The notes under the pieces were generated by a model. It searched no databases. It saw only the letters and a program-made list of their open reading frames with translations, and was not told the DNA's origin. A program made the translations under genes and the position numbers. A stretch of 64,000 bases of DNA, taken from NCBI RefSeq assembly GCF_027107535.1, contig NZ_CP114283.1:310001-374000 (forward strand). The letters are read 5' to 3'. Shown piece by piece: positions 1 to 64,000 of this stretch. The DNA comes from Streptomyces aurantiacus. Its GTDB lineage: Bacteria; Actinomycetota; Actinomycetes; Streptomycetales; Streptomycetaceae. Each line of letters opens with the position of its first letter. The first letter of the stretch is position 1.

Positions 1-1
1 G

Positions 2-382
2 GACATCCTCTCCATGCTCGCCCTGGAGGCGGCTCTGGAGGTCTGGGACGACGTCTCGATCGAGGCGGTCCGTGCCAAGTCCCTCGCACTGACGGACTTC
101 TTCCTGGAGTGCGTCGCGGCGTACGTGCCCGAGGGGGCCGTGGAGTCGGTGACCCCGTCCGCCCACACCGAGCGGGGCAGCCAGGTCGCGCTGCGCTGCG
201 CCGACGCGGGCGAGGTGATGCGCCGCCTGATCGGGCGCGGAGTGGTCGGCGACTTCCGCGAACCGGACATCCTGCGCTTCGGTTTCACACCGCTGTACGT
301 GGGATTCGGGGACGTGGAGCGGGCGGCACGGGTGCTGGGGGAGATCTTCCGGCCCGAGCACCTCAGCCCGTCCGGCGTCTGA
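2..382 (+). CDS. kynU: Kynureninase, C-terminal part (5' end outside window)
   Basis: The frame is already open at base 2 and ends at TGA 380-382, so 126 C-terminal residues are visible. The stretch DILSMLALEAALEVW and the ending FRFGFTPLYVGFGDVERA-type segment (here LRFGFTPLYVGFGDV) match the C-terminal domain of kynureninase. This PLP enzyme cleaves kynurenine to anthranilate and alanine in tryptophan catabolism. The PLP lysine lies upstream and is not visible. A formamidase-like hydrolase (1426-2292) follows after a divergent TetR gene, which fits a kynurenine pathway locus. Identification is by recognition of the sequence, not by a search. Confidence 0.85.
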   Translation, partial: DILSMLALEAALEVWDDVSIEAVRAKSLALTDFFLECVAAYVPEGAVESVTPSAHTERGSQVALRCADAGEVMRRLIGRGVVGDFREPDILRFGFTPLYVGFGDVERAARVLGEIFRPEHLSPSGV

Positions 383-480
383 CGAGAGGGTCGTTCAGGA
401 CGGGTCGTTCAGGACGGGGCCGGCCAGGCGGGAAAGGTAAGGGCGCCGGGGGCGAGGACTCCCCGGGCGCCCTCGCCCGT

Positions 481-1107
481 TCACGGCCCGGCGACGAACA
501 CCCCGGCCGCCGCCGCGGCGACCGCCGCCTCCGCGGCGCGCTCGGCGTCGGCCGTCCCCGGCGCCACCCCGGTGGTGAGCAGCGCGTAGTACAGCGGTGC
601 GGACACCGCCCGCACGACCGCGGACGGGTCCGTCCTCGGGGGCAACTCCCCCCGGGTGACGGCCTGTTCGACGCACGGAGCCCACTCCGCGACGCGTACG
701 TCGTAGAAGTGCCGCAGGGCTTCCGCGGTGCGCCGGTCGCACGTCGCGGCGGCGATCACCGCCCGGAACAGCGCCCCCTGGCGGGGATCGGCGAGCGTAC
801 GACGCACCAGCGCGGCGTTGGCGCGCAGATCGCCGAGCACGGTGCCCGTATCGGTTCGGGGCAGCGACTGCTCGGCCATGTCGCCGAGCAGGTCGGCGAC
901 GAGGCCGGTGACCGAACCCCAGCGCCGGTACACGGTCGTCTTGCCCACCTCGGCGCGCCGGGCCACGTCGGCCAGGTCGAGATGGGCGAACCCCTGCTCG
1001 GCCAGTACGTCCCCGGCGGCCCGCAGCACGGCCGTACGGACCCGGGCGGTACGGCCGCCGGGACGGACGGTGCCGGGCTCGGGCTCGGCCTCGGCCGGTC
1101 CGGTCAT
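481..1107 (-). CDS. TetR/AcrR family transcriptional regulator
   Basis: This 208-residue protein has an N-terminal TetR helix-turn-helix at about residues 22-70, visible as VRTAVLRAAGDVLAEQGF followed by DVARRAEVGKTTVYRRW. The C-terminal part is a helical ligand-binding domain, and the length is normal for the family. The gene lies between kynU and the formamidase-like hydrolase and is divergent from the latter. The intergenic region holds an inverted repeat (1254-1273) that could be its operator. Control of the neighbouring tryptophan-degradation genes is an inference from position. The ligand is unknown. Confidence 0.88.
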   Translation of the reverse strand: MTGPAEAEPEPGTVRPGGRTARVRTAVLRAAGDVLAEQGFAHLDLADVARRAEVGKTTVYRRWGSVTGLVADLLGDMAEQSLPRTDTGTVLGDLRANAALVRRTLADPRQGALFRAVIAAATCDRRTAEALRHFYDVRVAEWAPCVEQAVTRGELPPRTDPSAVVRAVSAPLYYALLTTGVAPGTADAERAAEAAVAAAAAGVFVAGP

Positions 1108-1142
1108 GCGGGCTCCTTGCGCGGGCGTCGACGGTATTGCGC

Positions 1143-1204
1143 GGGCGGGGACGGCGTCTCATGGGCGGGGAACTGTGTCCCGTGGGCGGGGAACGGTGTC
1201 CCGT
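1143..1204. repeat. Three tandem 20-21 bp repeats upstream of the TetR gene
   Basis: Three units, each starting GGGCGGGGA, run head to tail at 1143-1162, 1163-1183 and 1184-1204. The last two differ at a single base. They lie in the divergent promoter region between the TetR gene (ends upstream at 1107) and the hydrolase. They could be repeated binding sites or simple replication slippage, and the sequence does not decide between these. Confidence 0.6.
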
Positions 1205-1253
1205 GGATGGGGCGCGGCGTTTCGTGGCGGGTTGCGCGGTGCTCGACCAGCGT

Positions 1254-1273
1254 AACGGAACAGCAGGACCGTT
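1254..1273. promoter_or_regulatory. Inverted repeat, candidate TetR operator
   Basis: AACGG at 1254-1258 and CCGTT at 1269-1273 form a 5-10-5 inverted repeat. A wider pair, CGTAACG (1251-1257) and CGTTACG (1288-1294), brackets it. The position between the divergent TetR and hydrolase genes suits an operator. Assignment to this TetR protein is an inference. Confidence 0.35.
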
Positions 1274-1425
1274 TGCCCTTCACCGAGCGTTACGGCCTCG
1301 TGTTGACGCACGTCACCGGCCTGATACCGTCCCGCCAACGACCCGCGCCCCGGCATGTGTTGACCGGGAGCTCCCGGAGCTCACGTGCCCGGGGAACGCA
1401 CACCGCACCGCTGAGAGGTTCGAGC

Positions 1426-2292
1426 ATGCCGGACGACGCCCGCGACGCCGCGGAGGAGGAGTCGGCCTTCTCGCACCCGCCCGTCGACCCCGACGCCACC
1501 GCCGCGTACGGCGACCACCCCGACCAGGTCGTCGACTTCTACGCCCCGCGCGGCGGCGAGGAGTCGGCCCCGCTCGTCGTCGTCCTGCACGGCGGCGCCT
1601 GGCGGGCCCCGTACGACCGGCGGCACATCACTCCGTTCGCGGACTTCCTGGCCAGGCGGGGCTTCGCCGTCGCCAACGTCGAGTACCGGCGCGGCAGCAC
1701 GATCCCGGCGCAGGGCGGAACGGGTCCGGTCGCGGGGCGCTGGCCCGACACCTTCGACGACGTCGCGGCGGCACTCGACGCGATGCCGGGTCTCGTGCGG
1801 GAGGCCCTGCCGGGGGCCGACGCGCGCCGCACGGTGGTCACCGGTCACTCGGCGGGCGGCCAGCTGGCCCTCTGGGCCGCCGCGCGCCACCTGCTGCCGG
1901 CCGACGCGCCCTGGTACCTGGGCCGGCCCGCCCCGCTGCGCGGTGTGGTGGCACTCGCCCCGATCGCCGACTTCACGGTCGCGGAGAAACTGGACGTCTG
2001 TTCCGGAGCGTCTCTCCAACTCCTGGGCGGCGAGGCGAAGTTCGAGGAACGGCAGCCGTACGCCGATCCGGCCCTGCTCCTCCCGACGGGCATCGCCACG
2101 ACGCTGGTGCAGGGCAGGACGGACACGGTCGTGCCGCAGGCGGTCGCCGAGGCGTACGCGGACGCGGCGGCGAAGGCCGGCGAGGTGGTGGGGCTGACGC
2201 TCCTGGAGGACGTGGGCCACTTCCCGCTGATCGACCCGGCGGCGGACGCGTGCGCGGTGGTGGCGGAGGAGATCGCACAGCTGGCCTGGTAG
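1426..2292 (+). CDS. Alpha/beta hydrolase, probable kynurenine formamidase
   Basis: This 288-residue protein has the esterase/lipase fold. An HGGAW oxyanion motif (HGG) lies near residue 50, the nucleophile elbow is GHSAGG with Ser142, and the catalytic-base end is DVGHFPLI near the C terminus, where the His would act. Family members of this kind (kynB-like) hydrolyse N-formylkynurenine to kynurenine. Next to kynureninase that is the best guess, and a general carboxylesterase is the alternative. The start ATG 1426 is preceded by GAGAGG at 1413-1418. The reading frame stays open far upstream, but that part has no coding character. Confidence 0.75.
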   Translation: MPDDARDAAEEESAFSHPPVDPDATAAYGDHPDQVVDFYAPRGGEESAPLVVVLHGGAWRAPYDRRHITPFADFLARRGFAVANVEYRRGSTIPAQGGTGPVAGRWPDTFDDVAAALDAMPGLVREALPGADARRTVVTGHSAGGQLALWAAARHLLPADAPWYLGRPAPLRGVVALAPIADFTVAEKLDVCSGASLQLLGGEAKFEERQPYADPALLLPTGIATTLVQGRTDTVVPQAVAEAYADAAAKAGEVVGLTLLEDVGHFPLIDPAADACAVVAEEIAQLAW

Positions 2293-2308
2293 GAGGGCGG
2301 CGCGCGCG

Positions 2309-2322
2309 GGGCCCGCGGGCCC
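2309..2322. terminator. 14-bp perfect palindrome after the hydrolase, possible terminator
   Basis: GGGCCCGCGGGCCC is fully self-complementary and sits 16 bp after the stop codon of the hydrolase. It could fold as a short GC hairpin, but it leaves almost no loop and has only two T residues after it. The call is weak. Confidence 0.3.
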
Positions 2323-2462
2323 TTGCGGCTTCGTCCGCCGCCGGGCGGCTTCACCTGCCCCCTGCCATCACCCGCTTCCTGCGGCTTCACCTGCCCGGGT
2401 GCGCAGTCAGTCGGAGGTTCACCGGCCAGCGGGCCGGCTGCCGCCCCTTCGCCGGTCACGGT

Positions 2463-2496
2463 GATACCCGTAGTACCTGAGAGCTACCTCTCAGGT
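2463..2496 (+). promoter_or_regulatory. Shared 21-bp box with 9-4-9 palindrome (copy 1)
   Basis: The box starts GATACCCGTAGTACC and runs to 2483. The same 21 bases recur at 7211-7231 before the second two-component pair. In this copy the end of the box, ACCTGAGAG (2475-2483), is matched by CTCTCAGGT at 2488-2496, giving a perfect 9-4-9 inverted repeat. The site is about 65 bp upstream of the first gene of the operon. It is a likely operator for one or both NarL-type regulators encoded nearby; this is an inference from its placement. Confidence 0.7.
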
Positions 2497-2559
2497 GAGC
2501 TCCCTGGCGGGACGCCGACCACGAGCCCGGATTCGTAACTTCCTTTCCAGTGAGGCCCG

Positions 2560-3681
2560 ATGGGCGGGCGGACTGGACGGGGGCGGGGCATGGGGCTGTG
2601 GGGGAGAGCGGGGGAGACCGCGACGCGAGCGCCCGCGGACGCCGCTCGGGTGGCGACGGACCCGTCAGCACGGGATTCGTCACCGGAGCCGTGGCCGGAG
2701 CTGACGTCGGAGCCGCCGCTGAGGCGGCTGCGGCGGCCGGCCGGCTGGGGCAGGCTGCGGCGCGGACTGCTCGCCGCGCTGGTCACGGCCGCCGTGGTCG
2801 TCCCGGTCTCCGCCGCGGCGGTGCATCCGGAGATACCGGCTCCCGCCCCGGCCCGCGTCGGCACGGTCACCGCGTCGACGCTGGACAGGGTGTACACGGC
2901 GAACCGGGCGAACGCCCAAGAGGCCTCCCGGATGGCCGCGGACCACGGAGACCGGGGCCGGGCGGCCGCGGTCCGTGCCATGGCGAGCCCGTCCCGGGAC
3001 TTCCTCTCCTTCGACGCCCGCGGTTCCGGCCTCGCCGTAGAGGTGTTCGGCGACCTTGCGGAGGCCGACCACGTGGCGGTCATCGTGCCCGGCTCCGACA
3101 CGACCCTGGACACGTACGACCGCTTCCGTGAGGGCGCCCTCGCCCTGCACCGGAGGCTCGGGGCACGTGCCGCGGTGGTCGCCTGGCTCGGCTACGAGAC
3201 GCCCGGCACGATCAGCCCCGAGGTGCTCACCCCGGGCCGGGCCGAGCAGGCGGCACCCGAACTGCGTGAGTTCACAGCCGAGTTGAGGACTGTGAACGGG
3301 CGCGCCGGGATTTCCCTGCTCTGCCACTCGTACGGGACGGTCGTGTGCGCCCGTGCGGCGAGCGGCCCCGGCGTCTCCGACCTCGTGTTCTTCGGCAGCC
3401 CCGGCACCGGCGCAGAGTCCGCGGCCGGCCTCCGCACGAAGGCCCGGGTCTGGGCGGGCCGCGGCGCCGACGACTGGATCGCCGGCGTCCCGCACACCGA
3501 GGCCGACCTCTTCGGCACGACGATCGGCTTCGGCACCGACCCCGTGTCCCCGGCCTTCGGCGCCCGGGTGTTCGCGGCGGGCGGCGGCGGCCACAGCGAC
3601 TACCTCAGGCCGGGCTCGGTGTCCCTGGACAACCTCGCCCGGATCGTCCTCGGCGAGACATCGGCGGTGACCCGTGCGTGA
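2560..3681 (+). CDS. Membrane-anchored or secreted alpha/beta hydrolase (DUF1023-like)
   Basis: The protein has 373 residues. After a basic, disordered start there is one hydrophobic segment at about 69-88 (LLAALVTAAVVVPVSAAA), so the rest is probably outside the cytoplasm. The hydrolase domain contains VIVPGSDTTLDTY and the nucleophile elbow CHSYG with Ser257, a variant of GxSxG. A His near the end (GGGGHSDYL) could complete the triad. The gene is first in an operon and overlaps the acyltransferase by 8 nt. Substrate is unknown. ATG 2590 is an alternative start. The shared box at 2463-2496 suggests control by the co-transcribed two-component system. Confidence 0.75.
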   Translation: MGGRTGRGRGMGLWGRAGETATRAPADAARVATDPSARDSSPEPWPELTSEPPLRRLRRPAGWGRLRRGLLAALVTAAVVVPVSAAAVHPEIPAPAPARVGTVTASTLDRVYTANRANAQEASRMAADHGDRGRAAAVRAMASPSRDFLSFDARGSGLAVEVFGDLAEADHVAVIVPGSDTTLDTYDRFREGALALHRRLGARAAVVAWLGYETPGTISPEVLTPGRAEQAAPELREFTAELRTVNGRAGISLLCHSYGTVVCARAASGPGVSDLVFFGSPGTGAESAAGLRTKARVWAGRGADDWIAGVPHTEADLFGTTIGFGTDPVSPAFGARVFAAGGGGHSDYLRPGSVSLDNLARIVLGETSAVTRA

Positions 3682-4873
3682 GGTGATACGGCGCCTGGGC
3701 GCCGCAGCGAAGCGGATCGACGCGGCGACGCCCGCGGACCGGGACCGCAGCGTCGACGCCCTGCGCGCCTTCGCGATACTCGGCGTCGTACTGGGTCACT
3801 GGCTCGTCACCGCCCTGGTCGCCGACGGCGGCACCCTGCGCACGTCCAGCCCGCTGGCGCACATGCCGTGGCTGGCGCCCGTCTCCTGGGTCTTCCAGAC
3901 ACTGGCCGTGTTCTTCCTGGTGGGCGGGCACGTCGCGACCAGGAGCTACGGGTCGGCGCGGGCCCGCGGCACGACGTACGGACGCTGGCTCGGTACGCGC
4001 CTGTCCCGGCTCTTCAAGCCGGTGGCGGCCGTCGTCGGGCTGTGGGCCGTGGCCACCGTCGGCCTGCTCGTGACGGGCGCCGACCTGAAGACGGTGCACG
4101 CGCTGCTGAAGCTGGTCCTGTCCCCGCTCTGGTTCCTGCTGGTCTTCGCCGCGCTGACGACACTGACCCCGCTGGTGACGCGGATCAACCCGCTGTGGCC
4201 GCTGGCCGTCGTTCTCCATGTGGATCTCATCCGGTTCGGACTCGGCGGCCCGCCCTGGCTCGGCTGGGTGAGCGTGGCAGCCGGCTGGCTGGTGCCCTAC
4301 ACCCTGGGCGCGGCCTGGACCCGGGGCGAGCTGACCCGGCGTTCCGGCTGGGTGCTGCTCACGGGAGGAGCGGTGACGACGGCCGTGCTGGTTGCGTGGG
4401 GCGGCTACCCCGCGTCGATGGTCGGGGTCCCAGGCGCCGCGGTGTCCAACCTCGACCCGCCGACCCTGGCAGCTGTCACCTTCGGCCTGGCCCAGTGCGG
4501 CCTCGCCCTGCTCCTGCGCGACCCGCTGCGGCGGGCGATGCGACGACCCGTGCTCTGGGCGGGGGTGGCGCTCGTCAACCTCTCCGCGATGACCATCTTC
4601 CTGTGGCACCAGACGGCACTGATGTCGGTCACCGCGACCGGCCTCCTCGCGGGCCGCCTCCCCGGCCTGCACACCACCCCCGACGACCTCGGCTGGGTGG
4701 CGTTCCGCCTCGCCTGGCTCCCGGTCTTCGCCCTCGCCCTGTCCGTGTGCTGGGCCGCCTTCCGCTCCTACGAACAGGGGCACCGCCGCCGAGTCCGCCG
4801 AACCCGCCGTCCGTCACGCGTCGTGCGCACCCACCGCGTCGCCGTGGAATCGAAGGAGGCCCGCCGTGCCTAG
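3674..4873 (+). CDS. Membrane acyltransferase (acyltransferase 3 family)
   Basis: This 399-residue polytopic protein starts at GTG 3674, inside the end of the preceding hydrolase gene. The N-terminal stretch RDRSVDALRAFAILGVVLGH carries the Arg and His typical of acyltransferase 3 proteins, and about ten hydrophobic helices follow. Family members O-acylate sugars, lipids or peptides at the membrane. Pairing with an extracytoplasmic hydrolase and a sensor kinase suggests an envelope modification system, but the substrate is not shown. The last 8 nt overlap the start of the kinase gene, so translation is probably coupled. Confidence 0.85.
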   Translation: MREVIRRLGAAAKRIDAATPADRDRSVDALRAFAILGVVLGHWLVTALVADGGTLRTSSPLAHMPWLAPVSWVFQTLAVFFLVGGHVATRSYGSARARGTTYGRWLGTRLSRLFKPVAAVVGLWAVATVGLLVTGADLKTVHALLKLVLSPLWFLLVFAALTTLTPLVTRINPLWPLAVVLHVDLIRFGLGGPPWLGWVSVAAGWLVPYTLGAAWTRGELTRRSGWVLLTGGAVTTAVLVAWGGYPASMVGVPGAAVSNLDPPTLAAVTFGLAQCGLALLLRDPLRRAMRRPVLWAGVALVNLSAMTIFLWHQTALMSVTATGLLAGRLPGLHTTPDDLGWVAFRLAWLPVFALALSVCWAAFRSYEQGHRRRVRRTRRPSRVVRTHRVAVESKEARRA

Positions 4874-6464
4874 GGTTGACGGCGTGGACGACGACGCGAA
4901 CGACGCCCGGACGGACGACCCCTGCCCGGCCCCACCCTCCGGCCCCCGTCCCGTCGCGCCGCTGCCCGCCCGCTCCGAGACCGCCGACAATGGCCCCGGC
5001 CCCGCGCGCCCGATCCGCGCCGGTCGCGTCCGCGGCGTTCTGCGCGCCCTGCTGGTGGGACTGACGTCCGGTGGGGCGCCCCTGCCGCCGCTGTCCCGTC
5101 CCCGTTGGCTGCGCCGGCTGCCGCACGTCGTGATCTGCCTGATCGCTCTCGGCGTCGGGCTCCGCACCGACGCGATGAGCGCCGCGTACCGGCTGGACGT
5201 CGAGTTCGGCCTGCTGGCCGGGACGGCGCAGGGCGTGGCCCTCGTACTCGCCCTGTGGCGGCCCGTTCCGGCGTGGTGGCTCTCGCTGTCCGCGGCCTTC
5301 GTGGTCGCGGTGGCCGCGCGGTCGAACATGGCGGACATGGTTGCGCCCGGTCCCAACTGGCCCTGGCTCGGGCCCGCGATCATCGCGCACGCCTTCATCC
5401 TCCTTCTGCTCGCGCTGCGGATGCCCGCCAGTGTGGCCCTCGCGGTGCTGACGATCACCGGGCTGATCACGGCGTTCGTCCAGGGCGTCCTGGGCGGAGG
5501 GCCCTACTCGGGCACGGGCCTGCTGGCGGTCTCCGTGTTCGCCGTCGCGGTCCTCCTCGGCACCGCCGTGCGCGGCAACCGCGAGGCCCGCACCCAGCTC
5601 GTCGAGCAGGAGTCCCTGACCGCCGAGGAGCGCTCCCGCCGCACCCTCCTGGAGGAGCGCAACCGCATCGCCCGCGAACTGCACGACGTGGTCGCCCACC
5701 ACATGTCGGTCATCTCCATCCAGGCCCAGGTCGCCCCGCACCTGGTGGACAACCCCTCCGACGAGCTGAGGGAGAACCTCGACGGCATCCGGCAGAACGC
5801 CCTGGAGGCGCTCACCGAGCTGCGCAGGGTCCTCGGCGTGCTGCGCTCGGAGAACCCCGACGACCCGTACGGTCTCGGCGCGCCCGGCACCGGTGCCGCC
5901 CCCCACGCTCCGCAGCCCACCCTCGACCGCCTGGATGTCCTGGTCGAGAACACCCGCACCGCCGGGCTGACGGTGACCACGGAGATCAGCGGCGAGCGGC
6001 TTCCCCTGGCGCCCGGTGTGGAGCTGTCCGCGTACCGGATCGTCCAGGAGGCGCTGAGCAACGTGTTGCGGCACGCGCCCGGGTCCGTGGTGCGGGTGGA
6101 GCTCACCCACTTCCCGCGCGGGCTGCAGATCCGGGTCGTCAACTCCGCGCCGAGGAGACCGGCCCCGCCCTCTCCCGGTGCGGGACACGGTCTGCTCGGG
6201 ATGCGGGAGCGGGCGATGATGCTCGGTGGCACGCTCATGGCCGTGGAGACGTCCTGCGGAGGCTTCACGGTGGCGGCGTTCCTGCCCCGCTCCGGCGTCG
6301 CCGTGCCGACCGGCTCCGCACCGGGGGACCACGCACCCGAACACCGGGCGCCAGGCGCCTTCGACGGCAACATCCCAGGCACCACGAACCCAGTGAACCG
6401 CACGTATCCCACGAGCCCTAAGACCCCCAAGACCCCCAAGAACCCCACCGGAGACACTTCATGA
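4866..6464 (+). CDS. NarL-type sensor histidine kinase (HisKA_3)
   Basis: This 532-residue protein starts at GTG 4866 with GGAGG at 4855-4859. The N-terminal third has several membrane helices (about residues 80-235). The dimerisation and phosphoacceptor motif is ARELHDVVAHHMS with His273. The ATPase has the N box YRIVQEALSNVLRHA and the G box GHGLLGMRERA. The tail beyond about residue 480 is low in complexity and includes a TPKTPK repeat. The gene overlaps its response regulator by ATGA (6461-6464). It is co-transcribed with the hydrolase and acyltransferase, so it may sense envelope or lipid state; this is inferred. Confidence 0.92.
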   Translation: MPRVDGVDDDANDARTDDPCPAPPSGPRPVAPLPARSETADNGPGPARPIRAGRVRGVLRALLVGLTSGGAPLPPLSRPRWLRRLPHVVICLIALGVGLRTDAMSAAYRLDVEFGLLAGTAQGVALVLALWRPVPAWWLSLSAAFVVAVAARSNMADMVAPGPNWPWLGPAIIAHAFILLLLALRMPASVALAVLTITGLITAFVQGVLGGGPYSGTGLLAVSVFAVAVLLGTAVRGNREARTQLVEQESLTAEERSRRTLLEERNRIARELHDVVAHHMSVISIQAQVAPHLVDNPSDELRENLDGIRQNALEALTELRRVLGVLRSENPDDPYGLGAPGTGAAPHAPQPTLDRLDVLVENTRTAGLTVTTEISGERLPLAPGVELSAYRIVQEALSNVLRHAPGSVVRVELTHFPRGLQIRVVNSAPRRPAPPSPGAGHGLLGMRERAMMLGGTLMAVETSCGGFTVAAFLPRSGVAVPTGSAPGDHAPEHRAPGAFDGNIPGTTNPVNRTYPTSPKTPKTPKNPTGDTS

Positions 6465-7135
6465 CGAGCGGCAGCATCCGCGTACTCATCGCCGACGACC
6501 AGCAGATGGTCCGGCAGGGCTTCACGGTGCTGCTCAACACCCAGCCCGACATCGACGTGGTCGGTCAGGCGGTCGACGGCCTGGACGCGATCGCGAAGGT
6601 CGCCGAACTGACCCCGGACGTCGTCCTGATGGACATCCGCATGCCCGAGCTCGGCGGCATCGAGGCCACCCGCCGCATCACCGACGAGACCCCGCAGATC
6701 AGAGTCCTGGTGCTGACCACCTTCGACCTCGACGAGTACGTGTACGAGGCGCTGCGCGCGGGTGCCTCCGGGTTCCTGCTCAAGGACGCGTCCGCCGACC
6801 AGCTGGCGGAGGCGGTCAGGATCGTGGCAGCCGGCGACGCGCTGCTCGCGCCGGGGATCACCCGGCGTCTCATCGCGGAGTTCTCCCGGCTGGACTCCAC
6901 GCCCCGCGCCCCGCTCAAGCAGCGCGTCGGCGAGCTGACCGAGCGCGAGACGGAGGTTCTCGCCCTCATCGCGCAGGGCCTGTCGAACGCGGAGATCGCC
7001 GAGCGGCTCTTCGTCGCCGAGCAGACCGTGAAGACCCACGTCGGCCGCATCCTCGTGAAGCTGGGCCTGCGGGACCGCACCCAGGCGGCCGTCTTCGCGT
7101 ACGAGTGCGGGCTGGTCCGCCCCACCGGCTACTGA
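6461..7135 (+). CDS. NarL/LuxR-type response regulator
   Basis: This 224-residue protein has a receiver domain with phosphoacceptor Asp58 in VVLMDIRMPE, the acidic pair ADD near residue 12 and the KD pair in LLKDAS. A C-terminal LuxR helix-turn-helix follows (LTERETEVLALIAQGLSNAE). It is the cognate partner of the kinase at 4866-6464, with a 4-nt overlap. It closely resembles the regulator at 8640-9305, and the two may share the 21-bp DNA box found before both units. It is last in the operon. Confidence 0.93.
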   Translation: MTSGSIRVLIADDQQMVRQGFTVLLNTQPDIDVVGQAVDGLDAIAKVAELTPDVVLMDIRMPELGGIEATRRITDETPQIRVLVLTTFDLDEYVYEALRAGASGFLLKDASADQLAEAVRIVAAGDALLAPGITRRLIAEFSRLDSTPRAPLKQRVGELTERETEVLALIAQGLSNAEIAERLFVAEQTVKTHVGRILVKLGLRDRTQAAVFAYECGLVRPTGY

Positions 7136-7210
7136 GGGCCCGCCCCGCCCCGCCATCGCCCGGACCGGTGCCCCGGCCCACCGCCGGACCCACCGATGAG
7201 GGTCGCGGGA

Positions 7211-7231
7211 GATACCCGTAGTACCTGAGAG
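7211..7231 (+). promoter_or_regulatory. Shared 21-bp box (copy 2)
   Basis: This is an exact copy of the 21 bases at 2463-2483, starting GATACCCGTAGTACC and ending GAGAG. Here the second palindrome arm is not conserved; only an imperfect CCCTTCTC lies further on. It sits 65 bp before the start of the second kinase, nearly the same distance as copy 1 from its gene. It is a likely regulator-binding or promoter element common to both units. Confidence 0.7.
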
Positions 7232-7296
7232 GGAGGCCGAATGACCCTTCTCACTGCTGACGACCGCTGCCCCCACCTCGGCCTACCGTTCTGTAT

Positions 7297-8643
7297 GTGA
7301 CCGAGACGACACAGACACAGACGAGGCCGCCAGGCGATGGCCTGCGGCGCAGTCCCGAGTACCAGCTCGTGATGGACGCGTCACGAGGGCTGCGGCAGGA
7401 CCTGTTCGACAACGCCTTCGCCGTCCGCCCGCTTCCGCGGATGCGTGTGGACGGCCCCATCACCCGACTGCTGCCGCCGCGCCTGCGTGAGTGGGCCACC
7501 CGGACCCCGCACGTCCTGGTGGCACTGGCCGGCGTGGTGACACTGCTCATCTCCCTCGCGAACAACGGCGGCGGTGATCTCGCGCAGCTCCTGACCGGCA
7601 CGCTCGCGATGGGCACGATCCTGCTGACGCTGCTCAGGCCGGTCGCCGCCTTCTGGATCTCCCTCGCGATGACACCGGTCGTGGCCCTGTTCGACGACGG
7701 CTATGGGAGCAACTGGCCCTGGCTGCCCGGCGCCTTCGCGACCCACCTCGTCGTGCTCACGGTCGTGGCGCTGCGGACCAGGCCCCGTACGGCGGCGTGG
7801 ATGTGGGGGCTGACCGCGGCCTACGGCCTCTTCACCGAGGTCTTCTTCGGGAGCAGCCACTACTACACGAACACGATGCCCTTCCTGTTCGTGTGCGCCC
7901 TGGCGCTGCTGGTCGTCACGGTGTGGCATGTGCGGCACGACGCCGCGCGGAAGGTGACCGCCCAGCAGACCGTGACCGCGACCGAGCGTTCCAAGCGCAC
8001 CCTTCTCGAAGAGCGCACGACCATCGCCCGCGAGTTGCACGACGTCGTCGCGCACCACATGTCGGTCGTCGCCATCCAGGCGGAGGCCGCGCCCTACCGC
8101 GTGGAGAACCCCCCGCCGGAGCTGGAGTACGCCTTCTCGGTGATCAGGGAGAACGCCGTCATCGCGCTCTCCGAGCTGCGCCGGGTCCTCGGCGTCGTCC
8201 GGGCCGAGGACTACGAGGCCCCGGACGCCCCGCAGCCCAAACTCGCGGACCTGGACCGCCTCCTGGAGAACGTGCGGGACGCAGGCCTTCAGGTGGACCG
8301 GACGGTCACGGGCGCGGTGCGTGAGCTTCCCCAGGGCGTCGAGCTGTCCGCCTACCGAATAGTCCAGGAGGCCCTGAGCAACAGCCTGCGCCATGCGCCG
8401 GGCGCCGCGGCCAAGGTGGAGATCAGCTATGTGCTCGGCGGACTGGGACTGCGGATCGTGAACGGTCCGGCGACCGGGCTCGTCAAGCCGTCACCGGGTG
8501 CCGGGCACGGCATCACGGGCATGAGGGAGAGAGTGTCGATGCTGGACGGGGAGATGACGGCGGAGGCGACGGACGACGGGGGCTATGCGGTCGAGGTCTT
8601 CCTGCCGGTCACGGCGGCCGTGCAGACGGAGGATTCGGCATGA
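7297..8643 (+). CDS. NarL-type sensor histidine kinase (HisKA_3), paralogue
   Basis: This 448-residue protein starts at GTG 7297 with no clear ribosome-binding site, so the mRNA may be leaderless. Membrane helices lie at about residues 60-210. The phosphoacceptor motif is ARELHDVVAHHMS with His248. The N box is YRIVQEALSNSLRHA and the G box GHGITGMRERV. The domain order and sequence match the kinase at 4866-6464, which points to a tandem duplication of the pair. The gene overlaps its regulator by ATGA at 8640-8643. The signal is unknown. Confidence 0.92.
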   Translation: MTETTQTQTRPPGDGLRRSPEYQLVMDASRGLRQDLFDNAFAVRPLPRMRVDGPITRLLPPRLREWATRTPHVLVALAGVVTLLISLANNGGGDLAQLLTGTLAMGTILLTLLRPVAAFWISLAMTPVVALFDDGYGSNWPWLPGAFATHLVVLTVVALRTRPRTAAWMWGLTAAYGLFTEVFFGSSHYYTNTMPFLFVCALALLVVTVWHVRHDAARKVTAQQTVTATERSKRTLLEERTTIARELHDVVAHHMSVVAIQAEAAPYRVENPPPELEYAFSVIRENAVIALSELRRVLGVVRAEDYEAPDAPQPKLADLDRLLENVRDAGLQVDRTVTGAVRELPQGVELSAYRIVQEALSNSLRHAPGAAAKVEISYVLGGLGLRIVNGPATGLVKPSPGAGHGITGMRERVSMLDGEMTAEATDDGGYAVEVFLPVTAAVQTEDSA

Positions 8644-9305
8644 CCATCCGCGTACTGATCGCCGACGACCAGATGATGGTCCGCGAGGGGTTCTCGGTGC
8701 TGCTCGGCGCGATGCCGGACATCGAGGTCGTCGGCGAGGCGGTCAACGGCCGGGAGGCCGTCGACCGGGTCCGGGAGCTCGCGCCGGACGTCGTCCTGAT
8801 GGACATCCGGATGCCCGAGATGAACGGCATCGAGGCGACACGAGCGATCGTGGCGGCGGACGGCGCGGCGAAGGTGCTCGTGCTGACGACGTTCGACCTC
8901 GACGAGTACGTGTACCAGGCGCTGCGCGCCGGGGCGTCGGGCTTCCTCCTGAAGGACGCCTCGGCCCGGCAGCTCGCGGACGGGGTGCGGGTGGTCGCGG
9001 CCGGTGAGGCGCTGCTGGCGCCCTCGGTGACGAAGCGGCTGATCACGGAGTTCTCGAAAATCTCCGACGAACCCCGCCTCTCGGCGACCGCCCACGCGGC
9101 GTACGGGGATCTGACCGACCGGGAGACGGAGGTGCTGGTCCTCATCGCCCAGGGCCTGTCCAACGCGGAGATAGCCGGCCGCCTGGTCGTCGCGGACTCC
9201 ACCATCAAGACCCACGTGAGCCGCATCCTCGTGAAACTGGGTCTGCGGGACCGCACGCAGGCAGCGGTGTTCGCGTACGAGGCCCGCCTGGTGACACCGG
9301 GCTGA
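8640..9305 (+). CDS. NarL/LuxR-type response regulator, paralogue
   Basis: This 221-residue protein has a receiver domain with Asp55 in VVLMDIRMPE and a LuxR helix-turn-helix (LTDRETEVLVLIAQGLSNAE). It is highly similar to the regulator at 6461-7135, with nearly identical recognition-helix regions (VAEQTVKTHVGRIL versus VADSTIKTHVSRIL). Both could therefore bind related DNA sites and cross-talk at the shared box. It is co-transcribed with the kinase before it. A weak AGCCCC/GGGGCT hairpin follows at 9311-9333. Confidence 0.93.
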   Translation: MTIRVLIADDQMMVREGFSVLLGAMPDIEVVGEAVNGREAVDRVRELAPDVVLMDIRMPEMNGIEATRAIVAADGAAKVLVLTTFDLDEYVYQALRAGASGFLLKDASARQLADGVRVVAAGEALLAPSVTKRLITEFSKISDEPRLSATAHAAYGDLTDRETEVLVLIAQGLSNAEIAGRLVVADSTIKTHVSRILVKLGLRDRTQAAVFAYEARLVTPG

Positions 9306-9498
9306 CGGGGAGCCCCTCCGGGAGTGCGGGGCTGGGACATCACACGGCTCCTTCCCCGGGCGTCCCGACGGGCCTGCCCGTCCCGTCCCGTTCACCCACT
9401 CCGTTCCCCGTGGAGGTGGAGCGCCTCGCGGCGACGGACAGGCCGGCGGACACGGACAGGCCTGGTCAGACGGGGACACCTCCGGTTAGCGTCCGGTC

Positions 9499-10725
9499 AT
9501 GGCAGCTACCGATATCCCGCCGGCGTTCGACCCCTGGGACCAGGCCTTCGTGGCCGACCCCTACCCCGCGTACGCCGAGCTGCGTGCCCAGGGCCGGGTC
9601 CACTACTACGAGCCCACCGACCAGTGGCTGGTGCCGCACCACGCGGACGTGTCGGCGTTGCTGCGGGACCGGCGGCTGGGGCGGACGTACCAGCACCGTT
9701 TCACGCACGAGGACTTCGGGCGGACGGCGCCACCGGCCGAGCACGAGCCGTTCCACGTGCTGAACGACCACGGGATGCTCGACCTGGAGCCGCCGGACCA
9801 CACCCGGATCAGGCGGCTGGTGTCGAAGGCGTTCACCCCGCGGACGGTCGAGCGGCTGCGGCCCTACGTGGAGCGGCTGGCGTCCGAGCTGGTCGGTCAG
9901 CTGGTCGCGGCGGGCGGGGGTGATCTCCTGACGGACGTCGCCGAGCCGCTTCCGGTGGCGGTGATCGCGGAGATGCTGGGCATTCCCGAGTCGCAGCGGG
10001 CGCAGTTGAGGCCCTGGTCGGCGGACATCTGCGGGATGTACGAGCTGAGTCCGTCGCAGGACACGGCGGCGAAGGCGGTGCGGGCGTCGGTCGAGTTCAC
10101 CGAGTTCCTGCAGGAGCTGATCGCCGTACGGCGCAAGGAGCCCGGCGACGACCTGATCTCGGGGCTGATCGAGGCGTACGACGAGGGGGACCGGCTCACC
10201 GAGCAGGAGATGATCTCGACGTGCGTGCTCCTGCTGAACGCGGGGCACGAGGCGACGGTGAACGCCACGGTGAACGGATGGTGGGCGCTGTTCCGGCATC
10301 CGCGACAGCTGGCGGCGCTGCGCGCGGACCGGGGGCTGGTGGGTACGGCGGTGGAGGAACTGATGCGGTACGACACCCCGTTGCAGCTCTTCGAGCGGTG
10401 GGTGCTGGACGAGATCGAGGTCGACGGGACGGTGATTCCGCGGGGGAGCGAGGTGGCGCTGCTCTTCGGGTCCGCCAACCACGACCCTGCGGTCTTCGAC
10501 CGGCCGGAGGAGCTCGATCTGTCGCGTGCCGCCGCCGAGAACCCGCACATCTCGTTCAGCGCGGGGATCCACTACTGCATCGGTGCGCCGCTCGCGCGTC
10601 TCGAACTCGCCGCGTCCATGGGGGCGTTGTTGGAACAGGCCCCTTCGCTTCGGCTCGCGGCCGAGCCTCGGCAGAAGCCGAACTTCGTGATTCGGGGGTT
10701 GGAGGGGCTGCGGGTCGAGGTGTGA
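9499..10725 (+). CDS. Cytochrome P450
   Basis: This 408-residue protein has all the bacterial P450 landmarks. These are the I-helix oxygen-binding motif LLLNAGHEATVN, the ExxR motif in VEELMRYDTP, and the heme-binding loop FSAGIHYCIGAPLARLE with ligand Cys360. No ferredoxin or reductase gene adjoins it, so electron partners must come from elsewhere. The start ATG 9499 has no Shine-Dalgarno sequence, and a TAGCGT stretch just upstream could be a -10 of a leaderless transcript. Substrate cannot be told from sequence. Confidence 0.93.
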   Translation: MAATDIPPAFDPWDQAFVADPYPAYAELRAQGRVHYYEPTDQWLVPHHADVSALLRDRRLGRTYQHRFTHEDFGRTAPPAEHEPFHVLNDHGMLDLEPPDHTRIRRLVSKAFTPRTVERLRPYVERLASELVGQLVAAGGGDLLTDVAEPLPVAVIAEMLGIPESQRAQLRPWSADICGMYELSPSQDTAAKAVRASVEFTEFLQELIAVRRKEPGDDLISGLIEAYDEGDRLTEQEMISTCVLLLNAGHEATVNATVNGWWALFRHPRQLAALRADRGLVGTAVEELMRYDTPLQLFERWVLDEIEVDGTVIPRGSEVALLFGSANHDPAVFDRPEELDLSRAAAENPHISFSAGIHYCIGAPLARLELAASMGALLEQAPSLRLAAEPRQKPNFVIRGLEGLRVEV

Positions 10726-11093
10726 CGGCAGCCTTGGGGGCGCGGGAACCGCGGGAGCAGGGCGGCGCCGGCCACCGCACAGGCGGCCGGGGCCAGGTGG
10801 GGAGCACCCCGTACAGGGCGACGGCCGGGGAGCCGATCCCACTGGCGTCAGAGGTCCGAGTGAACGAGCTGGACATGTGAACGGCCGGCGGCCGACGGGT
10901 CGTGGCCGGCCGCCCGGCCTCACAGCGCCGCAACTCTCTTTCCACCCTCGAGCGCGGACCGGTCGCCCGCCGACTGCCGCGCGGACGGGTCGCCCGTCGG
11001 CTGCCGCAGGGACCGGTCCCCCGCCGAGCTCCGGCGCCCCGGCCGGCTCGGCCCCACCCGCCGTCCGGCGGTACCCCTCTCGCTCATGCCCCC
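10726..11093. other. 368-bp stretch between convergent genes, no gene seen
   Basis: The stretch separates the P450 gene from the convergent diacylglycerol-kinase-like gene. It is GC-rich with repeated short CG-rich words (such as GGACCGGTC and GGACGGGTC around 10960-11020). No open frame here has coding character, and no strong hairpin with a T tract is evident. Confidence 0.6.
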
Positions 11094-11960
11094 TCACCCG
11101 GGCAGTATGAGCCCCCAGGCTCCCTCCCGCACCGTCCACGTCCGGGTGCGGACGGGGCCGCCGACCACCGCGTCCGCCCGGTAGCGGAAGTCCGCGCCGG
11201 ACACGGTGATGGTCCTGGCCGTGGCCTCCAGCGGCGCCGCCTCCGCGCCGACCGAGGCGGGCCGGACCTGGATCCGGGCGCCACCGCCGCTGCTCCCCGG
11301 AGTGATCGACACGGCCTCCACTGGCTGGTCCAGATCGACCAGCGTCACCCCGTCGACCTCGACCCGCAGCCGGGTGGGCCCGGGCGCGGAAGCCGTCGCG
11401 GCCCGGGCGGGCCGTGCCGCGAGCGTGCGGACGAGGGACTGGCAGGTGCGGAGCCAGGGATGGTGGTGCGCGCCTGCCTCCTCCGGGGAACCCGCCCCGG
11501 CCGGGCCGCCACCGGCACCCCGGCCCAGCGGCGGAATCCGCAGAGCGCCCAGCACCACCCCGTCACTGTCGTCGACCAGCAGGTCGAGCCGCCGCTCGGC
11601 CCCGTCGAGCACGGCCCGCGCCGCCGCGACGGCCCCCATGGGCACCCCGAGGGCCCGCGAGAGGGTCAGGGCCCCGCTGCTCATGCCCACCGGCACCAGG
11701 GACAGCGCACATCCGGCCAACTCGCGCCGCCGGTGCAAAAGGGACACAGCACGCAGAAGCGCCCGGTCGTCCCCGATCACGACAGGCCGCCGCGAGCCCC
11801 TCCGGGCGAGCACCCGATCGAATTCCTCGGGTCCGTCGGGGAGGCACACTTTCGTCGTCGCACCCGCGCTGAGCACGTCTTTCGCGATCCGTACCGCCTC
11901 ACCGTCACCGTGACGGGCGACCGGGTCGATGACCACCAGGAGCTGGTCGGAAGTCGACAC
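11094..11960 (-). CDS. Diacylglycerol kinase-like protein with degenerate active site
   Basis: This 288-residue protein starts at GTG 11960 and has the overall shape of the DAGK catalytic fold. The two defining motifs are altered. Where GGDGT is expected the protein reads VVIGDDRALLR, and where PLGTGNDFARALG is expected it reads PVGMSSGALTLSRALGVP. It may therefore have lost lipid kinase activity or changed substrate. The gene is divergent from purA and only 199 bp from it. The assignment rests on fold-level resemblance and could be wrong in detail. Confidence 0.65.
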   Translation of the reverse strand: MSTSDQLLVVIDPVARHGDGEAVRIAKDVLSAGATTKVCLPDGPEEFDRVLARRGSRRPVVIGDDRALLRAVSLLHRRRELAGCALSLVPVGMSSGALTLSRALGVPMGAVAAARAVLDGAERRLDLLVDDSDGVVLGALRIPPLGRGAGGGPAGAGSPEEAGAHHHPWLRTCQSLVRTLAARPARAATASAPGPTRLRVEVDGVTLVDLDQPVEAVSITPGSSGGGARIQVRPASVGAEAAPLEATARTITVSGADFRYRADAVVGGPVRTRTWTVREGAWGLILPG

Positions 11961-12002
11961 CTCGGTCCTGCCTCGCTTCCTCGGGTAGCATCTTTGTGCA
12001 AG

Positions 12003-12030
12003 AGCCCCTTGCGCTATTGCGCCAGGGGCT
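12003..12030 (+). terminator. Hairpin upstream of purA, possible attenuator or small RNA terminator
   Basis: AGCCCCTTGCGC (12003-12014) pairs with GCGCCAGGGGCT (12019-12030) across a TATT loop with one mismatch, and TCGTCT follows. A TAGCAT stretch at 11986-11991 could be a -10 hexamer, giving a transcript of about 30-40 nt ending at the hairpin. It lies 130 bp before the purA start on the same strand. Control of purA by termination is an inference. Confidence 0.5.
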
Positions 12031-12159
12031 TCGTCTATTCCGGGGCATCCGGTCCGACGGTCGCGGCCAAAGGTGGTCGCCGGCGTACGCAGCCGTACCA
12101 GAATCAGCCGCGTACGCCCCCGACCTTGGACATGCCCCGCCCGGAAGGGGTGTACGCGC

Positions 12160-13446
12160 GTGCCCGCACTTGTGCTGCTCGGTGCTCAGTGGGGTGACGA
12201 AGGCAAGGGAAAGGCCACCGACCTGCTCGGTGGATCCGTGGACTATGTGGTGCGCTACCAGGGCGGCAACAACGCCGGTCATACGGTAGTCGTGGGCGAT
12301 CAGAAGTACGCCCTCCACCTCCTCCCTTCCGGAATCCTCTCGCCGGGGTGTACTCCGGTCATCGGTAACGGAGTCGTCGTCGACCCGTCGGTCCTGTTCT
12401 CCGAGCTGAACGGACTGAACGAGCGAGGCGTCGACACCTCCAAACTCCTCATCAGCGGAAACGCGCACATCATCACGCCTTACAACGTGACGGTGGACAA
12501 GGTGACGGAACGCTTCCTCGGTAAGCGGAAGATCGGCACGACCGGCCGGGGCATCGGCCCGACCTACGCCGACAAGATCAACCGCGTCGGCATCCGCGTA
12601 CAGGATCTGTACGACGAGTCGATCCTGACGCAGAAGGTCGAGGCGGCCCTCGACGGCAAGAACCAGCTCCTCACCAAGGTCTTCAACCGCCGGGCCATCG
12701 AGGCGGAGCAGGTGGTCGAGGAACTGCTGACGTACGCGGAGAAGCTGCGCCCGTACGTCGCCGACACGGTTCTCGTGCTCAACAAGGCCCTCGAGGACGA
12801 CAAGGTGGTCCTCTTCGAGGGCGGCCAGGGCACGCTGCTGGACATCGATCACGGCACGTACCCCTTCGTGACGTCGTCGAACCCGACCGCGGGCGGCGCC
12901 TGCACGGGCTCCGGCGTGGGTCCGACGAAGATCAGCCGGGTCATCGGCATCCTCAAGGCGTACACGACCCGGGTCGGCGCGGGCCCGTTCCCGACGGAGC
13001 TCTTCGACGAGGACGGCGAGGCGCTGCGCCGCATCGGCCACGAGCGCGGTGTCACCACCGGCCGTGACCGTCGCTGCGGCTGGTTCGACGCGGTCATCGC
13101 CCGGTACGCGACACGCGTCAACGGCCTGACGGACTTCTTCCTCACCAAGCTCGACGTCCTCACCGGCTGGGAGCAGATCCCGGTCTGCGTGGCGTACGAG
13201 ATCGACGGCAAGCGCGTCGAGGAACTTCCGTACTCGCAGACGGACTTCCACCACGCGAAGCCGGTCTACGAGATGCTGCCGGGCTGGTCCGAGGACATCA
13301 CCAAGGCCAAGACCTTCGCCGACCTGCCGAAGAACGCGCAGGACTACGTGAAGGCGCTGGAGGAGATGTCGGGCGCGCCGATCTCCGCGATCGGCGTCGG
13401 CCCCGGCCGGACCGAGACGATCGAGATCAACTCGTTCCTCAAGTAG
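12160..13446 (+). CDS. purA: Adenylosuccinate synthetase
   Basis: This 428-residue enzyme catalyses the GTP-dependent joining of IMP and aspartate, the first committed step to AMP. The N terminus [18 protein letters not shown] is the family signature with the GDEGKGK phosphate loop. [19 protein letters not shown] and the C-terminal GPGRTETI are also conserved. Start GTG 12160 is chosen because GGAAGGGG lies at 12143-12150 and the protein then begins [15 protein letters not shown]. The frame runs open upstream, but that part is not purA. It is monocistronic, with a terminator hairpin at 13467-13498. Confidence 0.98.
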
Positions 13447-13466
13447 GCGGTTCAGCAGGGCTTTCG

Positions 13467-13498
13467 CGCCCCCGGTCGGCTTCGGTCGGCCGGGGGCG
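13467..13498 (+). terminator. Hairpin after purA
   Basis: CGCCCCCGG (13467-13475) pairs with CCGGGGGCG (13490-13498), 20 bp after the purA stop, with TCGTGC following. It is a GC-rich hairpin with no T tract, as is common in Streptomyces. Nothing else is seen between it and the next gene at 13751 apart from GC-rich sequence. Confidence 0.6.
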
Positions 13499-13750
13499 TC
13501 GTGCTGGGCGGCCCGTGGGTGCTGCCGGTGACGAGCCGTGGGTGCCGCGCCGTGACGGTGGCCCGGGGGTGCGGCCGGTCCGTCCCGGCGGTCGGGGCGG
13601 CGAGCTCCTGAGCCGCCGCGGCCGCCGGTGGGGAGGGGCGGGCAGGGCCGGGCAGCGCGGCCCCAGAACCTGCCGGGTCCGGCATATCCGGCATATCCTG
13701 AGCCTGTACGCGTGCGCGTGGATCCGCGAGATCAGGAGAAGGTGAGTGCG

Positions 13751-14041
13751 ATGCGCGTCCTGCTCAAGGCGACCCTGGACACGGAGAAGTCGAACGAGGC
13801 GATCCGCAGCGGCAAGATGCCGGAGCTCATGAAGGAGGCCATGGACCACCTCAAGCCCGAGGCGGCGTACTTCGGCCCCATGGGCGGACGGCGTACGGCC
13901 CTGCTGGTCCTCGACATGAAGGACAGCTCGGAGGTGCCTCCCGCCGGTGAGCCGTTCTTCACCATGTTCAACGCCGAGGTCGAGATGATTCCGATCATGA
14001 ACGGCGAGGACCTCCAGAAGGGCCTGTCCCAGCTCCGCTGA
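13751..14041 (+). CDS. Conserved small hypothetical protein
   Basis: This 96-residue protein begins MRVLLKATLDTEKSNEAI and contains the segment YFGPMGGRRTALLVLDM. It has no signal peptide or membrane helix. The predicted beta-alpha-beta pattern resembles small dimeric ferredoxin-like (DUF3303 or YciI-type) proteins, but I cannot name the family with certainty. AGGAG lies at 13734-13738. GTG 13742, only 3 nt from that site, is a possible earlier start. The gene ends at the bidirectional hairpin 14061-14091. Confidence 0.75.
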   Translation: MRVLLKATLDTEKSNEAIRSGKMPELMKEAMDHLKPEAAYFGPMGGRRTALLVLDMKDSSEVPPAGEPFFTMFNAEVEMIPIMNGEDLQKGLSQLR

Positions 14042-14060
14042 CCGGCTCCGGCACAGCTGC

Positions 14061-14091
14061 GCCTCGCGGGCGGACGCCCGCCCGCCGAGGC
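14061..14091. terminator. Bidirectional terminator hairpin
   Basis: GCCTCG plus CGGGCGG (14061-14073) pair with CCGCCCG and CGAGGC (14078-14091), giving a 13-bp stem with a one-base bulge and a 4-nt loop. It lies between the convergent genes ending at 14041 and 14122. Confidence 0.65.
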
Positions 14092-14121
14092 CGGGCGCCC
14101 GCGTCGCTCGACCGTGGTGGT

Positions 14122-14772
14122 CTAGCTGAAGATGATCATCGAGCCCTGTGCCAGGCTGCGCGTCGCCGCCGCGTGCAGGCCGAGCCACACGTGCCGCTCG
14201 CGGGCGAACGGGCTGGAGTCGAAGGGTGCCGGCGCGGCCGGTTCCTCCAACTCCGTCGGGGCCATGGGAGGTTCGGGCGGGAGCGGCGGGTTGGCGGGGT
14301 CGATGCCGATCGACGGGGCGACGAACTCCAGCTCGCGCAGCAGGGTCTGGGACGATCCCAACGGGCCGCCCCCGGCGAGGAGTTCGTCGCTCGACAGCGG
14401 ATGCGGGAAGTCGACCGGCACATACGCGCCCGCGTGGTCGTAGTGCCAGACCAGGTGGGACTGCTGGGCCGTCGTGTCGAACATCTCCAGCAGCTGCTCG
14501 TAGTCGCCGCCCAGCTCGTCGACCGGAGTCACCGCCAGTCCGCACACCTGCAACAGGTACGCGCGGCGCAGGAAGTGCAGCGCGTCGTAGTCGAAGCCCG
14601 CGACCGGCGCCACATCACCGGAGAGCCCGGGCATGTACGCGTAGACCGGCACCGGCGGAAGTCCGGCCTCGCCCAGAACCTTGTCGTAGAGCGCGAGTTC
14701 CTCGGCGAAGGGGTTGTCGGGGGTGTGGCACAACACGTCGACGAGCGGGACCAGCCACAGGTCACAGGCCAA
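14122..14772 (-). CDS. Hypothetical protein
   Basis: I do not recognise this 216-residue protein. It starts well with TTG 14772, because AGGAG sits 7 nt upstream (14780-14784 on the plus strand). The protein then begins LACDLWLVPLVDVLCHTP, which looks like a conserved globular start, whereas the longer frame from 14862 adds a non-coding-like stretch. A Pro- and Glu-rich linker lies near residues 170-190. No membrane helix or known catalytic motif is visible. It is convergent with the small protein at 13751-14041. Confidence 0.65.
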   Translation of the reverse strand: MACDLWLVPLVDVLCHTPDNPFAEELALYDKVLGEAGLPPVPVYAYMPGLSGDVAPVAGFDYDALHFLRRAYLLQVCGLAVTPVDELGGDYEQLLEMFDTTAQQSHLVWHYDHAGAYVPVDFPHPLSSDELLAGGGPLGSSQTLLRELEFVAPSIGIDPANPPLPPEPPMAPTELEEPAAPAPFDSSPFARERHVWLGLHAAATRSLAQGSMIIFS

Positions 14773-14934
14773 CTGAGAGCTCCTCGCGTAGCACGGTGGT
14801 CCAGGAAGCGTAATGGGTGGAAGCGCGGTCGGTCCCCCTCGTGCGGGTCTGATACCCCACACTCGCCCGCCGACCGCACCCGTACTGCATACGTACCGCC
14901 GAGGTGGCGCCGACGTACTGGCGGCCCCCGGGTC

Positions 14935-15666
14935 TCAGCCCTGCGCCAGCCGCTCGATCAGTGCCAGCGAGTGGACGTTGTACGCCGTGACGATCGCGTG
15001 CGCGGCTGCGACGTCCCGGCGCGTGAGGGCGTCCACGAGGTCCGTGTGCTCGGCCCACAGATGACCGCGCAGGTTCTCGACCCTGCGCAGGTGCTGGACC
15101 GCGCACACCCACGACTGGACGCGCAGCCGGTGCAGGAAGTCGGCGAGGTGGACGTTGCCGAACAGGCCGCTGAGCTCGCGCCAGAAGCGCAGGTCGTAGC
15201 CGATGAGGATGTTCAGGTCGCCCGCCGCGGCGGCCCGCTGGGCCTCCTCGCCGCGGCGGCGCACCCCGGCGAGCGCGGCGGCGGTGCGCGGGTCGTCGGT
15301 GCGGGTGGCGAGCACGGCGCGGGCGCCGCGGGTGGTGGTGGCCGCCGGGTCCAGCAGCCCGTGGAAGATGCTCTCCGTGACCAGGGTGCGGGCCTCGATC
15401 ATGCCCCGGTAGTCGTCCAGCGAGTACTCGTGGACGCGGAACCCGCGATGCTGGTCCGCGTCCAGGAGGCCCTGTGCCGACAGGTCGACCAGGGCCTCGC
15501 GGACGGGGGTCGCGGAGACGCCGTACTGCTCGGCGATCTCCTTGACCGTGAACTCCTGGCCCGGCTGGAGGCGTCCGGCCAGCACCTCGTCGCGGAGCGC
15601 GTCCGCGATCTGCTGCCGCAGGGTGCTGCGGGTGACGGCGCCATTGCCGCTGCCGGTGCCGGGCAT
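14935..15666 (-). CDS. GntR/FadR family transcriptional regulator (FCD domain)
   Basis: This 243-residue protein starts at ATG 15666, preceded at good spacing by GGAGG in the sequence GGGGGAGGAACCTG. An in-frame ATG at 15705 is less likely. The winged helix (residues about 10-75) contains ADALRDEVLAGRLQPGQ and YGVSATPVREALVDL. The rest is an all-helical FCD ligand domain with His and Asp residues suited to a metal site. It lies just upstream of the aminotransferase gene on the same strand. That makes it a candidate local regulator, but its effector is unknown. Confidence 0.88.
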   Translation of the reverse strand: MPGTGSGNGAVTRSTLRQQIADALRDEVLAGRLQPGQEFTVKEIAEQYGVSATPVREALVDLSAQGLLDADQHRGFRVHEYSLDDYRGMIEARTLVTESIFHGLLDPAATTTRGARAVLATRTDDPRTAAALAGVRRRGEEAQRAAAAGDLNILIGYDLRFWRELSGLFGNVHLADFLHRLRVQSWVCAVQHLRRVENLRGHLWAEHTDLVDALTRRDVAAAHAIVTAYNVHSLALIERLAQG

Positions 15667-15767
15667 CGTCAGGTTCCTCCCCCGATCGGGTAAGTACTCG
15701 CTCATGTCTACGAGCCAGTCACCTTACGCGTTCGGGGCAGGGCCATCCGGATCACATTGTCTCTGCG

Positions 15768-17123
15768 CTAGACGGTGTGCTCGTCCGCCACGGAGAGGGC
15801 CGCGTCGAGTGCGGCCAGACCCTCCTTGGCCTCCGCCTCCGTGATGTTGCAGGGCGGCACGACGTGGGTGCGGTTCATGTTGATGAAGGGCCACAGGCCG
15901 TGGGCCTTGGCCGCCGCGCCGAAGGCCGCCATGGGGGCGTTCGCCTCGCCCGCCGGGTTGTAGGGGACGAGGGGTTCGCGGGTCTCCTTGTCCCGTACGA
16001 GTTCAAGGGCCCAGAAGACACCGGTGCCGCGCACCTCGCCGACGCTCGGGTGGCGCTCCGCGAGCTCGCGCAGCCCGGGGCCGAGGACGTTCTCGCCGAT
16101 CCGGGCGGCGTGCTCGACGACGCCCTCCTCCTCCATCACGTTCAGGGTCGCGACGGCGGCGGCGCAGGCGAGGGGGTGCCCGGAGTAGGTGAGTCCGCCG
16201 GGGTAGGGGCGGCGCGCGAAGGTCTCGGCGACGGCCTCGGAGATGGCGACACCGCCGAGCGGCACGTATCCCGAGTTCACGCCCTTCGCGAAGGTCATCA
16301 GGTCCGGGACCACGCCGGAGTGGTCGGCGGCGAACCAGTGGCCCGTCCGCCCGAAGCCGGCCATGACCTCGTCCAGGACGAAGACGATGCCGTACTCGTC
16401 GCAGAGCGCGCGGACGCCCTCCAGGTAGCCCGGGGGCGGGATCATGATCCCCGCCGTGCCCGGAATCGTCTCCAGGATGATCGCGGCGATGGTGGCCGGT
16501 CCCTCGAAGGCGATGGTGTCGGCCAGGTGCTGGAGCGCGCGCTCGCACTCCTGCTGCTCGGTCTCGGCGTGGAAGGGGGAGCGGTAGAGGAAGGGCGCCC
16601 AGAAGCGCACCACCCCGGCCGTGCCGCTGTCGTTCGGCCAGCGGCGCGGGTCGCCGGTGAGGTTGATCGCGGCGGCGGTGGCCCCGTGGTACGAGCGGTA
16701 GGCGCTCAGCACCTTCGGGCGGCCGGTGTGCAGCTTGGCCATCCGGGTGGCGTTCTCGACGGCCTCGGCCCCGCCGTTGGTGAAGAAGATCTTGTCCAGG
16801 TCGCCCGGTGTCCGCTCGGCGATCAGCCGTGCCGCCTCCGACCGTGCCTCGACGGCGAAGGCGGGCGCGAAGGTGGTCATCTTCCCGGCCTGCTCCTGGA
16901 TCGCGGCGACGACCTTCGGGTGCTGGTACCCGATGTTCGTGAAGACGAGCCCGCTGGTGAAGTCCAGGTACCGCTTGCCGTCGTAGTCCCAGAAGTAGGC
17001 CCCCTCCGCACCGGCGACGGCGAGCGGGTCGATGAGCTCCTGCGCTGACCAGGAGTGGAACACGTGCGCACGGTCCGCGGCCTTCACGGCGGCGCCGGCC
17101 TGGGGATTGGGCTGAGGGGTCAT
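15768..17123 (-). CDS. Class III (omega) aminotransferase
   Basis: This 451-residue PLP-dependent enzyme of the acetylornithine/omega-aminotransferase fold type has the substrate-facing start FHSWSAQELIDPLAV. It also has the conserved IFFTNGGAEAVENATRMAK, the Asp of VFVLDEVMAGFGRTG, and the Schiff-base Lys in LMTFAKGVNSGY. It is often annotated as an aspartate aminotransferase family protein; beta-alanine, GABA or taurine are possible amino donors. Start ATG 17123 is chosen because the frame upstream has no coding character. It is divergent from the DJ-1/MarR unit. Confidence 0.9.
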   Translation of the reverse strand: MTPQPNPQAGAAVKAADRAHVFHSWSAQELIDPLAVAGAEGAYFWDYDGKRYLDFTSGLVFTNIGYQHPKVVAAIQEQAGKMTTFAPAFAVEARSEAARLIAERTPGDLDKIFFTNGGAEAVENATRMAKLHTGRPKVLSAYRSYHGATAAAINLTGDPRRWPNDSGTAGVVRFWAPFLYRSPFHAETEQQECERALQHLADTIAFEGPATIAAIILETIPGTAGIMIPPPGYLEGVRALCDEYGIVFVLDEVMAGFGRTGHWFAADHSGVVPDLMTFAKGVNSGYVPLGGVAISEAVAETFARRPYPGGLTYSGHPLACAAAVATLNVMEEEGVVEHAARIGENVLGPGLRELAERHPSVGEVRGTGVFWALELVRDKETREPLVPYNPAGEANAPMAAFGAAAKAHGLWPFINMNRTHVVPPCNITEAEAKEGLAALDAALSVADEHTV

Positions 17124-17259
17124 GCGCCCGAGCGTAGGTGTCGCGGGTGCGGACGCGACATCGGCGTCCTGTCTGCGGTGCGGCCGGGAACGCGACAGGT
17201 TGTCGTGTGTGGGAGCGCCCGCCGAAGTCCCGGCCGAAAACGCGTGACCCCTTCCTCTG

Positions 17260-17288
17260 TTGACAGCATCCTGTCGTGATGACAGCAT
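17260..17288 (+). promoter_or_regulatory. Promoter with interlocking inverted repeats, candidate MarR operator
   Basis: A TTGACA hexamer at 17260-17265 could be a -35. Two direct TGACAGCAT repeats lie at 17261-17269 and 17280-17288. Between them CTGTC (17271-17275) makes inverted repeats with GACAG on both sides (17262-17266 and 17281-17285). This arrangement before the DJ-1/MarR operon is what an autoregulated MarR site looks like. The link to the MarR protein at 17929 is an inference. Confidence 0.6.
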
Positions 17289-17329
17289 ACTTACACAAGC
17301 GCAAGCAGGAGCAGCACCGAGGAGGAGCC

Positions 17330-17932
17330 ATGACCCGCAAGCCCGTGTACCTCGCCGTCTACGACACGTTCGCCGACTGGGAGACCGGCCACACGACCGC
17401 GTATCTCGCCCGGGCCGGCTACGAGATCCGGACGGTCGGCGCGTCCGGCGACCCGGTGACCTCGATCGGCGGGCTGCGCGTCCTGCCCGACGTCGCACTC
17501 GACGACGTACGCCCCGAGGACGGCGCGCTGCTGATCCTGCCGGGAGCCGATCTGTGGGACACGGGCGACGAGCTCGCGCCCTTCGCCCGCAAGGCGGGGG
17601 AGTTCCTGGCCGCCGACGTGCCCGTCGCCGCGATCTGCGGCGGCACCGCGGGCCTCGCCCGCGAGGGCCTGCTCGACGACCGGACCCACACCAGCGCCGT
17701 CTCCTTCTATCTGGCCGCCACCGGCTACCAGGGCGGCGAGCGGTACGTGGACGCCGACGCCGTGACGGACGGCAAGCTGATCACCGCCGGGCCCACCGAC
17801 CCCGTCGCGTTCGCCCGGGAGGTCTTCGGACTGCTCGGCGTGTACGAGGGAGAGGTGCTCGACGCCTGGTACCGGCTGTTCCACGACTCGGACGCGCAGG
17901 CCTACGCGGTCCTCGAGGCGGCCGGGCAGTGA
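17330..17932 (+). CDS. DJ-1/PfpI family protein
   Basis: This 200-residue protein starts at ATG 17330 with GGAGGAG at 17321-17327. It has the DJ-1/PfpI fold with the nucleophile elbow AAICGGTAGLA, whose Cys is the expected reactive residue, and an acidic residue in the GADLWDTGDELA segment. Relatives include isonitrile hydratases, glyoxalases and protein deglycases, and the exact activity is not clear. The gene overlaps the MarR regulator by GTGA (17929-17932). Co-expression with a MarR protein suggests induction by a small reactive molecule, which is inferred. Confidence 0.87.
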   Translation: MTRKPVYLAVYDTFADWETGHTTAYLARAGYEIRTVGASGDPVTSIGGLRVLPDVALDDVRPEDGALLILPGADLWDTGDELAPFARKAGEFLAADVPVAAICGGTAGLAREGLLDDRTHTSAVSFYLAATGYQGGERYVDADAVTDGKLITAGPTDPVAFAREVFGLLGVYEGEVLDAWYRLFHDSDAQAYAVLEAAGQ

Positions 17933-18426
17933 GTGGGACGGACGAGGCGGTAAGGCGACGCCAGGACCTGTTCAGCCGGAGCGCGCTCTCCGTCTTCCGG
18001 CTGAACGGCCAGTTCCTGGCAGTGGCCGAGGAACTGGCCGGCCCCGCCGGACTCACCGCCGCCCGGTGGCAGGTGCTCGGCGCCGTCCTGCGGGAGCCCC
18101 TGCCCGTCTCCGGGATCGCCCGGTCCATGGGCATCACCCGGCAGAGCGTGCAGCGGATCGCCGACCTGCTGGTGGAGGGCGGGCTCGCCGAGTACGTACC
18201 CAATCCCGCCCACCGCCGTGCCAAGCTGCTCCGGCCGACCGAGGAGGGCCTCGCCGCCGTGCGGAGGATCGACCCCGGGCACGCGGCCTTCGCGGACCGT
18301 CTCACCCACGCCCTCGGCGAGGCGGGACTGGCCGAAACCGTACGGGTGCTGGAGCGGCTGGTCGCAGCGATGGAGACGGCCACCGAAGCGGCCGCTCACC
18401 CGCCCTCCGCTGTTACGGAACCGTAG
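17929..18426 (+). CDS. MarR family transcriptional regulator
   Basis: This 165-residue protein starts at GTG 17929, overlapping the stop codon of the DJ-1 gene. The winged helix is visible as LTAARWQVLGAVL, then VSGIARSMGITRQSVQRIADLL, then the wing NPAHRRAKLLRPTEEG. N- and C-terminal helices provide the dimer interface. It probably represses its own operon through the repeat cluster at 17260-17288. No Cys lies in a position suggesting redox sensing. Confidence 0.9.
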   Translation: MSGTDEAVRRRQDLFSRSALSVFRLNGQFLAVAEELAGPAGLTAARWQVLGAVLREPLPVSGIARSMGITRQSVQRIADLLVEGGLAEYVPNPAHRRAKLLRPTEEGLAAVRRIDPGHAAFADRLTHALGEAGLAETVRVLERLVAAMETATEAAAHPPSAVTEP

Positions 18427-18503
18427 ACGCCGGCCCCGCCACCTCGCCGTTCGGCCGCACTATCCTCGGGTGTCGCACACGTACGGGGGAGGGCGGCGTA
18501 CCG

Positions 18504-20594
18504 ATGGAGAAGCTCGGATCTGCGGATCCGCACCGGATCGGCGCGTACCGGCTGCTGGCACGGCTGGGTGCGGGCGGTATGGGCCAGGTGTATCTGGCGC
18601 GTTCCGACCGGGGGCGGACGGTCGCGGTCAAGCTCGTCCGCAGGGAGCTCGCCGAGCAGGAGGAGTTCCGCGCACGCTTCCGCCAGGAGGTGCAGGCCGC
18701 CCGCCGTGTGGGCGGGTACTGGACGGCGCCGGTGCTCGACGCGGACACCGAGGCCGCGATCCCGTGGGTCGCCACGGGCTATGTGGCCGGGCCCTCGCTC
18801 CAGGAGGTCGTGGGCCACGACCACGGCGCGCTCCCGGAGCGTTCCGTAAGGATCCTCGCGGCCGGCCTCGCGCACGCGCTGAAGGACATCCACGCGGCCG
18901 GACTGATCCACCGCGACCTCAAACCGTCGAACGTCCTCGTCACGATCGACGGCCCGCGCGTCATCGACTTCGGCATCGCCCGCGCCCTGGAGACGGTCAC
19001 CGACGGCGGCCTCACCCGTACCGGGGCGCTCGTCGGCTCACCCGGTTTCATGGCCCCCGAGCAGGTCCGCGGCGACCGGATCACGCCCGCCTGCGACGTC
19101 TTCTGCCTCGGCTCGGTCCTGTCGTACGCGGCCACGGGCGACCTTCCGTTCGGCGCGGCCAACAGCGGGGTGCACGCCCTGATGTTCCGCATCGCCCAGG
19201 AGGAGCCGGACCTGGAGGGCGTGCCGGAGGGCATCGCCGATCTCGTCCGCCGGTGCCTGCGCAAGGACCCGGCCGCCCGCCCGACGCTCGACTACGTCCT
19301 GGAGCGCACGGGAGCGGAGGACACGGTCTCGGACGGACGCAGCCGGGACCCCTGGCTGCCGGGGATGCTGGTCGCCCAACTGGGCCGTCACGCGGTGCGG
19401 TTGCTCGACGCGGAGGACCCGGAGGAGCGGGCTTCGGCCCGTCCGGCGCCGGAGGGCGAGACCGGCCGGGCCGACGGCGACGGTCCGACGGCACCCTCCG
19501 GGGACGCCGGGAGCAAGGGCGGCGAGGCCGAGAAGCCCCCGCAGCCCCCGGCCACCGCACCCCCTTCCGCACCCCCTTCCACTCCCGCCCCGGCGCCCCC
19601 GCTGCCGCCCCCGCCCACGACCCCTCCCCGTGCCACACCCCCTCCCGGCCCCGCTCCGGCACCCGAGGCCTCCCCGGAACACGCCCCCACCCCCGACGGA
19701 TCCTCGCCGCCTCAGCCGGGGACCCCGGCGGCCGACCCCTTCGGCCACCTCCCCACGATGACCACGAGTCTGCCCGGGACACCCCCGCCGACAGGCCCGC
19801 CCCCCGGGCCTCCCGGGCACGCCCCCGCCCCGGGCCCGGTCCACCCGGCCTACGCGTACCCCCAGCAGCACCCCCCGCCCTCCGGCTACGGCTACCCGCT
19901 CCAGCCGCAGCCCGGCGCCTGGTCGGGGGGCCCCGCATACGTGCCCCCCGCGGGAGCGACCCCTCCCTACGGCCCCACACCCCCGTACGGTCCGGGGGCC
20001 GCACCGCAGCCGGAGCCTCCGCGAAGGGGCGGGCGGTCCACCGCCGTCCTGATCGTCGTGGCGCTGGTCGTCGCACTCGGCGCGGGTGCTTCCGTGTACG
20101 CCCTCATGAAGGGCGGCGGGGACGGCCGGGCCGACGGAGGCTCCAGCCCCACCCCGACGGGCGCGCCCACCACCCCGGGGCCGTCCGGTCAGGACGCCTC
20201 GGCACAGCCGTCCGCCTCACCGGAGGAGACGCCGGCGGACGGCGCGATCCCGGCCGGGTTCCTCGGCACCTGGACGGCGTCCATCGACAACGACACGGGC
20301 CACAACACCCGCAGGCTCACCATCCAGCAGGGCGAGGTGGGGGACACGGTCCTCTCGCTCACGGCGGACGGGCCCGCGGGCAGCGGTACGTACCACTGCG
20401 TGTTCCGGGCGGAGCTCGCCGAGGCCCCGAGTGCCGGCGGCCCCCTGCAGATCGGCCCGTCCGAGGTCACCGTCGGCGAACCGGCCACGTCCTGCTCGCC
20501 GGGCACGGCAACGGAGTTGACCCTCCTGCCGGACGGCCGGCTGCGCCGCGTGAACACGAGCAGCGGCGACGAGCTGACGTACACGAAGCAGTAG
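18504..20594 (+). CDS. Membrane Ser/Thr protein kinase (PknB type)
   Basis: This 696-residue protein starts at ATG 18504 with GGGGGAGGG at 18485-18493. The kinase domain (about 10-275) has the glycine loop LGAGGMGQVYLA, Lys43, the catalytic loop HRDLKPSN with Asp138, DFGIA and the APE motif. A very Pro-rich linker (about 310-505) follows, then one membrane helix (about 514-534). A 160-residue extracytoplasmic domain begins around FLGTWTASIDNDTG and holds two Cys (YHC, TSC) that may form a disulfide. The outer domain is a likely sensor; the ligand is unknown. No PASTA repeats are present. Confidence 0.92.
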   Translation: MEKLGSADPHRIGAYRLLARLGAGGMGQVYLARSDRGRTVAVKLVRRELAEQEEFRARFRQEVQAARRVGGYWTAPVLDADTEAAIPWVATGYVAGPSLQEVVGHDHGALPERSVRILAAGLAHALKDIHAAGLIHRDLKPSNVLVTIDGPRVIDFGIARALETVTDGGLTRTGALVGSPGFMAPEQVRGDRITPACDVFCLGSVLSYAATGDLPFGAANSGVHALMFRIAQEEPDLEGVPEGIADLVRRCLRKDPAARPTLDYVLERTGAEDTVSDGRSRDPWLPGMLVAQLGRHAVRLLDAEDPEERASARPAPEGETGRADGDGPTAPSGDAGSKGGEAEKPPQPPATAPPSAPPSTPAPAPPLPPPPTTPPRATPPPGPAPAPEASPEHAPTPDGSSPPQPGTPAADPFGHLPTMTTSLPGTPPPTGPPPGPPGHAPAPGPVHPAYAYPQQHPPPSGYGYPLQPQPGAWSGGPAYVPPAGATPPYGPTPPYGPGAAPQPEPPRRGGRSTAVLIVVALVVALGAGASVYALMKGGGDGRADGGSSPTPTGAPTTPGPSGQDASAQPSASPEETPADGAIPAGFLGTWTASIDNDTGHNTRRLTIQQGEVGDTVLSLTADGPAGSGTYHCVFRAELAEAPSAGGPLQIGPSEVTVGEPATSCSPGTATELTLLPDGRLRRVNTSSGDELTYTKQ

Positions 20595-20640
20595 ACCGGT
20601 ACGAAGCCTGAACCGGCACGAAGCCTGAACCGGCACGAAG
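20595..20640. repeat. 17-bp tandem repeat, 2.7 copies
   Basis: Units ACCGGTACGAAGCCTGA (20595-20611) and ACCGGCACGAAGCCTGA (20612-20628), then a partial ACCGGCACGAAG, follow the kinase stop codon directly. The repeat fills most of the gap to the convergent SLATT-like gene. The units are not strongly self-complementary. Confidence 0.75.
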
Positions 20641-20679
20641 CGGTGGGCCTGCGCGGATCGGCAGGCCTGGGCGGAGTGC

Positions 20680-21471
20680 CTACCGGGGCTCGGGCGGGCG
20701 CTGCCGGGGCATGTTCGGGCGGGTTCCCGGAGGAAGCGGCGGCCGCCCGGGCGAAGCCGTGTCGGCCCGCGCACCCCCGTTCATCCCCGCCTGGATGGCG
20801 AGCGGTGCGGACCCGGTCCGGAACTCCACCATCCAGTCGGAGGTCTCCGCCCGCACCAGCTCCGTCACGTCCTCGGAGAACCGCCGCAACACACCGAGAC
20901 ACCGCTCCGCGGCCTCCCCGGCCGTCCCCTCGGTGGGCCCGAGGACCTCCCGCACGCACTCGGACGCCCAGTCGAACTGCAGTGCCTGCAGCCGCCGCTG
21001 CACGGCCTGCGCCGTCGCCACGTCCCTTATCCACCCGGAGGTCACCCCGAAGAAACGGTCCCCCGCCACACAGGCGACCCCCACCAGCAACGCCAGATAT
21101 CCCCAGGCGGCGCCCCCGCCCAGCACCCCGGCGAGATCCAGCAGCGGCAGCGCCGCCCCGGCCAGGGCGCCGGCGGCGGCCCCCGCCCGCAGCGCCCGCG
21201 CCCCCCGCCGCTTCCACACCCGGTCGGCGAGATACCAGGACGCCGTGGTCAGCGCACCCGCCTCCACCCACCGGTACAGCTCGTGCAGCCGGTCGCCCGG
21301 CTCCCCCCAGTCGCCGAGCGGGAAGGTCCGGCCCATCAGATCGCCCGGTTCCAGCCCCCGGGGCACGAGACCCGCGGGCCCGGCCCCACCCGGGCCCTGC
21401 CCACCGGGCCGCGCACCGTCGCCCCGACCGTCCTGGGCCGATCCTTCGGGCTGCATGTCCGGCTGGCTCAC
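20680..21471 (-). CDS. SLATT-like two-helix membrane protein
   Basis: This 263-residue protein starts at GTG 21471 with GGGAG at good spacing. After a disordered Gly-rich start comes the segment RLHELYRWVEAGALTTASWYL. Two membrane helices follow (about 98-120 and 124-142), then an amphipathic helical tail (VQRRLQALQFDWASECVREVLG). This order fits the SLATT family, two-helix proteins thought to act as membrane effectors in nucleotide-signalling conflict systems. No CD-NTase gene adjoins it here, and the gene sits in core DNA. It is convergent with the Ser/Thr kinase gene. The family call is from memory of related annotations. Confidence 0.6.
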   Translation of the reverse strand: MSQPDMQPEGSAQDGRGDGARPGGQGPGGAGPAGLVPRGLEPGDLMGRTFPLGDWGEPGDRLHELYRWVEAGALTTASWYLADRVWKRRGARALRAGAAAGALAGAALPLLDLAGVLGGGAAWGYLALLVGVACVAGDRFFGVTSGWIRDVATAQAVQRRLQALQFDWASECVREVLGPTEGTAGEAAERCLGVLRRFSEDVTELVRAETSDWMVEFRTGSAPLAIQAGMNGGARADTASPGRPPLPPGTRPNMPRQRPPEPR

Positions 21472-21486
21472 CCGACGCTCCCTAAT

Positions 21487-21509
21487 CGTTACGTTGCGTG
21501 ACGGTAACG
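21487..21509. promoter_or_regulatory. Inverted repeat between the SLATT-like gene and ybaB
   Basis: CGTTAC (21487-21492) and GTAACG (21504-21509) form a 6-11-6 inverted repeat 16 bp upstream of the SLATT-like start codon. It could be an operator. The rest of the 303-bp divergent region (21472-21774) shows no further gene. Confidence 0.4.
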
Positions 21510-21774
21510 TGGCGCGAGGTGCTGATGCGCCGCACCCTTACTACCTCCCAATGGGTGGCGATGGCCCTGGTTTCAGGGCTTTTCCGCTCGGACGTGGGTC
21601 TTGGTCAGGTATAGGCCAACCCGTCCTCTCACTCGAAAGAGTGCTGGAGCGACGGCCCGGTAGACCACGTAGGCTCGTGCCAAGGCGGAAAACCCGCCGG
21701 ACAGCCCGGACACAGCCGTGCCCGCACGAGCGCGCACGGTGGTCCTCACAGCCGTACGAAACCAGGAGCTGATC

Positions 21775-22119
21775 GTGATTCCCGGTGGTGGCCAGCCCAA
21801 CATGCAGCAGCTGCTCCAGCAGGCCCAGAAGATGCAGCAGGACCTCGCGAACGCCCAGGAGGAGCTGGCGCGCACGGAGGTCGACGGCCAGGCGGGCGGC
21901 GGCCTGGTGAAGGCGACGGTGACGGGCTCGGGCGAACTGCGCGGTCTGGTCATCGACCCGAAGGCCGTCGACCCGGAGGACACCGAGACCCTCGCCGACC
22001 TGATCGTCGCGGCGGTCCAGGCGGCCAACGAGAACGCCCAGACACTCCAGCAGCAGAAGCTCGGCCCGCTGGCCCAGGGGCTGGGCGGCGGCAGCGGCAT
22101 CCCCGGTCTGCCGTTCTAA
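21775..22119 (+). CDS. YbaB/EbfC family nucleoid-associated protein
   Basis: This 114-residue protein starts at GTG 21775 with AGGAG at 21764-21768. The start [20 protein letters not shown] and the coiled first half are typical, followed by [21 protein letters not shown] in the DNA-binding beta sheet. The family binds DNA as a dimer and is nearly always encoded just before recR, as here. The C-terminal [12 protein letters not shown] tail is the usual actinobacterial form. Confidence 0.95.
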
Positions 22120-22265
22120 GTCAACCCGGCGGTCCCTTCTAAGAAGGCCGACCGCCAACTACCGTACGTACGAAGAGAGCAAGCGCGACTACGGTACGTA
22201 CCGAGCGAGCAGAACGACGAGCAGAAGCACGAGCTGAAGAACGAGCAGGAACGGGAAGGCAATCC

Positions 22266-22865
22266 GTGTACGAAGGCGTGGTCCAGGACCTTATCGACGA
22301 GCTGGGGCGGCTGCCCGGCGTCGGTCCCAAGAGCGCGCAGCGGATCGCCTTCCACATCCTCCAGGCCGAGCCGACGGACGTACGCCGTCTCGCGCAGTGC
22401 CTGATGGAGGTCAAGGCGAAGGTCCGCTTCTGTGCCACCTGCGGGAACGTGGCGCAGGAGGAGCTGTGCAACATCTGCCGCGACCCGCGCCGCGACCTCT
22501 CGGTCATCTGCGTCGTCGAGGAGCCCAAGGACGTGGTCGCCGTCGAGCGGACACGCGAGTTCCGGGGCAAGTACCACGTGCTCGGCGGCGCGATCAGCCC
22601 GATCGAGGGCGTGGGCCCGGACGACCTGCGCATAAGGGAGCTGCTGGCGCGGCTCGCCGACGGCGCGGTCACGGAGCTGATCCTGGCCACCGACCCGAAC
22701 CTGGAGGGCGAGGCCACGGCCACCTATCTCGCCCGCATGATCAAGCCCATGGGCCTGCGGGTCACCCGCCTCGCCAGCGGGCTGCCGGTGGGCGGCGACC
22801 TCGAGTACGCCGACGAGGTCACCCTGGGGCGCGCCTTCGAAGGAAGGCGGCTGCTGGATGTCTGA
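22266..22865 (+). CDS. recR: Recombination mediator protein RecR
   Basis: This 199-residue protein has a helix-hairpin-helix start ([17 protein letters not shown]) and a four-Cys zinc site (CATCGN and CNICRD, residues about 57-73). A Toprim domain follows with [12 protein letters not shown], and then a Walker-like [15 protein letters not shown]. It works with RecO and RecF in loading RecA at gaps. The start GTG 22266 follows GGAAGG. The 146 bp before it contain repeated GTACGTAC words (22155-22200) of unknown meaning. It forms the usual ybaB-recR pair. Confidence 0.98.
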
Positions 22866-22939
22866 ACGACTGGTTGATGTACGGAACGAAGTTCTTGTCG
22901 AACTTCATTACGGAGTTCTTGAGGAAGGCCGGCTTCTAG

Positions 22940-23599
22940 ATGTCTGACGCCACGCTGCATGCGACCGCTCCGGACCCCGACGACTTCGCGGTCCAGATCG
23001 CGGACCAGGTCGAGAGCTTCCTCGTCGCCGTGACAGAGGTCGCGAAGGGGGACGAGCCGGACTCGGCCGTGCCCTTCCTGCTCCTTGAGGTCTCCCAGCT
23101 CCTGCTGGCCGGCGGCCGCCTCGGCGCGCACGAGGACATCGTCCCCGACGAGCGCTACGAGCCGGACCTGGGCCCGGAGCCGGACGTCGACGAACTGCGC
23201 GAGCGGCTCGCCGAGATGCTCGACCCGGTCGACGTCTACTCGGAGGTCTTCGACCCGTACGAGCCGCGCAAGGCCCCGGTCCCGGCCCGTATCTCCGACG
23301 ACCTGGCCGACGTCATGGCGGACCTGCGCCACGGCATGGCCCACTACCGGGCGGGCCGCACCACCGAGGCCATGTGGTGGTGGCAGTTCTCGTACTTCTC
23401 CAACTGGGGCTCCACGGCCTCGGCCACCCTGCGCGCCCTCCAGTCCCTGGTGGCGCACGTCCGCCTGAACCAGCCCCTTGAGGAGCTGGACGGCCTGGAC
23501 ACCGACCAGGACCTCAGCGAGGAGGCACTCGCGGAGGCGGCCGGAAAGGTCATGGCGGAGGAGATCGCGGGACCGCTGGGCCTGCGGACGGTCAAGTAG
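22940..23599 (+). CDS. DUF5063 domain protein
   Basis: This 219-residue acidic soluble protein contains FLVAVTEVAKGD, LEVSQLLLAGGRLGAHEDI and the Trp-rich AMWWWQFSYFSNWGSTA segment that marks DUF5063. The function of the family is unknown. It follows recR by 74 bp, and in that gap GAAGTTC (22888-22894) and GAACTTC (22900-22906) form a small hairpin. The gene ends in a strong terminator. Conservation next to recR suggests, but does not prove, a shared role. Confidence 0.9.
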   Translation: MSDATLHATAPDPDDFAVQIADQVESFLVAVTEVAKGDEPDSAVPFLLLEVSQLLLAGGRLGAHEDIVPDERYEPDLGPEPDVDELRERLAEMLDPVDVYSEVFDPYEPRKAPVPARISDDLADVMADLRHGMAHYRAGRTTEAMWWWQFSYFSNWGSTASATLRALQSLVAHVRLNQPLEELDGLDTDQDLSEEALAEAAGKVMAEEIAGPLGLRTVK

Positions 23600-23615
23600 C
23601 CGTTCTTTTCCGTAC

Positions 23616-23651
23616 GTTGTGGGGCGCGGCGCACTCGCCGCGCCCCACAAC
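23616..23651. terminator. Strong 16-bp terminator hairpin
   Basis: GTTGTGGGGCGCGGCG (23616-23631) pairs perfectly with CGCCGCGCCCCACAAC (23636-23651) over a CACT loop. It lies 17 bp after the DUF5063 stop and may serve the convergent operon ending at 23753 as well. A pair of direct repeats, CCCCGGTTCAGCGGTCC, follows at 23702-23718 and 23724-23740. Confidence 0.85.
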
Positions 23652-23752
23652 GCGTTGTACGAACGATTCGTCCGCCCTCGTGCGTGACAGCGGCCCCGAG
23701 ACCCCGGTTCAGCGGTCCTGAGGCCCCGGTTCAGCGGTCCCGAACCCCCGGT

Positions 23753-24421
23753 TCAGGAACCCGGTGTAGGAGAGGCCTCCGGCGTCGGGTCCTCCTCCGG
23801 TTCCTCCGTGGGCTCCGGCTCCGGCGGCGCGGTCGACAGGTCGGCCTGGTCCCGCACCGCGGCCACCCAGCGGTCCGACATGGTCGCCTGCCCGTTGCCG
23901 TCGGAGTCCGGCACGCCGGGCGCGCCGGCCTCCGTGTCCGGGATCGGCTGGTCGCCGTGCACGGGGATCAGCGTGTTGAACCGCTGCTCCTCGTTGTAGT
24001 TCGTGGCGAAGAGGTAGCGCTTGCCGACCTGGAGGAGGTGATCGTCCTCGGGGAGGACGAGTACGCCCTCCTCGTCGGTGCCGCCGAGCTGGTTGACGAC
24101 GACGGTTCCGGTCACGTCCCCCTTGAACACCCGCTGTACGGCCACCGCGTACTGGGTCTCCGGGCCGACGCCCAGGTCCTTCTGCCCCTTCAGGGCGGTG
24201 ACCTTGCCGTAGAAGAGGTCCTCGGCGCCTCCGGCGAGGTTCGTGTCGACGGAGAAGTCGGCGTCGAAGGTCAGGTGCATCTCGGCCGTCCCGCCGACGG
24301 CCGCGTTGCCCTCGTCCGACTCCTGGTACGCGACGAAAGCGGCGGTGCCGACGCCCAGCGCGGCGATCACCGCGGTGGCCACGACGACGGCCGTCCTCCT
24401 GCTGATGGGCTTCCTGTTCAT
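23753..24421 (-). CDS. Membrane-anchored hypothetical protein, metalloprotease partner
   Basis: This 222-residue protein has an N-terminal basic stretch (MNRKPISRR) and one hydrophobic helix at about residues 10-32. A beta-rich outer domain and a Pro/Glu tail (PPEPEPTEEPEEDPTPE) follow. It lies 4 bp after the metalloprotease gene and is almost certainly co-transcribed with it. I do not recognise a family. It could be a substrate, inhibitor or partner of the protease. Confidence 0.7.
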   Translation of the reverse strand: MNRKPISRRTAVVVATAVIAALGVGTAAFVAYQESDEGNAAVGGTAEMHLTFDADFSVDTNLAGGAEDLFYGKVTALKGQKDLGVGPETQYAVAVQRVFKGDVTGTVVVNQLGGTDEEGVLVLPEDDHLLQVGKRYLFATNYNEEQRFNTLIPVHGDQPIPDTEAGAPGVPDSDGNGQATMSDRWVAAVRDQADLSTAPPEPEPTEEPEEDPTPEASPTPGS

Positions 24422-24425
24422 CGGA

Positions 24426-24980
24426 TCAGTCCCAGAGGTCGTGGTAGGCCACGCGGTCGGTGTGGACCGGGCGCGCGTTGGCCGGGAGGTAGCCGATGGT
24501 CTTGGACATCAGCGTGCCGTTGGGCTTGTGCGACAGGCCGAGCGCGTGGCCGAGCTCGTGAGCGGCGGCCTTGCGGCGCCAGCCCTTCGCTCCGTACTTC
24601 TTTCCGCTGTCCAGGAACGCCGTGTTCATCAGGATCCGGTCGGCACCCTTGCGGGGGGCCCAGCCCCCGACCCACTTGACGTCGTCGCGCTTGATGTCCC
24701 TCCACTCGAGATCGGCGATCGTGTCCCACTCGTCCGGGGCGATCTTGATGCTGGTCAGGCCGTACTGCGAGTTGTTCCAGGCCGTCGCCGCCCACTTCCG
24801 GGCGTCGTCGTACTTGGTCTCGTCCTCCCAGCGGATCTCCTTGTTGTCCACGGACGAGCGGCCCCGCGAGTCGGCGGAGGCGGTGCCCGGGTGCCCGAGT
24901 ACCGCGACGGCCACGGCGACCACACCCAGGAACCCCGCGTGCGTCAGTCTTCGAGCCGGTCTTCGTATGGGGTGCTTCAC
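24426..24980 (-). CDS. Secreted matrixin/snapalysin-like zinc metalloprotease
   Basis: This 184-residue protein starts at GTG 24980 after GGGGGAA. A signal peptide (about residues 1-38, hydrophobic FLGVVAVAVAVLG) leads to a zincin domain with AAHELGHALGLSH, which is the full HExxHxxGxxH zinc site. A downstream Met (TLMSK) provides the Met-turn. This is a small secreted peptidase in the manner of snapalysin, with normal length. It is first in a two-gene operon and divergent from the SnoaL-like gene. The longer start at 25058 would add a non-signal-like stretch. Confidence 0.88.
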   Translation of the reverse strand: MKHPIRRPARRLTHAGFLGVVAVAVAVLGHPGTASADSRGRSSVDNKEIRWEDETKYDDARKWAATAWNNSQYGLTSIKIAPDEWDTIADLEWRDIKRDDVKWVGGWAPRKGADRILMNTAFLDSGKKYGAKGWRRKAAAHELGHALGLSHKPNGTLMSKTIGYLPANARPVHTDRVAYHDLWD

Positions 24981-25221
24981 TGTTGTTCCCCCTGATTCGG
25001 TTGTTTGCAGGTGTCGTTCGATCCCGACGGATGGTCTCTCTCCGTCAGAGGTGATCACCGTATGTCAAAGCCGATCAAGGGGAGTTGGGTTTTCCGCGGT
25101 CCGGTTTGTATGAACCTTGTCCGTGCGCTGGACCTGTGCTGGACGGGCCCTTACCCGTGTGACGAGAGGGTTGGATCACTCCCCCAGGGGAGCAAGTCCA
25201 CCCCACCGCACAGGAGTTGTG

Positions 25222-25743
25222 ATGAAGCGTTCCATAGGTACCCGCGCAGCGATCGTCGGCGTCGCCCTGGTGGCCGCCGGAGCCGTCACCGTCGGTGTCA
25301 GCCAGGCCGCGCCGGAGCACAGGTCGGAGCCCGCGGCGAGCCAGGCCGCGAAGCCGACCAAGAAGCAGATCGCCGCGCTGTTCGACGGCTGGAACAAGGC
25401 CCTGCAGACCGGGGACTCGAAGAAGGTCGCCGACAGATACGCCAAGGACGCCGTACTCCTGCCGACCGCCTCCCCCGTCATCCGCACGGACCGCGCCGGG
25501 ATCGTCGACTACTTCGACCACTTCCTGCTGAACAAGCCCAAGGGCACGAAGATCAAGTCCGTGATCAACGTCCTGGACAGCAACTCGGCGATCGACGCGG
25601 GGCTGTACGTGTTCAACCTCACCGACCCGAAGACCGGTGAGAAGAAGGACGTCGAGGCCCGCTACACGTACGAGTACGAGAAGCGCGGCGGCACGTGGCT
25701 GATCGTCAACCACCACTCCTCGGTGCTGCCCGCCGCAAGCTGA
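25222..25743 (+). CDS. Secreted SnoaL-like (SgcJ/EcaC family) protein
   Basis: This 173-residue protein starts at ATG 25222 with CAGGAG at 25211-25216. A signal peptide (hydrophobic IVGVALVAAGAVTVGVSQA) is followed by the NTF2/SnoaL fold with FDGWNKALQTGD, VADRYAKDAVLLPT and the final GGTWLIVNHHSSV. Members of this fold bind small ligands in a cone-shaped pocket, and the function here is unknown. The last 38 bp overlap the convergent sensor kinase gene. Confidence 0.85.
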   Translation: MKRSIGTRAAIVGVALVAAGAVTVGVSQAAPEHRSEPAASQAAKPTKKQIAALFDGWNKALQTGDSKKVADRYAKDAVLLPTASPVIRTDRAGIVDYFDHFLLNKPKGTKIKSVINVLDSNSAIDAGLYVFNLTDPKTGEKKDVEARYTYEYEKRGGTWLIVNHHSSVLPAAS

Positions 25744-27085
25744 ACCGGACGCACAGTCCCCCGCCGGGGGCGTCCCGCAGCACCACCGTGCCGCCGTCGT
25801 CCGTGACCAGCTGCTTGACGATGGCCAGTCCGAGCCCCGAGCCGGACCGGCCCGTCAGGCCCTGGCCGCGCCAGAAGCGGTCGAAGGCGCGGGACTTGTC
25901 CGCGTCGGACATGCCGGGCCCCTGGTCCAGCACCGACAGCAGGACCTCGTCGGGGTGGGACGACACCTCCACGGTGATCGTCCCGCCGTCCGGCGAGACC
26001 TCCAGAGCGTTCGACAAGACGTTGTCCAGTACCTGGTCGAGATGACCCGGGCTGGCCAGCACAAGCGGCCGGCCGCCGGCAACTCCCCCCAGAGCGATGG
26101 TGACGCCACGCTCGTCGGCGGCCGGTCTCCACACCGAGAAGCGCTCCTCGATCACGTCGAGGAGCGCCAGCGGCTCGGCCGCGGACACCTTCGCCTCCGC
26201 GCGCGCCAGCACCAGCAGACCGTTGACCAGCCGGCTCATCCGGACCACCTCGGAGGTGGCCTGCTCCACGTCCTCGCGTACGAACTCGTCGTCGGTGCCG
26301 TCCGCGATGTTGTCCAGGGAGAGCCGCAGAGCCGTCAGTGGTGTCCGCAGCTGGTGGGAGGCGTCGGCGACGAAGATGCGCTGCGCGGCGACCAGGCTGT
26401 CGAGGCGTTCACCGGCCGAGTTGAGCGTGCGGGCCAGCTGCTGGGTCTCGTGCGGGCCCTCCACCGGCGAGCGTGCCGTCAGGTCGCCGTCGCTGAAACG
26501 GGTCGCCATGTCGTTGAGCTGGCGCAGCGGCCGGGTGAGGCGGCGGGCCACGAAGGCGCCGATGAAGGCGGCCACGGCCAGTACGCCGACCGCGAGCACG
26601 GCCCGGAAGCCCCAGATGCTCCACAGCCGCTTGCTGAGGTCGGAGGTCAGGTACTGGATGCGTACCGCGCCGACGACCCGGTCCTTGTCGTCCGCGGCCC
26701 GGGCCGGAACGGTGACCACGAGGTGCTTGCCCCAGACGAAGGAGGAGCCCCAGTCGACCGTCGGCTTCTGCTGCTCAAGGGCCCGCGTGATCGCCGCGTC
26801 GTCCGCGGGGAGGGGGAGCGAGGCCACCGCCGCGCCGGTGGAGCCGACCACCTGGACGGTGCCGGGGGTGTCGTCGGAGTAGGCCCCGGCCATCCGGGCG
26901 AGCGCCTGCCGCGAGGACGCGTCCCCCTCGCCCAGCAGCAGCGCCATGGTGGTGGCCTCGCGTTCCACCGACTCCTCGGTGTCCCCGCGCAGCTGCGCGG
27001 TCAGCGTGAAGGCCACCGGCACGGTGAACGCGGCCAGCGCGACGGCCACCAGGAGGACGTAGCTGACGATCAGCTGCCGGATCAC
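25706..27085 (-). CDS. OmpR-type sensor histidine kinase
   Basis: This 459-residue protein starts at GTG 27085. It has two membrane helices (about 8-30 and 150-180) flanking an outer sensor loop, then HAMP, the H box FVADASHQLRTPLTALR, the N box LDNVLSNALEVS and the G boxes DQGPGMSD and GSGLGLAIVKQL. It overlaps its regulator by 4 nt. The signal is unknown; the sensor loop has no recognised domain. Its last codons overlap the 3' end of the convergent SnoaL-like gene (25706-25743). Confidence 0.93.
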   Translation of the reverse strand: MIRQLIVSYVLLVAVALAAFTVPVAFTLTAQLRGDTEESVEREATTMALLLGEGDASSRQALARMAGAYSDDTPGTVQVVGSTGAAVASLPLPADDAAITRALEQQKPTVDWGSSFVWGKHLVVTVPARAADDKDRVVGAVRIQYLTSDLSKRLWSIWGFRAVLAVGVLAVAAFIGAFVARRLTRPLRQLNDMATRFSDGDLTARSPVEGPHETQQLARTLNSAGERLDSLVAAQRIFVADASHQLRTPLTALRLSLDNIADGTDDEFVREDVEQATSEVVRMSRLVNGLLVLARAEAKVSAAEPLALLDVIEERFSVWRPAADERGVTIALGGVAGGRPLVLASPGHLDQVLDNVLSNALEVSPDGGTITVEVSSHPDEVLLSVLDQGPGMSDADKSRAFDRFWRGQGLTGRSGSGLGLAIVKQLVTDDGGTVVLRDAPGGGLCVRFSLRRAAPRSGG

Positions 27086-27777
27086 GAGCCGGACGCCCTC
27101 TGCCCGGGATCCCGCGCGATCTCCAGGCGGAAGCCGACCCCGCGGACCGCCTCGATGGTGATCGCGCCCGACAGCTTCCGCCGCAGCGCCGCCACATGGA
27201 CGTCCAGCGTCTTCGTCGGCCCGAACCAGTTCGCGTCCCAGACCGCTTCCATGATCTGTTCGCGGGACATCAGCGCGCCCGGCTCCTCGGTGAGGAAGGC
27301 CAGCAGGTCGTACTCCTTGGGCGCGAGGGCGATTTCCTGGCCGTCCAGCCGTACGCGGGCCGCCTTGCGGTCGATGGTCAGCCGCGTCCCGTACTGGTCG
27401 GGGCCCGCGTCGGCCGAAGCGGGCGGCCGGGCGCGCCGCATCACCGCCCTTATCCGCGCGATGACCTCCCGCACGCCGAAGGGCTTGGTCACGTAGTCGT
27501 CGGCGCCGAGCTCCAGGCCGACCACGCGGTCCGTCTCGTCGCTGCGCGCGCTGATCACGATGATCGGCACGTCACCACGCGCCCGCAGCGCCTTGCAGAC
27601 GTCGAGGCCGTCGGTGTCGGGGAGACCGAGATCGAGCAGCACGACGTCGTACGGATCCCCGTGGGCCAGGGCGTCACCGCCCGTGGCGGCCCACGCCACC
27701 TCGAAGCCGTAACGCAGCAGCCCGCGCCGGAGCGACTGGGCTACCGGTTCGTCGTCTTCCACCAGGAGTACGCGCAC
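27082..27777 (-). CDS. OmpR/PhoB-type response regulator
   Basis: This 231-residue protein starts at GTG 27777. The receiver has Asp49 (VVLLDLGLPDTDG), the acidic VEDD near residue 8 and the Lys of VTKPFG. The C-terminal winged helix shows APKEYDLLAFL and VHVAALRRKL. It is the cognate partner of the kinase at 25706-27085. It is divergent from lysC with a 287-bp intergenic region, in which no gene is seen. Confidence 0.94.
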   Translation of the reverse strand: MRVLLVEDDEPVAQSLRRGLLRYGFEVAWAATGGDALAHGDPYDVVLLDLGLPDTDGLDVCKALRARGDVPIIVISARSDETDRVVGLELGADDYVTKPFGVREVIARIRAVMRRARPPASADAGPDQYGTRLTIDRKAARVRLDGQEIALAPKEYDLLAFLTEEPGALMSREQIMEAVWDANWFGPTKTLDVHVAALRRKLSGAITIEAVRGVGFRLEIARDPGQRASGS

Positions 27778-28064
27778 AAGCGGAACCTTAGTGCTTGAAA
27801 TTTAACGGGTCGGGCGCCGGGTGTGACGCGGCGCACTTTGCGAGTGAGGTGCGACCGAGCAGGGCAGATGCGGTCCTGGAGCGGCCGAAGGGCCGGACGA
27901 CGGCGACCGACCGAATCGGACCACCGGAATCCGGACCGGCCCGGATGATCAGCACGTGAGCGGGACATCTCACGATGCGATATCGACCGGGTGGAATTCG
28001 GCCGCTCGTTAGACTGAGCCGACCGCAGTCGTGCGGTACGAGACGGACTGAGCGAGGAGCGCAC

Positions 28065-29339
28065 GTGGGCCTTGTCGTGCAGAAGTACGGAGGCTCCTCC
28101 GTAGCCGATGCCGAAGGCATCAAGCGTGTCGCCAAGCGAATCGTCGACGCCAAGAAGAACGGCCACCAGGTCGTTGTCGTGGTGTCGGCGATGGGTGACA
28201 CGACGGACGAGCTGATCGATCTCGCCGAGCAGGTATCCCCGATCCCTGCCGGGCGTGAGTTCGACATGCTGCTGACCGCAGGAGAGCGGATCTCCATGGC
28301 GCTGCTGGCCATGGCGATCAAAAACCTGGGCCACGAGGCCCAGAGCTTCACCGGCAGCCAGGCAGGCGTGATCACCGACTCCGTCCACAACAAGGCGCGC
28401 ATCATCGATGTCACGCCGGGCCGCATCCGGACGGCGCTCGACGAGGGCAACATCGCGATCGTCGCCGGGTTCCAGGGCGTCAGCCAGGACAAGAAGGACA
28501 TCACCACGCTGGGGCGCGGCGGGTCCGACACCACGGCCGTCGCCCTCGCCGCCGCCCTCGACGCCGAGGTCTGCGAGATCTACACGGACGTCGACGGTGT
28601 GTTCACCGCCGACCCGCGGGTGGTGAAGAAGGCCCGGAAGATCGACTGGATCTCCTCCGAGGACATGCTGGAGCTCGCCGCCTCCGGCTCCAAGGTGCTG
28701 CTGCACCGCTGCGTCGAGTACGCACGCCGTTACGACATCCCGATCCACGTCCGCTCGTCCTTCTCCGGACTGCCGGGCACCTGGGTCAGCAACGAGAATC
28801 CGCAAGGGGACGCGCAGGTGGAGCACGCCATCATCTCCGGAGTCGCTCACGACGTCTCCGAAGCCAAGATCACTGTCGTCGGCGTTCCGGACAAGCCGGG
28901 TGAGGCCGCGGTGATCTTCCGCGCCATCGCGGACGCCGAGATCAACATCGACATGATCGTGCAGAACGTGTCCGCGGCCTCCACGGGCCTCACGGACATC
29001 TCCTTCACGCTTCCCAAGACCGAGGGCCACAAGGCCATCGAAGCCCTGGAGAAGGCGAAGGGCGCGATCGGCTTCGACTCGCTGCGCTACGACGACCAGA
29101 TCGGCAAGATCTCCCTGGTCGGCGCGGGTATGAAGACCAACCCGGGCGTCACCGCCTCCTTCTTCCAGGCGCTGTCCGACGCGGGCGTCAACATCGAGCT
29201 CATCTCGACCTCCGAGATCCGCATCTCGGTCGTGACCCGCCAGGACGACGTCAACGAGGCCGTGCGCGCCGTGCACACCGCCTTCGGACTCGACTCCGAC
29301 AGCGACGAGGCCGTCGTCTACGGGGGCACCGGCCGCTGA
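28065..29339 (+). CDS. lysC: Aspartate kinase
   Basis: This 424-residue enzyme phosphorylates aspartate, the entry step to lysine, diaminopimelate, methionine and threonine. Start GTG 28065 follows GAGGAG (28054-28059). The kinase part begins [16 protein letters not shown] and includes [22 protein letters not shown]. Two ACT regulatory domains occupy about residues 260-424 and contain [15 protein letters not shown] and [11 protein letters not shown]. Lysine and threonine feedback is usual in this family. It overlaps asd by one base. An internal start (28818) is likely. Confidence 0.98.
28818..29339 (+). CDS. Aspartate kinase beta subunit by internal start
   Basis: An in-frame GTG at 28818 is preceded by AAGGGGA at 28804-28810. 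Translation from it gives a 173-residue protein of just the two ACT domains, beginning [17 protein letters not shown]. In Corynebacterium and other actinobacteria the same position yields the beta subunit of an alpha2beta2 enzyme. Its production here is inferred from that knowledge and the ribosome-binding site. Confidence 0.6.
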
Positions 29340-30409
29340 TGGTCAAGGTCGTGGGACCCCTGGCCGCGAAACCGACGCTCGCGGTCGTGGGCGCGACCGG
29401 AGCCGTCGGCACGGTCATGCTCCAGATCCTGTCCCAGCACGCGGACATCTGGGGTGAGATCCGTCTGATCGCCTCGCCGCGCTCGGCCGGCCGCAAGCTG
29501 GCCGTGCGCGGCGAGCAGGTCGAGGTGATCGCCCTGACGGAGGAGGCCTTCGACGGGGTCGACGTCGCCATGTTCGACGTACCCGACGAGGTGGCCGGGC
29601 GCTGGGCGCCGGTCGCGGCCGCCAAGGGGGCCGTCGTGGTCGACAACTCCGGCGCGTTCCGGATGGACCCCGAGGTGCCGCTCGTGGTGCCGGAGGTCAA
29701 TCCGCACGCCGCCCGGGTCCGCCCGCGCGGCATCATCGCCAACCCGAACTGCACGACCCTGTCCATGATCGTGGCCCTGGGCGCGCTGCATGCCGAGTTC
29801 GGGCTGCGCGAGCTGGTGGTGTCCTCGTACCAGGCGGTGAGCGGGGCAGGGCAGCGCGGCGTCGACACGTTGCGGCAGCAGTTGAAGCTGGTCGCCGGTA
29901 CGGAACTGGGGACGGCCCCCGGCGACGTACGGCGGGCCGTGGGGGACAACACCGGACCGTTCCCGGAGCCGGTGGCGCTCAACGTGGTGCCGTGGGCCGG
30001 GTCCGTGCGCGAGGACGGCTGGTCCTCGGAGGAGATGGAGGTGCGGGACGAGTCCCGCAAGATCCTCGGGCTCCCGAACCTGCCTGTCGCCGTCACCTGC
30101 GTCCGTGTGCCGGTCGTCACCACGCACTCGCTGACCGTCCACGCCCGTTTCCAGGGCGAGGTGACGGTGGACAAGGCGCGGGAGATCATCGCCACCGCCC
30201 CGGGGGTCGTCCTCTTCGACAACCCTGCGGCGGGCGAGTTCCCGACGCCGGCCGACGTGGTCGGGACGGACCCCACGTGGGTCGGGCGGGTGCGGCGAGC
30301 GCTCGACGATCCGACGGCGCTGGAGCTTTTCGTGTGCGGGGACAACCTCCGCAAGGGCTCCGCGCTGAACACGGCACAGATCGCGGAACTGGTGGCGGCG
30401 GACCTCTGA
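29339..30409 (+). CDS. asd: Aspartate-semialdehyde dehydrogenase
   Basis: This 356-residue enzyme reduces aspartyl phosphate to aspartate semialdehyde with NADPH. It has the nucleotide-binding start [18 protein letters not shown], the catalytic Cys138 in NPNCTT, and [15 protein letters not shown]. The ATG overlaps the lysC stop (TGATG), so the two are translationally coupled. The order lysC-asd is standard. A structured leader for the sigma factor gene follows. Confidence 0.97.
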
Positions 30410-30597
30410 CCTGCCCGGGACTCGCGAGCCGCGGGGGGATACGCGACATATCGCCTCGCGCTCGCCGATCCGGGCGGGAAATCTTCTGGTCGTAAGCTGA
30501 ATCCTTTGTAGGATCTGTGTGACTTTGGTGGTTCGATCATGGTCGGAACTGTGGTCCGGACCACTTGAATCGAAGCCTCTGGCGTTCGAAGATTTTT

Positions 30598-30633
30598 CTC
30601 CCCGTTCTCCGCAACCGCGCGGAGGGCGGGGAG
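30598..30633 (+). terminator. Terminator-like hairpin between asd and the ECF sigma gene
   Basis: CTCCCCG (30598-30604) pairs with CGGGGAG (30627-30633), and inside it CTCCGC (30607-30612) pairs with GCGGAG (30619-30624) over an AACCGC loop. CGTCTTTG follows, and a T run (ATTTTTCTC) precedes it. Confidence 0.65.
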
Positions 30634-30641
30634 CGTCTTTG

Positions 30642-30664
30642 CGGTCGCCCTTCAGGGGCGACCG
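30642..30664 (+). terminator. Second hairpin in the leader
   Basis: CGGTCGCCC (30642-30650) pairs perfectly with GGGCGACCG (30656-30664) over TTCAG. It stands 8 bp after the first hairpin. No T tract follows, so it could be part of a leader structure rather than a terminator. Confidence 0.45.
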
Positions 30665-30800
30665 GACGCCACGCTGGTATGGGGCATAGGGGATGAGTTT
30701 TACGTATGAGGGCATTTAGCGCACTGTCTCGCATGCAGTCCGACGCAAATGTGATGCCTGTCGCGTACAACCCCGACGGGGGGACGCGTGTCCAACTGGC

Positions 30801-31505
30801 GTGGCAGAGGTACTCGAATTCTCACCCACTCTCGGCTCCGTTCGAGCCGGGGGGCTCCCAGCGGCGACGCTCGGCACGGCCCTGCGTCCGCCCCGCCGAC
30901 CCCGCACGTCCGGCGCGCCCGGCGGCGGCATGCCGGTGATCGCCCCCATGCCCGCAGCGCGGTCGGCCCGCATCCCCAATCAGCGTGAGGGCGCTGACGA
31001 GGCACTGGCGGCCGGCACCACCGTCGACCATCTCACCGAGACCTACCGCGCCCACTACAGGTCGCTCCTCGGCCTCGCGGCGCTCCTTCTCGACGACACC
31101 GCGTCCTGCGAGGACGTCGTCCAGGAGGCCTTCATCCGGGTGCACTCGGCGCGCAAGCGCGTGCGGGACCCGGAGAAGACGCTCGCCTATCTGCGCCAGA
31201 CCGTCGTCAACCTCTCGCGTTCCGCGCTGCGCCGGCGCATCCTCGGTCTGAAGCTCCTCTCCAAGCCGATGCCCGACATGGCGAGCGCCGAGGAGGGCGC
31301 GTACGACCTGCTGGAGCGCGACGCCCTGATCAACGCGATGAAGGGCCTCCAGAGACGCCAGCGCGAGGTTCTGGTCCTGCGATACTTCGCGGACATGACC
31401 GAGGCGCAGGTCGCCGAGACCCTCGGAATCTCGCTGGGCTCGGTGAAGGCGTACGGCTCGCGCGGCATCGCGGCGCTGCGCATCGCCATGGAGGCGGCGG
31501 CATGA
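30801..31505 (+). CDS. ECF (SigE-type) RNA polymerase sigma factor
   Basis: This 234-residue protein has sigma region 2 visible as YRAHYRSLLGLAALLLDDTASCEDVVQEAFIRV-type sequence (about residues 80-115). Region 4 is QRREVLVLRYFADMTEAQVAETLGISLGSVKAY-type sequence near 185-225. The first 60 residues are Pro/Ala-rich and unlike other sigma factors. GTG 30801 is used, but the true start may be further in, for example near 30930. The gene overlaps the following membrane protein by ATGA (31502-31505), a common sigma/anti-sigma arrangement. Confidence 0.88.
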   Translation: MAEVLEFSPTLGSVRAGGLPAATLGTALRPPRRPRTSGAPGGGMPVIAPMPAARSARIPNQREGADEALAAGTTVDHLTETYRAHYRSLLGLAALLLDDTASCEDVVQEAFIRVHSARKRVRDPEKTLAYLRQTVVNLSRSALRRRILGLKLLSKPMPDMASAEEGAYDLLERDALINAMKGLQRRQREVLVLRYFADMTEAQVAETLGISLGSVKAYGSRGIAALRIAMEAAA

Positions 31506-32959
31506 GCGGGCACGACGATCGGGCACGCCACGACGAACACGGTCGCCACGGCGACGACGACGAACATGAGCAGCACGCTGGGAACGGAACTGTGAATCAC
31601 GGCGCCTCGGAGAACTCGGGCCCGGAAGGGTCGGGTTACTCGGACACGGAAGCCCTCCCGTCGGATCCCTCGCCGGATCCCGCGTCGGACGGCACCTCGG
31701 ACAACGCCCCGGACGACGCTTCGGAGCACGGCTCGGACAGCGCCTCGGGCAACTCGGCGGACCTTTCGCCGGACGACAGCCGGCCGGACGACGCCTCCGG
31801 CAACACCGCGGGCGACGCCACGCGCGACGTGCCGGATGCCCCGGCCGACGTGACGGGTGCCTCGGACGCGGAGTCCGCCGACCCGCGGTCTCGGGACTCG
31901 GGCGGATCCGGCGCCGAGGCCGTCGGCATCTTCGGTCTCAGCGCGGTCGGGTCCGGACCGGACGGGTTCGGCTCCGACGAACTGGCCCTGCGGCGGCTGC
32001 TGCACCAGGCCGTCGAGGAGATCGAGCCGACCGACGGCACGCTGGACCACCTGCGGCGCGCGGTACCGGCCAGGCGGGCACGCAAGCGCCAGGCCATCGT
32101 CGGCATGGCCGCCGCCGCGCTCTTCATCGGCACGGCCGTCCCGGCCCTCGTACACGTCTCCAACGCCTCGGGCTCCGGCGACGACCAGTCCATCGCGGCC
32201 AACGCGTCGGCGACCCAGGGCGGTGCCAACGAGGGCAAGGAGGCCTCCGCGGGCAGTGGCTCCGGCGACTCGAGCCCTTCCAAGGGCTCCGGCAAGGGCG
32301 ACAAGAAGGACAAGCCCGGCAAGGGCAAGGGAAGCGGCAGCGGAACGACCGGCGCCCAGCCGTCCGCCTCCATGGTGGGCGCACCCACCTGCACGCCGGC
32401 GCAGCTCACCGCCGTGGACGGCGGCGCGGCAGCCCCCGACGCGGGCGGCGCGGTCTACGGCACCTTCACGGTCACCAACGTTTCCACCGCCAGCTGTACG
32501 GCAGTCGGCGACGGCTCCGTCTCCTCGAGCGCGGCGGGCGCCGCGGACCAGTCCAAGGTCACCACCACTCTCCATCAGGCGGGCGACCCGGCCACCAGCC
32601 TGCCCGACCCGGCCGGCTACGCCACGAACGTGGTCCTGCAGCCGGGCGGGTCGTACAGCGTGAAGTTCGCCTGGGTGCCGTCGTCGACCTGCCCGACCAC
32701 CGGCGGCACCGGCGGCACCGGCGGCGGGGAACCGACGCCCGACCCGAGCCCCTCGGAGAACACTGCGGGTGACAGCGGCGGTACGTCCTCCGAGGGCACC
32801 AGCGGTGTCGGTACGCAGCTCGTGCAGGAGGACGGGACCGTCGACGGAAGCGTCACCGTGTCCTACGCGGCCGAGGGCGGCGCACCGACGGCTGCGACGA
32901 CCGTGTCCAACGCCTGTGCCGGGACGGTCTACCGGACCGGGATGCTGTCCGGGGCCTGA
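31502..32959 (+). CDS. Single-helix membrane protein, possible anti-sigma partner
   Basis: This 485-residue protein starts at ATG 31502 inside the sigma gene. Residues 1-150 are a very Asp/Ser-rich low-complexity region with an opening DDRARHDEHGRHGDDDEHEQ stretch. A short folded part follows (ELALRRLLHQAVEEIEPTDG), then one membrane helix (about 200-220) and a Gly/Ser/Lys-rich linker. Last is an outer beta-rich domain with Cys pairs (PTCTPAQ, SSTCPTT, NACAGT). It lacks a recognisable zinc anti-sigma domain. Regulation of the sigma factor is inferred from the overlap. Confidence 0.75.
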   Translation: MSGHDDRARHDEHGRHGDDDEHEQHAGNGTVNHGASENSGPEGSGYSDTEALPSDPSPDPASDGTSDNAPDDASEHGSDSASGNSADLSPDDSRPDDASGNTAGDATRDVPDAPADVTGASDAESADPRSRDSGGSGAEAVGIFGLSAVGSGPDGFGSDELALRRLLHQAVEEIEPTDGTLDHLRRAVPARRARKRQAIVGMAAAALFIGTAVPALVHVSNASGSGDDQSIAANASATQGGANEGKEASAGSGSGDSSPSKGSGKGDKKDKPGKGKGSGSGTTGAQPSASMVGAPTCTPAQLTAVDGGAAAPDAGGAVYGTFTVTNVSTASCTAVGDGSVSSSAAGAADQSKVTTTLHQAGDPATSLPDPAGYATNVVLQPGGSYSVKFAWVPSSTCPTTGGTGGTGGGEPTPDPSPSENTAGDSGGTSSEGTSGVGTQLVQEDGTVDGSVTVSYAAEGGAPTAATTVSNACAGTVYRTGMLSGA

Positions 32960-33132
32960 AGCCGGGTCCCGACCGCCGCTCGGGCGGAGCAGGCCGCGCC
33001 GCGCGGTCGAGCCGGGCGGCGTGAACCACTGCGGGACTGCCCCGCCTGGAACGGGTCCGTGGACTGGGCGGGGCCGTTGGCTGGGCGGGTCCGCCGAGTA
33101 GGTCGCTCCGGGACCGGCAGCCCCGGGGGACG

Positions 33133-34050
33133 TCAGGCCGTGGGAGAGGACGACACCTTCGCGGTGTTGGTGTCAGCGCGGCCGTCCGCGGCCCCGACGG
33201 GGGTGTCCGGGGCTGTTTCGGCCGTCTCGCTGCGGCCCGCGGCGGCCTCGCCGCCGGTGCCGTCCCGGGAGGCCTCGCCCTCCGAGGGAGCCTCCTCCGT
33301 GAGACCCAGCTCCGCGTCCTCGGCGAACTCCACCTCACGCCGCATCAGCCGGAACCACATGAAGACGACGAAGCCCGCGAAGACGAACCACTCACCGGTG
33401 TAGCCCAGGTTCTGGAAGGCCTTCAGGTCCAGACCCGTGTCCGAGGGAGCCGTGGCGGGCACGGCCTTCATGCCCGCGTCCGCCTCGGCGAGAGTGATCC
33501 ACGCGTCGTACACCTCGTACGGCACGAGATTCACCAGTGACGCCGAGCTGATCGCACCGGTCTGCCCGGCGGGGAGCCCACCGGCAGCGGGCACGCCGTT
33601 CGACCCGGGTGTCTCCGATGCCTGGAGCGCCCCGGTCACGGTGACCTCGCCGGCCGGAACCGCCGGGGCCTTCGCGGTGTCGGCGTCACCGGGGAGCCAG
33701 CCCCGGACCACCGGCAGGGCCCTGCCGTCGTCGGTACGCAGCATCGTCAGAACGTAGAAGCCGGGCTTGTCGTCCAGCTCCCGGTCCGGCACGAGCAACT
33801 GCTTCCCGTACCGGCCCGTCGCCGTGGCCTGCTTGCCCGACGTCTCCTTGTCCACCGGCAGCAGCTCGGCGAGCGGCCGTGCCGCCTGCGTTTTGGCCGC
33901 CGTGGCCTGCTCACCGGCGTCGCGATGGTCCTGGACCCGGTCCTCGAACCGCCCCAACTGCCATGACCCCATGAAGATGCAGAAGGGGATGGCCAACAGC
34001 ACGAAGACGTTGATCCCCCACCAGCGGGGCGTCAGCAGGAACCGGTACAC
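33133..34050 (-). CDS. SURF1 family cytochrome oxidase assembly protein
   Basis: This 305-residue protein has the SURF1 layout. An N-terminal helix (about 11-28, FVLLAIPFCIFMGSWQLGR) with the conserved WQLGR is followed by an outer domain with PVVRGWLP. A second helix near 235-255 (EWFVFAGFVVFMWFRLMRRE) comes next, then a disordered acidic tail. SURF1 proteins assist heme delivery to cytochrome oxidase. The start is GTG 34050. The GAGG just before it is only 2 nt away, so the start is not certain. Confidence 0.9.
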   Translation of the reverse strand: MYRFLLTPRWWGINVFVLLAIPFCIFMGSWQLGRFEDRVQDHRDAGEQATAAKTQAARPLAELLPVDKETSGKQATATGRYGKQLLVPDRELDDKPGFYVLTMLRTDDGRALPVVRGWLPGDADTAKAPAVPAGEVTVTGALQASETPGSNGVPAAGGLPAGQTGAISSASLVNLVPYEVYDAWITLAEADAGMKAVPATAPSDTGLDLKAFQNLGYTGEWFVFAGFVVFMWFRLMRREVEFAEDAELGLTEEAPSEGEASRDGTGGEAAAGRSETAETAPDTPVGAADGRADTNTAKVSSSPTA

Positions 34051-34169
34051 AACCTCAAAGGTACGGGCCCTCGCGGAGGCCCCGGTCGAGGGGGTGCCTC
34101 AGCCGGGCCCTCCCGCGAGGGCGCTCGGTGCCATGGGACAGCCGGGGGCGGGCGCGGCCGCCGGCGCGG

Positions 34170-36011
34170 TCACCTGCCCAGGTGTCGCTCCGCGAAGTCG
34201 AGCTCCAGCCGGACCTGCTTGATCCGCTCGTCCACGACCAGCGAACCGTGCCCCGCGTCGTAGCGGTACACCTCGTGGTCCGCGTCCCGCGCGGCGAGCC
34301 TGACCACGTAGTTCTCCACCTGGCGGATCGGACAGCGCGGGTCGTTGACCCCGGCGGAGATGTAGACCGGCGCCTTCACCGCGTCGACGTACGTCAGCGG
34401 GGACGACGCCTCGAAACGCTCGGGAACCTCCTCCGGGGTGCCGCCGAGCAGCGTGCGGTCCATCGCCTTCAGGGCCTCCATCTCGTCGTGGTACGCCGTG
34501 ACATAGTCCGCGACCGGTACCGCGGCGATGCCGAGCGCCCACGCCTCGGGCTGCGTACCGAGCCCGAGCAGGGTCAGGTAGCCGCCCCACGAGCCGCCCG
34601 TGAGGATCAGCCGGGCCGGGTCGGCGAGCCCGGACGAGACCGCCCACTCCCGTACGGCCTCGATGTCCTCCAGCTCGATCAGACCGACCCGGTGCTTGAG
34701 GGCGTCCGTCCACTCCCTCCCGTACCCCGTGGAACCCCGGTAGTTGACCCTGACCACCATGTACCCGTGGTCCACCCAGGCCGCCGGGCCCGCCCCGAAC
34801 GAGTCGCTGTCGTGCCAGGTCGGGCCGCCGTGGATGTCGAAGACGGTCGGCAGGGGGCCGCTCACTCCGGCGGGCCGCTGCACGAGGGCGTGGATGCGGC
34901 CGCCGGGGCCCGTCACCCACACGTCCTCGACAGGCACCGACTCCGGTGCCTTCATGCCGGGCGGGTCCAGGACGACCTCACCGGACGTCGACCGGACCAC
35001 CGGCGGCTGCGCGGCCGACGACCACAGGAACTCCACGCTGCCGTCCGGGCGGGCCGTCGCACCCGACACCGTGCCCTTCGGCGTGGGAACCCGCTCCAGG
35101 TGACGGGCCGCCAGGTCGAACCTCCACAGCTCGCTGCGCGCCTCGAAGCTGTTGACCACCAGCAGGGCGGAGCCGTCCGGATACCACTCGGCGCTCAGGT
35201 CGCCGTCCAGCTGCGAGGTCAGCGCCAGGTCCGTCTCCTCGCCGGACGCCACGTCCCACACCATCGGCTCCCAGCGCCCGCGCCGCTGGTGCCCGACGAG
35301 CAGTCGCGTGTCCCCGTCGACCGGGGCGAAGCCCAGCACCTCCAGGCCCAGCTCGACCGTGCCGCCCTTGGTGTCGTCCAGCTCCGCCACCGCCGAACCG
35401 TCCATCCGCAGCACCCGCAGCGCGGAGTGCATCGCGTCACCGTGCTCGGTGTGCTCGATCGCGATCAGCGAGCCGTCGTGCGAGAGGTCGCCGACCCCGG
35501 CCGACTCCCGGTGCCGGTAGACCTCGACGGGGTCCTCGCCGGTCCGGCTGACGTAGATCGTCGACCCGTCCTCGTCGGTCGACCTGCCGACGATCGCCGT
35601 CCGCCCGTCCCGGCCGAGCGCTAGGCCCGCGGGATAGGAGGGGGCGAGCCCGGGAGCCGCGGGCCCGTCGGGAACGGCCGCGCCACCGTCACCGCCGGCC
35701 CCGGCGAACGGCTGCCGCCGCCAGATCCCGAACTCGTCCCCGTCCTTGTCGTCGAACCACCAGATCCACTCGCCGTCCGGCGACAGCACGCCGTCCGTCG
35801 TCCCGTTGGGGCGGTCCGTGACCTGGCGCTGGGCGCCCGTCTCACGGTCCCACGCGTACAACTCGTACGTCCCTGTCGCGTTCGACACGAACAGGGACCG
35901 GTGCGGAGCGTCCTCCGCCCAGTCCGGCAAGGACACCCGCGGCGCCCGGAAGCGCTTTTCCCAGTCGGGCATGGTTCCGTCGTGCGGGATCGCCCGGTTG
36001 CTCTCAGTCAT
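34170..36011 (-). CDS. S9 family peptidase (prolyl oligopeptidase type)
   Basis: This 613-residue protein starts at ATG 36011 (MTESNRA). The N-terminal half is a WD-like beta propeller. The C-terminal hydrolase domain has GGSWGGYLTLL with Ser474, the Asp in GVNDPRCP and the His in DAGHGSL, which together make the triad. It has no signal peptide, so it is probably cytoplasmic and cleaves short peptides, often after Pro. It ends just past a GC-rich run and is followed by SURF1 on the same strand. Confidence 0.92.
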   Translation of the reverse strand: MTESNRAIPHDGTMPDWEKRFRAPRVSLPDWAEDAPHRSLFVSNATGTYELYAWDRETGAQRQVTDRPNGTTDGVLSPDGEWIWWFDDKDGDEFGIWRRQPFAGAGGDGGAAVPDGPAAPGLAPSYPAGLALGRDGRTAIVGRSTDEDGSTIYVSRTGEDPVEVYRHRESAGVGDLSHDGSLIAIEHTEHGDAMHSALRVLRMDGSAVAELDDTKGGTVELGLEVLGFAPVDGDTRLLVGHQRRGRWEPMVWDVASGEETDLALTSQLDGDLSAEWYPDGSALLVVNSFEARSELWRFDLAARHLERVPTPKGTVSGATARPDGSVEFLWSSAAQPPVVRSTSGEVVLDPPGMKAPESVPVEDVWVTGPGGRIHALVQRPAGVSGPLPTVFDIHGGPTWHDSDSFGAGPAAWVDHGYMVVRVNYRGSTGYGREWTDALKHRVGLIELEDIEAVREWAVSSGLADPARLILTGGSWGGYLTLLGLGTQPEAWALGIAAVPVADYVTAYHDEMEALKAMDRTLLGGTPEEVPERFEASSPLTYVDAVKAPVYISAGVNDPRCPIRQVENYVVRLAARDADHEVYRYDAGHGSLVVDERIKQVRLELDFAERHLGR

Positions 36012-36186
36012 GGCCCCATACTGCACGCCCCGGACGACATTCCGCCGCCGGGGTCCCCAGCCTGTGGAAAACTCTCCCGGCGAAGACCGCCGCGGAAGAG
36101 CCGGAATCCTGATCCGCGCAGGTCAGGGCCGGTTGTCAGGTGCCGAGCCACCAGCCGCTCAGCACCGCACGGCAGGCCACCGACGG

Positions 36187-38337
36187 CTACGGGCCCGTGC
36201 GTTCCCGGGGGCGCCGGCCCAGCAGTTCGGCGAGGCCTCGTCGGGTGGCGGCGATGACGACGCGGTCCCCGGACCCGAGCACGTAGGTGGGCGGCAGGTC
36301 CCAGACCAGGCCGGACGGCCGTTCCGGGACCGAGGCGTCGCGGCCCGGGGCCGGCGGGGCCGGTGGCGCGGTACGGTCCGGCGCTGTCGGCGCCGGGACG
36401 GGCTGCTGGCGGGTGCGGCGGCCCGCCGGAGCGGCCGTGTCCAGGGCCAGCACCCGCCACGACCCGGCACGGAACGCCTCGGCGACGGTACGGCCCTCCA
36501 GCTGCGGATGCCCCGACACATCCAGGGCCGCGAAGAGCAGGACCCGGCGTTCCACGGGGATCGCCCCCAGGATCTGGCGGCCCATCATCGCCCCGGCGAA
36601 CGCGGGCGCGGCCAGGTGGGAGACGCTCCGGCTGCGGGTGAGCGCGTGCGGGTGCGTGGCGCGCAGGGTGCGGTAGACGGCCGTGGCGAAGTCGTCGTCG
36701 TACAGCCGTAGGACGACGCGCAGATCGGGGCGCACCGACCTCGCGTACAGGGCGGCTTCGAGGTTGGTGGTGTCGGCGCTGGTCAGGGCCAGCAGAGCGT
36801 GTGCCCGATGGATCTTGGCGGCTTCCAGGACGCCCTCCTGGGTGACATCGCCGAGCACGACGGGCACCCGCAGCCGACGTGCCAGCGCGAGCCCTCGTGC
36901 TTCGGGGTCCGCCTCGACGCACACCACGGGGATGTCGAGTTCGCGAAGGCGCGCGAGGACGCGCGTACCGATCTTGCCGACGCCGAGGAGTACGACGTGA
37001 CCGGAGAGCCCCCGCGGCGGTTTCCGCAGCGCCGACCCGCTGCGGAACGTACCGAGGCCCTCCAGGACGGCCGCGAGGAGCACCGGAAGCAGCAGCAGCC
37101 CGACGAGACCGGAGAGGAGCTGGAGGATCTGCCGGCCGAGGGGGTCGCCGAGCGCGGGATCGTTGATCGCGAAGAGGTCGAGGAGGGTCAGGTAGGTGGC
37201 GTGCAGCGGATGGGCGCCCGTGATGGCCATGGACGCGACGGCGAGCGCGACCACACAGGCCACCAGACCGGCGAAGGACCAGCGCAGCCGTCGGGAGAAC
37301 AGCCTGCCGATGGGCAGCACGCTGCGGCCCGGCGGGAGCGGGGGACCGGAGTACGACACGGTCTCCAGGACGATGGTGCCGCGGCCGGTCGCGGCGGCCA
37401 CGGACGCCTCGTCGGGCAGCAGCCGCGGCCCGTGCTCACCGCTGCTCTCCGAACCGTCCGCCCCGGCCGGGTCGTTGGTCGTGGCCGAGAGCAGGGCCAG
37501 CGTGCACAGCCCGGGGTCGGCGACCTCTCCGGGCCCCGGCGGCCGGCGTTCCACGGCCCGCAGCATCAGCCCGTCGGTCTGCACGACCTTGCTGGTACCT
37601 GCCACCGCGGTGGCCGCCAGCGCGGGCGCGGCGGTGTCCGCGTCGGAGAGCACGGTCGTGGAGGCGTCCAGGAGGCCGGGTACGGGCGCGTCCGCGGACT
37701 CCCCGACTCCCGCCATGGCCAGGGCGGACGCCTGGTCGAGCAGGGCCTCGATGTGCTGGCCGAGACGGCGGTTGTAGAGCCGGACGACCAGGCGCAGACG
37801 CGGGTTGAGCCGGCGCGCCATCAGAGCGGCGCGGATGTTCGTCTCGTCGTCGTCATGGACGAGTGCCAGCGCGGCGGCGTGCTCCACGCCGGCCTCGGCG
37901 AGCACGGCCTCGGTCAGGACCGCGGCCTCCAACACGCGTGCGGAGCGCGGCCCTTCGGAACCACCGGCGCGGCGACCGGACGCGCCGTCACCACCGCTGC
38001 CACTCGCGCCACTGCCGCTGCTTCCGCCGCTGGTCCCGCCGCCTCCGCTCCCGGCTGCGCCTCCACTGCCGACCGCACTTCCGCTTCCGGCGCCGGTGAC
38101 GCCGTTGCCCGCGGCCCGGGTCATCGCCGCCGACACGCGGTCGAGCAGTGTCGAGGCACGCGCCCGGCCGACGACCGGTGGCCGCTCGGTCCGCTCGGCG
38201 GACGGCACGACCAGCGTGACCCGCTCCCCGTAGACACCGCGCAACTCGGCCGCGAGCCGGTGCGCCAGGGCATCGTCTCCGCACACCACCATGTGCGCGG
38301 CACGATCGTCCGACCCGCTCTGATCCGGAAGGCTCAC
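36187..38337 (-). CDS. CASTOR/POLLUX-like ion channel with two NAD-binding (TrkA-N) domains
   Basis: The protein has about 716 residues. The first Rossmann-like domain begins HMVVCGDDALAHRLAAEL and is broken by a long Gly/Ser linker at about residues 80-125. The centre has two membrane segments (about 338-358 and 385-415) with a short loop between, fitting a pore. A second TrkA-N domain starts GHVVLLGVGKIGTRVLARL. Such proteins gate potassium or other cations by ligand binding at RCK domains. GTG 38337 is the best start in frame but has a poor ribosome-binding site; ATG 38292 is an alternative. Confidence 0.82.
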   Translation of the reverse strand: MSLPDQSGSDDRAAHMVVCGDDALAHRLAAELRGVYGERVTLVVPSAERTERPPVVGRARASTLLDRVSAAMTRAAGNGVTGAGSGSAVGSGGAAGSGGGGTSGGSSGSGASGSGGDGASGRRAGGSEGPRSARVLEAAVLTEAVLAEAGVEHAAALALVHDDDETNIRAALMARRLNPRLRLVVRLYNRRLGQHIEALLDQASALAMAGVGESADAPVPGLLDASTTVLSDADTAAPALAATAVAGTSKVVQTDGLMLRAVERRPPGPGEVADPGLCTLALLSATTNDPAGADGSESSGEHGPRLLPDEASVAAATGRGTIVLETVSYSGPPLPPGRSVLPIGRLFSRRLRWSFAGLVACVVALAVASMAITGAHPLHATYLTLLDLFAINDPALGDPLGRQILQLLSGLVGLLLLPVLLAAVLEGLGTFRSGSALRKPPRGLSGHVVLLGVGKIGTRVLARLRELDIPVVCVEADPEARGLALARRLRVPVVLGDVTQEGVLEAAKIHRAHALLALTSADTTNLEAALYARSVRPDLRVVLRLYDDDFATAVYRTLRATHPHALTRSRSVSHLAAPAFAGAMMGRQILGAIPVERRVLLFAALDVSGHPQLEGRTVAEAFRAGSWRVLALDTAAPAGRRTRQQPVPAPTAPDRTAPPAPPAPGRDASVPERPSGLVWDLPPTYVLGSGDRVVIAATRRGLAELLGRRPRERTGP

Positions 38338-38511
38338 CACAACATCACAGAGTGCCTCACGAGCACGGACGGTTGCACACAGGCCTGCCGCGGCGGAGCC
38401 GACGCCCGATCCCGGCCGGAAGCCGGGATGAGAAGCTGTGCCCGAACGGGCGTACTGAAGGTGGAGGGCGATCCACCGACGAAGCCCTCCCCTACCGGAG
38501 GTACCTCTCCC

Positions 38512-39522
38512 GTGACCACAACCAACACAGCGCCGCCCAAGGTTGAGGACCGTGAGACGGACGAGCGGCAGGGCTGGCAGTTCAACTCGCCTCTCGTCCT
38601 GACCATGCTGCTCCTCGCGGGAGTCGTGCTGCAGGGCCCGATCCGCGGAGCGCTGTCGGCGCCCGTGATGCAGAGCTGGATGACCGTGTTCGTCGCGGTG
38701 ATCGTGCAGGCGCTGCCCTTCCTCGTACTCGGTGTGCTGCTGTCGGCGGTCATCGCGGTGTTCGTCCCGCCGTCGTTCTTCGCCCGCGCGCTGCCGGCCC
38801 GGCCCGCCCTCGCGGTACCGGTCGCAGGCATGGCCGGGGCGGTGCTGCCCGGGTGCGAGTGCGCGTCCGTGCCGGTGGCCGGAGCGCTGGTGCGCCGGGG
38901 TGTCACGCCCGCGGCGGCGCTGGCGTTCCTGCTGTCGGCCCCGGCGATCAACCCGATCGTGCTGACCGCGACGGCCGTCGCGTTCCCGGGCGAGCCGCGG
39001 ATGGTCCTGGCCCGTTTCGTGGCGAGCCTGCTGGTGGCCTGCGCGATGGGCTGGCTCTGGCAGCGGCTGGGCCGTGCCGACTGGTTGCGCCCACCGGCCC
39101 GCCCCTCCTCCGAGGGCCTCGGCAGAGGGGCGGCGTTCTGGGGATCCGTACGGCACGACGTGATGCACGCGGGAGGGTTCCTGGTCGTCGGCGCGATGGC
39201 CGCGGCCACGCTCAAGGCGGTGGTCCCGGCGGACTGGCTCAGCCTCGCCGCCGACAACATGGTGGTGTCGATCCTCGCCCTGGCCGTTCTGGCCGTACTC
39301 CTCTCCATCTGCTCCGAGGCGGACGCGTTCGTGGCCGCGTCCCTCACCCAGTTCTCGCTCACGGCCCGGCTGACCTTCCTGGTCGTCGGCCCGATGATCG
39401 ACCTGAAGCTCTTCGCCATGCAGACCGCCACGTTCGGCCGCGAGTTCGCCCTGCGCTTCGCGCCCGCCACGTTCACGCTGGCCGTCCTGGTGTCGTCGCT
39501 GGTAGGGGCGGTGCTCCTGTGA
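38512..39522 (+). CDS. Membrane permease (UPF0718/YraQ family)
   Basis: This 336-residue protein starts at GTG 38512, with GGAGG at 38497-38501. It has about eight helices and the family signature PGCECASVPVAGALVRRG, followed by FLLSAPAINPIVLTATAVAFPG and CSEADAFVAASL, where Cys and acidic residues could bind metal. The gene overlaps the next by 4 nt. In Bacillus a similar permease-TIGR03943 pair is under Zur control. I see no Zur-box-like palindrome before 38512, so a zinc role is a guess. Confidence 0.9.
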   Translation: MTTTNTAPPKVEDRETDERQGWQFNSPLVLTMLLLAGVVLQGPIRGALSAPVMQSWMTVFVAVIVQALPFLVLGVLLSAVIAVFVPPSFFARALPARPALAVPVAGMAGAVLPGCECASVPVAGALVRRGVTPAAALAFLLSAPAINPIVLTATAVAFPGEPRMVLARFVASLLVACAMGWLWQRLGRADWLRPPARPSSEGLGRGAAFWGSVRHDVMHAGGFLVVGAMAAATLKAVVPADWLSLAADNMVVSILALAVLAVLLSICSEADAFVAASLTQFSLTARLTFLVVGPMIDLKLFAMQTATFGREFALRFAPATFTLAVLVSSLVGAVLL

Positions 39523-40397
39523 ACCGCCAGGCACAGGCAGCCGTGCTCCTCCTCACCGGCGGAGCGATCCTGCACGTGGGCCTCACAGATCTCCATCTGC
39601 GGTACGTGAAGGCGGGGTTGCAGCCGTTGCTGCTGGCGGCGGGGGCCGTCCTGATCGCCACGGCGGTCGCGACGGTCTGGTACGAACGCAAGGACTCACG
39701 CACCCGGACGGCCCACGCCGACACGAGCGCTGCCCGGACTCCTGCTTCAGCCCTGGGCGCCGGTGACGAGGACGACAAGGGCCGCGAGGGTGACGGCGAA
39801 CCCGACCCCGCCCCCTGCCGCGACAGGGAAGACGAGCCCGCCCACGCGGAAAGGGAGGCGGAGCCCCACCTCCACCCCCATCCCCATCGCGAACCCCGTA
39901 TCGCCTGGCTGCTGGTCCTCCCGCTCCTCGCCCTGATCCTCGTCTCCCCGCCCGCTCTCGGTTCGTACAGCGCCCTGCGCGCGGGCACCGCCCTTCAGGA
40001 ACAACCGTGGGGCTTCGCCGACCTCCCCCCGGGGGACACCGTCCGCCTGAGCCTCGTCGACTACGCGGGCCGCGCGGCCTACGACCACGGCCGCTCGCTC
40101 GACGGCCGCCGCATCAAGACCGCCGGCTTCGTGGCCGTGGGCCGCGACGGCACCCCCTACCTGGTGCGTATGGCGCTCAGTTGCTGCGCCGCCGACGCCG
40201 TGCCGGTGAAAATAGGGCTGACCGGCCGGACGCCTCCCGTCCTGCAACCGGACACATGGCTGGAGGTCACCGGCACCTACACCGCGAAACGGACCAAGGA
40301 CCCGGTGAACAACGGCATCATCCCGTTCCTCGACGTCACCGCCGCGAAGCCGGTCGCGGCACCCCGGGACCCGTACGACGAGAGCTGGAACGGCTGA
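39519..40397 (+). CDS. TIGR03943 family putative permease subunit
   Basis: This 292-residue protein starts at GTG 39519, overlapping the permease stop. Two N-terminal helices are followed by a charged Asp/Glu/His linker that ends in EPHLHPHPHREPR. A third helix comes next (LLVLPLLALILVSPPALGSY), then an outer OB-like domain with a CC pair (LSCCAADAVPVKI). The His-rich stretch and CysCys suggest metal handling with the partner permease. Substrate is not known. Confidence 0.88.
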   Translation: MNRQAQAAVLLLTGGAILHVGLTDLHLRYVKAGLQPLLLAAGAVLIATAVATVWYERKDSRTRTAHADTSAARTPASALGAGDEDDKGREGDGEPDPAPCRDREDEPAHAEREAEPHLHPHPHREPRIAWLLVLPLLALILVSPPALGSYSALRAGTALQEQPWGFADLPPGDTVRLSLVDYAGRAAYDHGRSLDGRRIKTAGFVAVGRDGTPYLVRMALSCCAADAVPVKIGLTGRTPPVLQPDTWLEVTGTYTAKRTKDPVNNGIIPFLDVTAAKPVAAPRDPYDESWNG

Positions 40398-40652
40398 GCG
40401 GCGGCCCACGACGGAACGCGCCGGCCAACCTGTCGATCCTCTGTCGATACCGGGCACACGCGGGGGAGAAGGGCCGGGGTTGGGCCAGGATGAAACGAGC
40501 GGCTGCCGTGAACCAACGGATCCGTCACCAGAGTTGGGGCCCACCGGCCCAGTCCCTGGCACGGATCGGCCGCCCCACAAGCCACGCGCCCCAGCAACCC
40601 CACCCCCCTCACCCACGCACCCTCCACCCCACACGCACGGAGGCCCGGAACC

Positions 40653-41651
40653 ATGATCCGCAACCACCCCACCCCCTCCAGGCGCGCGCTCCTGGGCGGC
40701 GCGGCTCTGACCGCCCTCGCGGCGGCGACCGGCGCCGGGACGGCGAACGCAGCCACCACGACCTCCACCTCCCCCGCCCCGTGGCCGACGGAGTTCCCGC
40801 TCCCCGACGGCTTCCTCCCCGAGGGCATAGCCATCGGCGGAAAGCCGTACGCGTACATGGGCTCGCGGGCCAACGGCGCCCTGTACCGCACCGACCTGCG
40901 TACGGGCGAGGGCCGGATCCTCTTCGCGGGCGGCACCGGCCTGCTGGCCGTGGGCCTCAAACTCGACCACGACGGCCTGTTGTACGTGGCAGGCAACACG
41001 GGTGTGGCCCGTACCCATGACTCCCGCACGGGCGAAGTGGTCACAACACACCAACTGACGGAAGCAACCGGCCACTTCATCAACGACGTGACGCTTCTCG
41101 GCGACCGGGCCTGGTTCACGGACTCACGCGCCGCCGCGCTCTACGCGATCCCGCGAGGCCGAGCAGGTTCCCGGCCCCGGTCACGAGCCGGAGTCGGAGC
41201 TGAAGCCGGAGCCGTACGAACCCTGCCCCTGACCGGCGACTGGGTCCAGACCCCCAACGTGAACAACGCCAACGGCATCGTCGGCACCCCCGACGGCCGC
41301 GCCCTGATCGTGGTCAAGAGCTCCCCGGGCGAGCTCTACAAGGTGAACCTCAGGACGGGCCACGCCACCAGGATCACCCTGGTCGGCGCGACCGACGTCG
41401 TCAACGGCGACGGCCTCTACCGCATCGGCCGCACGTTGTACGTGGTCCAGAACCGCCTGAACCTCATCACCGTGTTCCACCTGAACGCAGGGTCCACGAC
41501 GGCGACCCTCACGGGCACGATCACGGACCCCCGTTTCGACGTCCCCACGACAGCGGCCCGCTTCGGCAACCGCCTGTACCTGGTCAACGCCCGCTTCACG
41601 AGCCCTCAGACCCCGGAAACGACGTTCAACGGGGTCGCGGTCCCCCTCTGA
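40653..41651 (+). CDS. Secreted SMP-30/gluconolactonase-like beta-propeller protein
   Basis: This 332-residue protein starts at ATG 40653 with GGAGG at 40639-40643. The start has a Tat-type signal (PSRRALLGGAALTALAAA) with cleavage near residue 33. The rest has propeller-like repeats such as GFLPEGIAIGGKPYAYMGS and NNANGIVGTPDGRALIVV. Relatives include calcium-dependent lactonases and strictosidine synthase-like enzymes. The metal ligands cannot be fixed by eye. It is not linked to neighbouring genes. Confidence 0.82.
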   Translation: MIRNHPTPSRRALLGGAALTALAAATGAGTANAATTTSTSPAPWPTEFPLPDGFLPEGIAIGGKPYAYMGSRANGALYRTDLRTGEGRILFAGGTGLLAVGLKLDHDGLLYVAGNTGVARTHDSRTGEVVTTHQLTEATGHFINDVTLLGDRAWFTDSRAAALYAIPRGRAGSRPRSRAGVGAEAGAVRTLPLTGDWVQTPNVNNANGIVGTPDGRALIVVKSSPGELYKVNLRTGHATRITLVGATDVVNGDGLYRIGRTLYVVQNRLNLITVFHLNAGSTTATLTGTITDPRFDVPTTAARFGNRLYLVNARFTSPQTPETTFNGVAVPL

Positions 41652-41725
41652 AGCACAACGCGCCGACTCAGCCGACGATGAGGATCAACAGTCCGAGCCG
41701 GCAAGCACATCGGTCTGGGTGGTCC

Positions 41726-42322
41726 TTACGGTGCCGGAACGTCCCACTGCCCGGTGTTCGCGGAGAATCCGCTGTTCATCGTGAACTGCACTTTGCTCGT
41801 CGCGGAGTTGGCGGGAACTTCGAAGGAGATGAAGCCCAGTCCACTGTCGCCGGGCGCGATGGTGACGCTGCCGGGAAAACCGGGGCCGGCGGAGGTGCCT
41901 TGGTAGGTGGCCTCGAACTGCTGCCCTTCGGTGTCCACGAGCCTGGCTCCATTGCTGGGCGCGTCGGAATAGACCTCGCTACCCGTGTTCTCCAACCGGA
42001 ACTGAACAGCGACGAACCTCTTGCCCGGGCCAGGAGTGGAGTACTCGTTCTCGGCGGCAGCGGGGTCGACGACTTTCACCACGGTGACGGCGAGAGCCTC
42101 ACCGCTCTCGTTGCCGGTCAGATTCAGGGTCTCGCCCATGGCTGCCGCGGAGGAACGACTGGGTGTGGGGCTGGGGCTGGGCGCCTCGGAGGAAGAAGCG
42201 GCCTCGGCCGGAGCACTGGTCGCCCGGGAACTGTCGGGCGCCGTGGTGACCGTCTTGTCACCGGAACAGCTGACGGCGGCGGTCAGAACCCCCGCGAGGA
42301 CGAAACCAACGGCACGACGCAT
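41726..42322 (-). CDS. DUF4352 lipoprotein
   Basis: This 198-residue protein starts at ATG 42322, with GGGAGG 5 nt upstream. A signal peptide ends in the lipobox AVSC (Cys about 19). A Ser/Ala/Pro linker follows, then a DUF4352-type immunoglobulin-like domain with GKRFVAVQFRLENTG and GSVTIAPGDSGLGFISFEVP. Such proteins are surface-attached, with roles not known. It is the last core gene that clearly has a conserved domain before the mobile element. Confidence 0.88.
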   Translation of the reverse strand: MRRAVGFVLAGVLTAAVSCSGDKTVTTAPDSSRATSAPAEAASSSEAPSPSPTPSRSSAAAMGETLNLTGNESGEALAVTVVKVVDPAAAENEYSTPGPGKRFVAVQFRLENTGSEVYSDAPSNGARLVDTEGQQFEATYQGTSAGPGFPGSVTIAPGDSGLGFISFEVPANSATSKVQFTMNSGFSANTGQWDVPAP

Positions 42323-42530
42323 CGGACCTCCCGGGTATCACCACCCCCGGCAGCACACCCCCAATGCTCCACCCCCCGAACCCTGCGCGCACGCCGAGCC
42401 GCGACAGATCCTCGTGTCCGGGGCCCTCTCGTCAGAGATCGACGACGATCGTCCGGTCCACATCGAGTCCTGGACCGTACGAAGTCTGGACCGTACGCCT
42501 GTCGTGCGCCCAGCGACGCCCCACGGCAAG

Positions 42531-42887
42531 CTAAAGCTCGACGCGTGTCTCGCCGTCGCCCCGCCGGAGAACGACGTGTGCCGGACGGAACGGCAGACTG
42601 CGCAGAGTCGGCTCCAGGACCCTGAACAACGCATCAGCATCGGGCCCGTAGGCATACACGACAGCTTCGCCTCCTCCGAACTCGTTCCCGTCGATCTCCC
42701 CGACACAAGCTCTTGCGGCCGCTGCCTCCATCTCCCGCTCGGCCGTGAAGACGCGCTCGCGCTGGTCGACGTCACCGAAACCGTCACCGGCAAGCCGGAA
42801 GTGCGCGATGACGGCGTGCTCCTCATCCCCGTTGTCAGGGGCACTGGGTGTCTCCATGCCGGGCACACTTGCATCAGGGTCTGACAT
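42531..42887 (-). CDS. Hypothetical protein
   Basis: I do not recognise this 118-residue acidic protein. It contains DGFGDVDQRERVFTAEREME and ends PAHVVLRRGDGETRVEL, a plausible alpha/beta fold. Starts at ATG 42887 (MSDPDASV) or 42857 (METPSAP) are both possible, as neither has a good ribosome-binding site. It ends 42 bp outside the left repeat of the mobile element and was probably the neighbour of tRNA-Pro before integration. Confidence 0.65.
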   Translation of the reverse strand: MSDPDASVPGMETPSAPDNGDEEHAVIAHFRLAGDGFGDVDQRERVFTAEREMEAAAARACVGEIDGNEFGGGEAVVYAYGPDADALFRVLEPTLRSLPFRPAHVVLRRGDGETRVEL

Positions 42888-42928
42888 CCGCACTGTTGTG
42901 TCCGCCCTGGACCCCCACCACCACGCAG

Positions 42929-43025
42929 AAACAGGTGAGGCACCTACGGAAATCCGTAGGTGCCTCACCTGCTGTTGTGGCTGTCGGGGTGGCGGGATTT
43001 GAACCCACGACCTCTTCGTCCCGAA
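42929..43025. repeat. Left attachment repeat with 3' fragment of tRNA-Pro
   Basis: These 97 bp match 57092-57188 except at 42977 (G here, T at 57140). They include a 19-bp-stem hairpin (42932-42971) and the last 42 nt of tRNA-Pro (42984-43025, minus strand). The uninterrupted identical block of 48 bp (42978-43025) is the likely crossover zone. The tRNA fragment here lacks its 5' half and is not functional. Confidence 0.92.
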
Positions 43026-43567
43026 GCAACTTGGGTGGGAGCTGGGTCTTGAGCCGGTGAACCTCGGGCCTGCTCGGATGGTCCGCAGACGTTCGTGGGC
43101 GTCCGCCGTTGTGCGTCTGCGTTGTCACTCAGTTAGACACTCACCGCTCAACGGTCGATCGCCGACAGGTGCGTTGTCAGTGCTTGCGTCTATGGTCTCA
43201 GGCGCGCGGTCGGCTTCCGGGGGTTCCAGCTCTGAAGGGATGGCTTCATCCCCGGCCTGTCTGGGGGCGGCTCGGAGACTCGTCCGGGACCTAACCGACG
43301 GCCGGGCTTCGTCGATGGCCACGCGGTGACCTGCCAGCGCCGGCCGCGCACCCCTCTCGCGGGGGCGGACGCCCGCTTTCCAACTGTGGTGGTGTGGTCT
43401 TGGACTGTGTGCAGGGGCGTTCACCTGGGTTCACGGGCGGCTGGCCGCCGGTGTGGGGACGGCTCCGGGTCCCGCCTGAACGGCCGTGAACGGCGCTGAA
43501 TGAGACGGAAACTGAGACGGTCGGTGGGCCAGGCTCGCTAGCATCTTCGCTGTTGAAGGAGGGAGTC
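43026..43567. other. 542-bp element end without a supported gene
   Basis: The stretch lies between the left repeat and the first element gene. Open frames here lack coding character and ribosome-binding sites. TGAGACGG occurs twice at a 12-bp period (43501, 43513). No other structure is evident. Confidence 0.55.
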
Positions 43568-43897
43568 ATGGCACTGGTCGGCAAAGGATCGAGACGGATC
43601 GTTGTCGATGGCACGGTCTACCGCTGGCGAGTGCGGGGCCGGCCGACGTACTGCCAGGGACTGGCCTGGTCGCCGTGTGCGTTCGCGGTGGAGCATGTGA
43701 ACACTCCGGGGATGACGCTCGTGGTCATCACCGACCAGCCACATCCGAGCAACTGGATCGGCCGCGAGGCTGAGCCTGTACTGCCGTCCGGTGTCGCCGC
43801 GGCTGTTCGGCATGCCTTGCGTGAGGGTTGGACTCCGACGGCTCCGGGCTCCTCGTTCCACCTCGACCAGTCCACTGGCTTCGCGTCCTCGTCCTGA
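43568..43897 (+). CDS. Hypothetical element protein
   Basis: This 109-residue protein starts at ATG 43568 with an excellent AAGGAGGG (43556-43563). It begins MALVGKGSRRIVVDGTVYRW and is rich in beta-forming residues, with AFAVEHVNTPGMTLVVITDQ in the middle. It has no signal peptide or helix. I have a general memory of similar proteins in Streptomyces accessory regions but know no function. It stands alone, 550 bp before the Mrr-NACHT gene. Confidence 0.75.
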   Translation: MALVGKGSRRIVVDGTVYRWRVRGRPTYCQGLAWSPCAFAVEHVNTPGMTLVVITDQPHPSNWIGREAEPVLPSGVAAAVRHALREGWTPTAPGSSFHLDQSTGFASSS

Positions 43898-44446
43898 GCG
43901 GTGTAAAGAGTGAGCACCGCTTTAGGAGTTCGATCCACGCCCACTCCGGATACCAGTCATCGACTGGTGTGATGGTCCGACAGGATTGCTGGTGTGCGCC
44001 CTTGTCCGGCGTCGTTGATGTCAGTTGTGGATGTCAGAAGCTTCTGATCCGTAGCTCCGCAGAGATCAATCATTCGAGGTCACACAGGCTGCGGGGAAGG
44101 CAGGTGGGCAAGCGCGTACACCCGCGAAGCATTAGCGAACGTGAGAAGCACGGTAGGCCAGGGTCCAGTTGCACCTGGCCCGTACACAGCGCGGCGTCGC
44201 ACCGGATGCCCCTAGCCCATGGCGATCGGCGCTGTGAGCACTCACCGATGGAGTGAAGGCTTGCCGAGCGTGTAGGCCGGAGAGCATCCCGAGCTACCCG
44301 GGCGACTAGGTATGACTGATTGGCTCACTGACCAGGGGCAGCTCGTCGGGGGACACTTCGTAGCGCCTCGCAGTGAGTGCGCCGGGCGCCGGACCCAATC
44401 TACGCAAACCCGCACGGCGAGGGCGGCGGGCGTGCATAATCCCCCT
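43898..44446. other. 549-bp stretch upstream of the Mrr-NACHT gene
   Basis: No gene is supported. A small hairpin CCAGTC/GACTGG lies at about 43961-43975. CATAAT at 44435-44440 is 6 nt before the ATG at 44447, the spacing of a -10 element for a leaderless message. The base composition already drifts towards AT compared with the core. Confidence 0.5.
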
Positions 44447-47400
44447 ATGAAATTTGATCTCTACCAACTGGGCCCGCGAGAATTCGAGAACCTTGTTCAA
44501 TCAATCACTGTCGCCGAGCTAGGGCCGCGCGTATCAGTATTTGGGGCAGGGCCGGACGGTGGGAGAGAAGCAACATTCGATGGAGTCACCGTGTCACCAA
44601 AAGGTGGCGCAGTCTGGGATGGGTATGGAATTCTCCAGGTGAAGCAAAAGGCAACCCCTGCCTCACCTGCAGAGGAAGCTAACTGGCTCATTTCGGAGAT
44701 CCGTAAGGAGTTCAATGAATGGCATACGTCAAAAAAGCGTAAGCCGAAACCGAAATATGTAATCTTTGCTTCAAATGTAAAACTTTCTGCGGTGCCCAAT
44801 ACTGGTGGCTTTGATCGCGTTCAGGAGGTAATGAAAGAAGAGTGTCGCAGGCTTCATATCGAAGAGTATATGATCTGGCACTCTGAAAACCTAGATAGGT
44901 TTTTGGAGATTCACGACGGAATCCGTCGATCTTATGCAGCGTGGATTTTGCCTGGTGACGTACTGGCTTCCATCCATGAAGGGCAAGAGGGGCGCAGGGA
45001 GCAGGTAGTTACTTCCATCAAGCGATTTCTTTCTAGAGAAATTCTACGAGAAAGGTTCGCAAATCTGGACCAAGCTGGGTCGGCGGACGACCGCACCATC
45101 CCTCTGGCGGACGTCTTCGTCGATCTACCCATCAGTGTTGCAGACGATTTCCAATCCGATGACGAAGCAAAGTGCCTGGAAACACTAATTTCTATTTGCG
45201 ACACGAACCATCGCCCGGATGAAAAACAGAATGAGGCTCCGATTCATCAGGCCAATCGTTTTGTATTGGTCGGCGGGCCGGGGCAGGGCAAGAGTACTGT
45301 AAGTCAGCTCCTTTGCCAGCTTTATCGAGCACTCCTGATTAAAGACACGCAACTGTATTCACGGAACGCAGAGATTCGGACTGCTGTAAACAGGATCACA
45401 GCCCTAGCTGACCGCGAATCCCTGTCGCCGAAAGCTCGTCGATGGCCGCTAAAGATTCCGCTGACTAGCTTGGCGGATGGCATCGCTAAGGGGCATTTCA
45501 GTAGCATTCTAGAGTATGCGGCTTATCGAGTTTCGGCGGTAAGCGCGATCAACGTAACGTCAAGTGAACTAAAGAATTGGCTAGCAGACTTCCCTTGGTT
45601 GCTCATCCTCGACGGCCTTGATGAGGTTCCAGGATCGAGCAATCGAGATGAGGTACTCAACTGCGTCAATGATTTCCTACTCGACGCCGATGAAGTAAAT
45701 GCCGATCTTGTTGTTGTTGCGACTACAAGGCCGCAAGGGTATGCCGAAGAATTTTCCCCAATGCACTACCGGCACTACTCGTTGATGCCGCTTGATAGCG
45801 AAAACGCCCTTACATATGGCCATAAACTAGCTCAGGCAAGATACGGGTCGGCTGCGGATGATAAAGTTGATCGCTTGATGGATCGGCTGCGGCAAGCTGT
45901 TGCAGAAGATTCCACAGCCCATCTCATGACAACTCCTCTTCAGGTCACCATCATGGCTGTACTGCTCGACAGGATGGGTAAAGCGCCGAAGGATAGGTTC
46001 ACTCTCTTCGCTGATTATTACCGAGTCATTTATGAGCGGGAGCTTGAAAAAGAGGGGCCAGCGAGTAACCTGCTACGTGACAGGCGGGCAGATATCAATT
46101 CAATTCACGCTGATATTGGCTTGTTACTTCAGACGAAAAGCGAGAGGAGCGGTGACACGGCATCGCGCCTTACTCTTGAAGAGCTCAACATGATCATCGC
46201 CGACCGACTAAAGGGCGAGGGTTTTAAGGGTGATTCTCTAAACTCGCTGACAGCCGCGATCAGTCGAGCGGCGACCGATCGTCTGGTTTTCCTTGTACCG
46301 TCGCGCAGAGACGAGGTAAGTTTCGAGATCCGCTCGCTTCAGGAGTTCTGGGCAGCGCATGCCATAATGAACTGCTTTGAAGCGGAAATCCCGAAGCGCC
46401 TCAGAGCAATGTCCGTAAGCGCTCACTGGCGTAACGTACTACTCTTTGCGCTCGGCAACATCTTCGAGAACCGGAAGCCATTGCGCGATGTGGTTGTTAC
46501 TCTCGTGACTGAGCTCAACGCTGCCTCGGATCATTACGGACACTTGCAAAGGCGAGTTCTGACAGGGTCTCGACTGGCAGTGGAGATTCTGCGAGACGGC
46601 ATGGTCAGAGCCCCTCGTTACGAAGCTATGCTTCTAGAGCAGGCACTTAAGGTCCTTCACCTTCCGCCCAACAGCCACGTGTCGCTGCTGGCAGCCTCCA
46701 TTAGCGCGGATGGTATGGAAGTAGCACGTGACTTCTTGCAGCCGGAGCTCTGCAAGAGTGGGATCCCTAGCGAGTCCATCCTGATCTTTCTGGGCGTTCG
46801 TGCCGGCCATGAAGATCGGTGGGCTGGCGAAGTGCTGCGTGAAATCTACGGGAGAAGCACAGAGCGCGACCGCAGAAGCCTCGTCAACATTGCTGAAGAC
46901 GCCGAAAATTTGACGCTCACGGCCTGGGTTACGGCGAGCGCGACCGAGCCTAAGAACACCATCGACACCGTGCGGACAATTCGGATGGTTACGGCAAGCA
47001 GGCGCGCGATGGCGGATCCGTCTAGGGCTCGACGTGGACTGCCCGCTTCTGGTGGCTTATTCGAATTCCCCGAATGGGCAATGCCTCTCTCTCAAGCTTT
47101 CTATAGTGCAATCGGGCGCCCGACAACCAGATTGAAAATTGATACGCCAAGTCTTGGCTTGCAACTCCTTGTAAATTCGTGTCATGCAGTTAATTCACGA
47201 GCCCGGGAGACTATGGAATTGGGCTTCCCAGAGGAGCACTGGTTCGCAAAGATTCATCGATTTGCAGAGGATCCTAGCAAGGACACTCTGGCCGAAGTGG
47301 TTCGTGTCGAAGGCCCGGATCTGGATCAGTACATGTTGCACGCAGCAAGATTTCCATGGGTGATCCTCTATGCATTTGGATTGCGTGAGGAAGTTGGGGA

Positions 47401-48349
47401 CAGTGCAGCGGACCTGATCCGATCTGGATACATGGGTGATCTTTCGGACTGGCACTCATTGGAAGAAGCTTGGGATCGAGATGATCTGCAGGATCTGGCT
47501 CAATCAAATTTTCAGTCCTGGCGTGAAGACCGAGAGCCATTCTTTCCATTTGAGGCATCGAACTTCAGCGTAGCTGCATACGACTCTGGCGTCTGGAATT
47601 CGACTGACCTTTCCCTGCTCCTCGACATTGCAGAGTCCATTCAGGATCTGAGATCGCGCCGAAAATTGGCGAACGCAATCGTGAATATGCCGGTGCGGCA
47701 TAGTGCTCGTTTCAGGATCGACATCTCTAGGCCTATGTTTGAAAGGATCTTGGACTGCTTTCCTGATGGGCAGTCACGGTTTTTGTCGTGGCTAGATGCT
47801 CTGGGCGCTGACGAAGGCTGGGCAGACCTCCTGAACATCCAGGGACAAGGCTTACGACCAGGTTTCGTTTGGATCCCGCGATGTCCAGAATTCGTGGTGG
47901 ATTGTTGGGTCGCGGATTTCAGCAAGGTAGGACTCGGACGCATGGCTTTGTCGAGGCCCTCATTTTCGCCTATTCATCAGCGAAATGCTCTCCTCATAAA
48001 GGCTGAGTGGGAGCGTGTTAAGTGTGATCCCACGTCCGACTTTGTGAGCAAGTGCCTCGTCGCTTTGGCGGTTCTGGCTATGGATCCGCCTCATGAGCGA
48101 GACGACAGAGGGCTGTTGTTGCAAGTGCTGAGGCAAGGCATCGGCGAGAAAGAGTTTTCGCTTCATCAGGTGCTCTCTCTGATGAAGGTTGGACAGGAAC
48201 CCAGCGACTACTCCTTCGTCGTTGACCTTATCGACTCGGCAAGGGACTTGCCGAGGACCGATGATCTTCGTTTCGCATACGACTTTCTCCTGAGTTATCA
48301 GGCTAGTCATTGGACTGAGATCTCATTCAATGAGATGCGCCCTGTCTGA
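44447..48349 (+). CDS. Mrr-like nuclease fused to NACHT/STAND NTPase, candidate antiviral protein
   Basis: The protein has 1300 residues. Residues 1-150 resemble the Mrr/PD-(D/E)xK fold: GAGPDGGREATFDG with Asp37 and Glu41, then GILQVKQK with Gln64 and Lys66. The NTPase has Walker A GGPGQGKS (276-283) and a Walker B/NACHT motif LDGLDEVPG (388-396). About 700 residues follow without a recognised domain and may be the sensor. This nuclease-NTPase-sensor order is that of Avs antiviral proteins, in which target recognition causes oligomerisation and nucleic-acid degradation. The gene is AT-richer than all neighbours and has TTA codons at 46124 and 47057. ATG 44447 is chosen because the protein fold starts there and CATAAT is 6 nt upstream. 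It could instead be a fused restriction-like factor. Confidence 0.85.
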   Translation: MKFDLYQLGPREFENLVQSITVAELGPRVSVFGAGPDGGREATFDGVTVSPKGGAVWDGYGILQVKQKATPASPAEEANWLISEIRKEFNEWHTSKKRKPKPKYVIFASNVKLSAVPNTGGFDRVQEVMKEECRRLHIEEYMIWHSENLDRFLEIHDGIRRSYAAWILPGDVLASIHEGQEGRREQVVTSIKRFLSREILRERFANLDQAGSADDRTIPLADVFVDLPISVADDFQSDDEAKCLETLISICDTNHRPDEKQNEAPIHQANRFVLVGGPGQGKSTVSQLLCQLYRALLIKDTQLYSRNAEIRTAVNRITALADRESLSPKARRWPLKIPLTSLADGIAKGHFSSILEYAAYRVSAVSAINVTSSELKNWLADFPWLLILDGLDEVPGSSNRDEVLNCVNDFLLDADEVNADLVVVATTRPQGYAEEFSPMHYRHYSLMPLDSENALTYGHKLAQARYGSAADDKVDRLMDRLRQAVAEDSTAHLMTTPLQVTIMAVLLDRMGKAPKDRFTLFADYYRVIYERELEKEGPASNLLRDRRADINSIHADIGLLLQTKSERSGDTASRLTLEELNMIIADRLKGEGFKGDSLNSLTAAISRAATDRLVFLVPSRRDEVSFEIRSLQEFWAAHAIMNCFEAEIPKRLRAMSVSAHWRNVLLFALGNIFENRKPLRDVVVTLVTELNAASDHYGHLQRRVLTGSRLAVEILRDGMVRAPRYEAMLLEQALKVLHLPPNSHVSLLAASISADGMEVARDFLQPELCKSGIPSESILIFLGVRAGHEDRWAGEVLREIYGRSTERDRRSLVNIAEDAENLTLTAWVTASATEPKNTIDTVRTIRMVTASRRAMADPSRARRGLPASGGLFEFPEWAMPLSQAFYSAIGRPTTRLKIDTPSLGLQLLVNSCHAVNSRARETMELGFPEEHWFAKIHRFAEDPSKDTLAEVVRVEGPDLDQYMLHAARFPWVILYAFGLREEVGDSAADLIRSGYMGDLSDWHSLEEAWDRDDLQDLAQSNFQSWREDREPFFPFEASNFSVAAYDSGVWNSTDLSLLLDIAESIQDLRSRRKLANAIVNMPVRHSARFRIDISRPMFERILDCFPDGQSRFLSWLDALGADEGWADLLNIQGQGLRPGFVWIPRCPEFVVDCWVADFSKVGLGRMALSRPSFSPIHQRNALLIKAEWERVKCDPTSDFVSKCLVALAVLAMDPPHERDDRGLLLQVLRQGIGEKEFSLHQVLSLMKVGQEPSDYSFVVDLIDSARDLPRTDDLRFAYDFLLSYQASHWTEISFNEMRPV

Positions 48350-48421
48350 GCGGGATGAATGAGCCTTAGTTCATGAGTATTTTGAATCCCTGAGATATGA
48401 AGCAGGGGAGAGAAACGGTGA

Positions 48422-48589
48422 GGTCGGCGGAGCGGCTTTGGGCTGGAGCTGCTTTGGCGCGAGTGATCATGGCCCCGTAAGCTTCCGGCGCGTCGGGCAG
48501 TCTGTGGACCTGCCCGGTAAAGCACGACGTTGGGGCCATGATCTTCGAGGCTCGCGCCAAAGTGGCTGCGTAAAGCCGCGGAGCCGACC
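48422..48589. repeat. 168-bp nested inverted repeat, structured non-coding element
   Basis: Complementary blocks pair in order from outside in: GGTCGGC with GCCGACC (48422-48428/48583-48589), GCGGCTTT with AAAGCCGC (48432-48439/48572-48579), CTTTGGCGCGAG with its complement (48452-48463/48551-48562), GATCATGGCCCC with its complement (48465-48476/48532-48543), and CGGGCAG with CTGCCCG at the tip (48494-48500/48510-48516). It could be a single-strand replication origin of the rolling-circle element, a structured RNA or a MITE-like insertion. The sequence does not decide. Confidence 0.8.
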
Positions 48590-48641
48590 GCCCCAGCCAC
48601 GACGAACCCCTTCTTTGGCATAGGGCGGCTGAATGCTCAGT

Positions 48642-48716
48642 GCGCGGCCCGGCCCCCGGCCGGGCTGGAGCGGGGCGGAGACAGGAGCGCAGGCCCGGCC
48701 GGGGGCCGGGCCGCGC
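48642..48716. terminator. 24-bp perfect GC hairpin between convergent genes
   Basis: The 24 bases at 48642-48665 (starting GCGCGGCCCGGCCCCC) are the exact reverse complement of 48693-48716, with a 27-nt loop. The hairpin lies between the convergent Mrr-NACHT gene and the gene ending at 48764, so a bidirectional terminator is likely. The long loop and the neighbouring structure leave other roles possible. Confidence 0.6.
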
Positions 48717-48763
48717 GCGGGGAGCGGAGCGAGCCGCCTTGAACCAGTAGAGAAAGTTGTAAC

Positions 48764-49147
48764 TCAGTAGGTCTGCTGGGGCTTGAAGTCGTATGCGCAG
48801 GATGGCAGTTCGATGCCCTGTCTGTGCGCGAGGGGCAGGAAGACGACTGGGCGTATCGTCCAAGTGATGCGGGTGCCGGCGTGGGTCACTGAGACTGTGC
48901 AGGGCTGCATCCGTAAGAGCGCTCGGCGGGTCTGAATGCGGCCCTCGTACAGCCACCCCCAAGCCTCGTCGGATGCGTCGGCATCGAGTGCCGGTGAGAT
49001 CGTGCGGAGAGCTACCGCTACCCACCTGTCGGCCTGCGGGGCTGAGTGCGCATCGAAGGATGCTCGGAGCTCTGGCGCCCCTCCCTCCGTGAGGTCTTCC
49101 GTCCAGCACTCACACCAGTAGCCCCACTGCGGCTTGTCCATCAGCAT
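48764..49147 (-). CDS. Hypothetical element protein
   Basis: This 127-residue protein starts at ATG 49147 (or 49141, MDKPQ). It begins MLMDKPQWGYWCECWTEDLT and is rich in Trp, with no membrane helix. It overlaps the end of the anti-sigma-like ATPase gene, so the two are probably co-translated. I do not recognise a family. Confidence 0.7.
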   Translation of the reverse strand: MLMDKPQWGYWCECWTEDLTEGGAPELRASFDAHSAPQADRWVAVALRTISPALDADASDEAWGWLYEGRIQTRRALLRMQPCTVSVTHAGTRITWTIRPVVFLPLAHRQGIELPSCAYDFKPQQTY

Positions 49148-49569
49148 GGGTGGCCCCCTGGGCGGACCTCGGTAAAGAGTTCCGCGGTGACCGTGTGGCC
49201 GCCGTCGCTGTCGTGGATCACGACCCGGTGCGCGATCGCGCTGACCATGCCCAGTCCCCGGCCGTGTTCCGCCTCCTGGTCCTGGTGCTCGACCTTGGGG
49301 GCCTCACCGGTGCCTCCGTCATCGGTGACCGACAGGGTGATCATCTGCGGTGAGATCGCGAGAGCCAGATGGAAGCTGCCCGACTGCCGGCCGCTGGCGG
49401 TGTGGAGGATCGCGTTCGCGCTCAGCTCGCTCACGATCACTGCGGCGTCGTCGGCCAGTGGCGAGCCTCTGAGGATGTCCCGTGTCCAGCGGCGGGCCCT
49501 GCTGACCTCTTCGGGGAATCCTGGGCAAGTGAGTCCCCAGACCCGGGCGGTGCTCGTATACTCGTGCAT
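49141..49569 (-). CDS. ATP-binding anti-sigma-like protein (HATPase_c, RsbW type)
   Basis: This 142-residue protein starts at ATG 49569, where GAAGGAA lies about 6 nt upstream. Other in-frame ATGs at 49599 and 49686 lack sites. The GHKL fold shows the N box VSELSANAILHTA, the G1 motif VTDDGGTG and GRGLGMVSAIAH. Relatives in Streptomyces phosphorylate anti-anti-sigma factors or bind sigma factors. No partner gene is near, so it may act on host proteins. A CTCGTATACTCGT stretch (49553-49565), like half of the KorSA-type operator, lies at its start codon. Confidence 0.85.
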   Translation of the reverse strand: MHEYTSTARVWGLTCPGFPEEVSRARRWTRDILRGSPLADDAAVIVSELSANAILHTASGRQSGSFHLALAISPQMITLSVTDDGGTGEAPKVEHQDQEAEHGRGLGMVSAIAHRVVIHDSDGGHTVTAELFTEVRPGGHPC

Positions 49570-49615
49570 ACAAGTTCCTTCGTGCTGGTAGGCCGCCATG
49601 TGCAGCGGGTTCGGG

Positions 49616-50047
49616 CTAGACGAGTTTGACGCCGTCGTGTGCGCGGACGGCTGGCGGGGACAACGCGTCGAGAGCGTCCAGGACACGGATCGCGTACGCC
49701 TCGTCGGCGAGGTCGGTGACTTGTTCGCGGGTGGCCCATCGCAGTGCGCGGGTCTCGTCCCCGGTGGTGGGTGTGCCGTCGGCGGCCTCGCAGCGGAAGA
49801 CCATGGAGACGATCAGGCCCGTCATGTTCTTGTAGATCCCGGTGAGGGTCGCGGGAAGTGCGATCTTGATGCCGGTCTCTTCGAGGACTTCCCTCTGAAG
49901 CGCCTCGGGGAGGGTTTCCTCCGGCTCGACGATGCCGCCCGGGGGCTCCCACTGGCCGTTGTCGCGCCGCTGGATCAAGAGGGCTCGGCCCTGGTCGTCG
50001 ATGATGACTCCGGCAACGCTCACGGAGTGCGGACGGTCAGCGGTCAC
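49616..50047 (-). CDS. Nudix hydrolase, Pif-like
   Basis: This 143-residue protein starts at GTG 50047. The full Nudix box runs from Gly38 to Ile60 (GIVEPEETLPEALQREVLEE core), so metal binding and phosphohydrolase activity are expected. In pSAM2 the immunity factor Pif, which blocks redundant transfer between element-bearing cells, has a Nudix motif and lies next to korSA. The same position here, divergent from the GntR gene, supports a Pif role. The substrate is unknown. Confidence 0.85.
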   Translation of the reverse strand: MTADRPHSVSVAGVIIDDQGRALLIQRRDNGQWEPPGGIVEPEETLPEALQREVLEETGIKIALPATLTGIYKNMTGLIVSMVFRCEAADGTPTTGDETRALRWATREQVTDLADEAYAIRVLDALDALSPPAVRAHDGVKLV

Positions 50048-50102
50048 GTTCCTCGGCCCTCTCAGATCGCTAGGCTCTCAACCGTAGCAACAACACTCGC
50101 CC

Positions 50103-50132
50103 ACTCGTCTAGATACCTAAAGGAGTACTCGT
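50103..50132. promoter_or_regulatory. KorSA-type operator half-sites at the repressor's own promoter
   Basis: ACTCGTCTAGAT at 50103-50114 matches the left half of the palindromes found at 50967 and 51042. ACTCGT recurs at 50127-50132, overlapping the GTG start of the repressor. The site lies in the divergent region with the Nudix gene, so one protein could control both. Confidence 0.55.
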
Positions 50133-50916
50133 GACCTCTCTACCGTCCCTGCTCGGTGGCCTGGATCCAACGAGCGATCGTGCGGTGTTCCGGCAGATCG
50201 CCGACCAGCTGCGCGAGGCCATCGATCGTGGGCGATTCAACGAAGGGGAGAAGCTGCCTTCGGAAGCTGAGCTTGTCGAGCACTATGGCGTGTCCCGGAT
50301 GACCGTCCGCAACTCCTTCTCCGTCCTCCAGGGCGAGGGCCTGGTGCACGCAGAGCACGGGAAGGGAGTGTTCGTCCGGCCGCGACCGCCTGTGCGGCGG
50401 CTCGCCTCCGACCGGTTCGCCAGGCGTCATCGTGAACAGGGGAAGTCCGCGTTCATCGTCGAAGCGGACGCCGCCGGCAGTCACCCGAAGGTGGACAGCC
50501 TGGAGGTCAAGGAGGAGAAGGCCACGCAGGACATCTCCGCCCGGCTCGGGTCCGTACGACGCGTGCTCGCCCGGCGGCGCCGGTACCTCCTCGACGGCCG
50601 TCCGGTCGAGTTCGCCACCTCCTACCTTCCCCTCGACATCGCCCGCGGTACGCAGATCGCCGAACCCAACCCCGGCCCCGGCGGCATCTACGCCCGCCTT
50701 GAGGAACTGGGCCACCGACTCGACCACTTCGAGGAAGAGATCCGAGCTCGGATGCCCTCGCCGACCGAGGTCAAGACACTGCACCTCGCCTCGGGCGTCC
50801 CGGTGATCCACCTCATCCGAACCGCGTACGACACCGAAAAGCGGCCTGTAGAGGTCTGCGACACCGTCATGGCGGCGGACGCGTACGTGCTGTCGTACCA
50901 GCTTCCGGCCACGTAA
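50131..50916 (+). CDS. GntR/UTRA family repressor, KorSA-like
   Basis: This 261-residue protein starts at GTG 50131 with AAAGGAG at 50119-50125. The winged helix (about 20-85) contains IADQLREAIDRGRFNEGEKL and YGVSRMTVRNSFSVL. The UTRA effector domain spans about 105-255. In pSAM2 KorSA represses pra and so replication, excision and transfer. Here palindromes with ACTCGT arms lie before this gene and before the gene at 51073, which fits auto-repression and control of the transfer operon. Confidence 0.88.
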   Translation: MTSLPSLLGGLDPTSDRAVFRQIADQLREAIDRGRFNEGEKLPSEAELVEHYGVSRMTVRNSFSVLQGEGLVHAEHGKGVFVRPRPPVRRLASDRFARRHREQGKSAFIVEADAAGSHPKVDSLEVKEEKATQDISARLGSVRRVLARRRRYLLDGRPVEFATSYLPLDIARGTQIAEPNPGPGGIYARLEELGHRLDHFEEEIRARMPSPTEVKTLHLASGVPVIHLIRTAYDTEKRPVEVCDTVMAADAYVLSYQLPAT

Positions 50917-50966
50917 CCGGCGGTGCACGAGGCCACTTCTTCGGACTCGTATAGCCCAACACGCAT

Positions 50967-50982
50967 ACTCGTATAGACGAGT
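50967..50982. promoter_or_regulatory. Perfect 6-4-6 operator palindrome
   Basis: ACTCGT-ATAG-ACGAGT is a perfect palindrome 90-106 bp upstream of the transfer operon start at 51073. A half-site ACTCGTATAG lies just before it at 50945-50954. It is a likely KorSA-type repressor site. Confidence 0.7.
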
Positions 50983-51041
50983 GGGTAAGTTGTGTGTCAG
51001 AGTGGGCCGCGTTCCCGGAGTCACCGGGTTCGCAGACTGCA

Positions 51042-51057
51042 ACTCATCTAGACGAGT
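51042..51057. promoter_or_regulatory. Second 6-4-6 operator palindrome
   Basis: ACTCAT-CTAG-ACGAGT differs from a perfect palindrome at one pair and ends 15 bp before the start codon at 51073. A binding protein here would block initiation of the transfer operon. Confidence 0.7.
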
Positions 51058-51072
51058 AGATAGGAAGAAATC

Positions 51073-51429
51073 TTGCGCACCATCCGTGTGGAGACCTCGG
51101 CCGCGACGATCCTGCTGACTGAGGCACCCGAGCCCAAGGTCCGCGACCGGCAGACCGGCGAGATCGCCAAGGACGTCAACAGCGGCGAGGCACTGATGAC
51201 GATCGGCGTCGTCTACATCGAGGAAGGGGAGTCGGCCCTGATCAAGGTCACCATCCCGGAGAGCGGAGTCTCTGAAGGACTGGCGCTGGGAGCTCCGGTC
51301 GCGCTGCCCGGCCTGGTGGCCCGGCCGTGGGAGAGCGTGTTCAACGGACAGCAGCGCCACGGCATCGCCTACCGCGCCGCAGCCGTCACTCCGGCCGCCT
51401 TCCCGGCCGCCATGGGGGCCACGGCCTGA
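51073..51429 (+). CDS. SCO3933 family regulatory protein
   Basis: This 118-residue protein starts at TTG 51073 after AGGAAGAA. It begins MRTIRVETSAATILLTEAPE when the start is read as Met, and contains RDRQTGEIAKDVNSGEALMT. This family is found next to the transfer gene in many AICEs, with no certain function; replication or transfer control has been proposed. It overlaps the FtsK-like gene by one base (TGATG). It is directly preceded by two operator palindromes. Confidence 0.85.
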   Translation: MRTIRVETSAATILLTEAPEPKVRDRQTGEIAKDVNSGEALMTIGVVYIEEGESALIKVTIPESGVSEGLALGAPVALPGLVARPWESVFNGQQRHGIAYRAAAVTPAAFPAAMGATA

Positions 51430-52805
51430 TGACCGACCTGGCAACGCTTCTGGAGGTGGGTGGTCCCGTCGCCGCACTCGGCGGTGGGGCCGCCTACGCC
51501 CGGGCCCAACACCCCGGCGTCTACTGGTCCGCGGTCGGGCTGCCGCTCTCCACGGCGCGGCTGCTCAGCTCGTACAGCTCGGTCATGGAAGCCTGCGGCC
51601 TGACAGTCGCCCCTTCCAGGCTGCGGGTCCTGGCGGTCAAGGCCACCACTCGGCGAGAGGTCCGGCCCGTTCCGCCGCGTCGGGGCATCATCCGGCCCAC
51701 CTCGACCGGGCTTCGGCTCCGTCTGCGGCTCGCCCCGGGACAGGAACCTGCCGACGTCGCCGCCTCGGCCGAACGGCTCCGGCACGCCTGGGGCGTCCAC
51801 GCCGTGTACGTGACGACGGTCAAGCCCGGTGTCGTCGAACTGCGGCTCGTCGGCTTCGACGTGCTGCGCAAGGTCCGCATGCCGCGCAAGTCCCCGACCG
51901 GGCCCCTGCGAATACCGGTCGCGCTACGGGAAGACGCCACGCCCTTTGTACGCGACTACCGGACCGTTCCCCACCAACTGACCCTCGGCGCCACGCTGTC
52001 GGGCAAGTCCATGTACCTGCGCCATCTCGTCGCCGGACTCGCCCGGCAGCCCGTCGCTCTGGTCGGCATCGACTGCAAGCGCGGTGTGGAACTGGCCCCC
52101 TTCGCCGCCCGGCTCTCGGCGCTTGCCACCGACCCCGAGCAGGCCGCCGAACTTCTGCCCGTGCTCATCAAGGAAATGGAGGACCGCTACGACCTGATCA
52201 AGGCCCGGCAGGGCATCGCGTCGGGTACGCCGGACGAGGAGATCACCTCCGACATCTGGGGCCTGCCCGAGGACGAACGGCCCGTGCCCGTCGTGCTCTT
52301 CGTCGACGAGGTGGCCGAACTCTTTCTCGTCGCCACGCGCAAGGACGAGGAACGGCGGGACGAGATGGTCACCCAGCTCATCCGCCTCGCCCAGCTCGGC
52401 CGCGCCGCTGGGATCTACCTGGAGGTCTGCGGACAGCGCTTCGGCGCCGAACTGGGCAAGGGCGCAACCATGCTGCGGGCCCAGCTCACCGGACGTGTCT
52501 GCCACCGCGTCAACGACGAAGCCTCCGCCAAAATGGCACTCGGCGACATCGCCTCCGAAGCGGTCTCCGCCGCCTGCGCCATCGCTCCCGAACGGCCCGG
52601 CCTCGCCGTCGCCGGTGACACCTCCGGCGGCTGGTCCCGCATCCGCACTCCCTACCTCTCCCTCGGCGACGCCGCCGACATCTGCCACGAGTCGGCCGAC
52701 CTGGTCCCCGACCTGCCCGCGCTTAAGCCCTTCCGGCCCGCTGTGCCCGTACGGCCGGTCGAGTCCCCGGCCCCGGTCCTGCAGCCGCGACCCGTGACCG
52801 ACTGA
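51429..52805 (+). CDS. FtsK/SpoIIIE-like conjugal transfer protein, TraSA type
   Basis: This 458-residue protein starts at ATG 51429. The ATPase domain has Walker A GATLSGKS (187-194) and Walker B VVLFVDEVAELF near residue 295. TraB/TraSA proteins move double-stranded plasmid DNA between mycelial cells as hexamers and recognise short repeats in a clt locus. I could not find an obvious clt repeat. No membrane helix is strong except possibly near the N terminus, and the length is close to the pSAM2 protein. Confidence 0.93.
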   Translation: MTDLATLLEVGGPVAALGGGAAYARAQHPGVYWSAVGLPLSTARLLSSYSSVMEACGLTVAPSRLRVLAVKATTRREVRPVPPRRGIIRPTSTGLRLRLRLAPGQEPADVAASAERLRHAWGVHAVYVTTVKPGVVELRLVGFDVLRKVRMPRKSPTGPLRIPVALREDATPFVRDYRTVPHQLTLGATLSGKSMYLRHLVAGLARQPVALVGIDCKRGVELAPFAARLSALATDPEQAAELLPVLIKEMEDRYDLIKARQGIASGTPDEEITSDIWGLPEDERPVPVVLFVDEVAELFLVATRKDEERRDEMVTQLIRLAQLGRAAGIYLEVCGQRFGAELGKGATMLRAQLTGRVCHRVNDEASAKMALGDIASEAVSAACAIAPERPGLAVAGDTSGGWSRIRTPYLSLGDAADICHESADLVPDLPALKPFRPAVPVRPVESPAPVLQPRPVTD

Positions 52806-52898
52806 GCCGCTAGCCGCATATCGCTCCACCTCGGTCGGCGTGACCGCCTCGCGCCACGTCCCTACCCCTGCCATGCCTGGAACAGGAAGGAGCCGCAC

Positions 52899-53546
52899 GT
52901 GCGCGCCCTACTGGCCCGCGTCGACGCGGTGCTCGTCCAAGCGGTCATCGCCGCCGCGCTGTCCTTCGCCCACCTGCACGACATCGCCCTTGCGGCCGGT
53001 CAGGACGGGTGGAAGGCGTGGGCGTACCCCGTATCGGTCGACCTGCTGCTCGTCGCCGCCTGGCGCCAACTGCGGACCGGCGACGCCAAAGCGTCCGGGT
53101 GGTGCTGGTTCGTCATCGCTCTGACGGCGTCGCTCGGGGCCAACGTCGCCACCGCCGGGCTGCTCGACCTCGACGACGTGCCGGCCTGGCTGCGCATCCT
53201 CGTCGCAGGCTGGCCCGCGGTCGCCTTCCTCGGCGGAACGCTCCTTGCGCACTCTGTGCCGAAAGCGGCTGAGGACGTGGACAGCGCCGCAGAGGACGCG
53301 GACCAGGTGGACGACACCGAATTCGCCCCTGAGCCGCCCGCACTACCGGCCGCAGATCCGGCACCCGTTCAGACGGCCGCGTCCGCTCCGCCTGCCGTAT
53401 CCGTTCCGGCCGCCCTGGTCGAGCACGCCCGCAAGGTCGCTGCCGAGCACCACACCCGTACCGGAGCAGCCATCGACACCCCCACCCTCCGCGCTCGCCT
53501 CGGCGTCCCCGCACCCATGGCCGAAGCCATCTCCGCCCAGATCTGA
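52899..53546 (+). CDS. DUF2637 membrane protein, Spd-like
   Basis: This 215-residue protein starts at GTG 52899 with GGAAGGAG at 52885-52892. Four helices (about 8-28, 42-58, 66-88, 95-115) form the DUF2637 part, including WAYPVSVDLLLVAAWRQLR. A Pro/Ala linker and a short helical C-terminal domain (ALVEHARKVAAEHHTRTG) follow. Such proteins are common in AICE transfer operons and are thought to help plasmid spread within the mycelium. Confidence 0.88.
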   Translation: MRALLARVDAVLVQAVIAAALSFAHLHDIALAAGQDGWKAWAYPVSVDLLLVAAWRQLRTGDAKASGWCWFVIALTASLGANVATAGLLDLDDVPAWLRILVAGWPAVAFLGGTLLAHSVPKAAEDVDSAAEDADQVDDTEFAPEPPALPAADPAPVQTAASAPPAVSVPAALVEHARKVAAEHHTRTGAAIDTPTLRARLGVPAPMAEAISAQI

Positions 53547-53568
53547 CCAGCCCAGGAAGGAGATTCGC

Positions 53569-53760
53569 ATGACCGCCAACCGCCGCTTCCGCTCCGTCAC
53601 CCGCATCGGCCCCGTCCAGGTCGGCACGGCCTACGACGGTCGCGGCCGTGAGAAGCACACCGCCGCGTGTACCGCACCTCGCTGCGGCTTCTCCGCCGAC
53701 TACGACAGCCGTGCCGCCGCCGAACTCGCCGCCCGTACCCACCGCTGCCCCGCCCGCTGA
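53569..53760 (+). CDS. Small mobile element transfer protein
   Basis: This 63-residue protein starts at ATG 53569 with AAGGAG at 53557-53562. It contains CTAPRCGF and a late His-Cys pair (THRCPA), so a small zinc-binding knuckle is possible. Proteins of this size and sequence recur in the spd region of AICEs. It overlaps nothing and is followed 15 bp later by the next spd gene. Confidence 0.82.
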   Translation: MTANRRFRSVTRIGPVQVGTAYDGRGREKHTAACTAPRCGFSADYDSRAAAELAARTHRCPAR

Positions 53761-53775
53761 AAGGACCCCGAACCC

Positions 53776-53970
53776 GTGACCGTCAGCCTGCCGCTTGTCG
53801 TCGTCCTCGGCTTCTTCGCCTGGGGAGCGGTCAAGTTCCTCGGCGTCCGTACCTGGATCGTCGTCGTGATCGCACTGTTCGGCTTCTGGCTCTCACAGAC
53901 CTTCATGGCCCCCGCCATCGAATCCGGTACGCGTTCCGGCGTGGACGTCATAAACGGCTCACATGACTAG
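53776..53970 (+). CDS. Small two-helix membrane protein, Spd-like
   Basis: This 64-residue protein starts at GTG 53776 after AAGGA. It is mainly two hydrophobic helices (LPLVVVLGFFAWGAVKFLG and IVVVIALFGFWLSQTFM). Such short hydrophobic proteins are typical spread (spd) products. The stop lies within an operator-like half-site CTAGACGAGT (53967-53976). Confidence 0.78.
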   Translation: MTVSLPLVVVLGFFAWGAVKFLGVRTWIVVVIALFGFWLSQTFMAPAIESGTRSGVDVINGSHD

Positions 53971-53976
53971 ACGAGT
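53967..53976. promoter_or_regulatory. KorSA-type half-site inside the transfer operon
   Basis: CTAGACGAGT matches the right half of the palindrome at 51042-51057. No left arm is present. It lies 20 bp upstream of the spd gene at 53996 and may be a weak extra site. Confidence 0.4.
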
Positions 53977-53995
53977 AGGCAAGGAGAGTTTCGCC

Positions 53996-54241
53996 GTGTT
54001 CCTGCCCAAGTACCCCGACAGCCCGACACCGCCGCCCGCACACATGCACGCACCGACCGATCCGGCTCCCGTACGGCGTCCGGTCCCGCAGATATCCGTC
54101 AGTGCCGGAGCGGTCGCGGCCGTCCTCGTCGGCGGAGTCGTACTGACCGCGCTCCTGGCCGCCGTCGCCGTCACGGCCATCTCCGTAGCCGTCGCCGCCG
54201 TGGTCCTGCGCTCGATGCTCCGCGACCAGCGTCGCCGCTGA
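53996..54241 (+). CDS. SpdD-like small membrane protein
   Basis: This 81-residue protein starts at GTG 53996 with AAGGAG at 53981-53986. A Pro-rich start (PKYPDSPTPPPAHMHAP) leads to a long hydrophobic segment (about 38-70, VAAVLVGGVVLTALLAAVAV) and a basic end RDQRRR. It resembles SpdB/SpdD spread proteins. ATG 53963, which would add 11 residues, is a less likely start because no site precedes it. Confidence 0.8.
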   Translation: MFLPKYPDSPTPPPAHMHAPTDPAPVRRPVPQISVSAGAVAAVLVGGVVLTALLAAVAVTAISVAVAAVVLRSMLRDQRRR

Positions 54242-54406
54242 CACCAGACAACGACACCAGGCCCCCGGGGTGGACCGACACCGCCAAGCATCCGCCGCCC
54301 CGGGGGCCCTGCCCCTCCTGACCGAAGCCAGAAGGAGAAGACCATCATCACCCGCGCCACCCCGCCCCCGCTGGCCGAACTCGGCGAGCTGGCCTCTCTC
54401 GGCACC

Positions 54407-55726
54407 ATGCCCGGCCTCCTGCGCCAGCTCTCCGGCCTCGGCGGCTGCACCCGGCCGATCCGCCTCGACGGCCACCGCGCCGAGTACGACGTGAACACCC
54501 GTACCGGCGAGATAGGCACCCTCCTCCACCGTCTCGACTCCGCCGGCCTCCCGGCCGGTCACCTCCTGGTCCGCTGCAACAACCGCCGCACCACCCGCTG
54601 CGCGGCCTGCTCGGAGGTCTACCGCCGCGACACCTTCCACCTGATCACGTCCGGCCTACGCGGCGGCAAGGGCGTCCCCGAACGAGTCGCCGCTCACCCG
54701 CGTGTCTTCGCCACCTTCACCGCCCCGGGCTTCGGCCCCGTCCACAACCGCCCCACCGGTTCCGCCGGTTCGGTCCGCCGCTGCCGGTGCGGCGTCCTCC
54801 ACGACCAGGACGACGACGTACTCGGCACCCCGCTCGACCCGGACACCTACGACTACGAAGCAGCCGTGCTCTGGAACGCGCACGCCGGTCCTCTGTGGCG
54901 ACGCTTCTCGACCTACCTGCGCCGGGAAGTCGCCAAGAGGGCCGGACTCTCACAGCGTGAGTTCCGCGAATACGCCCGGGTGTCCTTCGCCAAGGTCGCT
55001 GAGTACCAGAAGCGCGGGGCCGTTCACTTCCACGCGGTCATCCGCATCGACGGCCCCGAGGGCGGCGACACTCCGCCTCCGGCCTGGGCCACCGCCGAGC
55101 TGCTCACCGACGCCATCCGCGCCGCCGCAACCGGAGCCCGTGTGGACGGCCCATCCATCGACGGCCGCGCGCACGTCTTCGCCTTCGGGCGGCAACTCGA
55201 CGTACGTACCATCCGCGGCGCCGACTTCGACGGCGGCCAGGAGCTGACCGACCGGGCCGTCGCCGCGTACATCGCCAAGTACGCCACCAAGGGCGCCGAA
55301 GCGGCCACGGGAGCTCTCGACCGCCCGCTCAAGTTCCTCGCCGAACTGGCCCAACTCGACATCAGCGACCATGCCCGGCGCCTGGTGCGTACCGCCTGGA
55401 CCCTCGGCGCCCGCAAGGACCTCGAAGAACTCCGGCTCCGGGCCTGGGCCCACATGCTCGGCTTCCGGGGCCACTTCTCCACCAAGTCACGCCGGTACTC
55501 CACCACCCTCGGTGCCCTCCGCACGGCCCGCTCCGAATGGCGCGCAGCCCAAGGTGCATCGGCCACTGACGGCCTGACCACTTCCGAAATTTCGGAGGTG
55601 GTCGAGACGACCCTCGTCCTCGCCCACTGGGTCTACGCCGGAACCGGCCTCACCGACGCCGAAGCCTGGCTTGCCGAAACCCTCGCACCCGCCCCCGGAA
55701 CCGAAGGAGAACCGACTCATGCGTGA
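54407..55726 (+). CDS. Rolling-circle replication initiator, RepSA-like
   Basis: From ATG 54407 the protein has 439 residues. It has a Cys-rich zone near the N terminus (CNNRRTTRCAACSEVY), the HUH-like motif GAVHFHAVIRID, and a later YIAKYATKGAE with candidate catalytic Tyr. These match the RepSA/Rep_3-like initiator of pSAM2. No ribosome-binding site precedes 54407. The same frame is open upstream, and AAGGAG (54332-54337) sits 6 nt before ATC 54344, so a non-standard ATC start giving 460 residues is possible. The 3' end overlaps the excisionase gene. Confidence 0.88.
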   Translation: MPGLLRQLSGLGGCTRPIRLDGHRAEYDVNTRTGEIGTLLHRLDSAGLPAGHLLVRCNNRRTTRCAACSEVYRRDTFHLITSGLRGGKGVPERVAAHPRVFATFTAPGFGPVHNRPTGSAGSVRRCRCGVLHDQDDDVLGTPLDPDTYDYEAAVLWNAHAGPLWRRFSTYLRREVAKRAGLSQREFREYARVSFAKVAEYQKRGAVHFHAVIRIDGPEGGDTPPPAWATAELLTDAIRAAATGARVDGPSIDGRAHVFAFGRQLDVRTIRGADFDGGQELTDRAVAAYIAKYATKGAEAATGALDRPLKFLAELAQLDISDHARRLVRTAWTLGARKDLEELRLRAWAHMLGFRGHFSTKSRRYSTTLGALRTARSEWRAAQGASATDGLTTSEISEVVETTLVLAHWVYAGTGLTDAEAWLAETLAPAPGTEGEPTHA

Positions 55727-55901
55727 TGACGAGCTGTTGACCGTGGCTGATGTCATGGCTCGCCTGAAGGTGGGGCGGTCGACGGTCTACGACCTGATCC
55801 GCACGCGGCGTCTGCCATCTGTCGCCATTGGACGGTGTCGGCGCATTCCTGCGGCCGCGCTCGGAGACTTCATCACTGCTCAGATGGAGCGTGCCGCCTG
55901 A
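55719..55901 (+). CDS. Excisionase-like helix-turn-helix protein (Xis)
   Basis: This 60-residue protein starts at ATG 55719, overlapping the end of rep by 8 nt, with GAAGGAGA upstream. It is a MerR-like/AlpA-type DNA-binding fold: LTVADVMARLKVGRSTVYDLI and RRLPSVAIGRCRRIP. Xis proteins of this kind sit between rep and int in AICEs and direct excision. The gene overlaps int by one base (TGATG). Confidence 0.92.
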   Translation: MRDDELLTVADVMARLKVGRSTVYDLIRTRRLPSVAIGRCRRIPAAALGDFITAQMERAA

Positions 55902-57067
55902 TGACCAAGCGTCGTAGCCGTGGTGACGGCGGCCTGCACTGGGACGAGAAAAGGCAACGGTGGATCGCCACGGCGAACCTCGGCTTCGATCCCAGCGGCA
56001 AACGCATCGTTCGGCGGGGGAGTGGCAAGACCAAGACGGAGGCGAAGAACAAGCTCAAGGAGGTGTTGCGGGACTACGAAGACGGCCTCGCCATCGCCCC
56101 TACGAACTACACCGTTGCCGACGCGGTGAACGACTGGCTCGCTTACGGCTTGGCGGGCCGTGACGAGCGCACGGTCGAGACCGTCACCGGGCTGAGCCGG
56201 ATTCACGTGATCCCAAGCCTGGGAGCGCGCAAGCTGCGTGATCTAAGCGCTGAGGACGTTGACCGCTGGCTGGCGGTGAAGGCTCGTACGCTCAGTACGC
56301 GCACCTTGCAGGGATTGCACTCCTGCCTCAACCGCTCGGTCAAGCGGGCCATGGCGCGGGACAAGGTGAAGCGCAACGTCGTCGAGCTGTGCGCAGTTCC
56401 GGCCGGCCGTCCGGGTCGCCCGTCCAAGGCGCTCACCCTGGTCCAGGCGGAGGCTGTGCTCAAGGCGGCTGAGGGAACCTCGATGTACGCGTACATCGTC
56501 CTCGCCCTGTTGACCGGCGCCCGCACAGAGGAACTGCGCGCGCTGACCTGGGATCACGTGTTCCTCAAGGGCAGGCCGAACGCCAATCCGCCACAGCCTC
56601 CGCACATCGCTGTGTGGCGGTCGGTTCGACGTGGTGGGGACACCAAGACACGGAAGTCCCGGCGCACGCTCGCTCTTCCTGCACGCTGCGTAGAGGTCCT
56701 GTGGGCCCAGTTCGAGGATCAGGGGTGGGAACGTCTCGCAGCTGGTGACGACTGGGAGGAGCATGGGCTGGTCTTCTCCTCGACCGTCGGCAAGCCGCTG
56801 GACGCGACCAACGTCCGTCGTGCCTTCCGGGCGGCGCTCAAGGGGGCCAAGGGGATCGACGCGGACGAGTGGACGCCTCGGGAGCTCCGGCACAGCTTCG
56901 TCTCGCTGCTCTCGGACAGCGGCGTCCCCCTGGAAGAGATCTCCCGCCTCGTCGGTCACTCCGGCACCGCTGTGACCGAGGAGGTGTACCGCAAGCAGAT
57001 TCGCCCTGTGATCCAGACCGGCGCCGTGGTCATGGACGGCATCTTCAAGCGAGTCCCAGAGCGGTAG
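55901..57067 (+). CDS. Tyrosine site-specific integrase
   Basis: This 388-residue protein starts at ATG 55901. It has an N-terminal arm-binding domain, then an SAM-like core-binding domain (about 65-150). The catalytic domain has Arg208 in TGARTEELRAL, the segment PRELRHSFVSLL (the usual first His is Arg here), VGHSG and the nucleophile Tyr in VTEEVYRKQI. It ends 25 bp before the right repeat and inserts into tRNA-Pro. Length and order are normal, so it is probably active. Confidence 0.95.
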   Translation: MTKRRSRGDGGLHWDEKRQRWIATANLGFDPSGKRIVRRGSGKTKTEAKNKLKEVLRDYEDGLAIAPTNYTVADAVNDWLAYGLAGRDERTVETVTGLSRIHVIPSLGARKLRDLSAEDVDRWLAVKARTLSTRTLQGLHSCLNRSVKRAMARDKVKRNVVELCAVPAGRPGRPSKALTLVQAEAVLKAAEGTSMYAYIVLALLTGARTEELRALTWDHVFLKGRPNANPPQPPHIAVWRSVRRGGDTKTRKSRRTLALPARCVEVLWAQFEDQGWERLAAGDDWEEHGLVFSSTVGKPLDATNVRRAFRAALKGAKGIDADEWTPRELRHSFVSLLSDSGVPLEEISRLVGHSGTAVTEEVYRKQIRPVIQTGAVVMDGIFKRVPER

Positions 57068-57091
57068 TCACGCAGATAGACACGCATGCAC

Positions 57092-57188
57092 AAACAGGTG
57101 AGGCACCTACGGAAATCCGTAGGTGCCTCACCTGCTGTTTTGGCTGTCGGGGTGGCGGGATTTGAACCCACGACCTCTTCGTCCCGAA
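57092..57188. repeat. Right attachment repeat
   Basis: This copy matches 42929-43025 with a single mismatch (57140). Here the 3' 42 nt of tRNA-Pro (57147-57188) complete an intact tRNA gene, so integration did not destroy it. The 48-bp perfect block is 57141-57188, ending in the anticodon loop. Confidence 0.92.
57095..57134 (-). terminator. tRNA-Pro terminator with 19-bp stem
   Basis: The 19 bases at 57095-57113 (starting CAGGTGAGGCACC) pair perfectly with 57116-57134 across AA. On the minus strand TTTG follows. It lies 12 bp after the tRNA 3' end. An identical hairpin stands at 42932-42971 in the left repeat. Confidence 0.85.
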
Positions 57189-57220
57189 CGAAGCGCGCTG
57201 CCAAGCTGCGCTACACCCCG
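57147..57220 (-). tRNA. tRNA-Pro(CGG)
   Basis: The minus strand folds as a standard tRNA: acceptor CGGGGTG/CACCCCG, D arm GCGC...GCGC, anticodon stem CTTCG/CGAAG with loop TTCGGGA (anticodon CGG), and T arm GTGGG TTCAAAT CCCGC. The discriminator base is A and CCA is not encoded. Its 3' half is the integration site of the element. Confidence 0.95.
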
Positions 57221-57270
57221 ATGTCGCTTACCGCAGGCCACTTTCGTGGTGTGTGCCGTGGCGACGTCGT

Positions 57271-58077
57271 TTACTTTAGCCCACTGGTGGCCGGAGACGA
57301 AATCCGGTTTTCGGGGCGTCGGCGGCGGCGTGGGCCCGGTCTGACGTGGTCCAGTGCGACGAGCAGGACGGCCAGGGCGTAGCAGGCGAGGCCAAGGACG
57401 GTGGCGTTGCCCAGGACCACGACGAAGCCGTGCTGGGACACGTCGAGGAAGGGGTACGGGTAGCGGGCCGGCGTGCTCGGCGGCAGGAGTACGCCCCGGG
57501 TCAGGGTGAAGGCCAGGTATGCGACGGGGAGGACCAGGAACGCGGCCGCGCTGTGGAGTCGCAGCGGCCCCGGACGGGTCAGCAGGAGCCAGTCCAGCGC
57601 GACCGCGACGGGGATCGCCGAGTGCAGGAGCTGGTTCGTGAGCGCGTGCCAGCCGGTGAGCGTCTCGATGTCACCCGTCATGGAGAAGGTGCTCGGGTTG
57701 TCGGCCAGGAGCAGGTGGTAGACCAGGGCCGTGCCCACCGCGTACAGCAGCGTGCAGGCGGTGACGGCCGGCGGCAGCGGGCGGCGCGCGCTCCAGGCCC
57801 GCCAGGCCGAGAAGGTGAACACCACGGCCACCAGGATGCTGCTCTGGATCGTGAAGTAGCTCAGGACGCGTGACGGGCTGCCCAGAACCAGGTCGAGCGC
57901 CACGCCCGCGGCTGCCGCGAGCGCGACGAGGAGGCGGTAGACGGCGACCAGGGGGCGACGGACGCGTGGGACCACCGCGTCCGCCGGCACGACGGAGACT
58001 GTGGCAGCGGCGGCGCTGGCCGCGATGCCGGGAATCCGGGGTATGTCCGGGATATCCGCAGGTATGGGGGCGGTCAT
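57271..58077 (-). CDS. Pr6Pr family membrane protein
   Basis: This 268-residue protein has six helices. It contains RVLSYFTIQSSILVAVVFTFSAWRA and TNQLLHSAIPVAVALDWLLL-type segments that mark the Pr6Pr (AIG1-like) family. The conserved Thr and His (FTIQS, LLHS) resemble those of membrane fatty-acid ester hydrolases, but bacterial function is unknown. The N-terminal 40 residues are disordered (IPADIPDIPRIPG). Confidence 0.88.
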   Translation of the reverse strand: MTAPIPADIPDIPRIPGIAASAAAATVSVVPADAVVPRVRRPLVAVYRLLVALAAAAGVALDLVLGSPSRVLSYFTIQSSILVAVVFTFSAWRAWSARRPLPPAVTACTLLYAVGTALVYHLLLADNPSTFSMTGDIETLTGWHALTNQLLHSAIPVAVALDWLLLTRPGPLRLHSAAAFLVLPVAYLAFTLTRGVLLPPSTPARYPYPFLDVSQHGFVVVLGNATVLGLACYALAVLLVALDHVRPGPRRRRRPENRISSPATSGLK

Positions 58078-58343
58078 GCCTTCACGCTAAGCGGATCGGA
58101 CAAAAGCGGCGAGATGGATTGAACCGGTCGGGGGTGTCGGGGTCTCGGGGTCCCGCCGACGTGAGGGTCTCGCGCTCCGCCCTGCCCGAGCCGGTCGTGT
58201 CTCGGACCGAGGCGCGCCCACCCCCTTTCCCGCGTCCGAGCCCAGCCCGCCCCCCGCCCGGCCCCAGCCTTTCTCCGGCCCAACCCCTGCCCCGGACTCG
58301 GCCCCGCCGCTCCGCCCGCCTGATCCGCCCCGCCACCTCTCGG

Positions 58344-59282
58344 CTAGACGGGTTCCCGTCCCGTGAGCGTGAGCAGCGTCGCCTCCGGCGGGCACGCGAA
58401 GCGCACCGGTGTGTAGCGGCTCGTTCCGCAGCCCGCCGAGACGTGCATGAACGCCGTCCGCCCGGACTCCGCCTCCGTGTACGTCGACAGGCCCTTGACC
58501 CGGTCGGTGTCCAGGTCGCAGTTGGTGACGAGGGCGCCGTAGAAGGGGATGCAGACCTGGCCGCCGTGGGTGTGGCCGGCCAGGACGAGCGGGTAGCCGT
58601 CCGCGGTGAAGGCGTCGAGCGCGCGCAGGTACGGGGCGTGCACGATGCCCATCGAGAAGTCGGCCGAGTCGGACGGGCCGCCGGCCACGCGCGCGTACCG
58701 GTCACGCTTGACGTGCGGGTCGTCGAGCCCGGTCAGCTCGATCTCGAAGCCGTCGATCTTCAACGAACCCCGCACGTTCGTCAGGTTCAGCCAGCCCGCC
58801 GCGTCGAACCCGTCGCGCAGCGACTCCCACGGGTTGTGGACCACGTCGACGGCGGGCGCGTTGCCGTTCAGGCCGTGCCGGCCCTGCGCCTTCTCGTGCA
58901 GGTAGCGGAAGGGGTTGCGCAGGGTGGGCCCGAAGTAGTCGTTCGAGCCGAAGACGTACGCCCCGGGGAACTCCATCAGGGGGCCGAGGGCGTCCATGAC
59001 CTCCGGTACGCCCTCCGGGTCGGAGAGGTTGTCCCCGGTGTTGATGACGAAGTCGGGGCGCAGCCCGGCCAGCGAGCGCAGCCAGCGCTGCTTCTTGCGC
59101 TGACCGCTGACCATGTGGATGTCGGAGACCTGGAGCACGCGCAGTGGCCGCATCCCGGGCGGCAGCACCGGGACGGTCACTCGTCGGAGACGGAAGGAGC
59201 GGGCTTCGAACCCCGCCGAATAGAGCAGACCGGCGGCACCAGCCGCCGCGATTCCCAGAGGTACTCCGTATCGCGCACGCAT
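58344..59282 (-). CDS. Membrane-anchored metallophosphoesterase
   Basis: This 312-residue protein has an N-terminal helix (about 8-25). The calcineurin-like fold follows with metal ligands in QVSDIHM, INTGDNLSD, GSNDYFG and LAGHTHGGQ. The YkuE-like order suggests a lipid or envelope phosphodiesterase acting outside the membrane. The start ATG 59282 is divergent from the yqeY gene. Confidence 0.93.
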   Translation of the reverse strand: MRARYGVPLGIAAAGAAGLLYSAGFEARSFRLRRVTVPVLPPGMRPLRVLQVSDIHMVSGQRKKQRWLRSLAGLRPDFVINTGDNLSDPEGVPEVMDALGPLMEFPGAYVFGSNDYFGPTLRNPFRYLHEKAQGRHGLNGNAPAVDVVHNPWESLRDGFDAAGWLNLTNVRGSLKIDGFEIELTGLDDPHVKRDRYARVAGGPSDSADFSMGIVHAPYLRALDAFTADGYPLVLAGHTHGGQVCIPFYGALVTNCDLDTDRVKGLSTYTEAESGRTAFMHVSAGCGTSRYTPVRFACPPEATLLTLTGREPV

Positions 59283-59381
59283 ACGTCCATCGTGTCAGAC
59301 CGCGGACACCCCGAACCCCACCGGAGCCGCGCGCCCGAAATCCATGGGCGGCCGTCGTGCCACACCTGCGACAATCACCCC

Positions 59382-59846
59382 ATGACCACGCTCAAGTCGA
59401 AGCTGCAGGCTGACCTCAACGCCGCGATCAAGGGGCGCGACGAGCTCCGCTCCTCGACGCTCCGGCTGACCCTCGCCGCGATCCAGAAGGAGGAGGTCGC
59501 GGGCAAGGAGAAGCGCGAGCTCTCCGACGACGAGGTGCAGAAGGTGATCGCCAAGGAGGCCAAGAAGCGCCGCGAGGCGGCCGACGCGTTCGCGCAGGGC
59601 GGCCGTGCCGAGTCGGCCGAGCGCGAGAAGGCGGAGGGCGAGATCCTCGCCGACTACCTGCCGAAGCAGCTCTCCGACGACGAGCTCCGGCAGATCGTCG
59701 CGCAGGCGGTCGAGGAGGCGAGAGCGGCCGGCGCGGAGGGCCCCCGGGCCATGGGTCAGGTCATGAAGATCGTGAACCCGAAGGTGGCCGGGCAGGCCGA
59801 GGGCGGCCGTGTCGCCTCGGTCGTCAAGCAGTTGCTCGCGGGCTGA
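59382..59846 (+). CDS. GatB/YqeY domain protein
   Basis: This 154-residue protein starts at ATG 59382 with no Shine-Dalgarno sequence. ACAATC at 59371-59376 fits a -10 for a leaderless message. It is all-helical: LKSKLQADLNAAIKGRDEL, IQKEEVAGKEKRELSDDEV and the GatB-like tail KVAGQAEGGRVASVVKQLL. The YqeY family is thought to act on tRNA or tRNA amidation, though its role is not defined. A strong hairpin follows. Confidence 0.93.
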   Translation: MTTLKSKLQADLNAAIKGRDELRSSTLRLTLAAIQKEEVAGKEKRELSDDEVQKVIAKEAKKRREAADAFAQGGRAESAEREKAEGEILADYLPKQLSDDELRQIVAQAVEEARAAGAEGPRAMGQVMKIVNPKVAGQAEGGRVASVVKQLLAG

Positions 59847-59952
59847 GCGGCGAGCGCTGAGCGCTGAGCGCCGAGCACCGCGAGCAGCACCCGCAGCCCC
59901 CGCTCCGGTCCCCGAAGAGGTAGCGGTAGAAGTAAAAGCAGAAGTAGCCGTC

Positions 59953-60000
59953 GTACGCCGATGGGGCGCCCTTCAGACGAAGGGCGCCCCATCGGCGTAC
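59953..60000. terminator. Bidirectional terminator, 22-bp perfect stem
   Basis: The 22 bases at 59953-59974 (starting GTACGCCGATGGGGC) pair perfectly with 59979-60000 around an AGAC loop. The site separates convergent yqeY and the penicillin-binding protein gene and probably stops transcription from both sides. Confidence 0.88.
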
Positions 60001-60054
60001 GTGCGGAGGAGGCCTGCCGGACTCGGTCTGCCGGGGTCGGCCTGGCGTTCCGGT

Positions 60055-62337
60055 CTACGGGAAGTTGCCGCCGTTGCCGTTTCCGCCGCCGTTGTTCCCG
60101 TCGTTCCCGCCGATCGTCCACTCGTCCGGGATCGAGAAGGACGGCGTCGGGATCTCGGGCTGGCCGTTCCCGCCGTTGTTGCCGTTGCCTCCGTTGTTCC
60201 CGCCGCGGTTGTCCCCGTTGTTGCCGTCGTCGTTGTCGTCCTCGTCACCGCCGCCGTCACCCTTGCCGGTGTCGGGCCTGGGGATGTGGACGAGGTTGAA
60301 CGGGGGCGCGGGCTTGCCTTCCAGCGCGCCGCTCATCATGTCGCGCCAGATCGGTCCGGGGACCTTGCCGCCGAAGACCTTGTCGTGCGGGACACCGCCG
60401 ATGGTGATGTTGACCATCCGCCGCTTGTGGGCCGGGTCGCCGACCCAGACCGCGCCCGCCATGTTCGGCGTGTAGCCGACGAACCAGGCCGCGTAACGCT
60501 CGTCCGTCGTACCGGTCTTGCCCGCGCTCGCCCGGCTGCCGAGGCCCGCCTCCGTACCCGTACCGTCCTCGACGACACCCTTGAGCAGGGTGTTGATCGT
60601 GTCGGCGGTCGTCTCGGACATGGCGCGCTTGCAGCTCGTCTTCGGCACGGACAGCGACTTCTTCTGGCCGCCGACGGTCTGGCTGATCGACTCGATGGCG
60701 ACCGGCGAGCAGTACGTGCCCCGCGTGGCGAAGGTCGCGTAGGCGTTGGCCATCGTCAGCGGGGACATCTCCTGCGTGCCCAGGGCGATGGACGGGGCCT
60801 GGTTCATCTTCCTGCCGTCGGCGCGCTCGACGCCCATCTTGCCCGCCATCTCGGTCACGGGGCAGATGCCGATGTCGCTGATCAGCTGGATGTAGTAGGT
60901 GTTGACCGACTTCGCGGTCGCGTCCCGCATGTCGTACGGGCCGACCTCGCTCTCGTTCTCGTTGGCGACCGGGACACCCTTCTCGTTCCAGCTGGCGCCG
61001 TTGCACGCCGAGACCGGGCTCGGGTAGTCCATCTCGTACGGCGACGAGTACACCTGCGTCGCGGGCTTGCCGCCCTCCAGGGCGGCGGCGGCCACGATCG
61101 GCTTGAACGTCGAACCGGGCTGGTAGCCCGCGCCGCCGCCCATGCTGCCGTCGACCGACAGGTTGAGCTGCGTCTCGTTCTTGCCGAAGCCGTACGGGCG
61201 CGACTGGCCCATCGCGAGGATCTTGCCGGTGCCGGGCTCGACGATGGTCGCGGCGGTCGCCACGGCGTCGCTCTTGTAGACGTGGTCCTTGACCGACTGC
61301 TGCACCGACTTCTGCGACTGCGGGTCGAGCGTCGTGCGGATCGTGAGACCGCCCTGGTTCCAGACCTTGGCCCGGGCCTTCTGGGTCTTGCCGAAGACCG
61401 GGTCGTTCAGGAAGACCTCGCGGACGTAGTCGCAGAAGAAGCCGGCGCCCTTGACCGCCGTGATGCAGCCGTTCTTCGGCTTGCTGACCTTCAGGCCGAG
61501 CGGCTCCTTCTTGGCCTTGTCGGCCTCCGCCTGCGAGATGTCGTGCACGTCGGCCATGCGCTGCAGCACGATGCTGCGCCGCTTCTTGGCCTCGGCCTCG
61601 TCGTTGACCGGGTCGTACCGGCTCGGTGACTGGACGATGCCGGCGAGGAGCGCGGCCTGCCCCAGCTCGAGGTCCTTGGCGGACTTGGAGAAGTAGCGCT
61701 GGGCCGCGGCCTCGACGCCGTAGGCCTGCTGGCCGAAGAACGTGATGTTCAGGTAGTTCTCGAGGATCTTCTTCTTGCCGAGCTCCTCCTCGACCTGGAT
61801 CGCGAACTTCAGCTCGCGGACCTTACGGCCGAGGGTCTGCTGGGTGGCCTGGGCGACCTTCGTCGCGTCGTTGCCCGCCTCCTCCACGAAGACGTTCTTC
61901 ACGTACTGCTGCGTGAGCGTCGAGGCGCCCTCCGAGACGCCGCCGCTCTGCGCGTTCTTGTTGAGGGCCCGCAGGACGCCCTTGAGGTCGACCGCGCCGT
62001 GTTCGTAGAACCGCGCGTCCTCGATCGCGACGATCGCCTTCTGCATGTACGGCGAGATGTCCTTGAGGTCGACCACCGTGCGGTCACGTGAGTAGACCGT
62101 GGCGATCTGGCCGCCCTGGTTGTCCAGGATCGTGGTGCGCTGGCTCAGTGGCGGCCGCTTCAGGTTGGCGGGGATCTCGTCGAACCCCTCGACCGAACCC
62201 TTGGCCGCGAGACCGAGCGCGCCGAACGCCGGAACGGCGATTCCGGCCATGACGGCACCCGCGAGCACGCTGACACCGAGGAACTTGGCGGCCTGCTGCG
62301 TAGGGGACAGACCACCACCCGAGCGCTTCTTTGGCAT
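60055..62337 (-). CDS. Class A penicillin-binding protein (transglycosylase/transpeptidase)
   Basis: This 760-residue protein has an N-terminal helix (about 20-42). The GT51 domain follows, with catalytic EDARFYEHGAVD and ASTLTQQYVKN. The transpeptidase has Ser409 in GSTFKP, SVN and KTGTT. It polymerises and cross-links peptidoglycan. The C-terminal 70 residues are an unusual Gly/Asn/Asp tail (DDNDDGNNGDNRGGNNGGN). It is divergent from wblA by about 400 bp. Confidence 0.96.
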   Translation of the reverse strand: MPKKRSGGGLSPTQQAAKFLGVSVLAGAVMAGIAVPAFGALGLAAKGSVEGFDEIPANLKRPPLSQRTTILDNQGGQIATVYSRDRTVVDLKDISPYMQKAIVAIEDARFYEHGAVDLKGVLRALNKNAQSGGVSEGASTLTQQYVKNVFVEEAGNDATKVAQATQQTLGRKVRELKFAIQVEEELGKKKILENYLNITFFGQQAYGVEAAAQRYFSKSAKDLELGQAALLAGIVQSPSRYDPVNDEAEAKKRRSIVLQRMADVHDISQAEADKAKKEPLGLKVSKPKNGCITAVKGAGFFCDYVREVFLNDPVFGKTQKARAKVWNQGGLTIRTTLDPQSQKSVQQSVKDHVYKSDAVATAATIVEPGTGKILAMGQSRPYGFGKNETQLNLSVDGSMGGGAGYQPGSTFKPIVAAAALEGGKPATQVYSSPYEMDYPSPVSACNGASWNEKGVPVANENESEVGPYDMRDATAKSVNTYYIQLISDIGICPVTEMAGKMGVERADGRKMNQAPSIALGTQEMSPLTMANAYATFATRGTYCSPVAIESISQTVGGQKKSLSVPKTSCKRAMSETTADTINTLLKGVVEDGTGTEAGLGSRASAGKTGTTDERYAAWFVGYTPNMAGAVWVGDPAHKRRMVNITIGGVPHDKVFGGKVPGPIWRDMMSGALEGKPAPPFNLVHIPRPDTGKGDGGGDEDDNDDGNNGDNRGGNNGGNGNNGGNGQPEIPTPSFSIPDEWTIGGNDGNNGGGNGNGGNFP

Positions 62338-62745
62338 GAGGGCAGCCTACGTTCTCATTCGCCGGACACGCGTATAGGCCTTGGCCTAAGCTGCTCTCAA
62401 CTGTCACAGCAGTAGGGCTGCGTATCAATACGTCCGGCGACCCCGAATCGTTCCGGTCGGCACTCAGCTTTTTCGTTGAGGACGTGCCCGAATCCGCCTC
62501 ATGTGTCAGCTGTCGTCCGTTGTGACGCAAGTCAACTGTCCCGGTTTGCCGGGAAGGTCACGCATGTCGTCGGGTCACTCCGTTGGGTGATCTGTCGCGT
62601 ACCCATAGTCCATTCGGGCCATTCAAGATTGGGCCCGAAGGGGCTGGTTGACTGTGCCCGCCTTCCGTAACGTCCTCAACTGGCGGCGGTGAATATGCCG
62701 CTGCCGCCGTGGGGGAGCCTCGATTCGGGAGAGGACGGCGCCGGT
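62338..62745. other. 408-bp divergent region upstream of wblA
   Basis: No gene is seen. TGACGCAAGTCA (62523-62534) is a 4-4-4 inverted repeat and may be a regulator site. The length fits the known complex control of wblA in Streptomyces, where AdpA and BldD have been reported as regulators. I cannot assign specific boxes. Confidence 0.45.
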
Positions 62746-63084
62746 ATGGGCTGGGTAACCGACTGGAGTGCGCAGGCGGCCTGCCGCACTACCGATCCGG
62801 ATGAACTGTTCGTTCAAGGAGCAGCGCAGAACCGGGCCAAGGCGGTGTGCACCGGCTGCCCGGTGCGCACGGAGTGCCTGGCCGACGCGCTGGACAACCG
62901 CGTCGAGTTCGGAGTGTGGGGAGGAATGACGGAGCGGGAGCGCCGCGCACTGCTGCGCAGGCGACCGACCGTCACCTCTTGGCGCAGGCTGCTTGAAACA
63001 GCGCGTATCGAATACGAGCGAGGTGCGGGAATCCTGCCCCTCGACGAGGAAGAGGTGTACGAGCACTACGCGGCGGTCGGCTGA
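62746..63084 (+). CDS. wblA: WhiB-like regulator WblA
   Basis: This 112-residue protein begins MGWVTDWSAQAACRTTDPDE. The four cluster-binding cysteines are Cys13, Cys35, Cys38 and Cys44 (CTGCPVRTEC), followed by GVWGG. WblA is a global regulator needed for sporulation and acting as a repressor of antibiotic production, using a [4Fe-4S] cluster. ATG 62746 gives the length I remember for WblA; GTG 62689 would add 19 residues. The flanking genes, a class A penicillin-binding protein and an ArsA-like ATPase, match its usual context. Confidence 0.93.
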   Translation: MGWVTDWSAQAACRTTDPDELFVQGAAQNRAKAVCTGCPVRTECLADALDNRVEFGVWGGMTERERRALLRRRPTVTSWRRLLETARIEYERGAGILPLDEEEVYEHYAAVG

Positions 63085-63213
63085 CCGGACCGCCGCGCGC
63101 ACCGGGCCCACAGCGGGTCCGTACGCGCCAGGGGTGCGAGTGGCGTCCTCGGCACTACGCGGGACGTCCACGCGACCCTCGTACGGCGACGTACGTCACC
63201 GACGTACGCGCCA

Positions 63214-63231
63214 GGGGCCTTCGGTGGCCCC
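63214..63231. terminator. Short hairpin between wblA and the ArsA-like gene
   Basis: GGGGCC (63214-63219) pairs with GGCCCC (63226-63231) around TTCGGT, just before the stop of the convergent ArsA-like gene. TACGCGCCAGGGG occurs twice nearby (63122 and 63205). Confidence 0.5.
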
Positions 63232-63240
63232 CCGAGAGGC

Positions 63241-64000
63241 TCAGGAAGCTCCGGCCGGCGAGGTACCGGCCGCGAGCCGGTCCCCGATGTCCCGCAGCCC
63301 AGCGAGGTCGTGCACGTCGCCGGGCAGCGCGGCCACCTCGGCCACCGCCACCTCCGGGTGGAGTGCGGCGAAGCGGTCACGCGTGCGCTGCTCGCGGGAG
63401 AGCAGCTGCATGCGCTCGGCGTGCAGCCTCAGCAGACCTGCTGTGAGTTGTTCGACGGTGCGGTCCTCCGGTCCTGCTCCGTCGGCGGTGTTCCGGTCCG
63501 CGGCGGGGGAGCCTGCGTCGGATTCGGGAGCCTCGGGATCAGTGGTCCGGGTAGCGGATGCTTCTGAACTGCCGTACGTGTCGGGAGAGTTACGAAGTCC
63601 AGCTTTCCCGTCCACCTGATCCACAATGCGGGCCTCGTCAAGATTTTCCGCGGCGGCGAGCGCCCGCTCGGCGGACAGCCGGGTGGCGCCGCTGCCGTGC
63701 ACCCGGTTCAGCACGAGACCGGCGAGCGGCATGTCCTCGGCGGCCAGCCGCTCCACGAAGTACGCCGCCTCGCGCAGCGCGTCCCGCTCCGGGGCCGCGA
63801 CGACGAGAAAGGCGGTACCGGGCGCCTGGAGCAGCTTGTACGTGGCGTCCGCGCGGGTGCGGAAGCCGCCGAAGGTGGTGTCCATGGCGGCCACGAACGT
63901 CTGGACGTCCTTGAGGAGCTGGCCGCCCAGCAGCTTGCCGAGGGTGCCGGTCATCATCGACATCCCGACGTTCAGGAACTTCATCCCCGCGCGGCCGCCC
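63241..64000 (-). CDS. ArsA-like ATPase, C-terminal part (runs off the window)
   Basis: About 250 C-terminal residues are visible. The frame remains open to base 64000, and the P-loop start is not seen, so the gene continues beyond the window. It contains FLNVGMSMMTGTLGKLLGGQ, ATYKLLQAPGTAFLVVAAPERDALREA and VLNRVHGSG, as in the ArsA/Get3-type anion-transporting ATPases encoded as tandem pairs after wblA. The C-terminal extension is acidic and low in complexity. The role in Streptomyces is not clear. Confidence 0.88.
   Translation of the reverse strand, partial: GGRAGMKFLNVGMSMMTGTLGKLLGGQLLKDVQTFVAAMDTTFGGFRTRADATYKLLQAPGTAFLVVAAPERDALREAAYFVERLAAEDMPLAGLVLNRVHGSGATRLSAERALAAAENLDEARIVDQVDGKAGLRNSPDTYGSSEASATRTTDPEAPESDAGSPAADRNTADGAGPEDRTVEQLTAGLLRLHAERMQLLSREQRTRDRFAALHPEVAVAEVAALPGDVHDLAGLRDIGDRLAAGTSPAGAS

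Follow-up and report, generated by a model that had tools for sequence, protein, structure and literature searches.

What is a gene for a protein of 1,300 amino acids doing on a small mobile element of Streptomyces aurantiacus? The window, a stretch of 64,000 nucleotides from contig NZ_CP114283.1, holds this gene at 44447..48349 on the forward strand, inside an open frame of 44312-48349. The best explanation, and a highly probable one, is that this AICE-borne gene encodes an NLR-like immune receptor that works as a single-gene system.

The gene is far from a chance open frame, since its dN/dS is low, it has homologues in many genomes and its GC content (0.51-0.56) is distinct from that of the region, which is otherwise mostly 0.65-0.75. 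Against the relative of 72% identity, dN/dS is about 0.04-0.10 in the segments where dS can be estimated, dS itself being high (1.2-3.2), and the gene is under purifying selection. A search for copies in its own genome gave one match. The ATG at 44447 is favoured as the start because the alignment of relatives begins at that residue. Six nucleotides before this codon lies a -10-like element (cataat, 44435..44440, + strand). Upstream comparison of 18 rows finds CATNNT 6-7 nt 5' of the start codon in ten, namely the window, six full-length-type relatives and L037-L039, with a spacing of 6 nt in the window and the full-length-type relatives apart from one case of 7 nt; the other 8 rows, from more distant relatives, lack it. 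The spacing fits that of a -10 element and thus suggests a leaderless transcript. The open frame, the alignment of relatives, the upstream element, selection and homologues all bear out the gene as it had been drawn in an earlier note on this DNA.

Domain architecture of the protein

The N-terminal domain (residues 1-180; 44447..44986, +) is assigned as Mrr-like PD-(D/E)xK by a profile match, conserved residues and a predicted model. Its motif residues are D37, E41 and Q64-x-K66, of which D37, Q64 and K66 are kept in 30/30 aligned N-terminal domains. In a cross-phylum set of 22 proteins, 21 of them with letters there, D37 and K66 are found in 21/21, position 41 carries E or D in 21/21, and Q64 is retained in 20/21. 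No nuclease family comes up for the N-terminus in a Pfam scan, the domain having diverged from Mrr_cat beyond what the Pfam model picks up. Compared profile to profile, 21 N-terminal domains nevertheless match 18 Mrr_cat domains (E 2.3e-6, probability 89%), and the alignment brings the acidic motif and Q-x-K into register, whereas the C-terminal region, used as a negative control, reaches 0.1% against the same Mrr profile. A particular helix-strand order is expected of the PD-(D/E)xK fold, and the N-terminal order in the predicted model fits it. The phage defence candidate PDC-S73 of PADLOC also matches residues 2-194 (E 3.6e-7), although its model spans 752 positions and the best stretch covers 3-171 only. 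Together these comparisons support the reading of the domain as a predicted Mrr-like nuclease with its catalytic residues intact. The same domain heads the NB-ARC/TPR-repeat proteins L036 (1,546 aa) and L087 (1,588 aa), which argues that it is a movable effector.

The central NACHT module, together with its downstream helical and winged-helix segments, occupies about residues 183-720 (44993..46606, +), as judged from predicted fold and profile. Sequence and cross-phylum alignment place its Walker A motif, GGPGQGKST, at residues 276-284 (45272..45298, +) and its Walker B motif, LLILDGLDE, at residues 385-393 (45599..45625, +). The Pfam NACHT score of the window protein is weak (E 0.09); the relatives L045, L081 and L088 score E 2e-7 to 5e-5, and comparison of the family profile with a Pfam-positive NACHT gives E 3.8e-10. 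The predicted fold of the NTPase part matches NOD2, NLRC4 and NLRP3. Profile and model thus support a central NTPase of NACHT/NLR type.

The remaining C-terminal region (residues 721-1300; 46607..48346, +) is mostly helical in the predicted model, evolves fast from about residue 800 and contains no TPR family by Pfam. It is a putative sensor.

The earlier note had read the protein from its letters as an N-terminal PD-(D/E)xK motif set, a NACHT-type NTPase and about 700 further residues without a known domain, and had proposed a search of the N-terminus against Mrr and restriction endonuclease families. Asp37, Glu41 and Gln64-x-Lys66 are where it put them, the search has now returned the Mrr_cat match, and both Walker motifs, the family profile and the NLR-like fold agree with its NACHT assignment. 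The order of nuclease before STAND NTPase is likewise upheld by profile. The C-terminus does go unrecognised, but the length given for it was too great: the fold-matched module reaches about residue 720-760, so the domain-free part is nearer 550 residues.

The host element and its cargo slot

Judged by its gene content and borders, the host element is a pSAM2-like AICE. Repeat comparison identifies a left att repeat of 97 nt (42929..43025), 99% identical to the right copy with 48 nt exact, and a right att repeat (57092..57188) that overlaps the 3' end of the integration site, a tRNA-Pro(CGG) called at 57146..57220 on the reverse strand. The repeat-to-repeat span of 14,163 bp encloses a set of element genes, all on the forward strand. 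Domain matches identify a GntR-UTRA regulator (50131..50916), an FtsK/SpoIIIE-family, TraB-like DNA transfer protein (51327..52805), a DUF2637 protein (52899..53546), an open frame whose C-terminal part is an SpdB mobile element transfer protein (53245..53760) and a tyrosine integrase (55835..57067); the replication initiator is a RepSA of pSAM2 type (54407..55726, E 8.5e-151). RepSA, the FtsK/TraB-like protein, SpdB, GntR and an integrase at tRNA-Pro are features shared with pSAM2-like AICEs, from which the window element differs in carrying an immune-receptor-like gene as cargo. A related integrase adjoins the same tRNA-Pro in 7 of 29 loci of other genomes, in one case via a short match only, and a clean empty integration site was not found in relatives among these 29 tRNA-Pro loci.

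Sister AICEs were obtained by a GntR-TraB DNA search of 392 genomes, and 40 of the 46 best rows from genomes other than its own were used. Five of those left out have a contig start too near (G123, G281, G062, G248, G235), and for a sixth, G352, no reason is given. L242 and L249 are cut by contig ends, leaving 38/40 sister elements evaluable. Window DNA at 44129-48328 is matched in 0/40 sister AICEs (bin means 0.0). By bin means, matches return in 7 of the 40 at 48329-48478, in 20 at 48479-48628, in 34 at 48629-48778 and in 37-40 from 48779 onwards, which puts the end of the conserved backbone no more than about 0.4 kb from the gene's stop codon. The cargo slot thus delimited (44130..48400) has a sharp right border against the conserved backbone. 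On the left no sharp border can be drawn, since conservation is already poor next to the left repeat, where 42929-44128 is matched by few sister AICEs (bin means of 0.4-10.6 of 40). Upstream of GntR, mean GC is 0.70 at a distance of 8-9 kb, drops to 0.59 at 2-4 kb and recovers to 0.66 at the backbone (36-40 elements per bin).

In two AICEs, L045 and L046, this position is taken by another nuclease-NACHT protein, with 24% identity to that of the window. Their GntR, FtsK/TraB, DUF2637, SpdB and RepSA are 74-95% identical to those of the window element, and for its two open frames orf49046 and orf49598 the identity is 58-73%.

Slot genes were picked by an ad hoc rule of length and GC3, low GC meaning 0.61 or less between -7,000 and -1,400 of GntR. 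Low-GC frames of at least 180 aa (GC <= 0.61) occupy the slot in 34 of the 38 elements and number 54 in total. L241 and L245 are near-identical, three pairs are distantly similar, L265 resembles the window protein, and the remaining slot frames are mutually dissimilar at E 1e-4. Pfam, applied to 40 of the 54, matched 21 at E <= 0.001, of which 10 were counted as clear defence and 11 were not, the call being judged from family names. Clear defence-type families are present in 11 of the 38 slots: ABC-3C (L236), a STAND protein with TPR (L239, nSTAND3 falling below the cut-off), SIR2-nSTAND5 (L243), type ISP restriction (L246), AbiTii (L241, and L245 at 96% identity to it), GmrSD (L250), Mrr-NACHT (L254), TIR (L256), nuclease-NACHT (L265) and Thoeris ThsA (L271). 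The matched frames outside this count are HTH (L240), Fic (L251), AAA_21 (L252), AlbA_2 with HATPase (L255), caspase (L258), kinase (L259), T4SS coupling protein (L260), DUF6602 (L261), endonuclease VII (L262), AAA_16 (L263) and HD-CE with HATPase (L268). PADLOC, run on 53 of the 54 frames, matched ThsA, AbiTii, LmuB, DzbB, TIR-TM, type IIG and type II restriction enzymes, PD-T4-6 and several candidates, all among the 25 of 159 matching families listed, where families appear without their numbers of matched members.

AbiTii and Thoeris ThsA are anti-phage families. The genome-wide background, counted for these two families only, is 8/150 Streptomyces genomes for AbiTii and 17/150 for ThsA_Macro; against the former, AbiTii in 2 of 38 slots is far above a random draw of genes, even if the two copies represent one event. 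Because sister AICEs fill the slot with other genes, some of them for defence, the antiviral reading gains support beyond architecture.

Distribution of relatives

Matches to the protein, many of them partial, occur in 42/392 genomes of the genus, 36/249 of the family and 7/396 of the phylum, its own genome being counted each time. Besides its own, five genomes hold full-length relatives (G104, G513, G252, G544, G573) with 42-72% identity in the alignment. A scan of genome contigs gave 113 relatives, with 80 loci kept. Among the best 21, the frame measures 1,295-1,367 aa in 15, and the source records include Methylomonas, Desulfopila, Riflebacteria, Phycisphaerales, Acidobacteria, alpha-proteobacteria, Arthrobacter, Paenibacillus, Desmonostoc and others. 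Matches are also found in 29 plasmid records, none covering 80% of the query, and no relative appears in phage records or IMG/VR. In Klebsiella variicola, a conjugative plasmid carries the relative as a frame of 1,320 aa; a Lit-family phage exclusion gene is 2.6 kb away, and the intervening DNA holds an IS110 transposase and a GFA-family gene.

Among 32 family loci no neighbour gene is common to more than two, except the GntR of the element. As no conserved neighbour accompanies it, the system most likely consists of a single gene.

The chances appear evenly balanced for a broader proposal with two parts. The window protein would represent a distinct, phylum-spanning family of nuclease-NACHT proteins of about 1,300 aa, without the canonical WHD histidine and with a hypervariable helical sensor. 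In addition, a widespread backbone of Streptomyces AICEs would have a fixed plug-in slot beside the regulator and transfer genes, reloaded with successive immune systems, which would make AICEs interchangeable defence vehicles and the unannotated low-GC slot genes a catalogue of undiscovered systems.

Function and place among known systems

The computed support for an immune receptor consists of the domain order, the intact catalytic and Walker residues, the NLR-like predicted fold, purifying selection, a faster-evolving C-terminus, the lack of a conserved partner gene and the position in a slot where sister elements have defence-type genes. From proteins of the same architecture we infer the rest, namely activation by infection, oligomerisation, DNA cleavage and a phage target. 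In the resting state, the Mrr-like nuclease at the N-terminus would be held in check by the NACHT module. Recognition would fall to the divergent helical C-terminus, which would sense a protein made by the invader or a host change caused by infection, whereupon nucleotide exchange would lead to oligomerisation, bringing the nuclease domains together to cut DNA. Such cutting might stop the infection or kill the cell, and either outcome would protect the population and the element. The claims that the gene is AICE cargo, acts alone and belongs to an antiviral STAND system, all made in the earlier note, have gained ground: the 97-nt repeat, integrase, RepSA, FtsK-type protein and SpdB flank or accompany the gene, the 32 family loci show no conserved partner, and the Mrr-like nuclease, NACHT, unrecognised C-terminus and slot location fit the antiviral reading.

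The target of the same receptor could instead be plasmids or competing conjugative elements, not phage, in which case it would guard the AICE and benefit the element. The gene is cargo of a conjugative element whose sisters vary exactly that stretch, partial relatives sit on the 29 plasmid records, and the restriction-type cargo in the slot (L246, L250) would be active on plasmids too. This alternative is unlikely, though well ahead of the others, as the slot also holds AbiTii and Thoeris ThsA. The characterised proteins of the same architecture, moreover, respond to phage (PMC12169576).

An addiction or stability module, in which loss of the element would trigger the nuclease and the gene would maintain the AICE rather than defend the cell, is highly improbable. 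AICE cargo does include toxin-antitoxin pairs read as addiction systems (PMC9513070). The family loci, however, have only an element gene as a shared neighbour, and a protein that is 1,300 aa long and evolves fast in its C-terminus is unlike an addiction module. Just as little credence is due to a regulator in which NACHT and the N-terminal domain would control transcription or development, the nuclease motif being vestigial: Streptomyces has large STAND-type regulators and Pfam is silent on a nuclease, but the catalytic residues are conserved in every aligned N-terminal domain and across phyla, domain scans of the window protein detect no DNA-binding regulator domain, and the distribution is patchy, plasmids included.

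An immune receptor on an AICE, if correct, would add a large bacterial family, as yet without a name, to the NLR-like nuclease receptors. The slot adds most to the interest of the finding. With its sharp border it would serve as a discovery handle, holding AbiTii, ThsA, GmrSD, SIR2-STAND and TIR beside many unannotated low-GC genes, each of which would be a testable candidate. It would further account for one route of immune gene exchange among Streptomyces, namely by small conjugative elements.

PADLOC includes AVAST models, and none matches the window protein up to E 10. No Avs-named PDB chain was matched by phmmer or the family profile up to E 1, Avs3 and Avs4 chains being present in the PDB. 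The window protein resembles Avs4 (AVAST type 4; PDB 8dgf) in the order of nuclease and STAND NTPase, but differs from it in having no sequence match to Avs chains and no Pfam TPR in its C-terminus, and a fold overlay on Avs4 is too loose to be taken as a match. The proteins Avs1-4 are stated to act through nucleases and to cleave both host and phage DNA (PMC12931631).

Comparable cargo and effectors are described elsewhere. STAND proteins whose TIR, SIR2 or Mrr_cat effectors are exchangeable occur in P4 satellite hotspots (PMC9122126), AICE cargo includes restriction-modification and AIPR abortive infection genes (PMC9513070), diDNase genes are located in AICEs and near defence systems (PMC11706625), and actinobacterial defence systems and mobile elements have been treated in general terms (PMC10482375). 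The literature surveyed, mostly non-subscription and partly titles or the beginnings of abstracts, yielded no account of a fixed AICE defence slot or of this protein family, and no activity report for the relatives.

The closest counterparts in kind are bNACHT25 and bNACHT32 of clade 6. These combine a PD-(D/E)XK nuclease, NACHT and NCH1; the nuclease-dead D48A variant abolishes defence, infection triggers DNA degradation, and DnaJ is required (PMC12169576). A Pfam scan of the window protein up to E 10, with a library that includes NCH2 (PF22727), listed no NCH or NNH family; clade 6 is described with an NCH1 C-terminus, the comparison with bNACHT25 being one of published descriptions. The suggestion that the system is undescribed therefore holds for the sequence family and not for the kind, since these single-gene nuclease-NACHT systems have been characterised (PMC12169576). 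With them the window protein shares a single gene, an N-terminal PD-(D/E)XK nuclease, a central NACHT and a C-terminal region.

The N-terminal domain on other protein bodies

The Mrr-like, nuclease-like domain at the N-terminus of the window protein also heads proteins of 1,544-1,588 residues, encoded at loci L036 (L036:3681-8318), L087 (L087:7491-12254), L040 (L040:4366-9000), and L041 (L041:3747-8381). The L036 and L087 proteins, the two of these four that were scanned, both contain NB-ARC and TPR repeats. The same domain is found on shorter proteins of 798-949 residues at loci L037 (L037:5264-8110), L038, and L039, which constitute an additional body type behind it. One of the two scanned proteins from this shorter group displays a weak match to the KAP NTPase, and the other gave no match.

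The AICE and its sister loci

Between the cargo slot and GntR lies a conserved AICE backbone (window 48764-50134) where open frames overlap on both strands. The S. aurantiacus genome possibly holds a second AICE, as a second TraB-like stretch (G000:C2:218029-219682) exhibits 82% DNA identity to the TraB-like gene of the element. The open frames at window 36799-40394, outside the element on its left, include a predicted ArsP_1 permease as well as a C-terminal domain of the DUF1980 type.

Among 40 sister AICE slots (L233-L272) are low-GC proteins (GC at most 0.61) without a Pfam match at E 0.001 that share their position with defence-type genes. Examples include L234:2356-3948, L235:3316-4752, L238:5129-7720, and L267:4623-6107, and every such protein is a candidate new defence system.

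Residue 628 and two family members

In the window protein, the canonical winged-helix histidine position falls on residue 628 (window 46328-46330), and it is occupied by isoleucine, valine, or leucine in 22 of 22 family members compared. The Kitasatospora sp. SUK 42 member (L093:9905-13799) is spread over two frames, with its engine half separate from its C-terminal half. This member looks disrupted by a frame change; alternatively, it could be a split version. Another relative of the window protein is carried by the Klebsiella variicola conjugative plasmid NZ_CP044049.1 (L273:2417-9951), 2.6 kb away from a Lit-family phage exclusion gene.
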